Source of the DNA: a virus
DNA: 44,270 nt
Reading direction: 5' to 3' (one strand)
IMG/VR virus record: IMGVR_UViG_3300032087_004072
Location: 1 to 44,270 of that record
Part shown: one piece after another, positions 1 to 44,270 of the stretch
How positions within the stretch are numbered: the stretch's first letter is position 1
Layout of the letters: every line of letters begins with the position of its first letter
Made by a program: the position numbers and the translations under genes
Notes under the pieces: generated by a model
The model's database searches: none
Told to the model about the DNA's origin: nothing
Seen by the model: the letters and a program-made list of their open reading frames with translations, nothing else

Positions 1-179
1 TTTCCTCGGCAGATGATGGAATCCAGCCATCGTGAGCCGGTCGGAATCCAGTCCTTTACTTCGGTTGGGTTTTCTTCTGTTAGGTCGTGGGCAACGTTCA
101 TACCCGCCTTCTTATTAATAAGATTTCTCATATCCGCCAAAGACAGCTTTCCTGTCTTGGCTTTCGCAGTTCTAGCCAT
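1..179 (-). CDS. uvsX: UvsX/RecA-like recombinase, N-terminal part (cut by window edge)
   Basis: This is the first 59 codons of a gene that continues beyond base 1. The ATG is at 179-177 with GAGG seven bases upstream. After a basic start (MARTAKAKTGKLSLADMRN) comes the segment DWIPTGSRWLDSIICRG, residues 43-59. It matches the strand and turn that precede the Walker A loop of RecA/UvsX recombinases, where the usual form is a ThrGlySer followed by a leucine-rich helix. UvsX coats ssDNA and drives strand exchange in recombination-dependent replication, with gp32 and gp46/47 as partners; both partners are encoded in this window. It is the last gene of the gp32-dam-nuclease run and has its own sigma-70-like promoter at 204-232. 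The Walker motifs lie outside the window, so the call rests on the N-terminus and context. Confidence 0.72.
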   Translation of the reverse strand, partial: MARTAKAKTGKLSLADMRNLINKKAGMNVAHDLTEENPTEVKDWIPTGSRWLDSIICRG

Positions 180-203
180 TTTTACCTCGTTTTAGTTTGT
201 TTT

Positions 204-232
204 ATTATAGCACAGGGTGCTAGGAAATTCAA
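204..232 (-). promoter_or_regulatory. sigma-70-type promoter upstream of uvsX
   Basis: Read on the minus strand, TTGAAT (232-227), a 17-base spacer and a perfect TATAAT (209-204) precede the uvsX start by about 25 bases. The spacer ends in TGC, giving an extended -10. The -35 box overlaps the stop codon of the upstream nuclease gene. This suggests host RNA polymerase can express uvsX separately. Confidence 0.7.
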
Positions 233-1260
233 GAAAGAATGTTCTTAATTTCTTCAACATCTGCCGGATTCAGCAGAGACTTATTGGAAGGCACCAAGGT
301 GCCTTTGAGTTTAATCGCGACGGTGAAACTGTGCGTTCCGTTCTCGCCCATATGAGGCTTAATACGGAAGCGAACATAAGCTTGCAAACCACTGTTAGAG
401 AAAAGCGGAACACCAAGGCGCTCAGCTGCTTCTTCATTCAAGGCATACAAACCTTTTCTGCCAATCTGAATATACTCATCACCCTTGTCGGCATAGTAAT
501 TGGCGATTGTTGCAAAATCAAAATCAACCTTATAATCTGTCTTGCCATCAAACCATTCAGATTGAAGTTGCCTCTTTAATTCACCTGTGGTCGGTGATGG
601 CTTGATGCCAACAACTTTATCATTCTTATCTTCGCGAAGGCGCTCGTCTCCAAGGGGCAACACGCAGTTTTCATTTAGATATGGCAATAACAGGTTATCG
701 AACAGGGGCTTGAATATGCCCTCGTTTTTAACGAACCCTGGGGTCCTGCGGGACTCCCAGCTTCGCAGAGTAGGATTGTATTGTGCCCTGAATTGTCCGA
801 AGTCTGCCGATAGAGCGGTCTTTACCTCAATATTGGTATCACCATTGGTGCCCGTTATTGTAAGGTCGCTTCCGTGACCAGCGCCAGCTGTTTTGGCGCC
901 TAAACCGACTGACCTTAGTAACTCAGCTAGGGATTCCTCAAAATCCATACCCGCTGTTGCGGCTCTGGTGCGACTCTTTGGCTTAAATACGATATATACT
1001 GACCCATCTTGGCGATCAACTAGTTGTAGTCTGCCAAGTGTGGAGCCATCGTCCTGATGGACATATCCAAGAGGTTGCAACATTCGAGCCATCTTGTCCA
1101 TAACATCGACGCGGTTATCGTCTAGGACTCTGATGGTGTTACCACCTCTAATAAGTTCATATTCATAACCCTCGTTCTCGATGGCTTGAATAGCAATTTT
1201 AAGGTTGTCACCCTTCTCTTCGGAGAGGAAGGTATTAAAGCTTTCTAAGAGAGTCTTCAT
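229..1260 (-). CDS. PD-(D/E)XK nuclease-like protein, possibly with a capsid-targeting-like N-terminus
   Basis: About 343 residues. The centre carries a PD-(D/E)XK-type pattern. In numbering from the first ATG these are E110/E111 (DFEESLAELL), D134 in GHGSDLTI and the E147-V-K149 triad element, as seen in restriction and resolvase-type nucleases. The C-terminal half is unassigned. The gene follows the Dam methylase with a TAATG stop/start overlap at 1264-1268. I prefer the second ATG (1260), because AAAGGA lies 8 bases before it but only 2 bases before the first. From that start the protein begins MKTLLESFNTFLSEEKG, which resembles the capsid-targeting peptide of T4 internal head proteins (MKTYQEFIAEA). 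A restriction-like partner of the methylase, a DNA repair enzyme and a packaged nuclease are all possible. The fold assignment is by motif only. Confidence 0.6.
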   Translation of the reverse strand: MKTLLESFNTFLSEEKGDNLKIAIQAIENEGYEYELIRGGNTIRVLDDNRVDVMDKMARMLQPLGYVHQDDGSTLGRLQLVDRQDGSVYIVFKPKSRTRAATAGMDFEESLAELLRSVGLGAKTAGAGHGSDLTITGTNGDTNIEVKTALSADFGQFRAQYNPTLRSWESRRTPGFVKNEGIFKPLFDNLLLPYLNENCVLPLGDERLREDKNDKVVGIKPSPTTGELKRQLQSEWFDGKTDYKVDFDFATIANYYADKGDEYIQIGRKGLYALNEEAAERLGVPLFSNSGLQAYVRFRIKPHMGENGTHSFTVAIKLKGTLVPSNKSLLNPADVEEIKNILS

Positions 1261-1265
1261 TTGCA

Positions 1266-2072
1266 TTATCCTTTAATTAGTATCTCTGAGGACTTACCCA
1301 TCTTTTTCCCTCCAACATTTTTCATTCCGTAAGCCCATTCGGCTTCGCGGATTTCATAATTATTATAGAGGTCTCGGATTTCCTCGCAGTCGTTATAGGA
1401 CAGGACCCAGCCAGAACGCTGGCTAAGGATGTCATAGAGGGCTCTGTGATCAAAGCCTGCGTGCGTGCTACCCTGGTCACCATATAGCTTGTCCCTGTCT
1501 TCCCCAAGCAGGTATGGCGGGTCGCAATATAGGAATGCGTCGGGGTGCTTGTTAATCGAGGTTTTAAAATCTTCACAATTAACAATTATGTTGGGCTCTC
1601 GAAAGTTTCGGACGCGCTCAATGGAACTGTCAGTGAAGCGCTTGTAAGATGCGCGCTTTGAGTAGCCTCCGGAGAACGTGGCTCCTGAAAAGCTACTGCG
1701 ATTGATTGCGTAGAACTTGGCTGCGTTTAGAAAAGAAAACTCTGTTGCATCTCGCAACTCATTGCGAAGTCGAATAAAGTCGCGCTTATGCAGCCCTCGG
1801 TCACAACCATAGTCAAAATGAAAAAGTCTATAAGCGTCGGCATCTGTGGCTAAGCGCTGCGGGTCTGTGAGCAGAGCATTCCAGAACCACACAAGCGGCT
1901 CGAAGATGTCGTAAGCATAGACCGGTGTCCCTCTCGCAGCAACAGCAAGCTCCACCGACCCACCCCCGAGGAACGGAGAGCAAAGCTCCGTTATGTCCTC
2001 GGGGATGAGTGGCAGAATGTGCTTTACAGCACGGGACTTACCACCCGGATACCGGAGTGGGGTCTTAGGCAT
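1266..2072 (-). CDS. dam: DNA adenine-N6 methyltransferase, Dam / D12 class
   Basis: 268 residues, the normal length for the Dam family. It transfers methyl from S-adenosylmethionine to adenine N6. The AdoMet-binding half is visible as RYPGGKSRAVKH (residues 7-18) and SPFLGGGSVEL (32-42, the FxGxG-type motif I). The catalytic motif IV is DPPY at 184-187. NRSSFSG (124-130) and the late SYND (225-228) also fit the family. It overlaps the gp32 stop by 8 bases and the downstream nuclease start by a TAATG junction, so the three are cotranscribed from the gp32 promoter. Phage Dam enzymes usually protect the phage DNA from host restriction. Pairing with a nuclease-like neighbour raises the alternative of a restriction-modification-like unit. 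Confidence 0.93.
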   Translation of the reverse strand: MPKTPLRYPGGKSRAVKHILPLIPEDITELCSPFLGGGSVELAVAARGTPVYAYDIFEPLVWFWNALLTDPQRLATDADAYRLFHFDYGCDRGLHKRDFIRLRNELRDATEFSFLNAAKFYAINRSSFSGATFSGGYSKRASYKRFTDSSIERVRNFREPNIIVNCEDFKTSINKHPDAFLYCDPPYLLGEDRDKLYGDQGSTHAGFDHRALYDILSQRSGWVLSYNDCEEIRDLYNNYEIREAEWAYGMKNVGGKKMGKSSEILIKG

Positions 2073-2820
2073 TCATTAGCTCGTTGAATGCGTTATCCAC
2101 CGAGTCAGCGTTGTTGTTTGAATACCGAGTAGTCTCCGTAGAGTTGCTCTCCGCATCAACACCGCCGGAAATGAATTCCTCCAGAAGCTGCTCGACCTCT
2201 TGCGGGGTCTTGCGCTCGAAAAGCTCCATAATGTCCTGAATAGAATTCAGATACATCGTCGTCGTATCCGTATCCTCAGAGAGGGGTGAAGAGCGACGAC
2301 GAGGTTGCAGCTTCGTCTGCGGGAACTGAGCACCAGCGGGCTTGCCGTAGCTAAGCACAAGGTCAGTCCCCTCATCAGTATCAGTGATATCACCGTAATC
2401 TGGGTTAAGAACTAGATTCAGCAGACTCTCATAGGCAGTCTTGCCATAACCCCACCAACGAACGCCATCGGTCTCCTCGCCACGGACAAGAACCGGGCTG
2501 AAAAAACGCTGTCGGACAAAGAGGCTCTTTGCGAGCTTCTTGGACGACTCGTCGTTAGTGTCGGCTCCCTCACGCCATAGATTGGACGCGAAGTCACAGA
2601 TGGGGCAGCTGTCCCCGAAGTTACGCTTAGGGCATAGAATGCCACCCTTGCTCACATTATAGTGGAAATAGACCTCCTTGAAGGGGTCGCCGTCTTCGGT
2701 AGGCACCACACGAATAGTCTGGTTGCCGTCGTTCGGACGCCAAAAAGCACTCCGAGAGCTATCTCCATTGTTCTGCACTGCCGCGAGCTTTGCTCGCATC
2801 TTATCTAGATTGATTCCCAT
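2065..2820 (-). CDS. 32: Single-stranded DNA-binding protein gp32
   Basis: 251 residues. gp32 binds ssDNA cooperatively at the replication fork and recruits other replication proteins. The N-terminal basic segment (NLDKMRAKLAAV) corresponds to the cooperativity region of T4-type gp32. The structural zinc site is visible as H53, C63, C72 and C75 (H-x9-C-x8-C-x2-C; T4 uses one His and three Cys in the same order). The C-terminal 60 residues are rich in Asp, Glu, Ser and Asn, as in the acidic protein-interaction tail of gp32. The protein is shorter than T4 gp32 (301 residues). It heads a transcription unit with a consensus sigma-70 promoter, followed by dam, the nuclease gene and uvsX. Confidence 0.92.
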   Translation of the reverse strand: MGINLDKMRAKLAAVQNNGDSSRSAFWRPNDGNQTIRVVPTEDGDPFKEVYFHYNVSKGGILCPKRNFGDSCPICDFASNLWREGADTNDESSKKLAKSLFVRQRFFSPVLVRGEETDGVRWWGYGKTAYESLLNLVLNPDYGDITDTDEGTDLVLSYGKPAGAQFPQTKLQPRRRSSPLSEDTDTTTMYLNSIQDIMELFERKTPQEVEQLLEEFISGGVDAESNSTETTRYSNNNADSVDNAFNELMNA

Positions 2821-2880
2821 ATTATTTTTTCCTTTATTGGTTAGAGTAAGCCGAGCGAATCTTCCCGACTTCTGCCATTG

Positions 2881-2909
2881 ATTATATCAAAATGGGGGGT
2901 GGATGTCAA
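2881..2909 (-). promoter_or_regulatory. Consensus sigma-70 promoter for gp32 operon
   Basis: On the minus strand TTGACA (2909-2904), exactly 17 bases, then TATAAT (2886-2881): both hexamers and the spacing are perfect consensus. The spacer holds a C6 run. It starts in the gap between the tubulin-like gene and gp32, about 60 bases before the gp32 ATG. It should be recognised by unmodified host polymerase and would give strong expression. Confidence 0.88.
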
Positions 2910-2912
2910 GAA

Positions 2913-3743
2913 CTATTTTTCTTGAATGATTGAACTGTAAGCTACGCAATAAACGTAGTCCTGATCATATTGAGTGGGATATATCCCATACGTGGTCTTA
3001 GTATTTTTGGCGTTTTCTTTTACCTGTGCTATGACCTTTTTGTGGATATTCCCTTGCTCTCTCAACTTTTTCTCATTGATAGCGTAATAATACACTTTTT
3101 CCCGAACGTTGTCAAGACTAAAAAATAACTTTTCTTCTCCACTTTCAAAATCAACAAGACCATATGATATGATACGGCTTATCTCGTGTGGGGGAGAAAT
3201 ATTGTCCATAACACTGCTGCCGTGACGGAGGACATTGACCATATGCATAGTAGGGACAAGTAATTCATTTAGCTTGTCATAAAAGCCAATTATTGGTAGG
3301 TCTCCAAGGATTTCTTCAAGGCAGGCATTATCAGCCAAAATCACTGAATTCAAGATTCCAGAGCGCGCATACTCTTGGAACACGTTAAATGTCAGCCTCT
3401 GCTGCATTCTAGCAGTTTCACCCAAAAGCTCTGGGTCTGAGTGGATGTATAATACGTGGGTCTCGTGCTTTTTCAGCTGCTCTAAGATCCTCAGAGAAGC
3501 CCCAGATATAGCTCCACTGCCACCTACAACAAAAAGCACGCCCCCTTCTATATTCTTGAAAAAGGTTTTTAAGCTTCCAACCGATTCTTCGTATTTTTCT
3601 GGGTTGCTTAGATCTTTCAGCCCATATGTCCTGGGTGTTCTCTTTAAGCCTACATCCATCTTATAAACCTCATACTGAGGATACTTGGCGAACCTATCAG
3701 CGATTGCGCACCCAGCCTGCCCTAAACCAATTATAGTTTCCAT
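2913..3743 (-). CDS. Tubulin/FtsZ-superfamily GTPase-like protein
   Basis: 276 residues. The tubulin/FtsZ GTPase layout is visible in order. The first strand and T1 loop are METIIGLGQAGCAIADRF (1-18; compare GQCGNQIG of tubulin). The T4 glycine loop is VVGGSGAISGASLRILEQL (72-90; GGGTGTGAA in FtsZ). The PELLGETARMQQ segment (104-115) aligns with the EGKRRMxQ segment of FtsZ. DNACLEEIL (138-146) aligns with PNDRLLEI. The central helix H7 is near 155-175. The T7 region (GLVDFES, 195-201) lacks a clean NxDxxD/E, so polymer-dependent GTP hydrolysis is uncertain. The C-terminal domain is short. Phage tubulins (PhuZ, TubZ) form filaments that position phage or plasmid DNA. It overlaps the polymerase gene by 13 bases and precedes gp32, a replication context. 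The family call is good; the function is inferred. Confidence 0.75.
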   Translation of the reverse strand: METIIGLGQAGCAIADRFAKYPQYEVYKMDVGLKRTPRTYGLKDLSNPEKYEESVGSLKTFFKNIEGGVLFVVGGSGAISGASLRILEQLKKHETHVLYIHSDPELLGETARMQQRLTFNVFQEYARSGILNSVILADNACLEEILGDLPIIGFYDKLNELLVPTMHMVNVLRHGSSVMDNISPPHEISRIISYGLVDFESGEEKLFFSLDNVREKVYYYAINEKKLREQGNIHKKVIAQVKENAKNTKTTYGIYPTQYDQDYVYCVAYSSIIQEK

Positions 3744-4918
3744 TTTCTCATATCCCCATAGTTCTTACCGTATTTTACATTAACTCCGAACTTTCCTAAA
3801 ACAGTATTTGAGAAATGTTTAACCATTTGATTGATTAGCCTACACTCGCTATTAGTTACATCCAAAACGACCTCGTCATGGACGCAAAATGCAACAAATG
3901 ATTCCCTATCCTTCAAAAAACTGTCCAACGTAATCATTTGTCGAAGCACCACATCTGCACAAGTGCTCTGAATAAGATAACTCATAGCGTGATGCTCGTC
4001 GGCTGGTATGGTTCTGTTAAATGGATTGGTAATGGCGCCTTTATGCCAATATTTCTCCATTACAGCCCCTTTGTCGTAGGCGCGGTCGGTCAAATAATCC
4101 TGCGACTTAGGGTTGTAAAGCCACGCAAAGAATCTTTCCTTGACCTCGTCCCTCGTCCCAATGCCGCGATAGACGTTCTGCCTGTTCCATTCATGCACAT
4201 CAAACTCAGGCTGCTCCATATCAGATAGAGCCAGGAATGTGCGCAACTCTGCACCATTGAAGTCAAGAGAAACAAACCAGTCGTTCGTCGGGCTCACAAC
4301 CTTGCGAAACTTCTTGTCCATCGTCAGGATTGGAAAGCTGTTCTTCTTTGTGGTCAGCCGACCAGTCTTTGTTCCGAAAATGTTGTAGTCGCACGAAAGT
4401 GAAATCTGGCTTAACTTTTTTGCGAAGTCTCTTGTTCGCTTCTGATGCATTAGGTCTCGAAGAGCCCAGGGATCCACTTGGACCTTTCGGTGCTTGATGT
4501 CGTGCAAGACCTTTGTCAAAGCCACTAGAAAATCATAATTTTCGGGCTTGTGATAATTGTCGAAAACATACTCTGCAATTTTGTTTCGTGCCTCGCAATA
4601 CTCCCGCAGGAAGCGCTCATTTACAAGGTCAAAGAAGCAGTTTTCGGTAAGGTCTATTTTAGCCGCCGTAAAGGCACGTAGGAACGCCTTCATCCTTCCG
4701 TTAATGGTTTCCCACTCTTGGGCGAGATGACGCGGACAGGCGTCTTCTAGGGGCTTCTGGGCATATAGAAAAGCATACTCCATATCCTCCCTGTCACGAA
4801 GGAAAGCAGAATAATTCCAAGTGTGCGTTAAACCCTCGGGAATAGCGTCAAAATGCAACTCATTGTCACAATAGACGCCGACACACTCTTCTTTGTTATC
4901 AAGCGTTTGGAATAGCAT
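3731..4918 (-). CDS. polA: Family A DNA polymerase, polymerase domain only
   Basis: 395 residues. Pol I-family signatures are in order: TGRLTTKKNSFPIL (185-198), motif A SLDFNGAELR with D219 (217-226), motif B RDEVKERFFAWLYN (256-269; R-x3-K-x3-F-x3-Y, with Asn where Gly is usual), QSTCADVVLRQM (317-328) and motif C VHDEV with D348 (346-350). There is no visible 3'-5' exonuclease or 5' nuclease domain, and at under 400 residues there is no room for one. T4 uses a family B enzyme (gp43), so this is a replacement. Rhodothermus phage RM378 is a known far-T4 phage with a family A polymerase whose exonuclease is a separate gene. The start overlaps the stop of the upstream structural gene (TAATG), so it is coupled to a late gene. 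The Phe at motif B position 264 corresponds to the dNTP/ddNTP discrimination residue. Confidence 0.88.
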   Translation of the reverse strand: MLFQTLDNKEECVGVYCDNELHFDAIPEGLTHTWNYSAFLRDREDMEYAFLYAQKPLEDACPRHLAQEWETINGRMKAFLRAFTAAKIDLTENCFFDLVNERFLREYCEARNKIAEYVFDNYHKPENYDFLVALTKVLHDIKHRKVQVDPWALRDLMHQKRTRDFAKKLSQISLSCDYNIFGTKTGRLTTKKNSFPILTMDKKFRKVVSPTNDWFVSLDFNGAELRTFLALSDMEQPEFDVHEWNRQNVYRGIGTRDEVKERFFAWLYNPKSQDYLTDRAYDKGAVMEKYWHKGAITNPFNRTIPADEHHAMSYLIQSTCADVVLRQMITLDSFLKDRESFVAFCVHDEVVLDVTNSECRLINQMVKHFSNTVLGKFGVNVKYGKNYGDMRKWKL

Positions 4919-6138
4919 TAATATGTCGGCTTAGATTGGATACCTGTTTGTAGAAATTCAAATTTGCCAAGCTTTTTGGCGAATGAACCATCATAATTAT
5001 CAAACCCACGAAGCTCAACGTTAATCCTATTTAGAGAATCTGTGGTTGTCCCCACCCTCTCGATTGAGGCGACTTCTTTTTTCAGATTTACGATTTTACC
5101 TACGCTTCCGGGCTTTCGAAGTTCATTATACTTTATGTCTATATATTTGTCAAGCCAATAAGTCTGGTCATAGCCTTCAACCACTCTCTCTGGCGTTGTG
5201 AGACTTCGGCAAACAATATTGGTTTGCCCAGCATTATTCACTGTTCTAGTCCTGGGGTTGTTTATTACTAGGTCATTATAGAAAACCAAGGCGCGTTCTT
5301 GTAGGTCATCAACATCTAAAAGATAAGCCGGCTGGTAATAGAAGTTTAATATCTCGTCTTCTGAATTAATTCCATAAGCAGCTGCATAGCGCTGCATCTC
5401 TTGGCTCCCTATGTTTGCTATCAACTTCCAAGGGGCGTTCTTATCGATGAGAAATCCGTGCTTCGCAGCAGCTGTCTTATAGAAATTAAAATTCTTACTT
5501 CTAATGAACTCTTCCTTCTTAGAATCATCAGAGGCATCTATCTTGGCTATGTAAATTGCCAATCCAGAAACAAGTGGGTTGCAATAAGTGCTGGTGATAA
5601 ATGAAGATCTCGTGATGCAATCAACTTCGGACATTGTGTTCATAAATTCAAAGAAGAATGGCAAGAAAGAATCAAAATCTTTAATTTGCGCAAGACGATC
5701 ACGAGTCAGATATGAGTTATAGAAAAGGTTTCGTAGGCTCTCAATATATTGACGATATCTGGTATCTGGATCGAGATATGCCCTTTGTGCTGATATATCA
5801 TACAACACTGGATCTGTATTGTCAAGCTTTCCAGCAAATCCAGCTTTCTTGAAGTCTAGCACCATAGCCTCAAAAGCATCAACAACAAAATTGACTGCCC
5901 TCAAAGGAGGCGCGCCTTGCCCCACGGTCTGCGTTCTTAGATTGGCTAAGTTAGAATTGTTCAAGACTATTGGTATGTGGGATTTGGTAATCCTACCGTA
6001 CATTATTTGTTCTGAAAACTGAAAGTCTGTTATGGGTTGTGGGAACGCTTCTTTTGGGAAAGCATTGACGGAATAATTTAACCTTTGATAAAAAAGATCT
6101 TTTGTGTTTAGATTGTTTTTTCCATTAAAAACAGCCAT
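4918..6138 (-). CDS. Virion structural protein, likely baseplate-associated
   Basis: 406 residues, not recognised from a named family. There are no signal peptide, membrane segments or enzyme motifs. Composition is rich in Asn, Tyr, Phe and Asp, like phage baseplate and tail proteins. It lies 3 bases after the 1171-residue baseplate protein and its stop overlaps the polymerase start, so it closes the tail/baseplate block. Its middle (residues 130-260) is predicted mainly helical with aromatic residues. A baseplate wedge or hub accessory role is inferred from position only. Confidence 0.5.
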   Translation of the reverse strand: MAVFNGKNNLNTKDLFYQRLNYSVNAFPKEAFPQPITDFQFSEQIMYGRITKSHIPIVLNNSNLANLRTQTVGQGAPPLRAVNFVVDAFEAMVLDFKKAGFAGKLDNTDPVLYDISAQRAYLDPDTRYRQYIESLRNLFYNSYLTRDRLAQIKDFDSFLPFFFEFMNTMSEVDCITRSSFITSTYCNPLVSGLAIYIAKIDASDDSKKEEFIRSKNFNFYKTAAAKHGFLIDKNAPWKLIANIGSQEMQRYAAAYGINSEDEILNFYYQPAYLLDVDDLQERALVFYNDLVINNPRTRTVNNAGQTNIVCRSLTTPERVVEGYDQTYWLDKYIDIKYNELRKPGSVGKIVNLKKEVASIERVGTTTDSLNRINVELRGFDNYDGSFAKKLGKFEFLQTGIQSKPTY

Positions 6139-6141
6139 TTA

Positions 6142-9100
6142 CTACTCCTCTCTTACCAAAGAGACATTGTCGAATACGCTTTCATCGCACTCTTCTTGAT
6201 TTTCTGCGCCGGGCTGGGCGCCGGGACTTACTAGCCTTTGACCAGAAGATTCATATATCGCATTGATGGTTGTCTCGAACTTCCCTGATTCTATATATGA
6301 TCTGACTTTGAAAATTGTATGGTATCCACCGATACCTAGAATACTGGCTGCGCTTGACTGGACTGCTGGGTTTCCGATGCCTGGTGACAAACCACGAGGA
6401 TCAATGTATATCTTCATCCCAGGATAAAACATTGTGTTTCCTGCGCACTTAATCTCTACATCATATACATTGGATAATATTGCCAAACCTGTTAGCTGAT
6501 TCAAGAAGCTGTTTTCAAAACGAGCCTCGCGAAGACCAGCAAGATCTGTCTTATCAAACTTAATTGATTGTAGAATACCACGGTCTTTTGCTATACCAAA
6601 GTGATATATCCCTCTGGATCTATCGCCGGGATCAGATATTGGGTTGGTAATTGGGAACTCATTTCCTTTTAGTTCTTCCGTGGTGCCAGGTGCCATAGCA
6701 TAAAGAAGCATATAGTTTGTTGCCCTTTGCTGGCGTCTTGGGGGGATCAGCGGAAGCACCCCTGAATCTGATTGAAAGTCTTTATCGATATCTATTCTCG
6801 TCTCTGTTCCTTCGATAATTGGCTCAACTAGAACACCAGGCTCGGGGTCTCTTGGACCAGAGATGGCTATTTCCCCAGCGCGCCTCTTGGGTAATACATT
6901 TTTCGCCAAGTTTAGAGGGTCTTCCCCCTTGGCGGCGAAGAAGTTTGTTCTTAGTTGGAGATTCTCTCGCTCAACATTAGACAAGCCGTGGCACTGTGAG
7001 CGCATCATATTGCTGATGAGGTTGCTAGCCACGTCCCGCACAAAGTTTAATACCGGATAAATTGTTCGCTCTTGTGCGATTACAGATCCTAAAAACCAAT
7101 CAATATAGTAATTTACAGATATAGGAATATCTGCAAGGTTTATGTCATATAGTAAGATTGTTCTAGCATCGTCATCAGAGCCCACTGTTTCAGCGTATGA
7201 AATCGGTCCCAATAGAATTTGAAGATCTTTGTCTGTCTTGGCACGAGAGCTGATTGCTTCTTCGGTGGCTTCCGTGCTTGTATTGACCTCTTTGAGAGCC
7301 ATCTGTAATAGGTCGCCAAAATAGAAGAATTGAAGCGCGTGCTTATCTTGATCTGCATCATAGGATAAGTTTGCTAGCGCGGTTCTCAACTGCTCTTCGT
7401 TTTCTGGTATTTGTTGTCCGTCTAAGACACTAGGAGCCCTAGACGTCTCAGGAGGGCTTTCGAGTGTAGTGGATGTTTGAACATTTACTGGGTTGGAGGC
7501 GCCAAATACCCTCTCTAACAGAGGTTGAGAGAATTGTGTGCGCCCATCGTTAATATACCTATCGAGAACATCCGTATCTATCATAGTGTAGAAGATTCTG
7601 TTGTCGTCATACATTGCTTGGAGGATTCTATTCCAGTTTCTAAAATTTTCTCCTCTTACAATTTGTGTATATTCTTGTCTTAACTTAGATAGACGATCTG
7701 CGGAGCAGCCCTGCCTTCTTCTATCTTGAATCGTTTTCAGGGCGGTTAGTCTTCTATTTCTCGTCTCTTGGTCAGAAAGAATGTCAGAATCCGCATCCAG
7801 ATAAGAGGCTTCCTGATAGGCGATGTATTCGATTGACATATCGACATTACCCTGATCATTGATATTGATTGTATGGTCAATAGCGCTTAGGAACATAGTC
7901 ATCCTAGAAGCCTCAATAGCCTGCTCTATTTGTGGGCTTAGCACTCCGGTGCCAGTTGGGTCAGCCCAGCCAACTTCAATTTTAATCTTATAATAATCGG
8001 GATTCCAGACAAAGTTTAGATTTGCCCCTTCGGCTTCTGGGGTTAGACCAATATTGACTAGATCAACGTAGCGGAACGACTTTGACTCAATACGCCCATC
8101 GGAATATTGAGCATTAGCTGTCCTATCTTTAATAAGCTCGTCTAAGCTTTGAAAATATAATTTTAACTCTCCGAAGATATCTCTTCTAGCAGTAAATGGG
8201 TTTTCCCCTTCTAGCTTCCAGTCAAAGCTCTTTAAACCTACACCCTGCCCTCTGTCAAAGGCGCTATTAACCATTGAAGTTATCTCACCTTCTGTTACGG
8301 AGTCTTTAAATGGAATCTCTTGGTAATACTCTTCTCCCCTTGAACCATCGGCGTTTATCTCGCTGAAAACCTTGTATAGTCTGATTGTTGGGACAAGACC
8401 TGAAAATTCAGAGGGCGTGATCCTGTCGAATAAAGCCAGCTGAGGGTTATACACAAGTTTATTGACAATTGTGTCAGTTCTTCCGTGTAGCATATGAAAG
8501 TCTGGTCTCCCTGTTGTAGGGTGCGTATAGTCTGGATTTCTTGTCTGATTGATCTTGGCATAATCTCTTAGATAGTCAAGCAAGAAACACTGCTCGGCAA
8601 ATCTTCTTAGGCGCGCTTGCTCAGCAGCTGGTGGAGGCGGCGGAAGACCTGGCTGGTTTTCAATTGCCTCTTCAAGATCAGATAATACCTGCCTGCGACG
8701 ACTTTCAAAATCTTCAAGTATTATTCTTTGTTCGCGATTGCTAATTCTAGACGCAACAGGGAATATGTTCTCCTCTTGCCCTCTAATTTCAGCTAGCTGC
8801 TCAGAAGCTATTCCACCGAAAGATTCAACCAGGTACGTATGAATCCTAATCTTAGCAAATAATTCTGCAAAGTCTGCGAGTCGAGCCTGCGCTTGGGCAG
8901 CAGCAGCGGCGGCGGTCGGGGAGGCGCCCACTGAAAGCGCGAAATAATAAAACCATTTATAGTTTATTTTTGCTAAATTTAGAAGATCGAGTTGTTCGCC
9001 ATCGCGAGATCTAAAAAAGTTTTCACTAGAAAACAATCCGCTCCAATTAAATTCTAATCCAGCCAAGCGCAAGCTTGGATCAGCCTCGATAGTGGCGCCT

Positions 9101-9657
9101 TGGGCAGCAAGAAGGCGTGTTAATGCTCCCTGCTCCCCAGTTACAAGATTATCAACTGCTGACGGAGAGAGAATTGCCGACTCGGCTGCCCTGTAAGAAG
9201 ACCGCAGGGTATCACGAGCAATGGCTGGCAGCTGAGCTTCTAATGCTTGGCGTGCGGCGGGGGTTGTCGGTCTTGATTGAACAAGCTGTAATTCATAGTT
9301 GAAGATGGCTGCCTGTGTCGTATCGTCCGGTAGGTTGCGATATACAAATGAATTAACACTAGCATTTCGAACCCTCTCGGCTGAATTCGTATCAATTGAG
9401 CCATACCTAGCCTGAATAGCAGGAGAAGTATCGATGACTAGTCTAGGATATGCTGAATTATTGGTGTCTGTGACAAAGAACCAGTATTGAAACCCATCGC
9501 GGCGAGGTCTATCAAGCTCATATCGCTGCACCCTTGATGCATTAAGCTCTCTCACCAATAAGGCTATTTCAGCTTCGATACTTTCTTGGGTAAAGCCCCG
9601 GTCTGGGAATTGGCTTTCTATTTGCTGCTCAATTGTTTCCCTGATCGTGATTGCCAT
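6142..9657 (-). CDS. Large baseplate protein with hub-like C-terminal domain
   Basis: 1171 residues, the largest protein in the window. The first 60 residues are helical and charged. An Ala/Gln-rich helical region lies near 245-265 and a poly-proline stretch (PPPPP) near 340. The middle repeats mixed alpha/beta segments. The last 170 residues carry the pattern GNTMFYPGMKIYIDPRG then GGYHTIFKVRSYIESGKFETT, which is the layout of the late-control/gp27-type hub domain: a beta strand, a glycine-proline turn, then a strand reaching a threonine-rich end. It sits 1 base after the LysM/gp53-like gene. A role as a long baseplate hub or wedge protein fits sequence and position, but no single T4 gene matches over its length. 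Confidence 0.6.
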   Translation of the reverse strand: MAITIRETIEQQIESQFPDRGFTQESIEAEIALLVRELNASRVQRYELDRPRRDGFQYWFFVTDTNNSAYPRLVIDTSPAIQARYGSIDTNSAERVRNASVNSFVYRNLPDDTTQAAIFNYELQLVQSRPTTPAARQALEAQLPAIARDTLRSSYRAAESAILSPSAVDNLVTGEQGALTRLLAAQGATIEADPSLRLAGLEFNWSGLFSSENFFRSRDGEQLDLLNLAKINYKWFYYFALSVGASPTAAAAAAQAQARLADFAELFAKIRIHTYLVESFGGIASEQLAEIRGQEENIFPVASRISNREQRIILEDFESRRRQVLSDLEEAIENQPGLPPPPPAAEQARLRRFAEQCFLLDYLRDYAKINQTRNPDYTHPTTGRPDFHMLHGRTDTIVNKLVYNPQLALFDRITPSEFSGLVPTIRLYKVFSEINADGSRGEEYYQEIPFKDSVTEGEITSMVNSAFDRGQGVGLKSFDWKLEGENPFTARRDIFGELKLYFQSLDELIKDRTANAQYSDGRIESKSFRYVDLVNIGLTPEAEGANLNFVWNPDYYKIKIEVGWADPTGTGVLSPQIEQAIEASRMTMFLSAIDHTININDQGNVDMSIEYIAYQEASYLDADSDILSDQETRNRRLTALKTIQDRRRQGCSADRLSKLRQEYTQIVRGENFRNWNRILQAMYDDNRIFYTMIDTDVLDRYINDGRTQFSQPLLERVFGASNPVNVQTSTTLESPPETSRAPSVLDGQQIPENEEQLRTALANLSYDADQDKHALQFFYFGDLLQMALKEVNTSTEATEEAISSRAKTDKDLQILLGPISYAETVGSDDDARTILLYDINLADIPISVNYYIDWFLGSVIAQERTIYPVLNFVRDVASNLISNMMRSQCHGLSNVERENLQLRTNFFAAKGEDPLNLAKNVLPKRRAGEIAISGPRDPEPGVLVEPIIEGTETRIDIDKDFQSDSGVLPLIPPRRQQRATNYMLLYAMAPGTTEELKGNEFPITNPISDPGDRSRGIYHFGIAKDRGILQSIKFDKTDLAGLREARFENSFLNQLTGLAILSNVYDVEIKCAGNTMFYPGMKIYIDPRGLSPGIGNPAVQSSAASILGIGGYHTIFKVRSYIESGKFETTINAIYESSGQRLVSPGAQPGAENQEECDESVFDNVSLVREE

Positions 9658-9658
9658 C

Positions 9659-9997
9659 TTAACCGATCCTCAACATAGCCAGAACCCGATCTAAGGGCAA
9701 TGGAATCCTAATTACGTCCCCCTGCTTGTAATGACCCTCGGTGGGCTTCATATTGTACCAGGCAATAACCCACCAAAATCTAGAATCTCCATAGTATTGA
9801 TTTGAAAGCTTATACAGTCTATCGCCAACCTTCCAAACGTGCCTCACTCTTTCCAGAGTGGCACGCTGAGCAACTGTGGGATGTGCTAGCCTACCGGAGC
9901 GGAATTGCTTAATAAAATTCACATCACGCTCTTGGAAGAACTCTTCGTAAAATTCGTTGTTATTAATGAATGGAGATTTATCACTATATCTAGACAT
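9659..9997 (-). CDS. 53: LysM-containing baseplate wedge protein, gp53-like
   Basis: 112 residues from the ATG at 9997. The reading frame stays open to 10159, but a start there would overlap the upstream gene by 157 bases. The ATG at 9997 has TAGTAGG about 7 bases before it and opens with MSRYSDKSPFINNNEFY. Residues 55-105 form a LysM-type pattern: HVWKVGDRLYKLSNQYYGDS, then FWWVIAWYN, then GDVIRIPLP. T4 gp53, a baseplate wedge protein, contains a LysM-like domain and phage tails commonly carry one near the hub. It is encoded between a tube/baseplate-type protein and the large hub-like protein, which fits a wedge or hub adaptor. Confidence 0.7.
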   Translation of the reverse strand: MSRYSDKSPFINNNEFYEEFFQERDVNFIKQFRSGRLAHPTVAQRATLERVRHVWKVGDRLYKLSNQYYGDSRFWWVIAWYNMKPTEGHYKQGDVIRIPLPLDRVLAMLRIG

Positions 9998-10001
9998 TAT
10001 A

Positions 10002-10850
10002 TTACCTACTAAGTATTCCGGCACCCAAGGCGGCGATGCCAAGACCGATTTCTGCGTTTTCACTGATAGCGCCAACGCCGCCAGACTCAAAAGCTCTGTC
10101 GATTTGGGCAGCATCGACTTCTGCCTCCACACCCTCTCCCGACGAATCATCAGGGACATCTTCTAAATCTACTTCACCCTCGTTTGCCCTAGCCTCAGGG
10201 GTTGCCGAAGGGTCGATAGCATCGACCCCACCAAAGGGAAAGTCTGACAATTCATCACTATTAAATCTTGATTCGGTAGCCCACCCAAGCTCGTGTTGGT
10301 GAAGCACAACAAAATCACACGAAATGTTTATTGTCTTAGGATACAATGTCGCAGTCCCAGGGTCAAAGAACCCAGAAGAATCGTCAAAAGAAGGGGAAAT
10401 GTTTAAGCTGTTACAAGCAACCAGAAGACCGCCAGCCTTCGCGTTTGGGCTATCAGCAGCAGCGGCATTGCGAATTAGATTAGCAAAGCGCACTTTCATT
10501 AGGGGTGGTTTTGACAGAGTATTCGCTCCCAGCTTGGCGCTATAACCTGGATACATAAACTGAGACAACAAGTTACATCTTCCTAGGTTTTCTCTTGCCT
10601 CTTCTACGGTAGCAGCGGGCACAACCCAGCTAACGCTTATTCCTCTTCTTGTTTGTCGGAATGTTGCGATTGGATCTTGGCGACCAAAAACCTCTTCATA
10701 AGTCCAGTCTGTGGAAAAACTTTCGTTATAGTTTTCAACAAAGGCTTTGAATTTTACCTCTTTGTTGCTTGCGAGATGGTAGAAAGATAGAAAGAGACTT
10801 TTCTTATTGGCGTAGTTGTCTGAGGAGTCACCATTGCTAAAAATACTCAT
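10002..10850 (-). CDS. Tail-tube/baseplate junction-type structural protein
   Basis: 282 residues. Residues 30-110 read FKAFVENYNESFSTDWTYEE, then VFGRQDPIATFRQTRRGISV, then NLLSQFMYPGY. The pattern of GR-DPI, a TRR-hydrophobic strand and a YPGY is one I associate with conserved myovirus tail/baseplate proteins. A second beta-rich block ends with LYPKTINISCDFVVLHQHELGW (two separate short strands). The C-terminal 75 residues are acidic and Ala/Gly-rich and look disordered. It is encoded between the tape measure and the gp53-like protein, the position of tail-tube terminator or baseplate-tube genes in T4 (gp48/gp54). I do not assign it to either. Confidence 0.6.
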   Translation of the reverse strand: MSIFSNGDSSDNYANKKSLFLSFYHLASNKEVKFKAFVENYNESFSTDWTYEEVFGRQDPIATFRQTRRGISVSWVVPAATVEEARENLGRCNLLSQFMYPGYSAKLGANTLSKPPLMKVRFANLIRNAAAADSPNAKAGGLLVACNSLNISPSFDDSSGFFDPGTATLYPKTINISCDFVVLHQHELGWATESRFNSDELSDFPFGGVDAIDPSATPEARANEGEVDLEDVPDDSSGEGVEAEVDAAQIDRAFESGGVGAISENAEIGLGIAALGAGILSR

Positions 10851-10877
10851 ACCTATAACTACCTCTATTCTAAGTTT

Positions 10878-12665
10878 TTATGCTTGCCTTGGGTTGTCTG
10901 AAAGGACTCTACCATCAACAATCTCAGCAACGGCTTGACCCATTTCTCGCTCGTTTAGCACAACCTTCACAACAATTGGCTGCCTTGTGCCTCCGCCCAT
11001 AGCACCAGCTGCGCCGGCAGCCAAGGCGGTTCCGCCGGCAGCGATCAGAGCGCCACCGCCAAGGGCAGCAGCCGTTCCACCAGCAGCGCCGAAGCCAGCG
11101 GCGCCAGCTGCGCCGGCAGCAGCTGCGGCAGGGACTGCGGCTGCCAGTAATGGAGCAGCCAGCGTGGTCAATAAGGCGATGCTTCCGGCGCCGACAGCAG
11201 TCGTAGCTGCCAGTAATCCGGCACCACCGCCGGGGAATGCATCAATAATCCCCAGCATTGAATCAACCATCTTAGCCATAAAATCAGCAAGTGGCTCAGC
11301 AGCGATCGCAATTGTAAAGAATATCTGCTTAAACTTCTCCATAACACTCATTGCCTTGCCTGCTCGCTCTTCAAGTTGTTGTGAAGTGAGCCCAACATTG
11401 CCCAGTTGCATAGCAATATCATTCTGCGCTGAGCCGAATAGGCGTGCAGCCACGGTCATATCATTAATGCCAGCAGCATTGGCAACAGCAATCCGCTGGA
11501 ATCTGTCCATGTTCTTAAAATCCATACCAGCAAGCTGCAGACGCTCACGAAGAATATTAACTCGCTCTTCCTCACGAGCCATTAGTAGCTCAGTTCCGCT
11601 AACAAGATCTGTCCCCAAGACTTGGTTTAGTCTACCGGCAATCCTTGAGGTGCCCTCAAACGTATCCATTGCAGAGCCAAAGATCTGATTAAGCTCACTG
11701 ATGCTGACGCCTGTCTCTCGGGCGGCGATCGCCATACCCTTAAACACTTCTGTTGCTCTATCGCCATACAGAGCGAGCCTTGGCAATGCGGCTGTGAATT
11801 CTCTACTAATTGTTGAAGCAGACATTCCCAATGCCGTACCGAGACCAACAATCTCTCGCTGTGTTGCCATGGCTTCTTGCCTGCTCATGCCAAAGGACAT
11901 TGCTAGCTGGTTAATTGTTTCAGCAGTTGTGGTAGTGTCGACGCCCAAGCGCTCCATAAGCACAGATTGTGAAGTTAGTTCGTTCTGTGCAGCAGGTCCA
12001 AGAGTTACAAAGCCTGCAAAACCCTCGGTCAAAGCCATTTGAGCGTTGGCAGTTCTTTCTAGTGTGAAGCCAAGGGCTAGGTTTTGTTGTGTTAGCCCAA
12101 CAAACTGAGTCCTCAAATCTCCGACAATGCCGGTCTGTGCTGTGAAGTTGGCTCTTGTTTGGTCGATTAAGCCAGCAAAGACCACGGTCGATTCAACAAT
12201 CTTCTCCATACTGGAAGCTATTAGATTGGTGACGCCAAACGTCTTTCCTAATTGATCAGCCATCCCTTGGAAGACAGCTTTAACGCTTCCCCCTTGGCGT
12301 CCAAGATTAACCATATTTCGAATTATGCCGCCACTCTCTTTTGTGGCAATACCAAGCTTATTTCCAATATCAACAATAAAATCACGACCAGCCTTAGCGG
12401 CGAGACCAGTGGCTTCAAACGCGCTGGTAAGCTTCTTTAACTTCTCAATTTGATCGCTTAGATTTTTTGCAACATCTTCGCCAAGGCGCTCTTGAAGCTT
12501 TAAGATCTCTAATTGTTCTTTTTCAATATCTAGTTGGATTTTTTGTTGCTCTAGAATGTCCTTCTCTGTTTCAAGAGACTCTTCTAGTAGGCGCTTCGAC
12601 TGCTCGCGAGCGGTGACGGTTTGCCGCAATCTTTCTAATGCTTCTGGTGAGATATCTTCTGCCAT
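10878..12665 (-). CDS. 29: Tail tape measure protein
   Basis: 595 residues, close to T4 gp29 (590). Residues 1-80 form a long charged heptad helix (LEESLETEKDILEQQKIQLD and on). The middle is helical with many Ala, Gln, Met and Gly residues. Residues 445-575 are hydrophobic and Ala/Gly-rich, including near-pure Ala/Gly runs, typical of tape measure segments that can enter the host membrane. By the usual rule of about 0.15 nm per residue the tail would be roughly 90 nm, similar to T4. It follows the tail tube and gp26-type genes and precedes baseplate genes, the expected position. Confidence 0.85.
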   Translation of the reverse strand: MAEDISPEALERLRQTVTAREQSKRLLEESLETEKDILEQQKIQLDIEKEQLEILKLQERLGEDVAKNLSDQIEKLKKLTSAFEATGLAAKAGRDFIVDIGNKLGIATKESGGIIRNMVNLGRQGGSVKAVFQGMADQLGKTFGVTNLIASSMEKIVESTVVFAGLIDQTRANFTAQTGIVGDLRTQFVGLTQQNLALGFTLERTANAQMALTEGFAGFVTLGPAAQNELTSQSVLMERLGVDTTTTAETINQLAMSFGMSRQEAMATQREIVGLGTALGMSASTISREFTAALPRLALYGDRATEVFKGMAIAARETGVSISELNQIFGSAMDTFEGTSRIAGRLNQVLGTDLVSGTELLMAREEERVNILRERLQLAGMDFKNMDRFQRIAVANAAGINDMTVAARLFGSAQNDIAMQLGNVGLTSQQLEERAGKAMSVMEKFKQIFFTIAIAAEPLADFMAKMVDSMLGIIDAFPGGGAGLLAATTAVGAGSIALLTTLAAPLLAAAVPAAAAAGAAGAAGFGAAGGTAAALGGGALIAAGGTALAAGAAGAMGGGTRQPIVVKVVLNEREMGQAVAEIVDGRVLSDNPRQA

Positions 12666-12674
12666 TTATAAATC

Positions 12675-13016
12675 CTACCTAAATGGCCACTTAATGCCAG
12701 TTGTTCCCTCGAAGCCACGGATGGCTGAGTCAAGCTTTGCCTTGCTTTGGTATGTGCGGCGATCGTCCAAGCCATAGCGCGAAATGGCTGAGATATAATT
12801 CTTCTCTCCACCAAGTGCTCTGGCAAAAGACTCAACCTCGGACTTGGTGCCAACGACCTTGACGGGGAGTTCTAGGTCGCCAAACATTGTTCTGAGGATA
12901 CTCTTTGTCCAAGAGCCAAACATACGGAGCCAGCTTTCATTAATGCCTTGCTCGCGGACTTCGTTAAAGTCAATAACGATTTCTGTTAATTTATCTTCTC
13001 TTAGTTCTTCGGACAT
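12675..13016 (-). CDS. Conserved-type phage tail-region protein, unknown function
   Basis: 113 residues, not assigned to a named family. A charged N-terminus (MSEELREDKLTEIVIDFNEV) is followed by NESWLRMFGSWTKSILRTMF, an amphipathic helix, and a C-terminal half with RYGLDDRRTYQSKAKLDSAI and a final GIKWPFR. It is encoded immediately before the tape measure and after a terminator, in the place where tail assembly chaperones or tube-associated proteins lie. Possible -10-like sequences (TATAAT at 13043-13048) occur upstream, but no good -35 goes with them. Confidence 0.55.
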   Translation of the reverse strand: MSEELREDKLTEIVIDFNEVREQGINESWLRMFGSWTKSILRTMFGDLELPVKVVGTKSEVESFARALGGEKNYISAISRYGLDDRRTYQSKAKLDSAIRGFEGTTGIKWPFR

Positions 13017-13070
13017 ATCGTAACTCCCCAGATATAATAAGTCATTATAATTAGTTTTATCTACAAATAA

Positions 13071-13090
13071 AGCCGGAAACGCTTCCGGCT
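13071..13090 (-). terminator. Rho-independent terminator after the gp26-region genes
   Basis: Perfect 8-base inverted repeat AGCCGGAA / TTCCGGCT with a 4-base loop. On the minus strand it is followed by TTATTTGT. It begins 3 bases after the stop of the ORF ending at 13094, separating that unit from the 113-residue gene. Confidence 0.75.
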
Positions 13091-13093
13091 TTA

Positions 13094-13375
13094 CTAGGTG
13101 GGCAGATTCGAAGGAATCGTGTGATGTGTTTTGTTCTTGTTGCTCGAACCCTTTTCGACTGCTTCGCGCTCGGCTTCCTTCTCCTTGACAAGTCTTTTGA
13201 CGAACCAGGTTCTAAGCCCGACTGGCAAACTGTATGCCTGTTGGAAATCCCAGTTTCCGTGGTACATTAAGGCAAAGAACTGTTCGTAAATTGCCTCTAT
13301 ATACTTATCGGTTAGGCCAAAAAAAGTCAGCCGTAAACGGCACCCCCATCTCCTGTTCGTGACCACAATTCCCAC
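13094..13375 (-). CDS. Small tail-assembly ORF overlapping gp26-like gene; candidate frameshift product
   Basis: The frame is open from a GTG at 13375 to the stop at 13094 (93 residues), but its first 24 codons lie inside the end of the gp26-like gene. Neither that GTG nor the ATG at 13267 (giving 57 residues) has a convincing Shine-Dalgarno site. The conserved-looking part is LTDKYIEAIYEQFFALMYHG and then NWDFQQAYSLPVGLRTWFVKR, followed by a charged tail. A T7 run at 13319-13325 lies in the overlap, and a +1 slip there would fuse this ORF to the upstream protein (279 + 74 = 353 residues). Position between tail tube and tape measure is exactly where frameshifted tail assembly chaperones lie in many tailed phages. 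Translation from an internal start by coupling is the alternative. Confidence 0.6.
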   Translation of the reverse strand: MGIVVTNRRWGCRLRLTFFGLTDKYIEAIYEQFFALMYHGNWDFQQAYSLPVGLRTWFVKRLVKEKEAEREAVEKGSSNKNKTHHTIPSNLPT

Positions 13376-14156
13376 AGATGAAATCCTGGGTGAGATCTAC
13401 GTTTGGAGTGATACAGCGATAAGCGGCGCGGAGATATCTCGAATCATAAGCCGGCATCATTTCAATAAATCTTTCGATTGTGTTTCTGTCATTATCACCG
13501 TTAAGCGAAACAATAAATCGATTGAACTGGGCGGTTAGGTTGCCTTCGATGGAAGTCCTTCTCTTGTTGCGATCGACCATCTGTGTGATCTGAGCTTCAT
13601 CCTCACCGTTGAGGATTCTAATTTGAGCCTGGACCTTTGTTAGCGGGAGATCAACGAGGAAAGTTCCGTCGTCCATTTCCGTAATAGCATAGTCCTCGTG
13701 GTTATCTCCACTATATACAGAAGCCTGCTTCAAGTTGAAGGGGAATGTAGCCTTGGTATTGCAGGAGGGGCACGTAACACTGGTTTCATATGTCTCGCCA
13801 TACCCGGTAACTCTGGCAGCAATTAGGATTGCGTTCCTATCGCCGATAAGAAGACGGTTTGGTTGGATTCTCTTATCAACAATTACATTGCTAAGAAACT
13901 TCTCGATTGCCACACCCTTCTTCAAGAGGGTCTGAGATGTGAGAATGTCCTCATCCTTTGCTGTCATAAAACGAATCTCGACAGTATCCTTGCCGCTCAA
14001 AGGATGTGAGGGACCATAAAAACGCCCCTTGCTGGGGAGTTCAACGAATTCAGTTGGGGTTACAAATGAAAGAGGAGAAGCGGTCGGGGTGACCACTTCT
14101 TCTTGCTCTTCTTGTTTTGGGGTATTCTTTACGCGCTTCTGATTGTTCCTTGCCAA
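13305..14156 (-). CDS. 26: Baseplate hub assembly protein of the gp26/gp51 family (T4_baseplate)
   Basis: 283 residues. The start is TTG at 14156 with GAGGTG 6 bases upstream; no closer ATG exists. Family signs are FVTPTEFVELPSKGRFYG, HPLSGKDTVEIRFMTAKDED and IGDRNAILIAARVTGYG. Two Cys pairs (CPSC in the middle, CGNC near the C-terminus) look like a zinc ribbon. This matches the family that includes T4 gp26 and gp51, needed for hub assembly. The N-terminal 28 residues are charged and probably flexible. Its end overlaps the next ORF, with a T7 run 13 bases before the stop. Gene order tube-this-ORF-tape measure suggests it may act as the tail assembly chaperone. A sigma-70-like promoter lies at 14180-14208. 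Confidence 0.82.
   Translation of the reverse strand: MARNNQKRVKNTPKQEEQEEVVTPTASPLSFVTPTEFVELPSKGRFYGPSHPLSGKDTVEIRFMTAKDEDILTSQTLLKKGVAIEKFLSNVIVDKRIQPNRLLIGDRNAILIAARVTGYGETYETSVTCPSCNTKATFPFNLKQASVYSGDNHEDYAITEMDDGTFLVDLPLTKVQAQIRILNGEDEAQITQMVDRNKRRTSIEGNLTAQFNRFIVSLNGDNDRNTIERFIEMMPAYDSRYLRAAYRCITPNVDLTQDFICGNCGHEQEMGVPFTADFFWPNR
13317..13328 (-). other. Candidate +1 frameshift site (T7 run)
   Basis: Minus strand GAC TTT TTT TGG CCT in the gp26 frame, with the gp26 stop four codons after TTT TTT. Slipping one base forward on the T run puts the ribosome on GGC CTA ACC GAT, the frame of the overlapping ORF, which stays open for 74 more codons. No downstream pseudoknot was identified by eye. 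Confidence 0.45.
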
Positions 14157-14179
14157 TTTACACCTCTTAGTTTAAAAGT

Positions 14180-14208
14180 ATTATACTACGTTAATAGTAT
14201 GCTTTTAA
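14180..14208 (-). promoter_or_regulatory. sigma-70-like promoter upstream of gp26-like gene
   Basis: TTAAAA (14208-14203), 17 bases, TATAAT (14185-14180). The -10 is perfect and the -35 matches 4 of 6. The spacer contains ACTATTAA (14198-14191), one base off the ACTATTTA motif found before other late genes, so either element could be the active one. Confidence 0.45.
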
Positions 14209-14774
14209 GGAGTAAATAGACGACGCTGAACAAGCTCACCAGGATCACGACCGTCAGTAGCGGGGATCTCGAAAGAAGCCCAGTCGTAGCGGAGTCTTAG
14301 ATCCACAGTGGCTAGGTCTTCACCCTCATAAGAGTATTCGTTAAAGGAAACGTTGGTGATGAAGGGGTTGTTGAGAGTCCATTCTTCTAGAATGTCACCG
14401 TCCTCGTCGATGGCACGGATGATGACGCTTCCAAGCTCAGCAGAGGCGTTGCCCTTGCCGATTGTGGTTGTTGAATCAACCTCGTTAAGGTTGGCTGGGA
14501 CGTTGTATCCGCTTCTACGAAGGATGGAGAGAAGAGCACCAGTTGCGTCTGGATTAACAGGATCGACCATAGAGACTGTCACTTCGTCCCACTCGACCTT
14601 TCCTGGGTAGTAGAAAGTGTGGTTAAGAAACTTGTGGTTGGATTGTGTGACTGTGAAACCGGGCTTGGTTACGCTACGAGCATACCAAGTAGCACCCTGT
14701 TCCATTCCAGTGATTGTAACCAAGAACCTAAACTGTCTCTTAGGCTCGACTTGTCCAGAACTCCAAAATGGCAT
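14205..14774 (-). CDS. 19: Tail tube protein gp19
   Basis: 189 residues, near T4 gp19 (163). Typical tube-protein features are QFRFLVTI at 14-21, WYARSVTKPGFTV (residues 30-42), YYPGKVEWDEVTVSMVDP (55-72) and a C-terminal beta strand block ending in LRLRYDWASFEI. It stacks in hexameric rings inside the sheath to form the tail tube. It follows the sheath gene, as in T4 (18 then 19). GTAAGGAG gives a strong ribosome binding site, and ACTATTTA lies about 22 bases before the start (14797-14804). Confidence 0.92.
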   Translation of the reverse strand: MPFWSSGQVEPKRQFRFLVTITGMEQGATWYARSVTKPGFTVTQSNHKFLNHTFYYPGKVEWDEVTVSMVDPVNPDATGALLSILRRSGYNVPANLNEVDSTTTIGKGNASAELGSVIIRAIDEDGDILEEWTLNNPFITNVSFNEYSYEGEDLATVDLRLRYDWASFEIPATDGRDPGELVQRRLFTP

Positions 14775-14796
14775 CTTCTATTTTCTCCTTACAATT

Positions 14797-14804
14797 TAAA
14801 TAGT
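14797..14804 (-). promoter_or_regulatory. ACTATTTA motif upstream of tail tube gene (candidate late promoter)
   Basis: Minus strand AGC-ACTATTTA-AATTG. One of five exact copies in short intergenic gaps before structural genes; see the dedicated finding. No sigma-70 -35 hexamer is present at proper spacing. Confidence 0.45.
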
Positions 14805-14822
14805 GCTAACTATCTTTTTTCC

Positions 14823-17690
14823 TTAGTCGTCGAATGAAGCGCCAGTTCTTGTGATTACAAAATCAAGAGCGATAAATTCGATAGAGCGGGCAGGCTTCAA
14901 GAAAATCTTAGCGTATAGAATGTTTCTATCAACTAGATCCGGGGTGGTTGTGGAGCTATCCAAAACAACTCGGAAATCTGTCAAGCCGAAGCGAGCCTTA
15001 ACGTCTGTCAAGAATGGGTTGGCAGCAGCCGTGAAGCGGTCCCAGGTTGTTTGAACATTGGGATCGAATAGAATTGTGTTAGCAATTCTTGAAACTTCCT
15101 TCTTGACAAAGATCATTAGACGGCGAACGTTAATTCTGTCTAGTGCGGAAGGTGTGACTTGTAGCGTCTTTTGACCGAAGACCACGATACCCTCGTTGGG
15201 GAAGGTGGCGATTGGGTTAATGTTGGCAGCATACAAGTTGTCACGGTCCTTAGAGGTTAGACGCATCTTCACGCCAGTGACAGGAATTCCGGCAGCACCG
15301 TTTGAGAGACCTCCGCGAACAAAGCCAGCGGGGGCGAACCAAAGCTCGGTGCGAGCCTGGGAAGTTCCGAATGTGCCTAGGGCGACGATTGAAGGTGGCG
15401 CATCGACCAGACGTCCGGTGCCTGTATCGCGGATTTGAACGAATGGGAAGAAGCAGCAGCCGTAGCTGGAATTGATACTTCTTGTTCTTAGTCCGCTGAT
15501 AGCTGTTGATACGTTAGGCGCACGGGTTGTGGCTTCAAGGTATTGCTTACCTTCTTCTCTTGGCGTATAAGATCCTTCGATATCGATGATTGCTAGGGCA
15601 TCGCCACGCTCGCCACAAGTGGTGAGGAGGTGGTCTGTTAGAACAGAGTTGGTGATGCCTGGAACCGTCATTAGGTTGGTATCGACATACTCTGGATCCT
15701 TGACTGTATCGATTGCTCTCTTAACTGTGTTGAAGGCGTAGTTGTTAAGCTCTGTCTTGCCAGACAAGAGAGTGTTTCTAAATGGCTCCTTCTCCGTGAC
15801 GTCAAGACCGTCGAAGCCACCGTGCATCGGAGCAGTGAAGCGGTCGTAGCCGAGGTCGAGAAGGGCTCTTGTGCCGCTGAGAGCGGTATAAGAGGTACCA
15901 TCAACGCGGGATCCGGAGCGGGCGAAGACGCCGGCAGATCCGGAGCCAAGAACCAAGTCGTCCATTGAGAAGGCGAAAGAAGCCTCTGTTTGAGTGTTAC
16001 TAGCAAAGGTGCTGTAATCAACGGACAGTGGTCTTGTGAGGTCGTAGTAGCTGGCGTCAAAGACGAGGCTGCTAGCATTCTTAGTGGTTTGAATACCGAA
16101 GAATGCGTCAGTTGGGTCTGTAAGGTCGCCATCACTAGCGCTTAGTCTTGTTCTAATGGCTGGATACACAAAGCTAGCAGAGATGTTGTTGTCTCCTGCA
16201 TCAACTTGTGGGTATAGCAAGGAAGAGCTGGCAGCTGTGAATGGGATGTTGGCATTACCCTTAACAATGGTTTGTGCCTCGCCAGCGGCTGTTCCAATTG
16301 GGAAAGCCACGTTGGAGCCAGAAGCAGCAGAGAAGCCCTTAAAGCGTTGAGGACCTAGATAGCCGAATGGAAGTGCGGCTGGGTCAATAGCTCCGTTGGC
16401 GACGTCATCATCAACGACGACGCGAACATAGGCAGAAAGGTTATCGTAATCTCCGTAGTGACGGATTCTTCTCTCTGTATCGTCCCATTGGACAAACTTA
16501 TCACCGATTCTGCGAGCAATGTAGTTCTCAGAATTTGGGTTAAGGTTTAGATTGTCGAAGCGTTCGAGATATACGGGCTTGTTGTCGATATCCGTGACGC
16601 TACGAAGTGTAACGGAGAAGGAACCGAAGGGATCGATCTCTGGATAGTCGGGGGCACGTAGGTTCTCGATAGAGACCTTGATGTTCTTGTTAGCCCACTC
16701 GCCATAATCAAGCGCTACGAGCTTGAAGAGAGGTTGGTTGTTAGAGAGGTTAAAGTTTGGACTATCTCCTAGGTCCTGTGAGCGGAAAAGGGGAGTCTCG
16801 GCACTTTGGAAGCCTCTCTTATGGTCATCGAATTCACCAGCGCTTCCGCTAGCAAGACCGAGGACAACACCGAATGTATCGCCGGCAGCGGTGCTGCTGA
16901 CTTGGGCAGAGACAAATTGGTCGTATGTCTCTCCTAGCCAGTAGGGGTAATAGCCGTTTGATGTGCTTTCAACAAGGTTTGTATTAACCTGGGATGGGTT
17001 TGTGTTGAAGACTTTACGGATGTACTTGTCGCTGTTTGGATCGAAGTTGAAGCAAACTCTCTCAAAGACTGTCTCATCTTGTAGAATCTCAGCGATAAAC
17101 TCATTGCTAGCGCCACGGCTTTCAATCAAGGCGCCGGCAGAACTTGTGGTCACGCCGTCGGGCGCATTACCAACAAGACGGATGTTAGTGCCTGCGGAGA
17201 GATACCAGACAGCAGCGACAGATCCGGTCTGATCGTTGTTAGCGCTACTGGAATTGATGAGGAATAGACCGTAACCACTACCGTTAGTGGAGGGGTCGTT
17301 GGTTACAGAAGGAGAACCGAAAGATCTCCAACCGGCGTCACCGCCAGTATCGAAGTTCTGGTGTTGCGCACCAACAAGACGCACAACAGTGGCTGGGGCT
17401 TGGGCAGAAGCTAGCCAAGCTTGGGCAGCATAAGCGCCATAGGTAGGTCCATCAAAGCGACCTGAACGCCAGTTGTCTCCGCCGCCTGCACCTGGGTCTG
17501 GACGACCAAAGATTCTCACAAACTCTTCAAATGAAGAAACCCTTACTGGGCGCAGACCTGGACCTTGTGCCATACGACCAATAATGGTTGGTCCTGTTGC
17601 ATCAGGCTGCACTGGGATTTGTGAACGATCAATTTCATTTACGAATACGCCAGGGGAAATGAATTTGAACTTGTTAGCTCCGCTTGCCAT
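14823..17690 (-). CDS. 18: Contractile tail sheath protein gp18, enlarged
   Basis: 955 residues against 659 for T4 gp18. The N-terminus FISPGVFVNEIDRSQIPVQP, then GPTIIGRMAQGPG and the VRIFG motif, is the standard start of the sheath fold. The C-terminus includes LMIFVKKEVSRIANTILFDP, then FTAAANPFLTDVKARFGL, then IFLKPARSIEFIALDFVITR, the conserved end that links subunits. The middle (roughly 120-700) is Ser-, Gly- and Ala-rich beta sequence and holds most of the extra 300 residues, probably surface domains. Upstream are an ACTATTTA motif (17754-17761) and AAGGAGAAG as ribosome binding site. Confidence 0.95.
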   Translation of the reverse strand: MASGANKFKFISPGVFVNEIDRSQIPVQPDATGPTIIGRMAQGPGLRPVRVSSFEEFVRIFGRPDPGAGGGDNWRSGRFDGPTYGAYAAQAWLASAQAPATVVRLVGAQHQNFDTGGDAGWRSFGSPSVTNDPSTNGSGYGLFLINSSSANNDQTGSVAAVWYLSAGTNIRLVGNAPDGVTTSSAGALIESRGASNEFIAEILQDETVFERVCFNFDPNSDKYIRKVFNTNPSQVNTNLVESTSNGYYPYWLGETYDQFVSAQVSSTAAGDTFGVVLGLASGSAGEFDDHKRGFQSAETPLFRSQDLGDSPNFNLSNNQPLFKLVALDYGEWANKNIKVSIENLRAPDYPEIDPFGSFSVTLRSVTDIDNKPVYLERFDNLNLNPNSENYIARRIGDKFVQWDDTERRIRHYGDYDNLSAYVRVVVDDDVANGAIDPAALPFGYLGPQRFKGFSAASGSNVAFPIGTAAGEAQTIVKGNANIPFTAASSSLLYPQVDAGDNNISASFVYPAIRTRLSASDGDLTDPTDAFFGIQTTKNASSLVFDASYYDLTRPLSVDYSTFASNTQTEASFAFSMDDLVLGSGSAGVFARSGSRVDGTSYTALSGTRALLDLGYDRFTAPMHGGFDGLDVTEKEPFRNTLLSGKTELNNYAFNTVKRAIDTVKDPEYVDTNLMTVPGITNSVLTDHLLTTCGERGDALAIIDIEGSYTPREEGKQYLEATTRAPNVSTAISGLRTRSINSSYGCCFFPFVQIRDTGTGRLVDAPPSIVALGTFGTSQARTELWFAPAGFVRGGLSNGAAGIPVTGVKMRLTSKDRDNLYAANINPIATFPNEGIVVFGQKTLQVTPSALDRINVRRLMIFVKKEVSRIANTILFDPNVQTTWDRFTAAANPFLTDVKARFGLTDFRVVLDSSTTTPDLVDRNILYAKIFLKPARSIEFIALDFVITRTGASFDD

Positions 17691-17753
17691 TATTTAACTT
17701 CTCCTTGCTCTTTTTTACGCACCATAGTAATTACTACTTAGGACTACTCGTAG

Positions 17754-17761
17754 TAAATAGT
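17754..17761 (-). promoter_or_regulatory. ACTATTTA motif upstream of tail sheath gene (candidate late promoter)
   Basis: Minus strand GAGTT-ACTATTTA-CTACG in the 95-base gap between gp15-like and sheath genes, about 63 bases before the sheath ATG. The gap has no other clear promoter and no terminator hairpin. Confidence 0.45.
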
Positions 17762-17785
17762 AACTCGCCCTCGCAAAGTCCAAAA

Positions 17786-18640
17786 TTACTCACGATAAAA
17801 GGCGCCAGAGATAGTAGTAGGAATATCACCGAAGATCACCTGCTCTCTGGGTATTTTAATTTCGACCGCATTTTCACGAATAGTCATCTTGGGGCGGTCT
17901 TCATTCTTGCCAGCACCAATCAAATATCCTAGCACTCTGACATCTATTTTAGTCTCAAACATTCTCTCATCTTCGCCCAAATTGGCAACATTATTGTTTT
18001 GAGCAAAGTTCTGAGGAAGGAAGCCCTCGAACTTGTGACCATCAGCATTGATAAAGAAATTGTTTATTTGCCCCGTCTTGGTGATGAAGGGTGTCAGCAT
18101 ATCATTAATTTGTTGGAAGTATTCTCCCTTTAACGTTACAGAGTATGTGACGTTGATATATGTGGGCACAGGCATCGTAAGCGTCTCATAGACCACCTTA
18201 TTGTTCTTAAAAGGAAAGTTCTGTTGTCCTGCGAGGGGTCCTTGCCCACCAAAGGTTGGTCTTGTCTTATATGCATCCGCATTTGCAAAGTCACCAGTCT
18301 TAGATTGGTTGATTCGCTTTGACACCATTATGGCACCACCCTTAGCATCCTTTTGTGGTGGAATGTGTGCTTGGTAGATACCCTTACGAGTGGGATCTTT
18401 TACTATCTCTGTTCTCTCGATACTGATGAACGGAAGCTTCAAAACGCCGAACCTATCTCTTAGACCCTTATCGTGCTTGACTTGGTATGCTCGCTCAGCT
18501 GAAATCCAGATGAGCGGGACCTTCTTGAACCCTTCGTTCGTGGTGGCAGATATATCCAATGTCTCATCGAGCCAAGTATAGAAGGCTTGATCTATTGTCT
18601 CCAAAGTGGAGGGCATAATTTCGTATTCTTTATCTGCCAT
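17786..18640 (-). CDS. 15: Tail sheath stabilizer / tail completion protein, gp15-like
   Basis: 284 residues (T4 gp15 is 272). Shared layout with gp15: a start with a helical segment (IDQAFYTWLDETLDISA), the strand KKVPLIWISAERAYQVK, then FGVLKLPFISIERTEI, and a later segment VYETLTMPVPTYINVTYSV followed by EYFQQINDMLTPF. In T4 the corresponding parts are IRVPITYASKEHF and MIYELSIFTRYEDDMFQI. gp15 caps the tail tube and sheath and joins the tail to the neck. It overlaps the gp14-like gene by 11 bases and precedes the sheath gene, which fits. Confidence 0.8.
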   Translation of the reverse strand: MADKEYEIMPSTLETIDQAFYTWLDETLDISATTNEGFKKVPLIWISAERAYQVKHDKGLRDRFGVLKLPFISIERTEIVKDPTRKGIYQAHIPPQKDAKGGAIMVSKRINQSKTGDFANADAYKTRPTFGGQGPLAGQQNFPFKNNKVVYETLTMPVPTYINVTYSVTLKGEYFQQINDMLTPFITKTGQINNFFINADGHKFEGFLPQNFAQNNNVANLGEDERMFETKIDVRVLGYLIGAGKNEDRPKMTIRENAVEIKIPREQVIFGDIPTTISGAFYRE

Positions 18641-19121
18641 CGAAAACTCCTGGGCGTGCTCTAATGCACTTTGCTGAGACTTCTACACTATGATCTACTT
18701 GACCATATATCTTTCTAGGCTCTGCTGTTTGAACGATCTCGTAATAAACATCACCATATAGAACAAAGTCTCCTACACGAACATAAAGGTCTTGGTCCTG
18801 CGTTAGGCGCCTATGGTGGAAGTGAATGGTGATCGCATAGTTTTGATCCACGGCGCCGCTTGACATAAATTCAGAAGAGTATTCATTCCACTCAATAAGC
18901 GCATATACTCTAATAGGAGGCAAGAAGGTCTTTTCTATTGCTTCTCCATAAAGAGGATGAAAGTTTGTCGTCTTCTCATCTATGGCATAATAAGCAACCT
19001 GCTGACCAACCACTCTTTCGATAAGTTCGTCATTAACCTGCTTAATTAGGTCACGCTCTTTTTCACCTACGAATAGTGGTGGTGGCGGACTCTCGGGCTG
19101 TTCCCAGCGATTATCACCCAT
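18630..19121 (-). CDS. 14: Neck / head closure protein, gp14-like
   Basis: 163 residues (T4 gp14 is 256). Residues 30-80 read LIERVVGQQVAYYAIDEKTT, then PLYGEAIEKTF, then YALIEWNEY. This parallels the gp14 pattern of a helix, CYYVPRE, IFGED and AAYLNSFEGY. Later FVLYGDVYYEIVQTAEPR gives the beta strand pair of the family. The first 18 residues are Pro-rich. gp13 and gp14 form the neck that closes the filled head and accepts the tail. It lies between gp13-like and gp15-like genes, the T4 order, and lacks the T4 C-terminal extension. Confidence 0.72.
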   Translation of the reverse strand: MGDNRWEQPESPPPPLFVGEKERDLIKQVNDELIERVVGQQVAYYAIDEKTTNFHPLYGEAIEKTFLPPIRVYALIEWNEYSSEFMSSGAVDQNYAITIHFHHRRLTQDQDLYVRVGDFVLYGDVYYEIVQTAEPRKIYGQVDHSVEVSAKCIRARPGVFDGR

Positions 19122-19130
19122 ACTCTACCC

Positions 19131-20405
19131 CTATCCTTGGAAAATTGGCAACGGCGCGCCCTGCTTCAAAGTTGTCACGCTGTTGGCGATACTTGCATCT
19201 CTTTCAGCCAAGGCAGAATATGCCATCTCATCAAAGAGCTTCTTCAATTCTTCTCTCAAAGCGTTTTGCTCGTCCTTTGCCTGCGAAGCCAACTCAGCAG
19301 AATTAAGAGTAAGATTCTCACCTGGGATCGGAATGGTCCCAAATTTTCCTCGAATCTGCGATAGCGTCTCCTTAGATAGAGCCAAAGCAAAACGACGAAT
19401 CCACTGCTTACCAACTGAGTTAATGTTCTCGAACGGAATATTGGCAAACGGAATCGTGTTAAGGTTGTTAATGCCGTCTAGACCATCCTTCATATCAGGA
19501 TCTTCTTCAAAAGCATCACCGAGCACTTGGAATGTGAAATACATCTTGCTTATCTCGCCAGTCACTGGTATAGGGAAGATTCTCAGCTTATTATTTCTAA
19601 TTTCATAAGAGAAGTGCGAAGTCCTAGTATAGATCATATCTTCAAAGTTCATCGCTTGAAGCTTGTTTTGCCAGACTGGAATCACTTCAAAAGTAGAATC
19701 GTCAGCATATTGTCCATAAGTAGCGAGGTTTCCTACAACATTAAGCCCACCGTAGTATCCATAGAATCTCCACATAGAGCGAGGCGTCTTGTAGAAGACA
19801 CGATTAACGATGATCCTGCTTGTCTCTTTTCCGGCTAGATCAGCAAAGTAGCTTGAACTGGCAGCTAGCGAAGAAGACACGATTGCCTGCAAGTTATAGT
19901 CCTGCTGATTTGTAATCACATCAAATGAAGCAGAAAACTCTGGTATTGTGCCACCCAAGCCGGCATCCAAGGACATCGCGTTTCCGTAACGTCTCGCATA
20001 TTCGAAACGCATCTCAGGATATTTAAGTTCTATGCCTCTGCCGCCTAGGCTAGAAGAGAGGGAGCCTGACTTGATTTCACCCAAGTGGTCAAAGGTGCCT
20101 GTCGTATTTCCAAGAATGCTGGAAAGGATATTCTTTGCTTGGTGAGTATTGACAATGTATGAATACTCTAAGACTGCTTCCTCATAGTTGGCATACACGT
20201 TAGAAGAGCTAAGCTCAATGTCCAAGACATCGCCGCCTAGTTTCTTATATGTATAGGCAACTTGCGAAGCAGCACCGGATAGAAAATCAACAGAGCCCGT
20301 ATATACACCAAGTGGGACAACGGCTGCTACCTCATCTGCCGAACCAGTTGCTGGTAAGACAATTGGGCTTGGGTTTTGTTTTGGTGATAGAACGGGCACA
20401 GACAT
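19131..20405 (-). CDS. 13: Neck protein, gp13-like
   Basis: 424 residues (T4 gp13 is 309). The strongest family sign is near the C-terminus: SVGKQWIRRFALALSKETLS, then QIRGKFGTIPIPGENLTLN, then ELASQAKDEQNALREELKKL, a helix-turn block I associate with T4-type gp13. The first 60 residues and a region of Ser-rich beta sequence are extra relative to T4. It starts with GAGGAG 9 bases upstream and a sequence ATTATTTA (20429-20422) similar to the ACTATTTA motif. Its product joins the portal and gp14 at the head vertex. Confidence 0.78.
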   Translation of the reverse strand: MSVPVLSPKQNPSPIVLPATGSADEVAAVVPLGVYTGSVDFLSGAASQVAYTYKKLGGDVLDIELSSSNVYANYEEAVLEYSYIVNTHQAKNILSSILGNTTGTFDHLGEIKSGSLSSSLGGRGIELKYPEMRFEYARRYGNAMSLDAGLGGTIPEFSASFDVITNQQDYNLQAIVSSSLAASSSYFADLAGKETSRIIVNRVFYKTPRSMWRFYGYYGGLNVVGNLATYGQYADDSTFEVIPVWQNKLQAMNFEDMIYTRTSHFSYEIRNNKLRIFPIPVTGEISKMYFTFQVLGDAFEEDPDMKDGLDGINNLNTIPFANIPFENINSVGKQWIRRFALALSKETLSQIRGKFGTIPIPGENLTLNSAELASQAKDEQNALREELKKLFDEMAYSALAERDASIANSVTTLKQGAPLPIFQG

Positions 20406-20454
20406 GCGTAGAATTCTCCTCTAAATAATTAGTTGGGAGAACTCGAAAGCGCGG

Positions 20455-20847
20455 CTATGCTGTTGTTTTTGCGCGCGTGCTTGTTTTTCTCGTAGCTTTT
20501 CTGGATGTTGTACTGGATTTTCTAGAAGTTGTTGAACTTTTCTTAGAGCTAGTTGCTTGCTTCTTAGTCGTCGCAGTCTTCTTGGTTGCCTTGAAGGTGG
20601 GAGCCTTGACCTCTTCTTTTTTTAGAACTTTTGGAAGCTCTGGGGCTTTGAGAGTTTCGGGCTCAGGGGCTACAATAACAGTTGGCTCCTTTTCCTCTTT
20701 TAACTCAAGAACCGGCTCTTCTACAACTGGTTCTGGTAGGGTTATCTCCTCTACACTCTCCGCGTCTTCTGCGTGTAGGTTGTATTTGGTAGCGTACTTT
20801 GCCCCAAACTTACTTAGCCTTAATCTATATCTTTTCTTCTTACCCAT
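20455..20847 (-). CDS. Basic histone-H1-like tail protein, unknown virion role
   Basis: 130 residues in three parts: a basic start (MGKKKRYRLRLSKFGAKYA), an acidic and Pro/Glu/Val-rich middle (about 30-80) and a Lys/Thr/Ser/Ala/Arg tail (about 84-130) with the direct repeat KSSTTSR. The tail resembles the C-terminus of linker histone H1 and bacterial histone-like proteins. It should bind DNA or another polyanion without sequence specificity. It stands between a small virion-like gene and gp13, in the late block, with ACTATTTA and GGAGG upstream, so a virion or DNA-packaging role is possible. I do not recognise a T4 counterpart. Confidence 0.65.
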   Translation of the reverse strand: MGKKKRYRLRLSKFGAKYATKYNLHAEDAESVEEITLPEPVVEEPVLELKEEKEPTVIVAPEPETLKAPELPKVLKKEEVKAPTFKATKKTATTKKQATSSKKSSTTSRKSSTTSRKATRKTSTRAKTTA

Positions 20848-20865
20848 AGGGTCCTCCGTTGTATA

Positions 20866-20873
20866 TAAATAGT
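20866..20873 (-). promoter_or_regulatory. ACTATTTA motif upstream of histone-like gene (candidate late promoter)
   Basis: Minus strand AACA-ACTATTTA-TATACAACGGAGG, directly after a terminator for the upstream gene and 18 bases before the ATG. This terminator-motif-gene arrangement makes a promoter role plausible. Confidence 0.5.
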
Positions 20874-20889
20874 TGTTTATAAAAGAAAA

Positions 20890-20909
20890 CCCCCTCCGAA
20901 GGGAGGGGG
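20890..20909 (-). terminator. Rho-independent terminator after the 155-residue gene
   Basis: CCCCCTCC / GGAGGGGG stem of 8 GC-rich pairs with a 4-base loop, followed on the minus strand by GTTTTCTTTTATAA. It lies 30 bases after the stop at 20940. Confidence 0.88.
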
Positions 20910-20939
20910 CTCCATAAGGCTTGATGCTCTAATGTGCTA

Positions 20940-21407
20940 TTAGGATTGACCTGCGAGACCGCCGTTGGCATCAACGTTGGCATCGAGCAAGTAGTAGAAG
21001 TTACCATCGCTCATAAGGGTGAATCTATCACCCACAGCGGCTGTTCCGCTGACAACTTGAAGCTTCTTATGATTGATGGCAGCCTTGCCGTCAGCAGCGA
21101 CGACGACGCCCTTGATGCCGTTAGCGAGCTGTGAATCGAAATCCAAGTTTGCAGCGGCAGCTGTCTTAACCACGAAAGTAAAGGTAGCGCCAGAAACATC
21201 TTGTGGGTCAGGTAGCGTGACTGTACCGGAAGCCTGTGTCACGAAGAAGACAGCGCCACTTTCATTCTCGGAAACACTATCGCCGGCTGTTAGTGTGATG
21301 ACGGAGCGATTAACGCCGCCCAATGTGGAGTTGTTCATTTGCAACTCTCTTCTCAAATTCTCAATTAGGGCTTGTGTTCTTGCCAAGCCTACTCTCTTAT
21401 TACCCAT
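20940..21407 (-). CDS. Small beta-rich virion-type protein, unknown
   Basis: 155 residues. The first 25 residues are helical (GLARTQALIENLRRELQMNN). The rest is beta-rich, with FFVTQASGTVTLPDPQDVSG and FTFVVKTAAAANLDFD, a pattern similar to the C-terminal domain of the 814-residue fibre protein (a TVTLP strand, then a glycine, then a strand). It has its own terminator and a structured leader and follows the major capsid gene, so it may be a capsid decoration or head-associated protein. GGGAGGG about 10 bases upstream is the ribosome binding site. Confidence 0.6.
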   Translation of the reverse strand: MGNKRVGLARTQALIENLRRELQMNNSTLGGVNRSVITLTAGDSVSENESGAVFFVTQASGTVTLPDPQDVSGATFTFVVKTAAAANLDFDSQLANGIKGVVVAADGKAAINHKKLQVVSGTAAVGDRFTLMSDGNFYYLLDANVDANGGLAGQS

Positions 21408-21440
21408 AGTTAGAAACCCTCCCTTGGCTCTTAGCCATTT

Positions 21441-21493
21441 TTAATCATGTCCGCACCCTGTTTAACAGGGCGGGGGCGGGTCACAGCCCACCC
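21441..21493 (-). other. Structured leader with two stem-loops upstream of the 155-residue gene
   Basis: In the 181-base gap after the capsid gene, the minus strand reads GGGTGGG-CTGTGA-CCCGCCC (21493-21474, 7 pairs with one G-U) followed at once by CCCTG-TTAAA-CAGGG (21470-21456). They sit about 50 bases before the start codon, after the capsid terminator. Possible roles are a 5' end stabiliser or a processing site; no known riboswitch was recognised. Confidence 0.4.
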
Positions 21494-21532
21494 AATAACT
21501 AGGTAATCTTAATTAGCTGCCAGAAAAGCAAA

Positions 21533-21562
21533 ACCCCTGGCTCCTCGAAAGAAACCAGGGGT
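21533..21562 (-). terminator. Rho-independent terminator after the major capsid gene
   Basis: ACCCCTGG / CCAGGGGT stem of 8 pairs with a 14-base loop, followed on the minus strand by TTTTGCTTTTCTG. It is preceded by a perfect 15-base palindrome CTAATCACTGATTAG (21578-21592) that spans the capsid stop codon. It ends the scaffold-capsid unit. Confidence 0.85.
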
Positions 21563-21588
21563 CTGCTTGATTTTTATCTAATCAGTGA

Positions 21589-23343
21589 TTAGCTGGTGGC
21601 ACCAGCCTCACCGATGAGACCGCGACAGATGACGAGACCGTACATATCTGGACGGACCATCTTCTTGGCGTAGCGTGTCATCACGCCCTTACGGGGCACG
21701 AAGTCCTCGATACCGAAGATGGTAGGAGTGACTTGTAGCGGGACGTAAGGAGCATAGACGTAGCCGCTTTCTAGGAAGCTTCCACCGCGACGACCGACGA
21801 GGACGACGGAACGGGGGAAGTAAGGATCGACATAGACGTCCATCTTCTTAGAGAGCTGACCGACGCGAACAGCGCCGACTTCGCCACGATCACCATCGAC
21901 GGTGACGTTTCCACGGAATCCAGCGGTGAATTCTAGGATGTTGGCAACCTCAGGTCCGCAGACGACGAAGTTGGCACCACCACGTAGAGTCTTACGGTGG
22001 ATACGGGCGGAGACATCGTTGATGGTCTCGATTAGGGTCTCATACCACTCGGAAACGGTACCGGTGAAGTCAGGAGCGGCAGAAGCAGCGCCGATTTCAG
22101 CACCTGTCTCACGATTGACGAAGAGACCGGGGGAGCGGGACCAGTAGAGCGTACCAGCGGTTGCACCGTTGATAAGGTCTTCGAGGATCTCGCGGTCAAT
22201 TTCAAGAGCGATTTGCTCAGAAAGGATGCTTGTAAGCTCAACCTCAGCGTCTAGGTTGTGATAGGCGTTAAGGTCTTGACCAAGCTCAGGGGTCCACTTA
22301 GCCTTGAGCTTCTTGGTTTGAGCTGTAACAGCGACACTATCCACCTTGATGTTGATCTCAGGGATAGCGGTTTGATCTTCAAGAGCCCAGAGAGGGGCAC
22401 CGACAACGGAACCAACAGCGTTGGAAGCGTTGAAGTTATCAGCGATAGCGAAGGCAAGATCAAGTGTTCCGTCGAGTTCTTCGGAAAGAGCTTGGGCTTG
22501 AGCAGCGGTATCAGCTTCGAAGACGAGAGCCAATTGGAAAGTGGCAAGGCTTGGATCCGTGTTTTGTGTAGAACCAGAGTGGAACTGGGTCAAACGACGG
22601 ACAAGGCGACCGTTGGTGAGGGTGTTCTCAACAGAAAGAGCGATTAGGTTGGCAACATCAAGTTGATCCATATCGTCTGTTGTACTACCGGTAACACGGC
22701 AGACAGCAATACCAGCACCGAGAAGGTCAGGGTCGAAACGAACAAGCTTGTCTAGGTTAGCTTGGCTGTCACCGACAGGAGCGGCGCCAGGAGCTGTGGC
22801 ACCACCAGAAGCAGTACCGTAGATTAGGTTGTCCATTGGGACGTTGTCATAGGAACCGGTTGGGGAAGAGAAGCCATTGTTGAGAGAGTAAGGACCTCTT
22901 TCAGCGTTAGCACCGGTTAGATCAACACCACCGGTGATTTGGCTAGCAACACGACCGCCACCATAGACGGAAGATCCAATTCCTCCATTGTCTAGCTTGT
23001 CATCACCATAGGTGAAGTCTAGGAAGAAGATTAGACCAGAAGGTAGGCTCATTGGCTGAACGGACACGAGGTCGTTAGCAATGAGACCACCGAATACGCG
23101 ACGAACGATGGGGAATGCTACGGAAGCAAAACCCTCGACGTCACCGCCAGCCATGGAGCTGGCAGCTTCGCGGAGAAGCTCTTTGGCTTGATTTTCTAAT
23201 AGGCGAGCCATGCCATTCTTAGCGTTATCGTCAGTGATGCCTTCGAGAAGACCAGTCTTTTCCCACTTGGAGAGAAGAGCGGCACCTTCCTTGCGCATGT
23301 CACGGTTGACGATACCTTCTGTTAGTTTATTGAGTACAGACAT
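21589..23343 (-). CDS. 23: Major capsid protein gp23
   Basis: 584 residues (T4 gp23 is 521). The N-terminal helical region (NRDMRKEGAALLSKWEKTG, MARLLENQAKELL) resembles the part removed by the prohead protease in T4. The conserved block FASVAFPIVRRVFGGLIAND, then SVQPMSLPSGLIFFLDFTYG, is the T4-type capsid start of the HK97 fold. The C-terminal part with VDVYVDPYFPRS-like strands (KMDVYVDPYFPRSVVLVGRR) and RKGVMTRYAKKMVRPDMYG is also typical. It is expressed from a very strong ribosome binding site (AAAGGAGGTGAT, 23350-23361), follows gp22 by 20 bases and has a terminator after it. Confidence 0.95.
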   Translation of the reverse strand: MSVLNKLTEGIVNRDMRKEGAALLSKWEKTGLLEGITDDNAKNGMARLLENQAKELLREAASSMAGGDVEGFASVAFPIVRRVFGGLIANDLVSVQPMSLPSGLIFFLDFTYGDDKLDNGGIGSSVYGGGRVASQITGGVDLTGANAERGPYSLNNGFSSPTGSYDNVPMDNLIYGTASGGATAPGAAPVGDSQANLDKLVRFDPDLLGAGIAVCRVTGSTTDDMDQLDVANLIALSVENTLTNGRLVRRLTQFHSGSTQNTDPSLATFQLALVFEADTAAQAQALSEELDGTLDLAFAIADNFNASNAVGSVVGAPLWALEDQTAIPEINIKVDSVAVTAQTKKLKAKWTPELGQDLNAYHNLDAEVELTSILSEQIALEIDREILEDLINGATAGTLYWSRSPGLFVNRETGAEIGAASAAPDFTGTVSEWYETLIETINDVSARIHRKTLRGGANFVVCGPEVANILEFTAGFRGNVTVDGDRGEVGAVRVGQLSKKMDVYVDPYFPRSVVLVGRRGGSFLESGYVYAPYVPLQVTPTIFGIEDFVPRKGVMTRYAKKMVRPDMYGLVICRGLIGEAGATS

Positions 23344-23349
23344 AAAAGT

Positions 23350-23361
23350 ATCACCTCCTTT
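23350..23361 (-). promoter_or_regulatory. Extended Shine-Dalgarno site of the capsid gene
   Basis: AAAGGAGGTGAT pairs over 12 bases with a 16S rRNA 3' end of the type ATCACCTCCTTT, with 10 bases between GGAGG and the ATG. It is the strongest ribosome binding site in the window, matching the most abundant virion protein. Confidence 0.85.
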
Positions 23362-23363
23362 AA

Positions 23364-24494
23364 TTATTTGTTTTTAATACCTGCAAGAATTTGCAATCTG
23401 TCAATAGCTGTATCGGCTGTTTGCTCGGGCTGACGCCTGGGCAAAATAGTGGTTGAAGATCTCTTGATTGCTTCGCTTAGGGATTTTGGCATAGCCTTCT
23501 TGGAAGGAGTGCCCCCGGTGCTTTGAAGTGTCTCATAGATAACCTTCGCTTCATTTACCGAACCGGCTTTGGAGATAGCTTCGACAATGCTTTCTTTTTG
23601 TCGCTCATTCAAGGAGGGGCTACTCAAAATGCGATTCGTATATAATAGTTTTGCGTTTGAAGTGCTCATCTCGTCAAATGCGTTCTTCAATTTCGCAACC
23701 GTTTCTTTGAGAGCCTTGTTAGACTCCCCAAGACGTTCGTTTCTCTCCTTAAGGTCTTCAACAGCCTTTTGGAGTTCCTCCTGTTGGGCGCGGGCTTCTT
23801 CACCAGCGAGACGGGCGAGTTCCATCTCTTCGTAGTGCTTCATTTGGGATTCTGGTGTTCCAGCCCAACCGCTCTTTTGTGGAGAAATATCGACGACAAG
23901 TTCTTCAACGAGGGCGGCGATCGCCTCTTCGTCAAGGACAATGTCATCATCAGATTCTTTAACTAGGATATCATCCTCTTTATCTTCGGTGCCCATATCA
24001 GCTACGCGAAGATCGCCGGGACCCTCAGAGGCTTTGCCGTGTTCTTCCGGATCGTATTCTGGTACCTCTTCTTCTAGGGTTTCGTCGTGATCACCGCAGT
24101 GGGCTTCTTCAAGCATCTCTTCTTCTGCGGGAACAACTTCATCGGCAACATCGCTGTGAGCCTCGAACTCATCAGCTGGGGGTTCTAACTCCTTTGCCAT
24201 ATCTTGCAGGTCTTCAAGGCTGAATGTCATTTCAAGCTCAACGGACTCGGCGTCTTCGGGGCAAGGGCACATGTCTTCGCCCTCGGCATATGCTGGCGGC
24301 ACATCAACCTCTTCTGGCGCGTCCATTGGTGGGGGAGCCATTTCATCATCCATCATTTCTTGTTCTAGCAAAGATTCCACGGCGTTCTTGATCTCTGGTG
24401 CGTACTTTTCGATGATAGCAGCTTCTGCGTTTTTGAGGGCTGCTTCTCTTAGCTTAGCCGCATCTACAATTGCCTGCTCTAACATAGATGACAT
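23364..24494 (-). CDS. 22: Prohead scaffold / core protein gp22
   Basis: 376 residues (T4 gp22 is 269). It starts with a helix (MLEQAIVDAAKLREAALKNA). Residues 45-200 are extremely acidic with Pro and Met, the longest acidic stretch in the window. A coiled coil follows (about 225-285, ELQKAVEDLKERNERLGESN and on). The end RLQILAGIKNK matches the C-terminal signature of T4-type scaffolds. It forms the inner core around which gp23 assembles and is cleaved by gp21. The acidic insertion is longer than in T4. Upstream lies ACTATTTA (24541-24548). Confidence 0.85.
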   Translation of the reverse strand: MSSMLEQAIVDAAKLREAALKNAEAAIIEKYAPEIKNAVESLLEQEMMDDEMAPPPMDAPEEVDVPPAYAEGEDMCPCPEDAESVELEMTFSLEDLQDMAKELEPPADEFEAHSDVADEVVPAEEEMLEEAHCGDHDETLEEEVPEYDPEEHGKASEGPGDLRVADMGTEDKEDDILVKESDDDIVLDEEAIAALVEELVVDISPQKSGWAGTPESQMKHYEEMELARLAGEEARAQQEELQKAVEDLKERNERLGESNKALKETVAKLKNAFDEMSTSNAKLLYTNRILSSPSLNERQKESIVEAISKAGSVNEAKVIYETLQSTGGTPSKKAMPKSLSEAIKRSSTTILPRRQPEQTADTAIDRLQILAGIKNK

Positions 24495-24540
24495 TTATCA
24501 CTCTCCAATACCATTAACAAAAGACAATTTATGTCAATGA

Positions 24541-24548
24541 TAAATAGT
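24541..24548 (-). promoter_or_regulatory. ACTATTTA motif upstream of scaffold/capsid genes (candidate late promoter)
   Basis: Minus strand AACGC-ACTATTTA-TCATTG in the 98-base gap before gp22, 46 bases before its start. No hairpin terminator is visible in this gap after the small 59-residue gene. Confidence 0.5.
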
Positions 24549-24592
24549 GCGTTACTTAATGAAAAACCATTTTAATTGCTGACCGACGAGTT

Positions 24593-24772
24593 CTAAGATC
24601 TTGCTAGCTCAATTGCGTCGGCGATTTGTTGCCAAAGGGCAAGCTTCTGCTCGTCAGTAATAATGCTATCCACATCTTCAAGAGAGATCTCTATCTCTTG
24701 TTGGGCTGCCTCAACCGTTGGAGAATCCATTGACGTGCCGACAAAAATAATACTAGTTTTCTTAATATCCAT
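24593..24772 (-). CDS. 59-residue protein, copy 2 of the duplicated small gene
   Basis: Below common ORF length cut-offs. It starts at the ATG 24772-24770, which overlaps the stop of the upstream fibre-like gene (TAATG). Its last 33 residues (EIEISLEDVDSIITDEQKLA, then LWQQIADAIELARS) match the other 59-residue protein at 25673-25852: ISLED-D-I-TD, then AL, QI and AI. It is a helical acidic protein with no signal. The pairing with a fibre-like gene in both copies suggests a small chaperone or attachment factor for that protein, which is inference. Confidence 0.75.
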   Translation of the reverse strand: MDIKKTSIIFVGTSMDSPTVEAAQQEIEISLEDVDSIITDEQKLALWQQIADAIELARS

Positions 24773-25671
24773 TATTTAACTGCTCCATATCTTAAAATTG
24801 CTAGTCTAGAAATAGAGCCGGAGAATTCAGCTCCGCTTGTACCGCCAGTGCTAACAGTAAAGGCAGTGAGAACTGATCCCGTGAATGGACTATTATCACT
24901 CGCGATAGCAACAGCCTGGGACGGTCTTAGGCGTGCGTGCCCAGTGGTTGTTAGATCATCGGGTGTCGGAAGGTTAGTGGAGTAGGAGCCGAGGGGGGCA
25001 CTGCCAGTCTTGAATCTATACCACCCTTCTCCTTGACGCACATCAGCTTCTAAGATTATATGTGTATGCCCATTAGTTACGGCTCTTGTATCAGTTGTAT
25101 AGTCAGCCGTTGTAAATGTCCGATTAATATATGCGAAAGGACGTGGTGTAAGCTTATCTGAATTTGATGCGAGGGGAGTAATACCATGAACCATAAAATC
25201 GTTTGCATCTGGAGTGCCGGCGAAAGAGCCGACTCCGGAATCAGCTGTATCAAGAAATCCATTAGATATGCCAAAGCTGATCACGGCTCCATCATTTATA
25301 GTTGTCCCACTTACTTCTACTATAGCTCTAAGTCTATCCTTGTTGTCGTATCTGCCTGGATCTGAGGCTGGCTTACCGGCGTTTATTGCGCCTGTTATAT
25401 TAAACATAACTCTTGCATATCTGACAGTTCCATCGTGGTTCGCTCTAAAAGATAATCCTTGTCCATTAACCACGGCGAGTTGCTGGACTGTGTTTGCCCC
25501 CGGTGTAAATGTGTGACAATCTACTGTTTCTCCGCTGGGTAGTGTCAAAGCAGTGGTGCCATTGCTAAGGCTAGTGTTAGCCATCTGTGTGAAATCAATA
25601 TCCAAGATGACCTCTGATGCACCCTGGTCTTCCTGCAATACCCAGCTACTTCCTGTTAATGCGAGTCCCAT
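24772..25671 (-). CDS. Lectin-like beta-sandwich fibre protein, copy 2
   Basis: 299 residues, paralogous to the gene at 25852-26688. Shared marks are the start (LTGSSWVLQEDQGASEVILD, then IDFTQMANTSLSNG), a central beta region with RAIVEVSGT, and the end SGSISRLAILRYGAVK. The all-beta, Thr/Ser/Gly-rich layout of this length fits a concanavalin-A-like or LamG-like sandwich, as used for receptor binding at phage fibre tips. GTGAGGG lies before the start, which comes just after the upstream 59-residue gene. Function is by analogy only. Confidence 0.65.
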   Translation of the reverse strand: MGLALTGSSWVLQEDQGASEVILDIDFTQMANTSLSNGTTALTLPSGETVDCHTFTPGANTVQQLAVVNGQGLSFRANHDGTVRYARVMFNITGAINAGKPASDPGRYDNKDRLRAIVEVSGTTINDGAVISFGISNGFLDTADSGVGSFAGTPDANDFMVHGITPLASNSDKLTPRPFAYINRTFTTADYTTDTRAVTNGHTHIILEADVRQGEGWYRFKTGSAPLGSYSTNLPTPDDLTTTGHARLRPSQAVAIASDNSPFTGSVLTAFTVSTGGTSGAEFSGSISRLAILRYGAVK

Positions 25672-25672
25672 C

Positions 25673-25852
25673 TTATGCCCTCACCTCATTTATGGCAGCA
25701 ATGATTTGATCAATCAGAGCAATACGCGCACTATCAGTGCTGATATTGTCAAAATCCTCCAAGGAGATTAGGATTTGCAAGAAGGCAACAAGCCAGGTCG
25801 GATCGCCAATGCCAGTTCCCACTGTTTGTATTCTTACGTCTTTTGTTTGCAT
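25673..25852 (-). CDS. 59-residue protein, copy 1 of the duplicated small gene
   Basis: It starts at the ATG 25852-25850, overlapping the stop of the upstream fibre-like gene (TAATG), and ends 2 bases before the next gene. The sequence runs MQTKDVRIQTVGTGIGDPTW, then LVAFLQILISLEDFDNISTD and SARIALIDQIIAAINEVRA. The second half is homologous to the protein at 24593-24772. It is small, helical and mildly hydrophobic, with no signal peptide or clear membrane segment. Confidence 0.75.
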   Translation of the reverse strand: MQTKDVRIQTVGTGIGDPTWLVAFLQILISLEDFDNISTDSARIALIDQIIAAINEVRA

Positions 25853-26688
25853 TAGTCTGCTCCATATCTAAATATGGTCAAGCGCTGCAAGGAGCCTGAG
25901 AATTCACCGGCTTGATTTTGATCGAAGCCTATTGAAATGCGGGAATCAGCACTACCAGTAAAAGGTGAGATATAATTACTTATTAATTGTGGCTGACTAG
26001 TATTCGACAAAACTCGCATACGTGCTTGTGGTGTGATATCACCAGGGTTGGGAAAGCTTGTTAATCCTCCTGGTGAAGATTCTCTATCGACAGCTGTATA
26101 TACGTTACCTTGCACCGCATCAAGCTCTATTCGGGCAGAACCGGTTACACCTCCTTGGGCTATTGTTTTTGCTCCGGTCTCTGTATTAATTTGTGTATTA
26201 GAGGCATAGCTATCAGTTGTAAAGATACTTAAATAATTGAATTTTTGGTTTGTCCAGGGACCACGGTAAAACATAGCAGCCTGCATAGCACCAGCGCTGA
26301 AAAGCACAGTCATATAATTTGGGTCAGAATTAGCACCAGCATCACTCCTTGTGCCACTAAACTCAGCCACTACTCGTATCCGATCTGCCACATTTACAGA
26401 TGATCCAGTGAAGGTAGTATAATAAAATACATTTAAATACCCAAATCCAGTAACGTTGTTGCTGTATGAGACGCCCTCTCCATTCACCACTTTGAAATAT
26501 GGATTGCCGCTTGTCACAACTTGCATACTAATGCCGCCGACACTATTGTATGCGTTGTTGGTGAGGTCTTGATTTGGCAGCTGTGTGAAGTCCAAGTCCA
26601 TAAGAACTTCTGCGCCTGTGTCTTTTCTTTGGACCAAGCTGCTGCCACTTAACCGCAGACTGGTCAATGAGCCAGTCAATATTGTCAT
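25852..26688 (-). CDS. Lectin-like beta-sandwich fibre protein, copy 1
   Basis: 278 residues, paralogous to 24772-25671: start LSGSSLVQRKDTGAEVLMDL then DFTQLPNQDLTN, central RIRVVAEFSGT, end SGSLQRLTIFRYGAD. All beta by eye, with many Ser, Thr, Asn and Gly residues. The two copies differ most in the middle (about 90-220), where the second half of a receptor-binding domain would vary. It starts directly at the end of the long fibre gene (1-base overlap) and is probably assembled with it. Confidence 0.65.
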   Translation of the reverse strand: MTILTGSLTSLRLSGSSLVQRKDTGAEVLMDLDFTQLPNQDLTNNAYNSVGGISMQVVTSGNPYFKVVNGEGVSYSNNVTGFGYLNVFYYTTFTGSSVNVADRIRVVAEFSGTRSDAGANSDPNYMTVLFSAGAMQAAMFYRGPWTNQKFNYLSIFTTDSYASNTQINTETGAKTIAQGGVTGSARIELDAVQGNVYTAVDRESSPGGLTSFPNPGDITPQARMRVLSNTSQPQLISNYISPFTGSADSRISIGFDQNQAGEFSGSLQRLTIFRYGAD

Positions 26689-29132
26689 TATCTAGTACCC
26701 GCGATATACCAGTCAGTTCCATCACAGAAAATTATGGCTGAGCCTGAGTTTGCTGCGATCACTAAGGTTGATTGTCCGTCGATCTTCTCTGTACCATTTG
26801 GATCAATTGTAATATTGTTTGTTCCAGCATTTCCGCCGACATCCTTGATAATCAACATTCTACCAGTGCCAGCAGTTGCACCTGCTTGTAGGTCGATCTC
26901 AACGGCGCCAGCAGTGGTATCGACGCCAATAATGTAATCACTATCCAAAACTGCATATGGGCTGTCGCCTGCTGCTTTGGAGCGATACTTAACAGAGCCA
27001 CCAGTCTGATTAACAACATCTGGGGTTGTACCGCCAATTGTCGTGCCATCGACGGTTCCACCCTCAATAGCAACGCTATTGATATTAAGTGTAGCAAAGT
27101 TACCGACAGAACTACTGACGCCAACAGAGGCAGTCATCGTGGTTAGGAAAGATGTTCCAGAAACGTGGAAAGTGCTTCCTGTCTCGAAAGATCCAAAGTG
27201 TCCAGCGCCATCGGTACCGCCAGTAACAAACATAATTATGTTTTCATAATCGCTCTTGGTATTAACAACACGATAAAGTTGGGATTCTCCTCGAACGTCT
27301 AGTACAGAACCAGGTCCAGAGTGTCCAATGGCGACCTTTCCTTGGTTAGCAACCAAGGTGTCTGTACCCTTTGAGGAGACGTGTAGTGCGCCTGCTGGGG
27401 AAGACTTGTTGATTGACAATTGTCCTTCGAAGAAATCTTCTCCACTTGGAGCTGTTCCTGTTAGGATTAGTATGGGTGTTGTGGTCGGACCGCCACCACC
27501 GCCAGAGTCAGCATCACCAACGTGATCGACCCTAACAACTGGCACCAACATAGATTGCGGGTATGCGCCAGATTGAGATAGGTGAAGCATCGCATCAGGC
27601 GTTGGGCGGTTTATACCAACTCTATTACTAGAAGCCTCGACATAAAGAGTATCAGAGCCAGTAAGGGAGCCGCTAGTTTGTAGCGTATCGCCAAATATAG
27701 CTGCGCCTACATTTTGGAATGTGCCAGAACCGGATAGATTGTTATCATTGGTAAGTGTAGAGCCATCATAGGTTAAGCTAGTGCTTCCCTGGATAGTGTT
27801 GGCATCTGACCAAAGAGCCAACTGTCCATTGCTGGGCGTACCGGAAACATCTACAAGATTAGTGTGAGTTGATCCTCCGACTGTAATTGAGCCAAGTTCG
27901 CCAGCGGAGCCGCTAATGGACCCAGAGGAGGCGATGTCTCCTGTGGAATTGATTGTCCCTACAATTTGTAATGTGCTTGATCCAGAGATAGCACCACCAA
28001 CAGTGAGCGTGTGTGTTGGGGAAGGAGCATTGATACCGACTCTACTAGTGCTTGATATAACTGATACTGTGTTATCTTGTACAGCTTGGTCGCTAGAATT
28101 GCCGATAAAGATGTAACCCTCGTCCAAGTTTGGCGTGGCGTTTGATCTGCCAGCGCCACCAACTTTAATCTGGTTGTCCCCACCCACGCCATTTCTAACT
28201 ACTTGTCCGATGTTTTGCAGCAAATTATTAGAGCCAGTTGGAGCAACGGCTGTTAAACTTCCAGAAACTCCACCAGAGCCGGTTTGGACGAATACTGGAT
28301 CTCCTTCCACAAACGTCTCATCTGGGAATAGAGTTGATAAGTTAAGGTTTTGCAAAGATCCAAAGGTGACAACTTGAACATTAGCTCCCTGCGCAGCATT
28401 GGCAGCAGCGAGTCCAAACGCGGGCATCTTGTTTGAATCGTCAGCAGCGGCGAGGGCAACTGTGGGTGTTTGTCCAGTAACACCTTTAATGTACACTACT
28501 TGACCCCTGGAGATCGAATCACCCTCATCATTAACTGCGTCAAAGCGGATAGCGCCCTCAATATCACCGATGACCTCTTCCACATAGAGCCTGTTCCATT
28601 CAAGTGCTGTGGAGCCGAGATCATATGTTAAAGTTGTATTAGGAACAATATGAGTTCCTGTAAGGTTTCCTCCAACCTCCACCACACCAGAGCCAGAAAT
28701 GTTTCCTGTTACAGATAGCGTAGTCCCATCCCAAACAAAGTCTGACGAGCCACCGAAAGACCCACCGTCGTTGAATTGGACCTGAGTGTTGGATCCGCCA
28801 GGAGAGCCGCCACCACCGACGTTCTGCAATTTTGAGCCATCACCATAAAAGAAGCTGGCTGAAATATTGCTTGAAGCGCTCAGGTCTCCATCAATTGTGA
28901 CAGCAATCTGCTCACCAGCAGAAGCGGAGATGTGAAGCTGCGATGTTGGCAGAACGGAGGGGAAGTCTAACCCAACGCCGACCTTGCTGGTACCAGTGGC
29001 ATATGCTAAAAATTTAGAACCAGATAGAGTGGTGGAATCCTTTACAATGGCTATTGTGCCAGTAACGTTGGCAGGACCTTCAATATTTTGCAGGACATCT
29101 AGATTTATATATGCCCATCCGAAATCTGGCAT
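26688..29132 (-). CDS. Tail-fibre-like repetitive virion protein
   Basis: 814 residues, Ser/Gly/Thr-rich with very few charged residues. Repeats of the form RVGINAPSPTHTLTV and RVGINRPTPDAMLHLS, and repeated SGSxTL-type beta turns, are typical of phage fibre shafts. The last 100 residues (YRSKAAGDSPYAVLDSDYII, then LIIKDVGGNAGTNNITIDPN, then FCDGTDWYIAGTR) form a conserved beta domain often seen at the end of phage fibre or spike proteins. It is followed by the duplicated lectin-like pair. It may be a long fibre, or a head-attached fibre given its place between head genes. Confidence 0.72.
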   Translation of the reverse strand: MPDFGWAYINLDVLQNIEGPANVTGTIAIVKDSTTLSGSKFLAYATGTSKVGVGLDFPSVLPTSQLHISASAGEQIAVTIDGDLSASSNISASFFYGDGSKLQNVGGGGSPGGSNTQVQFNDGGSFGGSSDFVWDGTTLSVTGNISGSGVVEVGGNLTGTHIVPNTTLTYDLGSTALEWNRLYVEEVIGDIEGAIRFDAVNDEGDSISRGQVVYIKGVTGQTPTVALAAADDSNKMPAFGLAAANAAQGANVQVVTFGSLQNLNLSTLFPDETFVEGDPVFVQTGSGGVSGSLTAVAPTGSNNLLQNIGQVVRNGVGGDNQIKVGGAGRSNATPNLDEGYIFIGNSSDQAVQDNTVSVISSTSRVGINAPSPTHTLTVGGAISGSSTLQIVGTINSTGDIASSGSISGSAGELGSITVGGSTHTNLVDVSGTPSNGQLALWSDANTIQGSTSLTYDGSTLTNDNNLSGSGTFQNVGAAIFGDTLQTSGSLTGSDTLYVEASSNRVGINRPTPDAMLHLSQSGAYPQSMLVPVVRVDHVGDADSGGGGGPTTTPILILTGTAPSGEDFFEGQLSINKSSPAGALHVSSKGTDTLVANQGKVAIGHSGPGSVLDVRGESQLYRVVNTKSDYENIIMFVTGGTDGAGHFGSFETGSTFHVSGTSFLTTMTASVGVSSSVGNFATLNINSVAIEGGTVDGTTIGGTTPDVVNQTGGSVKYRSKAAGDSPYAVLDSDYIIGVDTTAGAVEIDLQAGATAGTGRMLIIKDVGGNAGTNNITIDPNGTEKIDGQSTLVIAANSGSAIIFCDGTDWYIAGTR

Positions 29133-29148
29133 CAGATACTCCTAAAAA

Positions 29149-29625
29149 TTAAATTGTGTTAGTACCCAAATAAACGTCACAAGTACCGCTAGCACCGCCA
29201 ACCGTCGTTGCCTGCACAGCGAATCTCTCTATTCCCTCAATTGGTAGAATAAATCTAAGTGTTCCGCCGGCGGCAACTGTTGGTGTAGGAAGGGTAGCGA
29301 AAACCAAAGCATCGCCAGCGTTTTCTCTAACAATTTGAGATAGCTCTGTCCATACTCCACCTAGCGAAGAATTGTAGAACCAAAATTTTAGAACAGCACT
29401 TCCTGTGTTTCTATTGTTGTCGATGAGAACGTGAAGTGTTTTTTGTGAGTGAAAGTTAGGAAATCCATCCGTTGCCGTCATCGGGACACCAGAGGTGGCA
29501 GCGAATTGATAAGCGGCAGTCGTACCACCTGGGCTGGCGATATTAACTACATTTCTTGTTCGTGCGCCAGCAGAATACTGGAAAACGGTCATTGTGTTAC
29601 TTGCTGGATCTTGGGGACCTGCCAT
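29149..29625 (-). CDS. Beta-rich virion-type protein, unknown
   Basis: 158 residues, nearly all beta by eye (VLKFWFYNSSLGGVWTEL, then TLRFILPIEGIERFAVQA), rich in Thr, Ala and Gly and with few Lys. There is no signal sequence or enzyme motif. It precedes the fibre gene and follows bS21, with a strong ribosome binding site (ACAAGGAG). It may be a fibre-attached, collar or capsid decoration protein. No family recognised. Confidence 0.55.
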   Translation of the reverse strand: MAGPQDPASNTMTVFQYSAGARTRNVVNIASPGGTTAAYQFAATSGVPMTATDGFPNFHSQKTLHVLIDNNRNTGSAVLKFWFYNSSLGGVWTELSQIVRENAGDALVFATLPTPTVAAGGTLRFILPIEGIERFAVQATTVGGASGTCDVYLGTNTI

Positions 29626-29628
29626 TTT

Positions 29629-29886
29629 TTATCTCCTTGTTTTCTTTTTTCTATTATAATTAGGCTCTTCAAGCAAAATCGCTTTTTCCTTGCGCACGCG
29701 CTTCTTATTTTCTGCGATTCTTCTTCTTTTCTCGTTCCTTTTAATTTCCGATGGCTTTACATAGTATCGGCGGTCACGAAGAGTATCCATAAGCTTGATC
29801 TTCTTTGTTCTCTTAACAAACCTTCGGATCATTCTCTCTGCACTTTCGTGTTTGCCTTTTGGCGTTATCTTTACATTAATTGTCAT
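29629..29886 (-). CDS. rpsU: Ribosomal protein bS21, phage-encoded
   Basis: 85 residues (bacterial bS21 is about 60-71). The core matches bS21: ERMIRRFVKRTKKIKLMDTL (17-36; compare the ALRRFKR and AGVLAEVR segments of E. coli S21), then RDRRYYVKPSEIKRNEKRRR (37-56; compare RREFYEKPT), and a Lys/Arg-rich end. bS21 binds the small subunit near the anti-Shine-Dalgarno end of 16S rRNA and affects initiation. Phage bS21 copies are known in aquatic phages, where they are thought to enter host ribosomes. Here it is unusual in lying in the middle of the late virion genes, 3 bases before a beta-rich protein. Its own ribosome binding site is weak (AAGTGATAAG). Confidence 0.88.
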   Translation of the reverse strand: MTINVKITPKGKHESAERMIRRFVKRTKKIKLMDTLRDRRYYVKPSEIKRNEKRRRIAENKKRVRKEKAILLEEPNYNRKKKTRR

Positions 29887-29895
29887 TTTTTCTTA

Positions 29896-30330
29896 TCACT
29901 TCATATGTGCTGACCAGCGATTGCCAGCCAGATTTAAAATTCCTGTTATGTCGATCCCCGGATCGTTGGGATCCACATCAGACAATGGTCCTTGTGTTGG
30001 CGTCTCATTTGAGGTGGAGCCACCAGCGGAAAGGGGTTCAGTGCCCTCGAAGACGTTAATGCCGCCATAAGCGTCAGCATTGACGGCAGATAACAGCTTT
30101 TGCTTTCTCTCCTCTGCCGCGCGTCTCCTGCTCTCCAACAAAGCCTCACTTTGTTCGGAATCTTGAAAAACGGTATTCTGTGGCGTGCGCGCCTCCACGA
30201 TCGGAGCCGTGGATAGCCCTTGCGCAACCTCGGTTACTATGCTTGATAAAGTTCCCTCTTCAAAGATAACCTCTTTTATACACTCTTTAATCAAGGGCTT
30301 TAAAACCTTTTTAAGTTCTGTCTTGTTCAT
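29896..30330 (-). CDS. Prohead-core-region protein, unknown
   Basis: 144 residues. The first 40 (MNKTELKKVLKPLIKECIKE, then VIFEEGTLSSIVTEVAQGL) form an amphipathic helix pair of a type I have seen in marine phage proteins. The rest is Ser/Ala/Pro-rich with a helical charged patch (LLESRRRAAEERKQK). The start overlaps the stop of the prohead protease gene by one base (TAATG type). T4 has core proteins gp67 and gp68 next to gp21, so an assembly-core role is possible by position, but no sequence match is claimed. Confidence 0.6.
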   Translation of the reverse strand: MNKTELKKVLKPLIKECIKEVIFEEGTLSSIVTEVAQGLSTAPIVEARTPQNTVFQDSEQSEALLESRRRAAEERKQKLLSAVNADAYGGINVFEGTEPLSAGGSTSNETPTQGPLSDVDPNDPGIDITGILNLAGNRWSAHMK

Positions 30331-30926
30331 TAGTCTTCCAAAATTTCGTCGAATAAGCGGTTTAGTTTTTGATTCTTGTTCTCAGACAAGTTGTCCTTTT
30401 GTTCGCGCATCATAAAGGCGCCAGGGGTTGAAGGCTCAGAAACCATATCAAAGCAGATGAGTTGAAAATCATCATCAACAATCGTCTCACCGTTTCGCTG
30501 ATAGACGGATCCCAACCCTCGGGATGAAATACCAACTTGTACGCCACCATCGATAAGTGCGCGAAGCGTCATACCAGCTGGCGTGCTTAGAACCTTAATT
30601 TTTCCATAGACGTCGTCGCCGTCCATCCAAAGGGCAGTTACAATGTGTGATACTTTTTCAAGAGAAATTACAGAACTGTCCGGATGGTCTAGTTCGCCAG
30701 TGGCACGATTCTGTTCTATGAGGGTTTGATACCTTTTAACCTCTCGTTCTAGAATTTCCTTACTATACTTTCTACCATTGTGGTTAAGAGTTCCGGCTCT
30801 TTGACAAATGCCCGAAAGTATCATGCCGCCCTCAGCAACAAATCTCTTCTCAGCTTCGGTTAGAAGATCTTGGCAAATGCCGCCATCACATAGTGCGTAA
30901 TATTCTCTTAGTAATTTCTTGCTCAT
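30330..30926 (-). CDS. 21: Prohead maturation protease gp21
   Basis: 198 residues (T4 gp21 is 212). Conserved blocks are GRKYSKEILEREVKRY (51-66), GELDHPDSSVISLEKVSHIV (78-97; His81 is the candidate catalytic His), and VYGKIKVLSTPAGMTLRALI then VQVGISSRGLGSV (129-141; Ser134/135 catalytic region). This is the herpesvirus-like serine protease fold that cleaves gp22, gp23 and the core during head maturation. It follows the small ORF at 30932-31024 and precedes a core-like gene. AGG lies 9 bases before the ATG. Confidence 0.92.
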   Translation of the reverse strand: MSKKLLREYYALCDGGICQDLLTEAEKRFVAEGGMILSGICQRAGTLNHNGRKYSKEILEREVKRYQTLIEQNRATGELDHPDSSVISLEKVSHIVTALWMDGDDVYGKIKVLSTPAGMTLRALIDGGVQVGISSRGLGSVYQRNGETIVDDDFQLICFDMVSEPSTPGAFMMREQKDNLSENKNQKLNRLFDEILED

Positions 30927-30931
30927 AATTT

Positions 30932-31024
30932 TTACCTAGATGCGGGCGCCACCCGCATGAGTCTGGACCCCTTGCAGCAGCGACGAACTGGTTGTAGTCC
31001 CCACTTACGATCCGTGAATCTCAT
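30932..31024 (-). CDS. 30-residue basic ORF with strong ribosome binding site
   Basis: ATG at 31024-31022, stop at 30932-30934, product MRFTDRKWGLQPVRRCCKGS plus 10 more residues. The frame is different from, and overlaps the last codons of, the membrane protein gene at 31005-31295. AAAGGAG lies 6 bases before the ATG, one of the better ribosome binding sites in the window. It contains a Cys pair and is strongly basic. Its 3' end includes a 7-base hairpin (30940-30958) just before the gp21 gene. It may be a real micro-protein or a leader that couples translation to gp21. Confidence 0.5.
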   Translation of the reverse strand: MRFTDRKWGLQPVRRCCKGSRLMRVAPASR

Positions 31025-31295
31025 GTCTAACTCCTTTGTCGCCGAATAGCATGGCGAGAATGTATGATGTTCCTGAGCTTAAACAGCCCATAACAAAAGC
31101 ATTATATAAATTTTGCTCAAACGTAAATAGTTCTGTAAAGTGGTTAGTAACCAACAAAAAGACACCTACCCAGAAGCCCATACACATAGGACAATGGAAG
31201 AAATGATGCTTAGGTCTTATTTTGTTGAAGATAGAACCATAAACTAAAATATTGGTCAGCCCAAAAGCACATAAGATAAAATAGATAAGATTCAC
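31005..31295 (-). CDS. Three-TM membrane protein, DUF1360-like
   Basis: 96 residues with a GTG start at 31295 (GAGG upstream). Membrane segments are near 1-23, 34-52 and 63-85. The second begins with HCPMCMGFWVGVF, a Cys-x2-Cys-x-Gly-Phe-Trp motif as in DUF1360-type small membrane proteins. Function of that family is unknown to me. It lies among head-assembly genes rather than with the lysis-like trio, so a membrane-stage role in head assembly or an anti-host role is possible. An ACTATTTA copy lies inside it (31124-31131), about 200 bases before gp21. Confidence 0.65.
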   Translation of the reverse strand: MNLIYFILCAFGLTNILVYGSIFNKIRPKHHFFHCPMCMGFWVGVFLLVTNHFTELFTFEQNLYNAFVMGCLSSGTSYILAMLFGDKGVRHEIHGS

Positions 31296-31303
31296 ACCAA
31301 CCT

Positions 31304-31873
31304 CTAATATCCGTAATAATTATAAAGCCCTAGACCATATGGACCGCGCACAATCCCTGGCTTTATAGATCCCTTTTCGGCGGCTTGTGGCACTTGACCA
31401 AGTTCAGTTGAGTGCTCCTTATCTGGCTCTGTGTAGTCATCATTGACGGCTTCTTCGTAGTCTTCCAAGAATTCAATTGATGGTTTCTCTTCTTCAAGAA
31501 ATTTTGCAATATTCAAGACCGCAATCTTGATTACCGGAAGTTCGGGGGCGGGAGGTATCATACCCTCCATAGAGGCATAAATATTTCCACCTTGAATCGA
31601 TGCTGGATCAACCACTCCGCGATTCTTTAAGAAATTAAAAAGCCTGTTTTGCGCACCATAGACAACACCACTATTTAATTCTTTTGCGATTGCAAGAATC
31701 TTATTGTTTTTTGGCAACACAATAATATCAATGTCAGGGTGATCTGCAATTATTAGATTCCCGTCTAGGGTCTTACGAATGTCCAGACGAACCTTAATTC
31801 CAGGCTTACGCGCAAGCTCAGCATCAGTAACGCCATCTTGCTCGGCGGACCCAATTTTTACAGATATAGTCAT
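31304..31873 (-). CDS. Conserved-type hypothetical protein in head block
   Basis: 189 residues. The first 100 are alpha/beta (IKVRLDIRKTLDGNLIIADH, then DIDIIVLPKNNKILAIAKEL), the middle helical, and the end acidic (EYDYEE-like: FLEDYEEAVNDDYTEPDKEH) with a Gly/Tyr tail YGLGLYNYYGY. There is no signal or membrane segment. Start and stop overlap the neighbouring gene at 31873. It lies between portal and protease, where T4 has small prohead core genes. I do not recognise the family. Confidence 0.55.
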   Translation of the reverse strand: MTISVKIGSAEQDGVTDAELARKPGIKVRLDIRKTLDGNLIIADHPDIDIIVLPKNNKILAIAKELNSGVVYGAQNRLFNFLKNRGVVDPASIQGGNIYASMEGMIPPAPELPVIKIAVLNIAKFLEEEKPSIEFLEDYEEAVNDDYTEPDKEHSTELGQVPQAAEKGSIKPGIVRGPYGLGLYNYYGY

Positions 31874-32706
31874 TAACCTTCTAGTTCCTTTGCTAACTTC
31901 TGCATCTTCAAGACTTGTCTAACGAGGTCTTCACTAATCTCTGCTGCTTTGTAGCTTTCTAGAATTGTCAAAACTCTTTGAGCGCTCTTAGTCAGCATAC
32001 TGTCTTCCTTGATCTCCTCGTTTTCGAGAGATTCTTGGACAACATCTTTAAGACGCCCAATTTCCTCATTTAGGAAAATTTTAAGCTCAGCGCCGCCATC
32101 GTGGAAAGAGGCAATATATCTACTCAATAGATGCTCTTGTCTTTCAAGAAGCTTTCCTTGATATTGTTCATTAAACTTCTTGACAAACGTCTTATAAACA
32201 AGATTATCAATTGGAGCCATTTCCTTTTGAGCTGGCTCTTGGGGAGCAGAAAGAGTTTGGATTAAGTTGTTTTCAAGTAAAACCCGATGCTTAACAGAGA
32301 CATCGGGATTTAAAATTTGATAGATTGTAGCCAAACTCTTATAGTTTGGAACAAAATTGGAAAAGACTTCTCTGGAAAGTCCTTTATTGATCTTGTTAAT
32401 TAGGGCGGTCTGCTCCTTGAAGATTTGCTCTCTGTCTAGCATACTATGAGCGTGCTTAACCTCGTAAATAAGCTTCTCTGATGTGCGCTGTTCCAGAGAT
32501 GAGGTTTCATACAATGCCTTATATAAATCAAGTTCTTCGCGAAGAACTGTCCCCTTTGCGAAGTGCTCTCTCACCAAGGATATGATCACTTGCTTGCGCT
32601 CAATATCCTTGGATACGATGCTCTTAGTGAGTTCTCGTACTAGCGCTTCATATATAAAAGCTGTGTTGCGCTTCTTGTTGTGTCTAGTCTTTGTCAGCAT
32701 CTTCAT
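31873..32706 (-). CDS. Helical head-block protein, unknown
   Basis: 277 residues, almost entirely helical and Lys/Glu/Leu-rich, with a basic start (MKMLTKTRHNKKRNTAFIYE, then ALVRELTKSIV). It overlaps the end of the portal gene by 23 bases and the next start by one base. No enzyme motifs. The position after the portal gene and composition would fit a prohead core or portal-associated assembly protein; this is inference. The ATG at 32700 is an alternative start. Confidence 0.55.
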   Translation of the reverse strand: MKMLTKTRHNKKRNTAFIYEALVRELTKSIVSKDIERKQVIISLVREHFAKGTVLREELDLYKALYETSSLEQRTSEKLIYEVKHAHSMLDREQIFKEQTALINKINKGLSREVFSNFVPNYKSLATIYQILNPDVSVKHRVLLENNLIQTLSAPQEPAQKEMAPIDNLVYKTFVKKFNEQYQGKLLERQEHLLSRYIASFHDGGAELKIFLNEEIGRLKDVVQESLENEEIKEDSMLTKSAQRVLTILESYKAAEISEDLVRQVLKMQKLAKELEG

Positions 32707-34657
32707 TTCGCTCCAAGTTTTCTACTAATCTTCTTATTTCAAAGTGAGATTCAATGAGTTTTTTCTCTTCCATATCATAAGTAGAATCTATATTCTCATA
32801 AACACCATTTGCCAATCTATCCAGCTCTTGTTTGCCGCCGAAACGTGTTCTAGCTGTGTTTCTAAACATCTCTGGTGTGGCTTGCGATAGATATGAACGC
32901 TTACGCGCGCCTGCATCCCTACGATCTACTTTTTTAGGCTGGTACCATCCGTTGGATCGCTCTGTGGTTGTCTTTCCATCGGCACGAGTAATAGTCGTGT
33001 CTCGCTTTCCGGGGGGCTCACCGGGGGTTGCGAGTAATACTGAATCCTCTGCTGCCGTATCCTCTGGTGCCTCTGTATCTGCCGCTGGTTCTCCCCCAAT
33101 TTCTCCTCCAAGTGGTTCATCAGCAAGGTCTCCTGCAAGGTCAGCGCCCAAATCGTCGCCAATAGCATCGACACCAGCACCAACACCACCAAGAGTGTCA
33201 CTAGTAGCGGCTTCAAACTGCGCTTGCAGCATCGCATCATACTTCTTATCATATACTAGCTCCCTGCTGTTTCTTAGGAACTCCTCTTCTGAGAGATGGA
33301 ATAGGTGCTCGGCGATCCAGCGGCGACTGAAAAAGCCCTCTGTGGCAGAGCTGGCGACATCAAACTTTGTCTTCCAGTGTTCTAGTTCTTGCAATTCAGC
33401 AATCTTTGATGGGTTATTAAGAGAAAGAGAGAAGGAGATAATATCATCTCCACGGAATCCTAATGTATAGAGGTGTATGATTCCAATCTTTTCTAACTCT
33501 GATACAATTGAGCGTTGTAGTCTCTGAATTGTCCTGGCGAATCGGATATCCTTTTGTGCCAGGGTGGTCTTATCTTCGCTACCTGCCTCGCCCTGAGTGA
33601 GGTAGGATTGTGGAATCTTCAAGGCAGAGAATAACTTATCACGAAGGTATTTAACGTCATCGATATCACCGGTGAAAGACCCGCCGGGAAGACTCTCAAT
33701 TTTGGAACTCTGTCCTCCACGAACTGGGATGAAATAATCCTCTTCAACTGACATTGGGTTGTAGCGAAGATCAATACGACCTGTATCAGCATCGACTAGC
33801 TGATTTCTCTTCATCTGGGTCATAACCTTCTGCATATATTGCTCAACATCGTTTGAGTTGATATTACCAACATCAATATAGAAAACACGACGCTCGGGAG
33901 ATCTTACAATACGATATGCCATCATAGCATCTTCTAGTAGGGTAAGTTGCCTCCAAATGCGGCGGGCTGGCTCTAGCACAGAAGTTCCATAAGGAGCATA
34001 CTTGTCATTACCTAAGATTCGGAAGTGGGCAATTTGCCAATTCTCAAATGTCATACCAGCTGAGTTCCACTGATATTGGACATAATTAGGATTGGTCTTA
34101 TCTTCGCCTTCAAGGCGCTCAACTTCCTCAGATGGAAGCCCAATGGCAGACCGAACGCCCTGCTCTTCATCAATATCCAAGTAAAGAAAGAAGTCTCCAA
34201 ACTTGCACATTGAACGGGACCAGCCAAAGAGATTGAATTCAATATTTAGAACATTGTGATATAGCGTTTCTAGAACTGCCTTGATTTCGTCGTTATGACA
34301 ACGAATAGATAAGAGGGGCGTAAGATCGGAGGAAGTCGTCATCTCATCAGCATAAATATCAAGAGCTGATGCGATTTCTGGCATATACTCCATTTGTTGG
34401 AAGTCAGCATAGCGTTCGCTACGATTTTGATTAACGAATGCGTTAGCTTGCATCTTTTCATATGCGTGATACTCTGAACGCTTGAATTGCTGTCCGCTTG
34501 CTGACTTAAAGCGAGCTGCATACTTGTCCATATCGCGACGTCGAATTTGACGCCCCGTTTGGGTGCGATATCTTATAATAGGACCAGAAAAAATTCTAGT
34601 TAATTGTTTAAATAATCGGCTTTGCTGATTCCTTGGATTGCTCTTACGATCTGCCAT
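32684..34657 (-). CDS. 20: Portal protein gp20
   Basis: 657 residues (T4 gp20 is 524). Conserved T4-type portal blocks are FQQMEYMPEIASALDIYADE, then NIEFNLFGWSRSMCKFGDFF, then TLLEDAMMAYRIVRSPERRV, then DIDDVKYLRDKLFSALKIPQ followed by SYL. The C-terminal 160 residues are extra: an acidic, Gly/Asp/Ala-rich stretch (about 505-560) and then a basic patch and a helical end. The portal is the dodecamer at the head vertex through which terminase packages DNA. It follows the terminase gene by 5 bases. Confidence 0.93.
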   Translation of the reverse strand: MADRKSNPRNQQSRLFKQLTRIFSGPIIRYRTQTGRQIRRRDMDKYAARFKSASGQQFKRSEYHAYEKMQANAFVNQNRSERYADFQQMEYMPEIASALDIYADEMTTSSDLTPLLSIRCHNDEIKAVLETLYHNVLNIEFNLFGWSRSMCKFGDFFLYLDIDEEQGVRSAIGLPSEEVERLEGEDKTNPNYVQYQWNSAGMTFENWQIAHFRILGNDKYAPYGTSVLEPARRIWRQLTLLEDAMMAYRIVRSPERRVFYIDVGNINSNDVEQYMQKVMTQMKRNQLVDADTGRIDLRYNPMSVEEDYFIPVRGGQSSKIESLPGGSFTGDIDDVKYLRDKLFSALKIPQSYLTQGEAGSEDKTTLAQKDIRFARTIQRLQRSIVSELEKIGIIHLYTLGFRGDDIISFSLSLNNPSKIAELQELEHWKTKFDVASSATEGFFSRRWIAEHLFHLSEEEFLRNSRELVYDKKYDAMLQAQFEAATSDTLGGVGAGVDAIGDDLGADLAGDLADEPLGGEIGGEPAADTEAPEDTAAEDSVLLATPGEPPGKRDTTITRADGKTTTERSNGWYQPKKVDRRDAGARKRSYLSQATPEMFRNTARTRFGGKQELDRLANGVYENIDSTYDMEEKKLIESHFEIRRLVENLERNEDADKD

Positions 34658-34662
34658 TCTTG

Positions 34663-36258
34663 TTATCCCTTATACACCCAAAAAAATTCTTGTTGCTCTT
34701 TGATACTTCTCTCTCTGCTTGTGCCTTGGTTAATATCAAAGTTTTTAGTATATCCTCGCATACCAGGTATTGCTGTGCTCATCTTAGTGTTCGACACGAT
34801 CATAGAGTCTAGACAAGCTTTCTGATATTCTATGTCCCTCTTGTTCGTCTCCAACGCGGTATCTCGAACCCAGCAGGCGATAGCTAGCGCCATCGTCAAG
34901 TCATCATTATAACTTCTCATTGCCTCTGGGCGTCCGTTGTTCCAGATGAACGTCTTTAACTCATTAGCAATTCTTGAAGAATATAGAGTAATTAGTTTAT
35001 TTCTAATGAATTCTTCCAACTTTGCTACAATTAGTGGGCGCGTCTTTTGTGAGGTAGTGAAGCCGGGAACAGAATTGTTCATCATCTCCGCTTCTAGTTG
35101 GGTGACATATTCGTGAGTTGATTTAACTGAATAATAAAGATTTGGGTATTCCAACTCTCTTAGTTTATCTAGAACAGCAAAACCCACTGAATTGTTTTCT
35201 ACAACAAGCAAGCAATTCCCGTACTCTTGTCCGACAGAATACAACATACTGCCATATATGTCTGGGGCAGGCTTGCCCTGATACTCTGCCACTATTTCCA
35301 TAGTTTCTAACTTGATAATATGGAAGACCGAGTAATCCTTGCCATCGCCTCGGGCAACATCCGCTACCATAAGGTAAGAGAAATCTGAGTTGTATTCCTC
35401 CCAAATCCAATAGTTTCGGTCAAACCCAGTCTTATGATTTGGTTCGCGAACAGATTCAAATATTCTAGCTAGATCATCTGGATGGATTACAGTCTCACCA
35501 GAGGTGTTGAAGTTGCATTCCAACTCTTGCGCAATCTGTCGGCGGGACATATTGCGAGTTTCTTTCTCGAACCACTCGCGATCGCGGTCAGGATGAACGC
35601 TCCAAGGCAGATTAGTTGGAAAGAAGTCATTCAGCCCTTGCTCAGACTCTGTGTAGGTCTTGTGAAACCAGTTTCCAACACCGTTGGGGGTTGATAGTGC
35701 GATGCAGCGACCACCAGTTGATAGTGTAGGGTAGAGACCTGTCCATAGCTCGCTCAGCCCCTCAACGTGAGCAGCCTCATCAATCACCAGAAGTGACAAA
35801 GCCTCAGAACGACCAGCATCGCCGGAAGTTGAAGAGGCTTTGATCTGCGATCCGTTGGACAACTCAAACGATGAGCGGTTGTCAATGGTAATATCTGTGA
35901 TCTGTAAGAAGTCAGGAACGTTTTTTAGGATGTGCTTCACCTTCTTTACAAGGTTAGACGCCGTTCCAAACTTGGTGGCAATAACCAAGACGTTCTTATC
36001 ACGATGAAAAAGCATAAGCCAGACAATGTATCCCGCTGTAATAGTGGAGATACCCAACTGTCTGGCTTTTAGAATGATGTTGAAACGATAGTTATTAAAA
36101 TCGTTTAGAAGTTCTGATTGAAACTCGTATGTCTTAAATGGGATCAGCCCCTTTTGAGGGTGAGAAATACGAGCGTAGTTATTGATAAAATAAACGGGAT
36201 CCTTACCGCACTTTATAACTTCTTTATAAATTTCTTTCTTGGTAAGCTGATAGCCCAT
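34663..36258 (-). CDS. 17: Terminase large subunit gp17
   Basis: 531 residues (T4 gp17 is 610). The ATPase half shows Walker A KARQLGIST (64-72), Walker B LLVIDEA (156-162) and the coupling motif LSTPNG (188-193). The nuclease half shows Asp300 in MVADVARGDGKDYS, Glu354 in LLVVENNSVG and Asp452/453 in SYNDDLTMALAIA, the RNase H-like metal ligands. This motor cuts concatemers and packs DNA into the head in the T4 headful manner. The gene before it (36268-36777) is a possible small subunit by position only. Confidence 0.95.
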   Translation of the reverse strand: MGYQLTKKEIYKEVIKCGKDPVYFINNYARISHPQKGLIPFKTYEFQSELLNDFNNYRFNIILKARQLGISTITAGYIVWLMLFHRDKNVLVIATKFGTASNLVKKVKHILKNVPDFLQITDITIDNRSSFELSNGSQIKASSTSGDAGRSEALSLLVIDEAAHVEGLSELWTGLYPTLSTGGRCIALSTPNGVGNWFHKTYTESEQGLNDFFPTNLPWSVHPDRDREWFEKETRNMSRRQIAQELECNFNTSGETVIHPDDLARIFESVREPNHKTGFDRNYWIWEEYNSDFSYLMVADVARGDGKDYSVFHIIKLETMEIVAEYQGKPAPDIYGSMLYSVGQEYGNCLLVVENNSVGFAVLDKLRELEYPNLYYSVKSTHEYVTQLEAEMMNNSVPGFTTSQKTRPLIVAKLEEFIRNKLITLYSSRIANELKTFIWNNGRPEAMRSYNDDLTMALAIACWVRDTALETNKRDIEYQKACLDSMIVSNTKMSTAIPGMRGYTKNFDINQGTSRERSIKEQQEFFWVYKG

Positions 36259-36267
36259 TCTTCATCT

Positions 36268-36777
36268 TTAATCGTTGCTTCCTAGACTGAGGAAATCTTT
36301 GAAACGATCTCTTAGTTCGTCTTCTTCCGCAGTTACTTCTACAACTTCGCCTAGACCGCCGATTCCGAACATACAAGTGGCTTGAACCCAAGTCCATACT
36401 CTTGATCGACTTTGTACAAGAATATCAGAATCGCCTTCCTTTGTTAAAGATAAAGTGTTGCCGGTGATCGCTTTATATTCCTTTTTTAGGAAACTAGCGA
36501 TGTCCGCCATTCTTTGTTCGATCTCGTCTTCAAAACCGTTGGCATAGACTTCTCTTAACTGGACTTCACCCTGGTATGTGATACAAAGCTTGTTACCTAA
36601 GAACTTTACACCAAAGCCATCGATGACGCGGCTATCATTAATGATGTGCCCTTCTTCTCTCTTCAACCCTGCTGTGCGCGCTTCTCCATCGGAAGATACA
36701 CTTTCATCGTGCGCTCCGTCATAAGCATTCGCCGCAGCCTGGGCGATTCCTTGGATAATTTCAAGTGTCGTTGCCAT
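36268..36777 (-). CDS. Unknown protein preceding large terminase
   Basis: 169 residues, similar in length to T4 gp16 (164), the small terminase, and immediately before gp17 as gp16 is. However, no helix-turn-helix or long central coiled coil is obvious. The sequence is alpha/beta: GFGVKFLGNKLCITYQGEVQ, then EIEQRMADIASFLKKEYKAI, then VWTWVQATCMFGIGGLGEVV and an acidic end. It overlaps the zinc-ribbon gene by 17 bases. A small-terminase role is a position-based guess. Confidence 0.5.
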   Translation of the reverse strand: MATTLEIIQGIAQAAANAYDGAHDESVSSDGEARTAGLKREEGHIINDSRVIDGFGVKFLGNKLCITYQGEVQLREVYANGFEDEIEQRMADIASFLKKEYKAITGNTLSLTKEGDSDILVQSRSRVWTWVQATCMFGIGGLGEVVEVTAEEDELRDRFKDFLSLGSND

Positions 36778-37153
36778 TATTTGGTCTCCATCCAGATAGC
36801 CATCTCTCTTCTCGGTCCTCTACCCACTGCACGTAGCACTTCCAGCAACATTCGTACTTATTCATATAAATGTCGTCTTTTGCATTAAATGAATAAGTGC
36901 CACACACGGGACAGGTGCGATTAGACTCTTTATTAAGTAGTTTCTTGGGCATTAAAATGCCATTAACCTTGACTTTCTCGTCTTTATCGCCAAGCGAATA
37001 CTCTTTTTCTGAGAGCTTCTGTATTTGTTCTAGATATTCGCGCTCTTTTTCATCATCCCAATTGGCTTTGGGGTTTTGAATCGCCTCTTTGCCATACTTT
37101 TTGCTGATGGCTCTTTCGAACGTTGCTAACTTATCCCAATCTTTTTTCTTCAC
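36761..37153 (-). CDS. Zinc-ribbon protein upstream of terminase
   Basis: 130 residues, starting with GTG at 37153 that overlaps the previous stop (GTGA) and has AGGGG 5 bases upstream. The N-terminal half is charged and helical. CPVCG near 81 and CCWKC near 101 give a four-cysteine zinc ribbon, with YSFNAKDDIYMNKYE between them. It could bind DNA or RNA or contact the terminase. I recognise no named family. Confidence 0.55.
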   Translation of the reverse strand: MKKKDWDKLATFERAISKKYGKEAIQNPKANWDDEKEREYLEQIQKLSEKEYSLGDKDEKVKVNGILMPKKLLNKESNRTCPVCGTYSFNAKDDIYMNKYECCWKCYVQWVEDREERWLSGWRPNNGNDT

Positions 37154-37617
37154 TGTGACCCCTGATTAATCTCTCTCGCTGCAAAGAAGATAGCAATTGA
37201 AGTAACAGCACCCGCAAGAAAGCCACCGGCGAAAAACCAGTGATTATGGCGATTGGGATGCTTGCGGACCATTTCTCTAAGATCAGCGATCTCTTGATCC
37301 CTTAATTGCGTTAGCGCAGTGGTACGTTCTTCGAGCGAATCATAGCGCACTTGTAGTAGATTATACTCTAACTCGTGTCGTGCCGTTAAGAGGTTAATCT
37401 CATAATTTACACGTAGATCGCAATCTGTAAGGCGAAATTCACGTTCTGCGATAAGCTGCGCAGTCGCGGTAGGATTAAAAAGCGTACCAGCAAATGGTGC
37501 TGGTTCCCCTTCTTGTAGTTGAGTAAATTGTGGCTCTTCTTCTGTGTCTTGCGCAAATAGGTGCGCTGGGAATGTTAAACTGAAAGTTATGATCAATACT
37601 AAGATTCTACTCAACAT
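37150..37617 (-). CDS. Secreted coiled-coil membrane protein, spanin-like candidate
   Basis: 155 residues. A signal peptide-like start (MLSRILVLIITFSLTFPAHL, cleavage likely near FAQ-D) is followed by GEPAPFAGTLFNPTATAQLI, a coiled-coil region (about 60-118, with charged heptads) and a C-terminal membrane segment (FFAGGFLAGAVTSIAIFFAA, 128-147). The layout of exported coiled coil with a membrane anchor is like phage spanins and Rz-type proteins. No lipobox Cys is visible. It overlaps the upstream membrane gene by 11 bases. Confidence 0.55.
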   Translation of the reverse strand: MLSRILVLIITFSLTFPAHLFAQDTEEEPQFTQLQEGEPAPFAGTLFNPTATAQLIAEREFRLTDCDLRVNYEINLLTARHELEYNLLQVRYDSLEERTTALTQLRDQEIADLREMVRKHPNRHNHWFFAGGFLAGAVTSIAIFFAAREINQGSQ

Positions 37618-38026
37618 TCTTGAACCCGAATTCCTTTTCTAGGGCTTCTGAGAGGGATCTAGGATCTTGATGAAAGTTCTCCACAAGCTCCTTAACCCTT
37701 TGACGCTTTTTTCTATCAAGTGAATCACTAGACTCATTATGTTGTCGCTCAATCTGTCGTATCGTTTCATCAAATTTAGTCCTGACTAATTCTGACCTTC
37801 TTATTTCATTCTCACGATTTTCTTCAAGAATTCTAATTCTATCTTCGTAGTTCTTGCGGCTCTTGTCCATTAGGTCCAAAATAGGATTAACGGCATCACC
37901 CTTTGTAAGAATGGTAAGTAAGGCAGCGATAATGAAAAGCACAGGCACGTACCAATGAGTCTTGATCCACGCCCAAGCTTTTAATAAAAATGTTTTGGTT
38001 GCAAGCCAAGTCATCTTAGCCTGCAT
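37607..38026 (-). CDS. Membrane-anchored coiled-coil protein, i-spanin-like candidate
   Basis: 139 residues: a short basic cytoplasmic start, one membrane segment near 24-42 (HWYVPVLFIIAALLTILTKG) and then about 80 residues of charged coiled coil (DRIRILEENRENEIRRSELV and on). This is the topology of Rz-like inner-membrane spanins. It is the second of three overlapping small membrane genes. No sequence family was recognised. Confidence 0.55.
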   Translation of the reverse strand: MQAKMTWLATKTFLLKAWAWIKTHWYVPVLFIIAALLTILTKGDAVNPILDLMDKSRKNYEDRIRILEENRENEIRRSELVRTKFDETIRQIERQHNESSDSLDRKKRQRVKELVENFHQDPRSLSEALEKEFGFKNVE

Positions 38027-38237
38027 TCTTTAAGGCAACAACTGTATCAACAACTCCTTGGGAGCCGATATACACTACTGAGATTGTCACCCAATCACCA
38101 GATGTCACAAATCCTAGAAATGCTAGGACCGTTCCTGTTCCCCACACTAATAGCTTTCTTGAAGTTAGCTTTCCAAGAATTCTATCCACGAGGGGAGCTT
38201 TTTGTATTTGTGCTTCTGTCATTTTTTCCTCCGTCAC
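38016..38237 (-). CDS. Small two-TM membrane protein, holin-like candidate
   Basis: 73 residues with two hydrophobic segments (LLVWGTGTVLAFLGFVTSG, 29-47; WVTISVVYIGSQGVVDTVVA, 49-68) and a charged N-terminus. The size and topology fit class II holins. It is the first of three consecutive membrane proteins and has a strong ribosome binding site (GGAGG). No endolysin gene is visible in the window, so the lysis role is inferred only from topology and grouping. Confidence 0.5.
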   Translation of the reverse strand: MTEEKMTEAQIQKAPLVDRILGKLTSRKLLVWGTGTVLAFLGFVTSGDWVTISVVYIGSQGVVDTVVALKNAG

Positions 38238-38252
38238 TGACTTAATAATTAG

Positions 38253-41200
38253 TTAGTGATTTATGAAAGCGTATCCATCTCTTTTCTCGATCACTATCTG
38301 CGAATCTACGCAGTCCTTTAATGAGTCAAGGTGTGAGATCAATAAGATAGTCTTAAATTGAGCCTTGATCAAATCTAGAATTCGCACAAATCCTTCCATA
38401 TTCTCCTCGTCCAAAGCAGTCCCAGGCTCATCCAGGATGAAGATGTCACCCTTTGGCAGACTGGAAACAGAGAGAAGCGCTAGGCGAATTGCCATCGAGG
38501 CGATAGTCTTCTCGGCTCCGGAGCCCATTTCAAGTGGTCGTGGTTCAAAGCGAGGATGCTTAATGAAGATGTTAAGACGCTTGTCTGCGCTTTCAAGATA
38601 AACCTCAAAATTTACAATATTTGTAAGGACCTTGGAGATTTCATCATTGATCGCAGGGAGCTTTTTCTTAATGATATCATATGCAATGCCATTGCTGTGC
38701 ATACAGCGCATATAAAGATCGTAAGCAGAGTATTGATTTCTTAGGTCCTCCAACTCTTGCTTCTGGTCTCGCAGGCTTTCAACCTGCTGTTCCAGTGAGC
38801 CGTGCTTTACATATAGTTCTTTAAGTTCATTATCGCAATTTTCCAGCGTGCTATTGAAAGAAAAAATATTCTTTTTGTGGTCTCGCTTCTGCCTGTTGAG
38901 TTCTGAAAGCTGTTCAATGGCTTCCTTGTTCTCGTTATACGTATCAATTTCTTTCAGAAGTCGCTGAATATTATGCTCTGCTGTTAGCTTGGTAGTCTTA
39001 TTTCGCTCAATGCCGAGTTCGCACTTTGTTAGTGTGCGTTCAACTTCCCGCTTCTTATCAACAAGTTGCTCATATTGACTGTGCTTCTTATTGATTTCTG
39101 ACTCATTAAGGGCTGAAATATCAGCCTCAATCTTGCTACTCTCGTTATGTAGCGTAGCAAGCTTGGCAGCGTTCTCAGCAAACCTTTCCTTGGCTGTGTG
39201 GGCATCCTTAACAAACTTGTTTTCGTTACAATACTGACAGTCGGGATCATATTCGTGCGTCTCCAGCATCTTCATCTTCTTCTGGTTGTTTGCCTGCTCG
39301 CGATCAAGAAGCTTGATGATATTGTTTAGTTGGGACATTTCCTCCTGCTTGGTTGCAAGAAGTTCCTTCTTGATAAGAATATCATCGATATCAATATCTG
39401 ATAGGAAAGCGGCGATGTTCGTTAGCAGCTTTTCTTTCTCGTGGTGCTCTTGTTGAAGGGTCCGAAGATTCTCATCTGCCTTGTAAAGGTCTAGCTCGCT
39501 TGCGCTTAGTTCTTCCTGTACAGCATCATAGTCGATCATCTGCGTTGGAATAGAAGAAATCTGACTTTCTACTTCACTCAGAAGAGCCTCTACTGCTTTA
39601 AGTTCTTCTCTTGTGACCTCGCAAGTTGCCTTGTGATCATCGATTACTTCGCCGTTCTCTCGCAGCTCCTTAGAGGCAGCCGTGATGAGATTCACAAAAT
39701 CTTTGCCTTCCAGTAGTTTGAGGGCACCCTTGATACTAGAACTATCGTCCTTAGCCATCTTGAACTTCTTCTCGAAGATTTCTAGGTCAAGGAACTTGGC
39801 TAGGATTTCTTTGCGCTTGGTTGAGCCCTCACCAATGAACGACAGAGAGCCAAGCTGAGAAGCCATTGACGTTAGGAGGAAGTCCTCCATCGTGCCAAAG
39901 ACCTTTCGAATCTTCTTGTCAGTGTCGTTTCTGGTAAGTCCGTTTAGCTCCTCCTTCTCTCCGAGAAGGTTGGTCTTGAAGAAATCCACATCGGTCTTTG
40001 CTTCGGTCGTCTCCTGCCCTTTAAGGCGCTTGATATACTTTTCCGATGTACGGTGTATCTCGTAGGTCTCGTTGCCGATAGATGCCTTTACGACGCTTCT
40101 ACACCCCTCTTTGTTTTGGTTAATAATGTTAAGGTTCTTGCGCTCGTTCTTGGACGTGCTGTTGAACATAGTGTAGAGCAGTCCATCGATTGTGGAAGAC
40201 TTGCCTGAATAGTTCTTGCCGAAGATACCGACGATGCCGTTGGTCTTGCTGAAATCAATCTTATTGTCCTCGCCATAGTTGAACAGGTTATCCCATTCAA
40301 GGCTTTCTAGCTTCCAATCTACGTTGCGAGACACATCTTCGTTTTCCTGTGCTAGCGTGCTATACTTACGGTTTAGCTCAAAGACGCGGTCAAGCTCTTC
40401 TTCGCTAACCTCAAAATCTTTGAGATATTCCGTGATAAGCTTCTCTTGAACACTAGGGTCTCGGAGATTTTCCTTTTTGAGACCATCAGCCAAATTCTCC
40501 ACAGAGCCACGCTGACCAGCTGCACGATTAAGAAACGACACACTCTCAGGCTTGAAGCGATGCTTTACAATCTCAATTGCACGTCGTAGGCGGTCTGCTG
40601 GTAGGCTGTTGTTTGCTACAAGCCTTAGTCGGGCACCCTCCTGCACTTGGACGTTCTTTGGCAGGCGCCCCTTGGGTGTAAGCTCAATCGTGATAAACGG
40701 CTTGGGGTTGAGAAGCTTGTGGTGGGTGACAGTAAAGTCGTCTTTACTATTTATTTCCCAAATCAAGAATCCTTTATCATTGGTCTCGCCGTGGTTTTGC
40801 TGGACAATAGAGCCACAGTAGCGGACACGACCGTCCTCGTCAAGAATCTGGTTGGTTTTGTGAATGTCCCCAAGCATTGCGAAGTCGTGACCGGCAAAGA
40901 TTGAGACATCGTGGTCGCCATATTCCATAACCCAGCCGGCATCAGTGCTGACACCAGCCACACAACCGTGGTAGAACGCGATATTGATGCGGTCTTCGCT
41001 GCTGGGCTTGACCCAGTTGTCCTCATCGAATACTGAAAGGACGTTGAATGCCAAATCATCGGCAACAATAGTCTCACCAGCGTCCGCTAGAAGATGAATA
41101 TTGGGATTATCCAGCGCATTTACGATGGGTGTGATGGCATTTTGGCGACTTTTGTTGCGCAAATTGCCGTCGTGATTGCCCAAAATGATGTAAAGTGGGG

Positions 41201-41417
41201 CGATTTCTGCCAAATTTGTGAAGAATTCAGAGCATAATTGCACGAATTCGGGGCTAATTTGGGTCTTTGTGTGGGCAATATCGCCGCCAATATAGATATA
41301 ATCTACCTCGTTTTTACGCAAAATAGCGTATAACTGGTTGAAAACGTGTCTGTATTCATAGTGATACTTCAGATTTTTGATATGGACGTCCGCCAGGTGT
41401 GCAATCTTATAAGTCAT
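38253..41417 (-). CDS. 47/46: Fused Mre11/SbcD-Rad50/SbcC nuclease-ATPase (gp47-gp46 fusion)
   Basis: 1054 residues in one frame. Residues 1-340 are an Mre11/SbcD phosphoesterase: HLADVH (7-12), GGD (44-46), GNHD (80-83), YHG with His150, and GHD (176-178) with GDIH (183-186). Residues 370-1054 are Rad50/SbcC: Walker A GKNYSGKSS (400-408), a long coiled coil with a zinc hook CQYC (Cys727 and Cys730), signature MGSGAEKT (about 960-970) and Walker B IFILDEP (about 990-1000) with LISHLDSL after it. T4 encodes these as separate gp47 (339) and gp46 (560). The complex resects DNA ends to supply ssDNA for UvsX. It lies 15 bases after the primase gene region and before the lysis-like trio. Confidence 0.95.
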   Translation of the reverse strand: MTYKIAHLADVHIKNLKYHYEYRHVFNQLYAILRKNEVDYIYIGGDIAHTKTQISPEFVQLCSEFFTNLAEIAPLYIILGNHDGNLRNKSRQNAITPIVNALDNPNIHLLADAGETIVADDLAFNVLSVFDEDNWVKPSSEDRINIAFYHGCVAGVSTDAGWVMEYGDHDVSIFAGHDFAMLGDIHKTNQILDEDGRVRYCGSIVQQNHGETNDKGFLIWEINSKDDFTVTHHKLLNPKPFITIELTPKGRLPKNVQVQEGARLRLVANNSLPADRLRRAIEIVKHRFKPESVSFLNRAAGQRGSVENLADGLKKENLRDPSVQEKLITEYLKDFEVSEEELDRVFELNRKYSTLAQENEDVSRNVDWKLESLEWDNLFNYGEDNKIDFSKTNGIVGIFGKNYSGKSSTIDGLLYTMFNSTSKNERKNLNIINQNKEGCRSVVKASIGNETYEIHRTSEKYIKRLKGQETTEAKTDVDFFKTNLLGEKEELNGLTRNDTDKKIRKVFGTMEDFLLTSMASQLGSLSFIGEGSTKRKEILAKFLDLEIFEKKFKMAKDDSSSIKGALKLLEGKDFVNLITAASKELRENGEVIDDHKATCEVTREELKAVEALLSEVESQISSIPTQMIDYDAVQEELSASELDLYKADENLRTLQQEHHEKEKLLTNIAAFLSDIDIDDILIKKELLATKQEEMSQLNNIIKLLDREQANNQKKMKMLETHEYDPDCQYCNENKFVKDAHTAKERFAENAAKLATLHNESSKIEADISALNESEINKKHSQYEQLVDKKREVERTLTKCELGIERNKTTKLTAEHNIQRLLKEIDTYNENKEAIEQLSELNRQKRDHKKNIFSFNSTLENCDNELKELYVKHGSLEQQVESLRDQKQELEDLRNQYSAYDLYMRCMHSNGIAYDIIKKKLPAINDEISKVLTNIVNFEVYLESADKRLNIFIKHPRFEPRPLEMGSGAEKTIASMAIRLALLSVSSLPKGDIFILDEPGTALDEENMEGFVRILDLIKAQFKTILLISHLDSLKDCVDSQIVIEKRDGYAFINH

Positions 41418-41427
41418 TCATTCTCCG

Positions 41428-42363
41428 TTAAAATGCGGTAAGGGCGCGGTAGTAAAGGTAGTTGTCCGAGGACATAAACATCGCAGCCTCTTTGCGCTTT
41501 TGGTATTCCTCAGTTGTCATTGATCCTACATCATCATACCCAGTGATGTCAATCTTATAAAGCTCCACGTCATACTTCATAAGGGCAGCGATGAGCCGAT
41601 TGGACTTCTTTTCTGCGTCGGGGTCAAGAGCGAGGTAAATAGGAGTGTCGTGCTTGACAATCTCCTGAAATAGTTTAGAACTTTCGTTCAGTGTGGAACC
41701 CAGGATAGGGACGGCGTTTGGTCCTGCGACGATTGCGTCAAAGGCGCCCTCCACTATCGTTAGATCGCTGTCCCAATCAAGAAACAGCTCATTAAAAACA
41801 ATGTCTCGACTGACTGGTGGATTCTTATATCGCATCCAATCATCGTTATACGCACGAGCAATGAAATAATTCACCTCTCCATTCATATTGAAAGACGGAA
41901 TGATCACGCGATTGGCGTATTCACCACTCACACAAAAGCCAATCTTCCATTTTACAAAGTCTGTCTTCGACAAACCTCTCTTTTGTAAGTATCTTCTCGC
42001 CGGAAGTGACGACAAAGATACGTTATTATTTGCCAAAGACACAAACTCTTCGGGCAGATTAATGACAGGTTCCGGCTCTGAATCGTCAATGTCCCCAAAA
42101 AGGTTCTCAAACGCATCCAGAGAGACGCGACCCGTCAGCGCATCCCACTCTTGCAAATCAGCCCAAGAGCCCACACGTCGCACTACACGGCGAATATGAG
42201 GGGTTTTCCAATCACACACCCAACACTTGGCGCCGCGGTGGAGATTAACTGAAAACTTTGGCTTGTGATGTTTGCAAAAAGGACAGTGGAAGAGATACTC
42301 TGTTCCGGTCCTCCGAGGAGTACCGAGAATAGATTTTAGGATTTGGAGTTTCTCTGCTTCCAT
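41428..42363 (-). CDS. 61: DNA primase, DnaG/gp61-like with TOPRIM domain
   Basis: 311 residues (T4 gp61 is 342). The N-terminal zinc finger uses four Cys: CPFC (27-30) and CWVC (47-50), with FSVNLHRGAK between, as in DnaG-type primases. The RNA polymerase core carries the TOPRIM signs IVEGAFDAI with Glu205 (203-211) and ALDPDAEKK with Asp247 and Asp249 (245-253). It makes RNA primers on the lagging strand and needs a helicase partner (gp41 type), which is not in this window. The gene overlaps the RuvC gene by 28 bases, so its coding start is inside the upstream gene. Confidence 0.88.
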   Translation of the reverse strand: MEAEKLQILKSILGTPRRTGTEYLFHCPFCKHHKPKFSVNLHRGAKCWVCDWKTPHIRRVVRRVGSWADLQEWDALTGRVSLDAFENLFGDIDDSEPEPVINLPEEFVSLANNNVSLSSLPARRYLQKRGLSKTDFVKWKIGFCVSGEYANRVIIPSFNMNGEVNYFIARAYNDDWMRYKNPPVSRDIVFNELFLDWDSDLTIVEGAFDAIVAGPNAVPILGSTLNESSKLFQEIVKHDTPIYLALDPDAEKKSNRLIAALMKYDVELYKIDITGYDDVGSMTTEEYQKRKEAAMFMSSDNYLYYRALTAF

Positions 42364-42875
42364 TCAATATATCCAGCTTTCGCTATTACAATACTATCAG
42401 CCCGATCGTAAGAGTCGGGCTTGGGATTACCTTGTCTTGTATATTCTACTTCAAAAGTAGGCTCGTTGTCAAGCAAATATTCTAAAACTACTTGCTTTGC
42501 TTTTGAACCCTTGGGTATAGTAATTCCACAAGATTTACGAGCAGAAGTAGCAGCCAGGTAGTCTGGCTCGCGATGGAACACCTGATAACATATCCACGAT
42601 ACTATGCCGTTATATCGGGACAATGTTGAGAGAGTCTTTGCTGATGAGAAGCCCGATCTGAAAGATTGAAGAGATTGCTCAATATAAATCTCTTCTATCT
42701 TATATTTTTTACCAATATCAATTAGACGCTCCTCAATCCACGTCGCTTTTGAGATGAGTGTTGGGAAGTGCTTCTTATTTCTTGTATCCCAAGCAGTATT
42801 ATAGACGACTTTTCCGTCTTTGTCAATAACCGTCGCACCAGTGATGCTGGTGCTGACGTCTAATCCTAAAATCAT
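42336..42875 (-). CDS. ruvC: RuvC-like Holliday junction resolvase
   Basis: 179 residues (E. coli RuvC is 173). RNase H-fold acidic residues are Asp6 in ILGLDVSTSITG, Glu66 in EEIYIEQ, and Asp157 and Asp160 in SYDRADSIVIAKAG, the RuvC quartet. It resolves branched DNA before packaging. T4 uses endonuclease VII (gp49) for this, so a RuvC type is a replacement. The start overlaps the stop of the upstream structural gene (TAATG), linking it to late expression. Confidence 0.88.
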   Translation of the reverse strand: MILGLDVSTSITGATVIDKDGKVVYNTAWDTRNKKHFPTLISKATWIEERLIDIGKKYKIEEIYIEQSLQSFRSGFSSAKTLSTLSRYNGIVSWICYQVFHREPDYLAATSARKSCGITIPKGSKAKQVVLEYLLDNEPTFEVEYTRQGNPKPDSYDRADSIVIAKAGYIEWKQRNSKS

Positions 42876-44113
42876 TAAAAATCCAGTTTCAATTTAAAAG
42901 TGAGATCCCGATCTTCGGTCTTCTTCACGGGAGTAGCCACCTTCGCAACAGCTATAAGATTCTTCTTCTCATCATAAATCCCAACCTTTGAGATAAATGT
43001 TTGCGGCTTATAACTGCCGGTTGGATCACTATAAGGTGATTTTACCGTATTTTTAATCTTTTGTTCATTGCTTTCGATATAAGAGAAGGAACTAGAATAG
43101 AACGTAAAAGCATTACTCTGTGTTAGATTAATGTACGTTGGATTATTAGAATAATTAAGCTCAGCTGCCGGGGCGCGAGCCAGCATAGTTACTACGGGGA
43201 CGTAGTTTGTCCCAGAGAAGGCAAGCTCGTAACTAGCTGATAGTCTTGATAGATTTTGATCAGTATCAACTGGAATGCCGTCGTTTGCTCCGACGCCATA
43301 GTATAGCCAAGAAGAGAAGCTTGCCGAGGATTGGTTAGTATAATCAACACTAGCTGAATTGTCGAGGTTCCAACTTCCAGTCAGGACAGCAAAACCTTCG
43401 TTATACAAGACAACTCCCGCAACGCTTCCAGAGCCCGTGCTTCCTTCTGGACCAACTTGTATTAATTCGCCATTCTGATTTTCATCTTTTAGTTCGCCTA
43501 TTAGAGTGCCGGTAACATAGAATTTTAGGTTGAGAGTGCCCTTCTTCATAGAAGAAGCGTAAAAGATGGATGGAATACTAATAAGATTTACAGCCTGTGT
43601 GCCCTTGTCACCCAAAGAGGAGCTATATTGATAATGCTTGCTGGATGGGACATAATAATTTAATGTATTCTTCAAGGAAAGAATGCGGTTTGAATTCTGA
43701 TCCCTTGTGGCACTCGCAGCAAACAGTTGCCTAGCAACACTGGCAGTTAATGGGTAGCTCCCCGTCATCACGTCGCCGTAGCTAAAATCTTCATAAAAGC
43801 TACCGGTGGTAATGGTTCTGAAACTTTCTAACGTTCCGTTTTTGGTTATAAACGGATAAATGAGACCATTATCAACAACACCGTTTGTTCTTGGGATAAA
43901 TCTTCCAAGACTTGACGAGACGCGATCTACATTCAGTTCATACAAGCTTACAGAGCCAGTATATCCGACAGGGATAGTTCCCGTGAAGGCACCACTAATA
44001 TTAGACTGATTGTCGATAAAAACCGAAGAGTTGTAAATTAAGAACTCTTTTTGCGGGTAAGCCTTTATTCGATTGTAGAATATGTCAGTTTCTTTGAACT
44101 TGTAATATGGCAT
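42875..44113 (-). CDS. Virion structural protein with conserved C-terminal domain
   Basis: 412 residues, Ser/Thr/Asn/Tyr-rich beta sequence, no signal or enzyme motif. The end (SKVGIYDEKKNLIAVAKVAT, then PVKKTEDRDLTFKLKLDF) is homologous to the end of the partial gene at 44135-44270, a C-terminal unit I associate with phage tail or baseplate proteins. Residues 190-350 contain many aromatic beta strands. No ribosome binding site is visible, and an ACTATTTA motif lies 8 bases before the start (44122-44129). It precedes the RuvC gene with a TAATG overlap. Confidence 0.6.
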   Translation of the reverse strand: MPYYKFKETDIFYNRIKAYPQKEFLIYNSSVFIDNQSNISGAFTGTIPVGYTGSVSLYELNVDRVSSSLGRFIPRTNGVVDNGLIYPFITKNGTLESFRTITTGSFYEDFSYGDVMTGSYPLTASVARQLFAASATRDQNSNRILSLKNTLNYYVPSSKHYQYSSSLGDKGTQAVNLISIPSIFYASSMKKGTLNLKFYVTGTLIGELKDENQNGELIQVGPEGSTGSGSVAGVVLYNEGFAVLTGSWNLDNSASVDYTNQSSASFSSWLYYGVGANDGIPVDTDQNLSRLSASYELAFSGTNYVPVVTMLARAPAAELNYSNNPTYINLTQSNAFTFYSSSFSYIESNEQKIKNTVKSPYSDPTGSYKPQTFISKVGIYDEKKNLIAVAKVATPVKKTEDRDLTFKLKLDF

Positions 44114-44121
44114 AACATAAG

Positions 44122-44129
44122 TAAATAGT
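44122..44129 (-). promoter_or_regulatory. ACTATTTA motif just upstream of the 412-residue gene (candidate late promoter)
   Basis: Minus strand CATAA-ACTATTTA-CTTATGTT in the 21-base gap between two structural genes. A TSS a few bases downstream would give an almost leaderless mRNA, since the ATG is only 8 bases away. Confidence 0.35.
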
Positions 44130-44134
44130 TTATG

Positions 44135-44270
44135 TTAGTAATCTAAGCGTACTCTAATTCCCAATTCGTTCGTGGGGTCCTTCTTTAAGGGCTCAGAGAG
44201 CTTGGCTGTTGCCAAAAGTTCATTATCTGGGCTGTAAAGACCGACTGTTGTGATGTACGCAACTGGCGGG
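44135..44270 (-). CDS. C-terminal end of a virion structural protein paralogous to the next gene (cut by window edge)
   Basis: The last 44 codons plus stop (44135-44137) of a gene entering from the right edge. The visible residues are PPVAYITTVGLYSPDNELLA followed by TAKLSEPLKKDPTNELGIRV and RLDY. They align position by position with the last 40 residues of the 412-residue protein (VGIYDEKKNLIAVAKV, PVKK and the LKLDF end). The gene family is a guess until the rest is seen, but the tail shows a duplicated or repeated structural module. Confidence 0.65.
   Translation of the reverse strand, partial: PPVAYITTVGLYSPDNELLATAKLSEPLKKDPTNELGIRVRLDY

Follow-up and report, generated by a model that had tools for sequence, protein, structure and literature searches.

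A shortened tubulin/FtsZ-fold protein encoded between the DNA polymerase and gp32 genes of uncultured Far-T4 phages

Introduction

The known phage tubulins are cytoskeletal proteins, found mainly in jumbo phages and in phage-plasmids. In the protofilaments of tubulin, of FtsZ and of TubZ (PhuZ) from phage phiKZ, loop T7, the base of helix H8 and strand S9 fill the interface between subunits (PMC3678025). A diverged group, FtsZl1, was described by Makarova and Koonin (2010; PMC2875224); its S6–T7 region departs from known structures and its ability to form filaments is doubtful.

Here we describe a tubulin-fold protein, TUB, encoded by an open frame with an ATG start in the window, by which we mean the entire 44,270-base virus record; the window is probably a fragment. 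TUB resembles FtsZ and CetZ over the whole length of the fold, and its T1 loop, T4 loop, T6 asparagine and H7 asparagine align with those of FtsZ. It differs from both in being phage-encoded within a replication operon, in lacking T7 and H8 (about 40 residues) as well as the C-terminal tail, and in having a shortened T3 region and a degenerate T4 loop. With PhuZ and the phage TubZ proteins it shares a phage-encoded tubulin fold, but the T7 and H8 elements that lie at the subunit interface of the phiKZ protein are both missing. By description TUB is also similar to FtsZl1 in its divergence. It differs from FtsZl1 in domains and in context: coiled-coil and C-terminal domains have been added in FtsZl1, whose setting is membrane remodelling, whereas TUB has no extra domains and is found in the context of DNA replication. 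The closest viral structural match, A0A6J5RW92 ('FtsZ Cell division GTPase' of an uncultured Caudovirales phage), has 452 residues compared with the 276 of TUB and is 14% identical to it.

Gene layout

The coordinates of the locus are collected in Table 1. The start of TUB overlaps the stop of the polymerase gene by 13 nt, and gp32 follows downstream after a gap of 92 nt; both neighbours score above their Pfam cut-offs. No 3'–5' exonuclease domain was seen in the polymerase. A 1171-residue ORF lies together with the 406-residue ORF on the 5' side of the polymerase gene (4918–9657, minus strand), a place which both keep in nearly all loci. A family search gave no match for the 406-residue ORF, which diverges at about twice the rate of the polymerase.

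Table 1. Features of the TUB locus (residue numbers refer to TUB)
Feature	Position	Strand	Evidence or remark
Putative promoter-like site of the sigma-70 type (12/12 consensus), some 200 nt ahead of the polymerase start	5125..5153	-	
Conserved 406-residue ORF, upstream of the polymerase	4918..6138	-	Position kept in nearly all loci
Family-A DNA polymerase, 395 residues, polymerase part only	3731..4918	-	Pfam DNA_pol_A 9e-16
Tubulin/FtsZ-fold protein TUB, 276 residues	2913..3743	-	AlphaFold2 pLDDT 93.5; Foldseek, VIA-align; hhalign against FtsZ with controls
T1 nucleotide loop, residues 6–15, G-L-G-x-A-G-C-x-I-A (GLGQAGC = 6–12)	3699..3728	-	Aligned with FtsZ GVGGGGGNAV
T4 loop, residues 74–84, G-G-S-G-A-I-S-G-A-S-L, degenerate tubulin signature	3492..3524	-	Aligned with FtsZ GGGTGTGAA
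Invariant motif V-x-Q-E-Y-x-R-S, residues 121–128, end of helix H5	3360..3383	-	99–100% conserved; helix 109–127 in the model
N139, T6 position, equivalent to the guanine-contact Asn of FtsZ 'IPND'	3327..3329	-	hhalign pairing; 94% conserved
N159, start of helix H7, equivalent to E. coli FtsZ N186 (AAND)	3267..3269	-	hhalign pairing; 95% conserved
Short H7–S7 linker, residues 172–191, replacing loop T7 and helix H8	3171..3230	-	No helix in the model
Putative promoter-like site of the sigma-70 type (12/12 consensus), in the gap from TUB to gp32	2881..2909	-	
gp32 single-strand DNA-binding protein	2065..2820	-	Pfam gp32 8.6e-17

Judged by its T4-type portal, terminase, prohead protease and major capsid protein, the window comes from a phage of the Far-T4 group. 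Its major capsid protein is closest to those of an uncultured 484-kb phage, Flavobacterium phage immuto, Microcystis phage Mel-JY01 and Rhodothermus phage RM378. We note two further features of the window. A single ORF of 1054 residues (38253–41417, minus strand) joins a calcineurin-like nuclease domain to an SMC-like ATPase and corresponds to a fused gp47/gp46 (SbcD/SbcC), which are two separate genes in T4. A D12-class adenine methyltransferase (1266–2072, minus strand) adjoins a 345-residue ORF (229–1266, minus strand) which has no Pfam match and of which the sequence GSDLTITGTNGDTNIEVKTAL resembles the core of a PD-(D/E)xK nuclease; the two are possibly a restriction-modification-like pair.

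Predicted fold

The AlphaFold2 model of TUB, for which an 18-sequence alignment served as input, has a pTM of 0.91 and consists of a Rossmann-like GTPase domain, a central helix H7 and a second domain with strands S7–S10, with the elements in the tubulin order. The top 50 Foldseek matches in the PDB are all FtsZ, TubZ, CetZ or tubulin structures, with E values of about 1e-12 and TM scores of about 0.7. Superposition with VIA-align gave the highest Z score with CetZ (25.0, over 254 residues at 2.9 Å), followed by Bacillus TubZ (23.9), FtsZ (22.9) and tubulin (about 21.6). These matches cover residues 1–276 and thus both domains; the background Z of the method is usually 7–8. Among the viral models (BFVD) A0A6J5RW92 is the best match, with a TMq of 0.80, and PhuZ is also found among the matches. 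On the strength of the model, the fold of TUB is firmly that of the tubulin/FtsZ superfamily, the N-terminal nucleotide domain being complete and the C-terminal one reduced.

Comparison of the TUB family with a 31-sequence FtsZ family using hhalign gave a score of 41.0 (E value of 8e-5, probability of 61%) over residues 3–168. For 60 column-shuffled controls the mean score was 16.1 (standard deviation 2.9) and the maximum 23.9; the reversed profile scored 18.3, and none of six other families of proteins encoded at the TUB loci exceeded 20. The family alignment is needed for this result, as hhalign comparisons of TUB with a single FtsZ or a single phiKZ PhuZ sequence were not significant. With HMMER, neither single proteins nor profiles of TUB reached the cut-off in Pfam, NCBIfam, PHROGs or the PDB. 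Pfam Tubulin reached 14.2 bits, under its cut-off of 33, the best family member matched TIGR00065 ftsZ with an E value of 0.00028 and the PHROG search gave nothing above chance level. These null results are a limit of sensitivity and not a lack of relation, and it is because plain HMM searches fall under the cut-off that the family has remained unannotated.

Weak Pfam matches to TrkA_N and other Rossmann families stand level with that to Tubulin, and weak matches to alcohol dehydrogenase were found among the PDB sequences, as might be expected if TUB were another Rossmann-type protein, such as an NAD-binding dehydrogenase domain, that is merely tubulin-like. However, all of the top structural matches belong to the tubulin superfamily, extend over residues 1–276 and lie far above the background, and the profile–profile score with FtsZ exceeds that of every control. 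A non-tubulin Rossmann identity is nearly excluded.

The initial annotation had proposed that a T4-type phage encodes a tubulin/FtsZ-like protein next to its polymerase and gp32, with T1 and T4 loops in the FtsZ order. Structure prediction, which returned the tubulin fold with no other Rossmann fold on top, and the controlled profile–profile comparison bear out the former, and hhalign places the two loops as proposed. A relation to the tubulin/FtsZ families that profile searches could detect was also anticipated; it is recovered between profiles, far above the controls, but profile-to-sequence searches stay under the Pfam cut-off.

Nucleotide pocket

Conservation figures refer to 81 non-redundant members of the TUB family. 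In the T1 loop G6, G8 and G11 are 96–100% conserved, and I14 belongs to the conserved pocket residues, which as a set range from 86 to 100%. In the T4 loop the values are 90% for G75, 86% for G77 and 100% for L84. The tubulin signature [SAG]GGTG[SA]G is represented here by G-S-G-A-I-S-G, which fits at four of the seven positions and deviates at three. The asparagines at T6 and H7 contact guanine in FtsZ and tubulin, and N139 and N159 occupy the aligned positions in TUB.

The VxQEYxRS motif is, as far as the sequences indicate, new and specific to the TUB family. Helix H5 would end away from the nucleotide in the tubulin fold, and the motif may therefore be a site for a partner.

The conserved pocket bears on the suggestion that TUB re-uses the fold as a nucleotide-independent regulator, for example in RNA- or protein-binding feedback on the polymerase operon of the RegA kind. 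TUB directly follows the polymerase gene, as regA follows gene 43 in T4, and the loss of catalysis would suit such a role. Set against this, the T1 glycines and guanine-contact asparagines are 94–100% conserved, and the median net charge of −5 and pI of 5.7 give no sign of nucleic-acid binding; we consider a regulator of this kind decidedly unlikely. DNA binding by TUB, as judged from charge, was likewise found to be unsupported.

Missing T7 and H8

In 81 of 81 members exactly 20 residues separate the end of H7 from S7, and the NxDxxD/E motif is present in none of these linkers. From the H7 asparagine to S7 there are 32 residues in TUB and 72 in E. coli FtsZ, a difference of about 40. Given the short linker without the motif, this deficit and the lack of a helix in the model, loop T7 and helix H8 appear to be gone; for H8 the family-wide absence is based on alignment length and one structure model. 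A C-terminal tail was not found, with only 4–20 residues following the last strand, S10. On our best reading of the sequences, TUB would be unable to form canonical GTP-hydrolysing filaments.

The missing T7 motif and the short C-terminal part had both been pointed out, correctly, in the initial annotation, and the absence of the motif extends to all 81 members. The designation 'GTPase', on the other hand, is not supported, since the catalytic T7/H8 module is missing family-wide even though the residues at the guanine positions are kept. Of the two activities put forward, a non-polymerising protein fits these observations, while a block of host FtsZ finds no evidence and fits less well because TUB is strictly linked to the replication operon.

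TUB might nevertheless assemble through a new interface into a cytomotive filament of the PhuZ or TubZ type, with phage DNA or virions as the cargo that it positions or segregates. It shares its fold with these proteins, other phages use tubulins in this way (PMC3678025) and FtsZl1, for which a new mechanism of filament formation is possible, provides a precedent (PMC2875224). The interface elements T7 and H8 (PMC3678025) are absent from TUB, however, as is the C-terminal tail, and we regard a filament as unlikely.

Family and distribution

A profile-derived motif scan found the TUB family in at least 592 IMG/VR stretches; scans of IMG/VR with a first and a second query gave 23 and 18 close relatives, respectively. 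The homologues are 27–84% identical and their lengths cluster at 272–298 residues. Compared with the eight closest relatives (79–84% identical), pN/pS is 0.14–0.18, and it is 0.24 compared with L009. These low values, at synonymous sites near saturation, indicate strong purifying selection on TUB and, together with the range of homologues, show that the ORF is not a chance one. The gene is interrupted by a stop in L014/L025 (6558) and in L058 (8654), and in L081 the polymerase and gp32 genes are split between frames.

No TUB match was found in 50,697 phage records or in a plasmid search, and a profile search found none in six deposited relatives, immuto, Mel-JY01 and RM378 among them. The GTDB genomes contain one match only, in the WOR-3 MAG CP070664 (CP070664.1, bin77; L139), where a Far-T4 polymerase, TUB, gp32 and recA lie between runs of N in the MAG chromosome (L139 5514–10873). 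We considered a prophage at this site and, because of these runs of N within the scaffold, rejected it as a scaffolding artefact. The initial view that TUB is unexpected in a T4-type genome needs correction: one uncultured clade of Far-T4 phages has it as a characteristic gene, while the six deposited relatives gave no match. No paper in the open-licence PubMed Central literature joins tubulin with Far-T4, and the main Far-T4 paper mentions neither tubulin nor FtsZ.

TUB-bearing contigs reach 168–188 kb (their completeness is not given), which suggests phages of T4 size and not jumbo phages; the PhuZ proteins among the matches listed come from phages of about 210 kb and more. A second tubulin was seen in none of five such genomes, a weak result as the same profile also misses most TUB members.

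Gene order and rate of change

The order orf1171, orf406, polymerase, TUB, gp32 on one strand is kept in nearly all loci. TUB is preceded by the polymerase in 110 of the 118 loci studied and followed by gp32 in 110, and it has both neighbours in 102; some of the loci come from the same contigs and are not independent. Most of the loci that lack one or both neighbours end at a contig edge. In L022/L036 gp32 lies about 3 kb from TUB, and L023/L039 is a real exception, with no gp32 detected over some 6 kb downstream. Two loci were examined beyond gp32, and in both it is followed by RecA, a 5'–3' exonuclease and a DnaB-type helicase. The pairwise distances of TUB correlate with those of the polymerase (0.74), and the rate ratio is 1.09; TUB changes at the rate of the polymerase.

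The promoter-like site between TUB and gp32 has 12 of 12 consensus positions in the close relatives L001–L005 and L007 as well. For the two promoter-like sites, roughly half to two thirds of the loci have a best score of 10–12 of 12, compared with a mean best of 8.3–8.6 after shuffling. The recurrence of these sites suggests that TUB is expressed with the early replication genes.

Among 80 loci picked through the immuto polymerase TUB is found in none, and 69 have the order polymerase, 151-residue gene, ssb. This conserved gene of the immuto-type Far-T4 phages (L137 1346–1801; L172–L251) occupies the slot between polymerase and ssb and is unrelated to TUB. It was considered as a split tubulin and rejected, as it is not homologous to TUB.

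The fixed position also bears on a possible role as an inhibitor of host division, in which TUB, as a tubulin-fold decoy, would cap FtsZ through its nucleotide face and, having no T7 face, block extension. An FtsZ fold with a single competent face is what such a cap would be expected to look like, and other phage proteins (T7 Gp0.4, P1 Icd and lambda Kil) target FtsZ. Those inhibitors are small, however, and to our knowledge the tubulin fold is not known in any of them. Typical host-takeover genes move around, unlike TUB, which is locked in the replication operon and has a polymerase-like rate. The VxQEYxRS motif at the end of H5 is, moreover, probably away from the nucleotide face. Such a cap seems to us quite improbable.

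Proposed role

In our view, held with a confidence that falls somewhat short of even, TUB is a new, shortened protein of the tubulin/FtsZ superfamily that acts as an accessory in phage replication. The fold, the kept pocket residues, the loss of T7 and H8, the position in the operon and the polymerase-like rate all speak for this reading, and the fixed place of the gene, with the polymerase on one side and gp32 on the other, suggests that a tubulin has been adapted to DNA replication. More tentatively, TUB may have abandoned GTPase-driven polymerisation and now serve the viral replisome as a nucleotide-gated subunit or organiser that forms no filaments, in a role common to a large uncultured Far-T4 clade. 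On the main reading, TUB would be made early, from host sigma-70 promoters and together with its replisome partners, and would bind GTP (or GDP) as a state switch. Lacking T7 and H8, it would not stimulate its neighbour in a filament to hydrolyse GTP, and canonical dynamic protofilaments would accordingly not be expected. The VxQEYxRS face would contact a partner in the replisome, either the polymerase, gp32 or a member of the RecA/exonuclease/DnaB group that follows them, and TUB would organise or gate replication.

Several points weigh against a replication accessory. Gene order alone is no proof of a role in replication, the T4 loop fails to fit three of the seven signature positions and the L023/L039 locus has no detectable gp32 nearby. 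In addition, the unrelated small gene in the same slot of the immuto sister clade means that the slot may just hold a replaceable early gene.

If a replication accessory is the correct reading, TUB would represent an abundant and environmentally common tubulin family that is tied to DNA replication and not to filaments, and that does without a part thought to be required for the activity of the tubulin superfamily. It would provide a natural test of which tubulin elements serve nucleotide binding and which serve assembly, in a conserved gene that annotation by sequence has left blank in many uncultured T4-type phages.

Follow-up and report, generated by a model that had tools for sequence, protein, structure and literature searches.

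An apparently inherited bS21 gene within the head-gene block of a marine T4-like phage lineage

The bS21 gene and its surroundings

The window analysed here is the whole 44,270-base stretch of an IMG/VR record and derives from a T4-like myovirus, with genes for the large terminase (TerL), a Gp20-type portal, an S77 prohead protease, a Gp23-type capsid protein, sheath and tube. All these virion genes and bS21 lie on the minus strand, and the 5' to 3' order of the block around bS21 is TerL, portal, three smaller genes, protease, a 144-aa protein and bS21, followed by a 158-aa protein, a baseplate/fibre-like protein, two duplicated gene pairs, scaffold and capsid (Table 1). The earlier note on this DNA had placed a bS21 homologue among virion genes at this position without giving its strand, and this is borne out by a profile match and by the flanking virion-assembly genes. 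The open reading frame occupies exactly the positions given in Table 1, encodes an 85-residue product (MTINVKITPKGKHESAERMIRRFVKRTKKIKLMDTLRDRRYYVKPSEIKRNEKRRRIAENKKRVRKEKAILLEEPNYNRKKKTRR) and starts 9 nt past the stop codon of the 144-aa gene. No terminator-like sites were found between bS21 and its neighbours, sigma-70-like sites near it occur at chance level, and the single T4-type late promoter sequence (TATAAATA) in the window equals the chance expectation. The window gave no match to Rfam, contains no tRNA and has no DNA-level neighbours among phage records.

Table 1. Positions of the features described in the window
Feature	Position	Strand	Remarks
bS21 (rpsU-like) gene, 85 aa	29629..29886	minus	profile match to PDB bS21; sub-threshold Pfam/NCBIfam matches; dN/dS 0.03-0.11
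Large terminase (TerL)	34663..36258	minus	
T4-type portal (Gp20)	32684..34657	minus	PF07230, E 1.4e-77
S77-type prohead protease (T4 gp21-like)	30330..30926	minus	PF03420, E 1.1e-30
144-aa protein	29896..30330	minus	directly upstream of bS21; syntenic partner in most of the lineage
158-aa protein	29149..29625	minus	directly downstream of bS21; in some relatives; no family match
814-aa baseplate/fibre-like protein	26688..29132	minus	phrog_20556 baseplate, E 1.3e-9
Tandem gene-pair duplication	24593..26688	minus	copies 24593-24772 with 24772-25671, and 25673-25852 with 25852-26688
Probable head scaffold protein	23364..24494	minus	weak PHROG scaffold match (E 0.0046) and location ahead of capsid
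Extended Shine-Dalgarno site of the capsid gene, AAAGGAGGTGAT	23350..23361	minus	-18.9 kcal/mol
Major capsid protein (Gp23-like)	21589..23343	minus	PF07068, E 6.6e-73
1054-aa protein	38253..41417		calcineurin-like phosphoesterase and SMC/RecN-type ATPase domains
395-aa protein	3731..4918		weak partial DNA polymerase A match

Three other features of the window deserve mention. The tandem duplication comprises a 59-aa protein and a protein of about 280-300 aa, each present twice, and is also kept in the relatives L003, L006 and L010. The 1054-aa protein resembles a fusion of T4 gp47 and gp46, and its single-ORF-length alignments to relatives suggest that this fusion is conserved in the lineage. 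The match of the 395-aa protein covers mainly the C-terminal end of the polymerase profile, and this protein is possibly a split or fragmentary polymerase.

Family identity of the protein

Taken alone, the window protein stays under the curated cut-offs, which are score thresholds and correspond to no structural feature, of both Pfam Ribosomal_S21 (PF01165; E 1.1e-4, 22.3 bits, cut-off 27) and TIGR00030 (6.7e-5, 22.7 bits, cut-off 28.95). A profile built from 12 relatives matches bS21 chains of the PDB (E 6.3e-8 and 7.8e-7), and all PDB chains that it reaches with E < 0.1 are bS21. PF01165 is the sole family matched by all 12 relatives in the profile, and its cut-off is passed by more typical relatives occupying the same gene slot (38-48 bits). 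A best match to a non-ribosomal basic protein had been proposed beforehand as evidence against the assignment; the profile matches bS21 only. Residues retained from cellular bS21, in F. johnsoniae numbering and with columns compared against 100 cellular sequences, include R-R-F, K25, R35, the aromatic residue at 38 and K40-P41-S42. An AF2 model of the protein (pLDDT 84.5) superimposes on E. coli bS21 with a TM of 0.75 and a Z of 6.3, values that do not reach significance for a small helical protein, and Foldseek searches with this model gave no significant E-values, so that the fold match counts as consistency only. At the profile level, the window protein is a bS21 homologue, with no other family matched.

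Conservation and inheritance in the marine lineage

Among the ribosomal proteins reported from viruses bS21 is the commonest, and its gene is usually treated as an auxiliary one taken from the host. In the window and its close relatives, for pairs with unsaturated synonymous change, the dN/dS of bS21 is 0.03-0.11. Such strong purifying selection identifies it as a functional phage gene. A scan with bS21 as query returned 20 loci in strict synteny. To avoid the selection bias of such a query, a second scan was run with a TerL alignment, and membership of the lineage was defined as a TerL at least 66% identical. All 18 TerL-found lineage loci spanning both protease and scaffold, some of them near-identical records of a single phage (L044, L046, L049 and L050), carry bS21 between these two genes on the same strand, as do the bS21-found lineage loci spanning protease to scaffold (5/5). 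Exactly one copy is present in each of the eight long TerL-found records (27-190 kb), in three of which it sits further downstream, past fibre genes. No bS21 match was obtained in two short records (7-11 kb), which may end before the gene. In the window, and in every lineage locus that shows both, bS21 and the head genes share a strand. TerL and bS21 distances are also correlated across 33 phages (Mantel r 0.67, 0/2000 permutations). From these sequence comparisons, bS21 looks like a vertically inherited core gene rather than a sporadic capture.

Arginine-rich N-terminal extensions of about 30-45 residues are present in the bS21 of three relatives (L048:13517-13804, L090:16278-16652 and L094:9834-10214), for which start codons were picked mechanically.

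Residue changes and Shine-Dalgarno usage

Three positions of helix 1 depart from cellular bS21 in a manner fixed across the lineage. Position 20 is K in 85-100% of the cellular sets, whereas in the 35 lineage sequences it is mostly I or L and K is never among the reported common residues; position 24 is E or D in most cellular bS21 and always K in the lineage; and position 30, which is K, R or S in most cellular proteins, is D or E in 97% of the lineage sequences. Divergent sites of the phage bS21 proteins described by Chen et al. in 2022 likewise fall in the first-helix region (PMC9723584). Position 54 is not aromatic: the window protein has A there, and most lineage members have R, A or K.

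Regarding translation signals, a Shine-Dalgarno (SD) duplex below -6 kcal/mol precedes 60% of the window genes vs about 20% of random sites (p about 1e-7). The 12-base site of the capsid gene, which pairs with an E. coli-type 16S tail over 11 bases, had been cited in the earlier note as one of some very strong SD sites; this site is real, but it is the only one of such strength in the window, so that the phrase comes down mostly to a single site. An SD precedes the capsid gene in every lineage member examined, with a strength that varies widely (-7.3 to -19.8 kcal/mol). Outside the lineage, the capsid gene of HTVC008M has one (-9.1) and that of immuto has none (0.9). Since capsid SDs also occur in phages outside the lineage, the capsid SD need have no relation to bS21. 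The SD of the window bS21 gene itself is moderate (-6.3), whereas Bacteroidota rpsU genes typically have an extended one. Within the lineage, the relative L091 is exceptional in that its bS21 gene (L091:9067-9303) has a strong SD (-12.8 kcal/mol).

The host of the phage

Phylogeny of the protein had been suggested in the earlier note as a way to identify the likely host. A tree was built from the 35 lineage bS21 and 100 cellular bS21 (Bacteroidota, Pseudomonadota, Bdellovibrionota and the WOR-3 phylum) over 68 columns; in it the lineage proteins form one group (SH-aLRT 93) apart from the cellular ones. The deep forks are not resolved with 68 columns, which makes the tree unusable for host assignment, and no host was identified in this way. 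MAG bins were equally rejected as a source, the labels of the terminase matches being in conflict (WOR-3, Flavobacteriaceae, Halobacteriovorax, Acidiferrobacteraceae and Flavobacteriales).

A lineage TerL lies inside a bacterial MAG chromosome in one case (L105; CP070664.1, WOR-3). Phage synteny breaks off there inside the portal gene and the locus contains 400 N, for which reason this contig looks chimeric.

A Bacteroidia host of the type described by Chen et al. is unlikely, because the phage uses SD sites and its bS21 has no aromatic residue at position 54. For the marine lineage, the prediction is a host that uses SD sites. That the phage bS21 would itself unlock SD use in a Bacteroidia host is a less economical explanation.

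Proposed role and alternative explanations

The reading that we favour, with a probability of roughly 0.6 for the whole of it, is that of a true phage bS21, a vertically inherited core gene of the head block in a large marine T4-like lineage, which would be made late, enter the host 30S subunit and tune initiation. Its position in the genome suggests late expression, most likely along with protease, scaffold and capsid. The protein would then exchange into host 30S subunits, displacing the loosely bound host bS21, and would tune initiation near the anti-SD end of the 16S rRNA during mass production of virion proteins. Precedents exist for both of the earlier steps, and by analogy with them the window phage may follow the same course: the bS21 of HTVC008M enters E. 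coli 70S ribosomes (PMC6375957), and bS21 is co-expressed late with structural genes in the phages of Chen et al. (PMC9723584). The HTVC008M protein strongly impaired translation by E. coli ribosomes in vitro, which fell to about 5% of the wild-type level (PMC6375957), a result that speaks against taking a benefit to the phage for granted. The takeover of late translation put forward in the earlier note, with initiation biased toward phage mRNAs, is likewise a hypothesis for the window phage.

The helix-1 departures from cellular bS21 could mean a changed role. As a tentative and rather unlikely extension, read from these substitutions, the lineage bS21 might have been re-tuned so that late ribosomes favour mRNAs with extended SDs of the capsid type, or might have gained a second role linked to assembly.

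Another possibility is that the bS21 fold was recruited as a head-assembly protein, such as a small basic component of the prohead core or one binding nucleic acid, which would explain why the gene is locked between protease and scaffold. The strict placement of the gene within the head module throughout the lineage, the fixed changes at positions almost uniform in cells and the arginine-rich extensions of L048, L090 and L094 are in agreement with such an exaptation. However, residues common to cellular bS21 are kept, the HTVC008M gene is located outside the head block, and the same head module exists without bS21 in immuto, which implies that assembly needs no bS21 in that relative; we consider exaptation improbable.

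We assign a similarly low probability to host shut-off, where phage bS21 in ribosomes would mainly depress host translation or bS21-dependent regulation instead of favouring phage mRNAs. The loss of translation caused by the HTVC008M protein (PMC6375957) and the charge changes in helix 1 would fit this proposal, although the former was obtained with a heterologous E. coli ribosome and the gene is placed with mass-produced virion genes, whose translation must go on. It is very unlikely that the phage copy simply tops up new or bS21-poor subunits with mRNA preference unchanged: bS21 can indeed be exchanged and is one of the last proteins added to the 30S subunit (PMC9976891), but the fixed lineage-specific substitutions suggest more than a plain host copy. 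Finally, the idea that the product is another basic helical protein resembling bS21 by chance, to which its sub-threshold single-sequence scores, strongly basic composition and non-significant Foldseek E-values might point, is effectively refuted by the profile-level matches, the synteny with over-cut-off relatives in the same slot and the RRF...KPS signature.

Comparison with known phage and cellular bS21

The occurrence of bS21 in phages and its location in the late structural block have already been published (PMC6375957, PMC9723584), and the late-cluster location, which the earlier note had regarded as the less expected part, was already contained in the work of Chen et al. and in the record of Microcystis phage Mel-JY01. 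What is added here is a large marine lineage in which bS21 runs in the same direction as the head genes, occurs in all records with adequate coverage and has fixed helix-1 changes. No description of this lineage was found in the literature searched, the coverage of which was incomplete.

In the freshwater Bacteroidetes phages of Chen et al. (clades a-e), as in the window, bS21 lies among the TerL, portal, prohead protease and capsid genes, but on the strand opposite to them (PMC9723584), whereas it is co-directional in the window and its lineage. Their proteins have an aromatic position 54, associated with the Bacteroidetes type of anti-SD occlusion, whereas this residue is A in the window and the genome uses SD sites. 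The same distinction applies to cellular bS21 from Flavobacterium johnsoniae (7JIL), which is among the two best PDB matches of the phage profile and has the KPS motif in common with it: Tyr54 of this protein helps to hide the anti-SD (PMC9976891) and is absent from the phage lineage.

Pelagibacter phage HTVC008M, for whose protein ribosome entry has been seen, is like the window phage a T4-like marine myovirus encoding bS21. Its gene lies outside the head block, between the cobS and hsp20 genes, and its product groups with alphaproteobacterial-type bS21 and not with the window lineage; in its relatives, the pelagimyophages, S21 has been described as belonging to no particular gene cluster (PMC7029224). 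The head module is also found in Flavobacterium phage immuto, where it lacks bS21, and no bS21 was detected between protease and scaffold in the contig of a Halobacteriovorax MAG. In the 484-kb phage LR756508, bS21 stands just before scaffold and capsid. A tblastn search of phage records with the window bS21 gave no match and missed even Mel-JY01, because the window protein is too diverged, so that absence from such a search means little. The slot between protease and scaffold is common to at least three groups that are well separated from one another, either through shared ancestry or because the gene was inserted repeatedly, between which the tree cannot decide.

In the large marine lineage, bS21 behaves like a core member of the virion-assembly block that is passed on by inheritance, and the positions at which it shows fixed departures from the cellular protein are the ones to probe for a specialised late-phase ribosome. 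The same gene order and strand are seen in Mel-JY01 (PP395634), whose gene is annotated RpsU and whose block runs TerL, portal, protease, a 154-aa protein, bS21, scaffold region and capsid. Its TerL is 43% identical to that of the window, and its bS21 is nearer to the cellular ones (45 bits to PF01165) and stands apart from the marine lineage in a tree of limited resolution. As this isolate with the same arrangement exists, the question is testable in culture.

Follow-up and report, generated by a model that had tools for sequence, protein, structure and literature searches.

The canonical Mre11–Rad50 complex is formed by two proteins in a 2:2 arrangement, and publications present the hook of Rad50 as a conserved CXXC motif. 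Single-chain versions are also known. Yoshida, Claverie & Ogata (2011) described the Mimivirus protein R555 and twelve other Mre11/Rad50 fusions, including that of Bacillus phage 0305phi8-36, and the published fusions extend to plasmids and eukaryotes (PMC3175470). In R555, the third Asp of the motif set (GDxxD) is replaced by His, and His206 by Asp. Viral fractions were shown to be enriched in R555-like reads, and the same authors inferred a phage origin for many R555-like metagenomic genes (PMC3175470).

The fusion described here was found in a 44,270-nucleotide stretch of viral DNA from IMG/VR, hereafter called the window, which is a fragment of a phage genome. The phage is marine and T4-type; the window encodes homologues of the gp17 terminase, the gp20 portal (E 1e-77), the gp23 capsid protein (E 7e-73) and the tail sheath. 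Judged by the terminase, the closest phages are the Flavobacterium immuto phages (46%), Microcystis phage Mel-JY01 (43%) and LR756508 (42%). The window's tail sheath gene (14823–17690, 955 aa) matches sheath families only over residues from about 400 to 950, and the first ~400 residues are without a family. The features of the fusion and of the genes just upstream are as follows.

38253..41417, minus strand: fused Mre11–Rad50 (SbcD–SbcC) gene, 1054 aa (single ORF; Pfam and PHROG domains; same open frame in relatives)
40527..41417, minus strand: calcineurin-like phosphoesterase and capping domain, residues 1–297 (Pfam; structure match 7dog_B; conservation in 147 relatives)
40341..40457, minus strand: two helices, probable Mre11 helix-loop-helix that binds the base of the Rad50 coil, residues 321–359 (DSSP of the model; layout in PMC3175470)
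40317..40340, minus strand: non-helical linker of 8 residues, 360–367 (model; alignment of 147 relatives)
39753..40316, minus strand: Rad50 ATPase lobe I with Walker A (400–407), residues 368–555 (Pfam, motifs, structure match)
39282..39740, minus strand: ascending coiled coil, fast evolving, residues 560–712 (model; majority-residue frequency 0.39)
39183..39281, minus strand: hook apex HEYDPDCQYCNENKFVKDA, CX2C form, residues 713–745 (727–730 correspond to 39228–39239)
38751..39182, minus strand: descending coiled coil, residues 746–889 (model and conservation)
38256..38750, minus strand: Rad50 ATPase lobe II, residues 890–1054, with the signature at 966, Walker B and D-loop from 994 on and switch His1029 (motifs, structure match, conservation)
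41428..42363, minus strand: DnaG-like primase gene, just upstream of the fusion (phrog_47, E 1e-36)
42336..42875, minus strand: RuvC-like Holliday-junction resolvase gene (phrog_159, E 6e-7)

The frame at 38253–41417 begins with ATG and runs for 1054 codons with zero internal stops, and neither a stop nor a frameshift occurs at residues 340–372, where the two halves had been proposed to meet. Pfam places Metallophos at residues 4–178 (E 6e-10) and AAA_23 at 373–618 (E 7e-9), both above cut-off, together with a match to SMC_N (370–1031) that falls below it. The SbcD-like phrog_100 covers residues 1–346 (E 1e-35), and the SbcC-like phrog_77 also matches (E 9e-58). An Mre11-like phosphoesterase is followed by a Rad50-like ATPase in one unbroken frame, which confirms a single intact chain made up of an SbcD/Mre11 phosphoesterase (1–298) and, after it, an SbcC/Rad50 ABC ATPase (368–1054). 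This arrangement is what an earlier reading of the sequence alone had proposed, leaving the minus strand unstated, and the folds of both halves and the fused relatives described below bear it out.

A scan of viral contigs returned 597 matching stretches, the best 80 of which are full or near-full length, and a one-frame protein is present in 83 of the 86 loci that were fetched. The remaining three are L002, where the gene is interrupted, L004, whose record is cut off at its start, and L006, a phage in which the gene is split. When the nuclease half alone was used as the query, to avoid selecting for fusion, 75 of 80 loci ran on into the ATPase, five were cut by the contig end and none was split. 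Further scans yielded 147 distinct full-length fused IMG/VR relatives, all with the same layout and with lengths of 1030–1078 residues as read. The fused form is thus widespread among uncultured phages. Had all close relatives carried two separate genes, the sequence-only reading would have been refuted; they carry the fusion instead. In the 484-kb phage LR756508.1 (L002:2944–7169), a 305-aa Cys-rich ORF interrupts the phosphoesterase domain of the fused gene after GDIHKRQ; this ORF resembles a homing endonuclease and is possibly an intron or intein-like insertion.

The fusion appears to be the only enzyme of its type in these phages. Each of 11 large IMG/VR phage records (120–204 kb) holds one fused copy and no convincing second, separate pair; two extra phrog_77 matches in these records (G007 and G008) are short and weak (E 7e-5 and 3e-4). 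There is also no second copy within the 44-kb window although, given that it is a fragment, this particular phage might carry one elsewhere. The 735-kb phage LR756501.1 (L003) encodes a fused 1202-aa Mre11–Rad50 and, apart from it, a 618-aa Rad50-like frame (670999–672753). Among the plasmid matches listed, query cover reaches only 62%, over the Rad50 half. The scan of cellular genomes returned a single contig (L088, PBOB01000007.1), filed under an Acidiferrobacteraceae MAG. Its match position and size (24,260) equal those of an IMG/VR phage contig (L045), and it is therefore probably of phage origin and misplaced in a bacterial genome bin.

An AlphaFold model was built from 55 family sequences (mean pLDDT 79.6, pTM 0.45). 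Given a pTM of only 0.45, we consider the individual domains usable, whereas their mutual placement, including that of the nuclease on the ATPase heads, is not predicted. Residues 1–298 of the model match SbcD/Mre11 structures (7dog_B, Z 23.9, 274 aligned, rmsd 3.4 Å over 3–298; 4m0v_A, Z 22.8), and residues 368–1054 match SbcC/Rad50 heads (7yzo_D, Z 29.1, 352 aligned, rmsd 3.8 Å). The comparison with known structures thus agrees with the proposed identity of both halves. Among viral structures, the model is most similar to giant-virus repair exonucleases of 969–1389 aa.

The Mre11 half carries DxH at residue 10, GD at 45, GNHD at 80 and GDIH at 183, and D10, H12, D46, N81, H82, H150, D184 and H186 are invariant across the 147 relatives. 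The sequence-only reading had credited this half with all Mre11 motifs. The motifs are indeed present, but the statement is too strong because GDIH replaces the usual GHxH, with Asp184 where Pyrococcus furiosus Mre11 has His206, and GDIAH replaces GDxxD; both replacements are invariant in the 147 relatives. By motif reading and the alignment of the relatives, seven of eight expected metal ligands are kept and one His has become Asp, and therefore the activity or specificity of the nuclease may differ from that of canonical Mre11. With residue equivalence assigned by motif order, the two replacements are those of R555. Given that such fusions have been published since 2011 and that the window protein carries both R555 substitutions, it belongs to an already known kind (PMC3175470).

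The Rad50 motifs claimed earlier are all present, namely Walker A (GKNYSGKS) at 400, CQYC at 727, SGAE (the signature) at 966 and ILDE (Walker B) at 994; the D-loop and switch His 1029 are present as well. The head is formed from both ends of the coiled coil, as in Rad50/SbcC proteins, and K406, S966, G967, D996, E997 and H1029 are invariant across the 147 relatives.

The two halves are joined by a region with two predicted helices, at 321–335 and 339–359 (DSSP of the AlphaFold model). Judging by their position and predicted helicity only, these are probably the C-terminal helix-loop-helix through which Mre11 binds Rad50, and a helix-loop-helix layout has been described for Mre11/Rad50 fusions (PMC3175470). 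The helical linker that had been proposed is therefore a misreading, as the helices match the Mre11 helix-loop-helix by position and the actual linker (360–367) is non-helical. The step from residue 359 to residue 368 is always nine residues, without indels among the 147 relatives, and the linker is better conserved than the preceding helices (0.78 versus 0.61). It therefore resembles a spacer of set length more than a loose connection. Being a single chain of 1054 aa whose linker is fixed, the protein also lends itself to structural studies.

The coil is much more diverged than the ATPase lobes, with a majority-residue frequency of 0.39–0.42 versus 0.76–0.80 (147 relatives). In the window protein, the coil apex reads CQYC (727–730), a putative zinc hook, in keeping with the CxxC claimed previously. 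Across the family, by contrast, this is a minority form. When hook types were scored on the apex columns of the 147 relatives, including the window (loci L007–L290), 106 were CX6C, 17 CX7C, 21 CX2C and 3 neither, so that CX6C or CX7C is found in 123 of 147. The CX7C count combines 8 proteins so classed with 9 of 12 'other' rows that read PCx7CxF, and three proteins (L158, L159 and L173) are without a recognisable Cys pair (GCKCLHE). The consensus is HEYDPxCxxCxENxFVKDA for CX2C hooks and VPCGxxFxxCKFIKDA for CX6C hooks.

Hook types also switch between close relatives. On a tree built without the coil and hook, and with the twelve 'other' rows left out, hook type changes 14 times, 12 of these changes being forced by well-supported branches. 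One CX6C protein (L175) is 95–97% identical in its flanks to six CX2C proteins. In another group (that of L077), CX6C is found in three separate contigs (L268, L269 and L281) and CX2C in five (L270–L273 and L280), and therefore a single chimeric contig does not explain the switch. At fourfold-degenerate sites, the coil has diverged more than the flanks in many close pairs, with 1 of 78 pairs passing Bonferroni correction, and silent-site divergence of coil and flank is equal in two pairs with different hooks (L175/L186 and L175/L177). As to whether hook and coil travel together, the number of hook changes needed is the same on both kinds of tree, 8 on coil trees and 8 on the flank tree. The silent-site comparisons suggest that exchange of coil segments may lie behind hook switching in some pairs, but not in all. 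We tentatively propose, at somewhat below even confidence, that the interchangeable hook forms might serve as a swappable dimerisation code against mixing with the complexes of co-infecting phages or the host, or might permit escape from a hook-binding inhibitor. The fused gene itself is ordinary for a kind published since 2011; what was unexpected is the variation, among relatives, of the putative zinc-binding tip that would join two copies.

The fusion often has the primase and RuvC-like genes as neighbours. Among 57 relatives with more than 2.5 kb of upstream sequence, the primase gene lies within 1.5 kb of the fusion in 40, the RuvC-like gene lies within 3 kb upstream in 42, and both are kept in 38. 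After the fusion, three small genes (73, 139 and 155 aa) at 37150–38237 have apparent membrane or signal segments by eye and no Pfam or PHROG match. Homologues of these genes follow the fusion in 58–72 of 73 loci, and they are possibly a lysis cassette. The immuto phage genome NC_055915.1 (L094) has no match to phrog_77 or phrog_100, and immuto phages carry a 260-aa 'exonuclease' after the primase, in place of Mre11–Rad50.

In our judgement, the gene very probably encodes the phage's only Mre11–Rad50 (gp47–gp46) enzyme, produced as a single chain, which would carry out ATP-gated resection for recombination-dependent replication. Dimerisation, ATP gating and the resection role rest on analogy with T4 gp46/47 and E. 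coli SbcCD. By this analogy, two chains would pair via their Mre11 halves, via ATPase heads closed by two ATP molecules and via a metal hook at the coil tip, giving an M2R2 assembly. ATP binding would close the heads and restrain the nuclease. Hydrolysis and a DNA end would then move the nuclease, which the helix-loop-helix and the short linker of fixed length keep attached, such that cutting occurs and 3' single-stranded ends are produced for recombination-dependent replication of the T4-type genome. Fusion had been thought to fix a 1:1 stoichiometry. This adds little, because two-protein complexes are already 1:1 and fusion leaves the ratio unchanged; its likely effects would be co-production and a fixed tether.

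Three other explanations were weighed against this assignment. The joining of two adjacent genes by an assembly or sequencing artefact might be suspected in an uncultured viral contig, and T4 has both genes close together with two small genes between them. However, 147 distinct proteins, encoded on many independent contigs, share the junction, its linker is conserved without gaps, and the annotated records of Mel-JY01 and Xanthomonas phage XacN1 are likewise fused. Because independent contigs share the same junction, we reject an artefact, the chance of which we consider negligible.

It is also unlikely that the protein is a specialised variant with an altered nuclease, used for instance for end-bridging, host-DNA degradation or action against competing phages instead of resection. 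The invariant GDIH in place of GHxH, with loss of His206, would fit such a role, and Yoshida et al. note that cellular fusions mostly occur alongside normal pairs and might serve another purpose (PMC3175470). In related phages, however, the gene is apparently the only copy, all other metal ligands are invariant, and it often lies beside primase and resolvase genes. Less probable still is an exchange with giant eukaryotic viruses that left the phage with an extra repair gene and not a replacement for gp46/47. At full length, the closest structure matches are R555-type proteins of giant viruses, which share both odd residues (PMC3175470), but the gene is deeply diversified within the phage group and keeps its neighbours, and the suggestion of Yoshida et al. 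that many R555-like genes belong to phages also argues against this origin. We therefore retain the assignment as the phage's own gp47–gp46 enzyme.

Among the two-protein systems, E. coli SbcCD has longer coils than the window protein and a canonical GHxH site. Both of its halves have the same fold as those of the window protein (Z 29 and 22.8), although SbcCD is two proteins. T4 gp47/gp46 shares with the window protein the same two domains, an origin in a T4-type phage, short coils, a CxxC hook (CPTC in T4) and a location near replication genes, but in T4 these are two genes with 46.1 and 46.2 between them. On the trees of both halves, T4 and the other split proteins of T4-type phages lie outside the window family, whereas on the Rad50-lobe tree that family clusters with Mel-JY01, LR756508 and LR756501. 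A single origin of all fusions is not supported: on both half trees, where branches are long, the fused XacN1 protein clusters with split T4/Cr30 proteins, a placement that requires at least two changes of fusion state. The half trees are in line with multiple origins of fusion, as already published, with a certainty limited by the long branches.

Among fused proteins, the 'AAA domain containing protein' of Mel-JY01 (PP395634.1) is 31% identical to the window protein over its whole length, with a primase gene just upstream and a CX2C hook; it is nevertheless distant, about 1066 aa long, and its annotation does not call it a fusion. The R555 group resembles the window protein in having a nuclease followed by an ATPase in a single chain, GDxxH, Asp for His206 and abundance in aquatic viral metagenomes (PMC3175470). 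R555 itself differs in being 1351 aa long with coils of cellular length, whereas the window protein has 1054 aa, shorter coils and a T4-type tailed phage as its source. The novelty implied by the sequence-only reading was overstated, given the 2011 descriptions and the annotated fusions of Mel-JY01 and XacN1 (PMC3175470). The long contigs confirm what Yoshida et al. inferred from short reads (PMC3175470): in a large group of aquatic phages of the T4 type, Mre11–Rad50 is usually encoded as an R555-type fusion.
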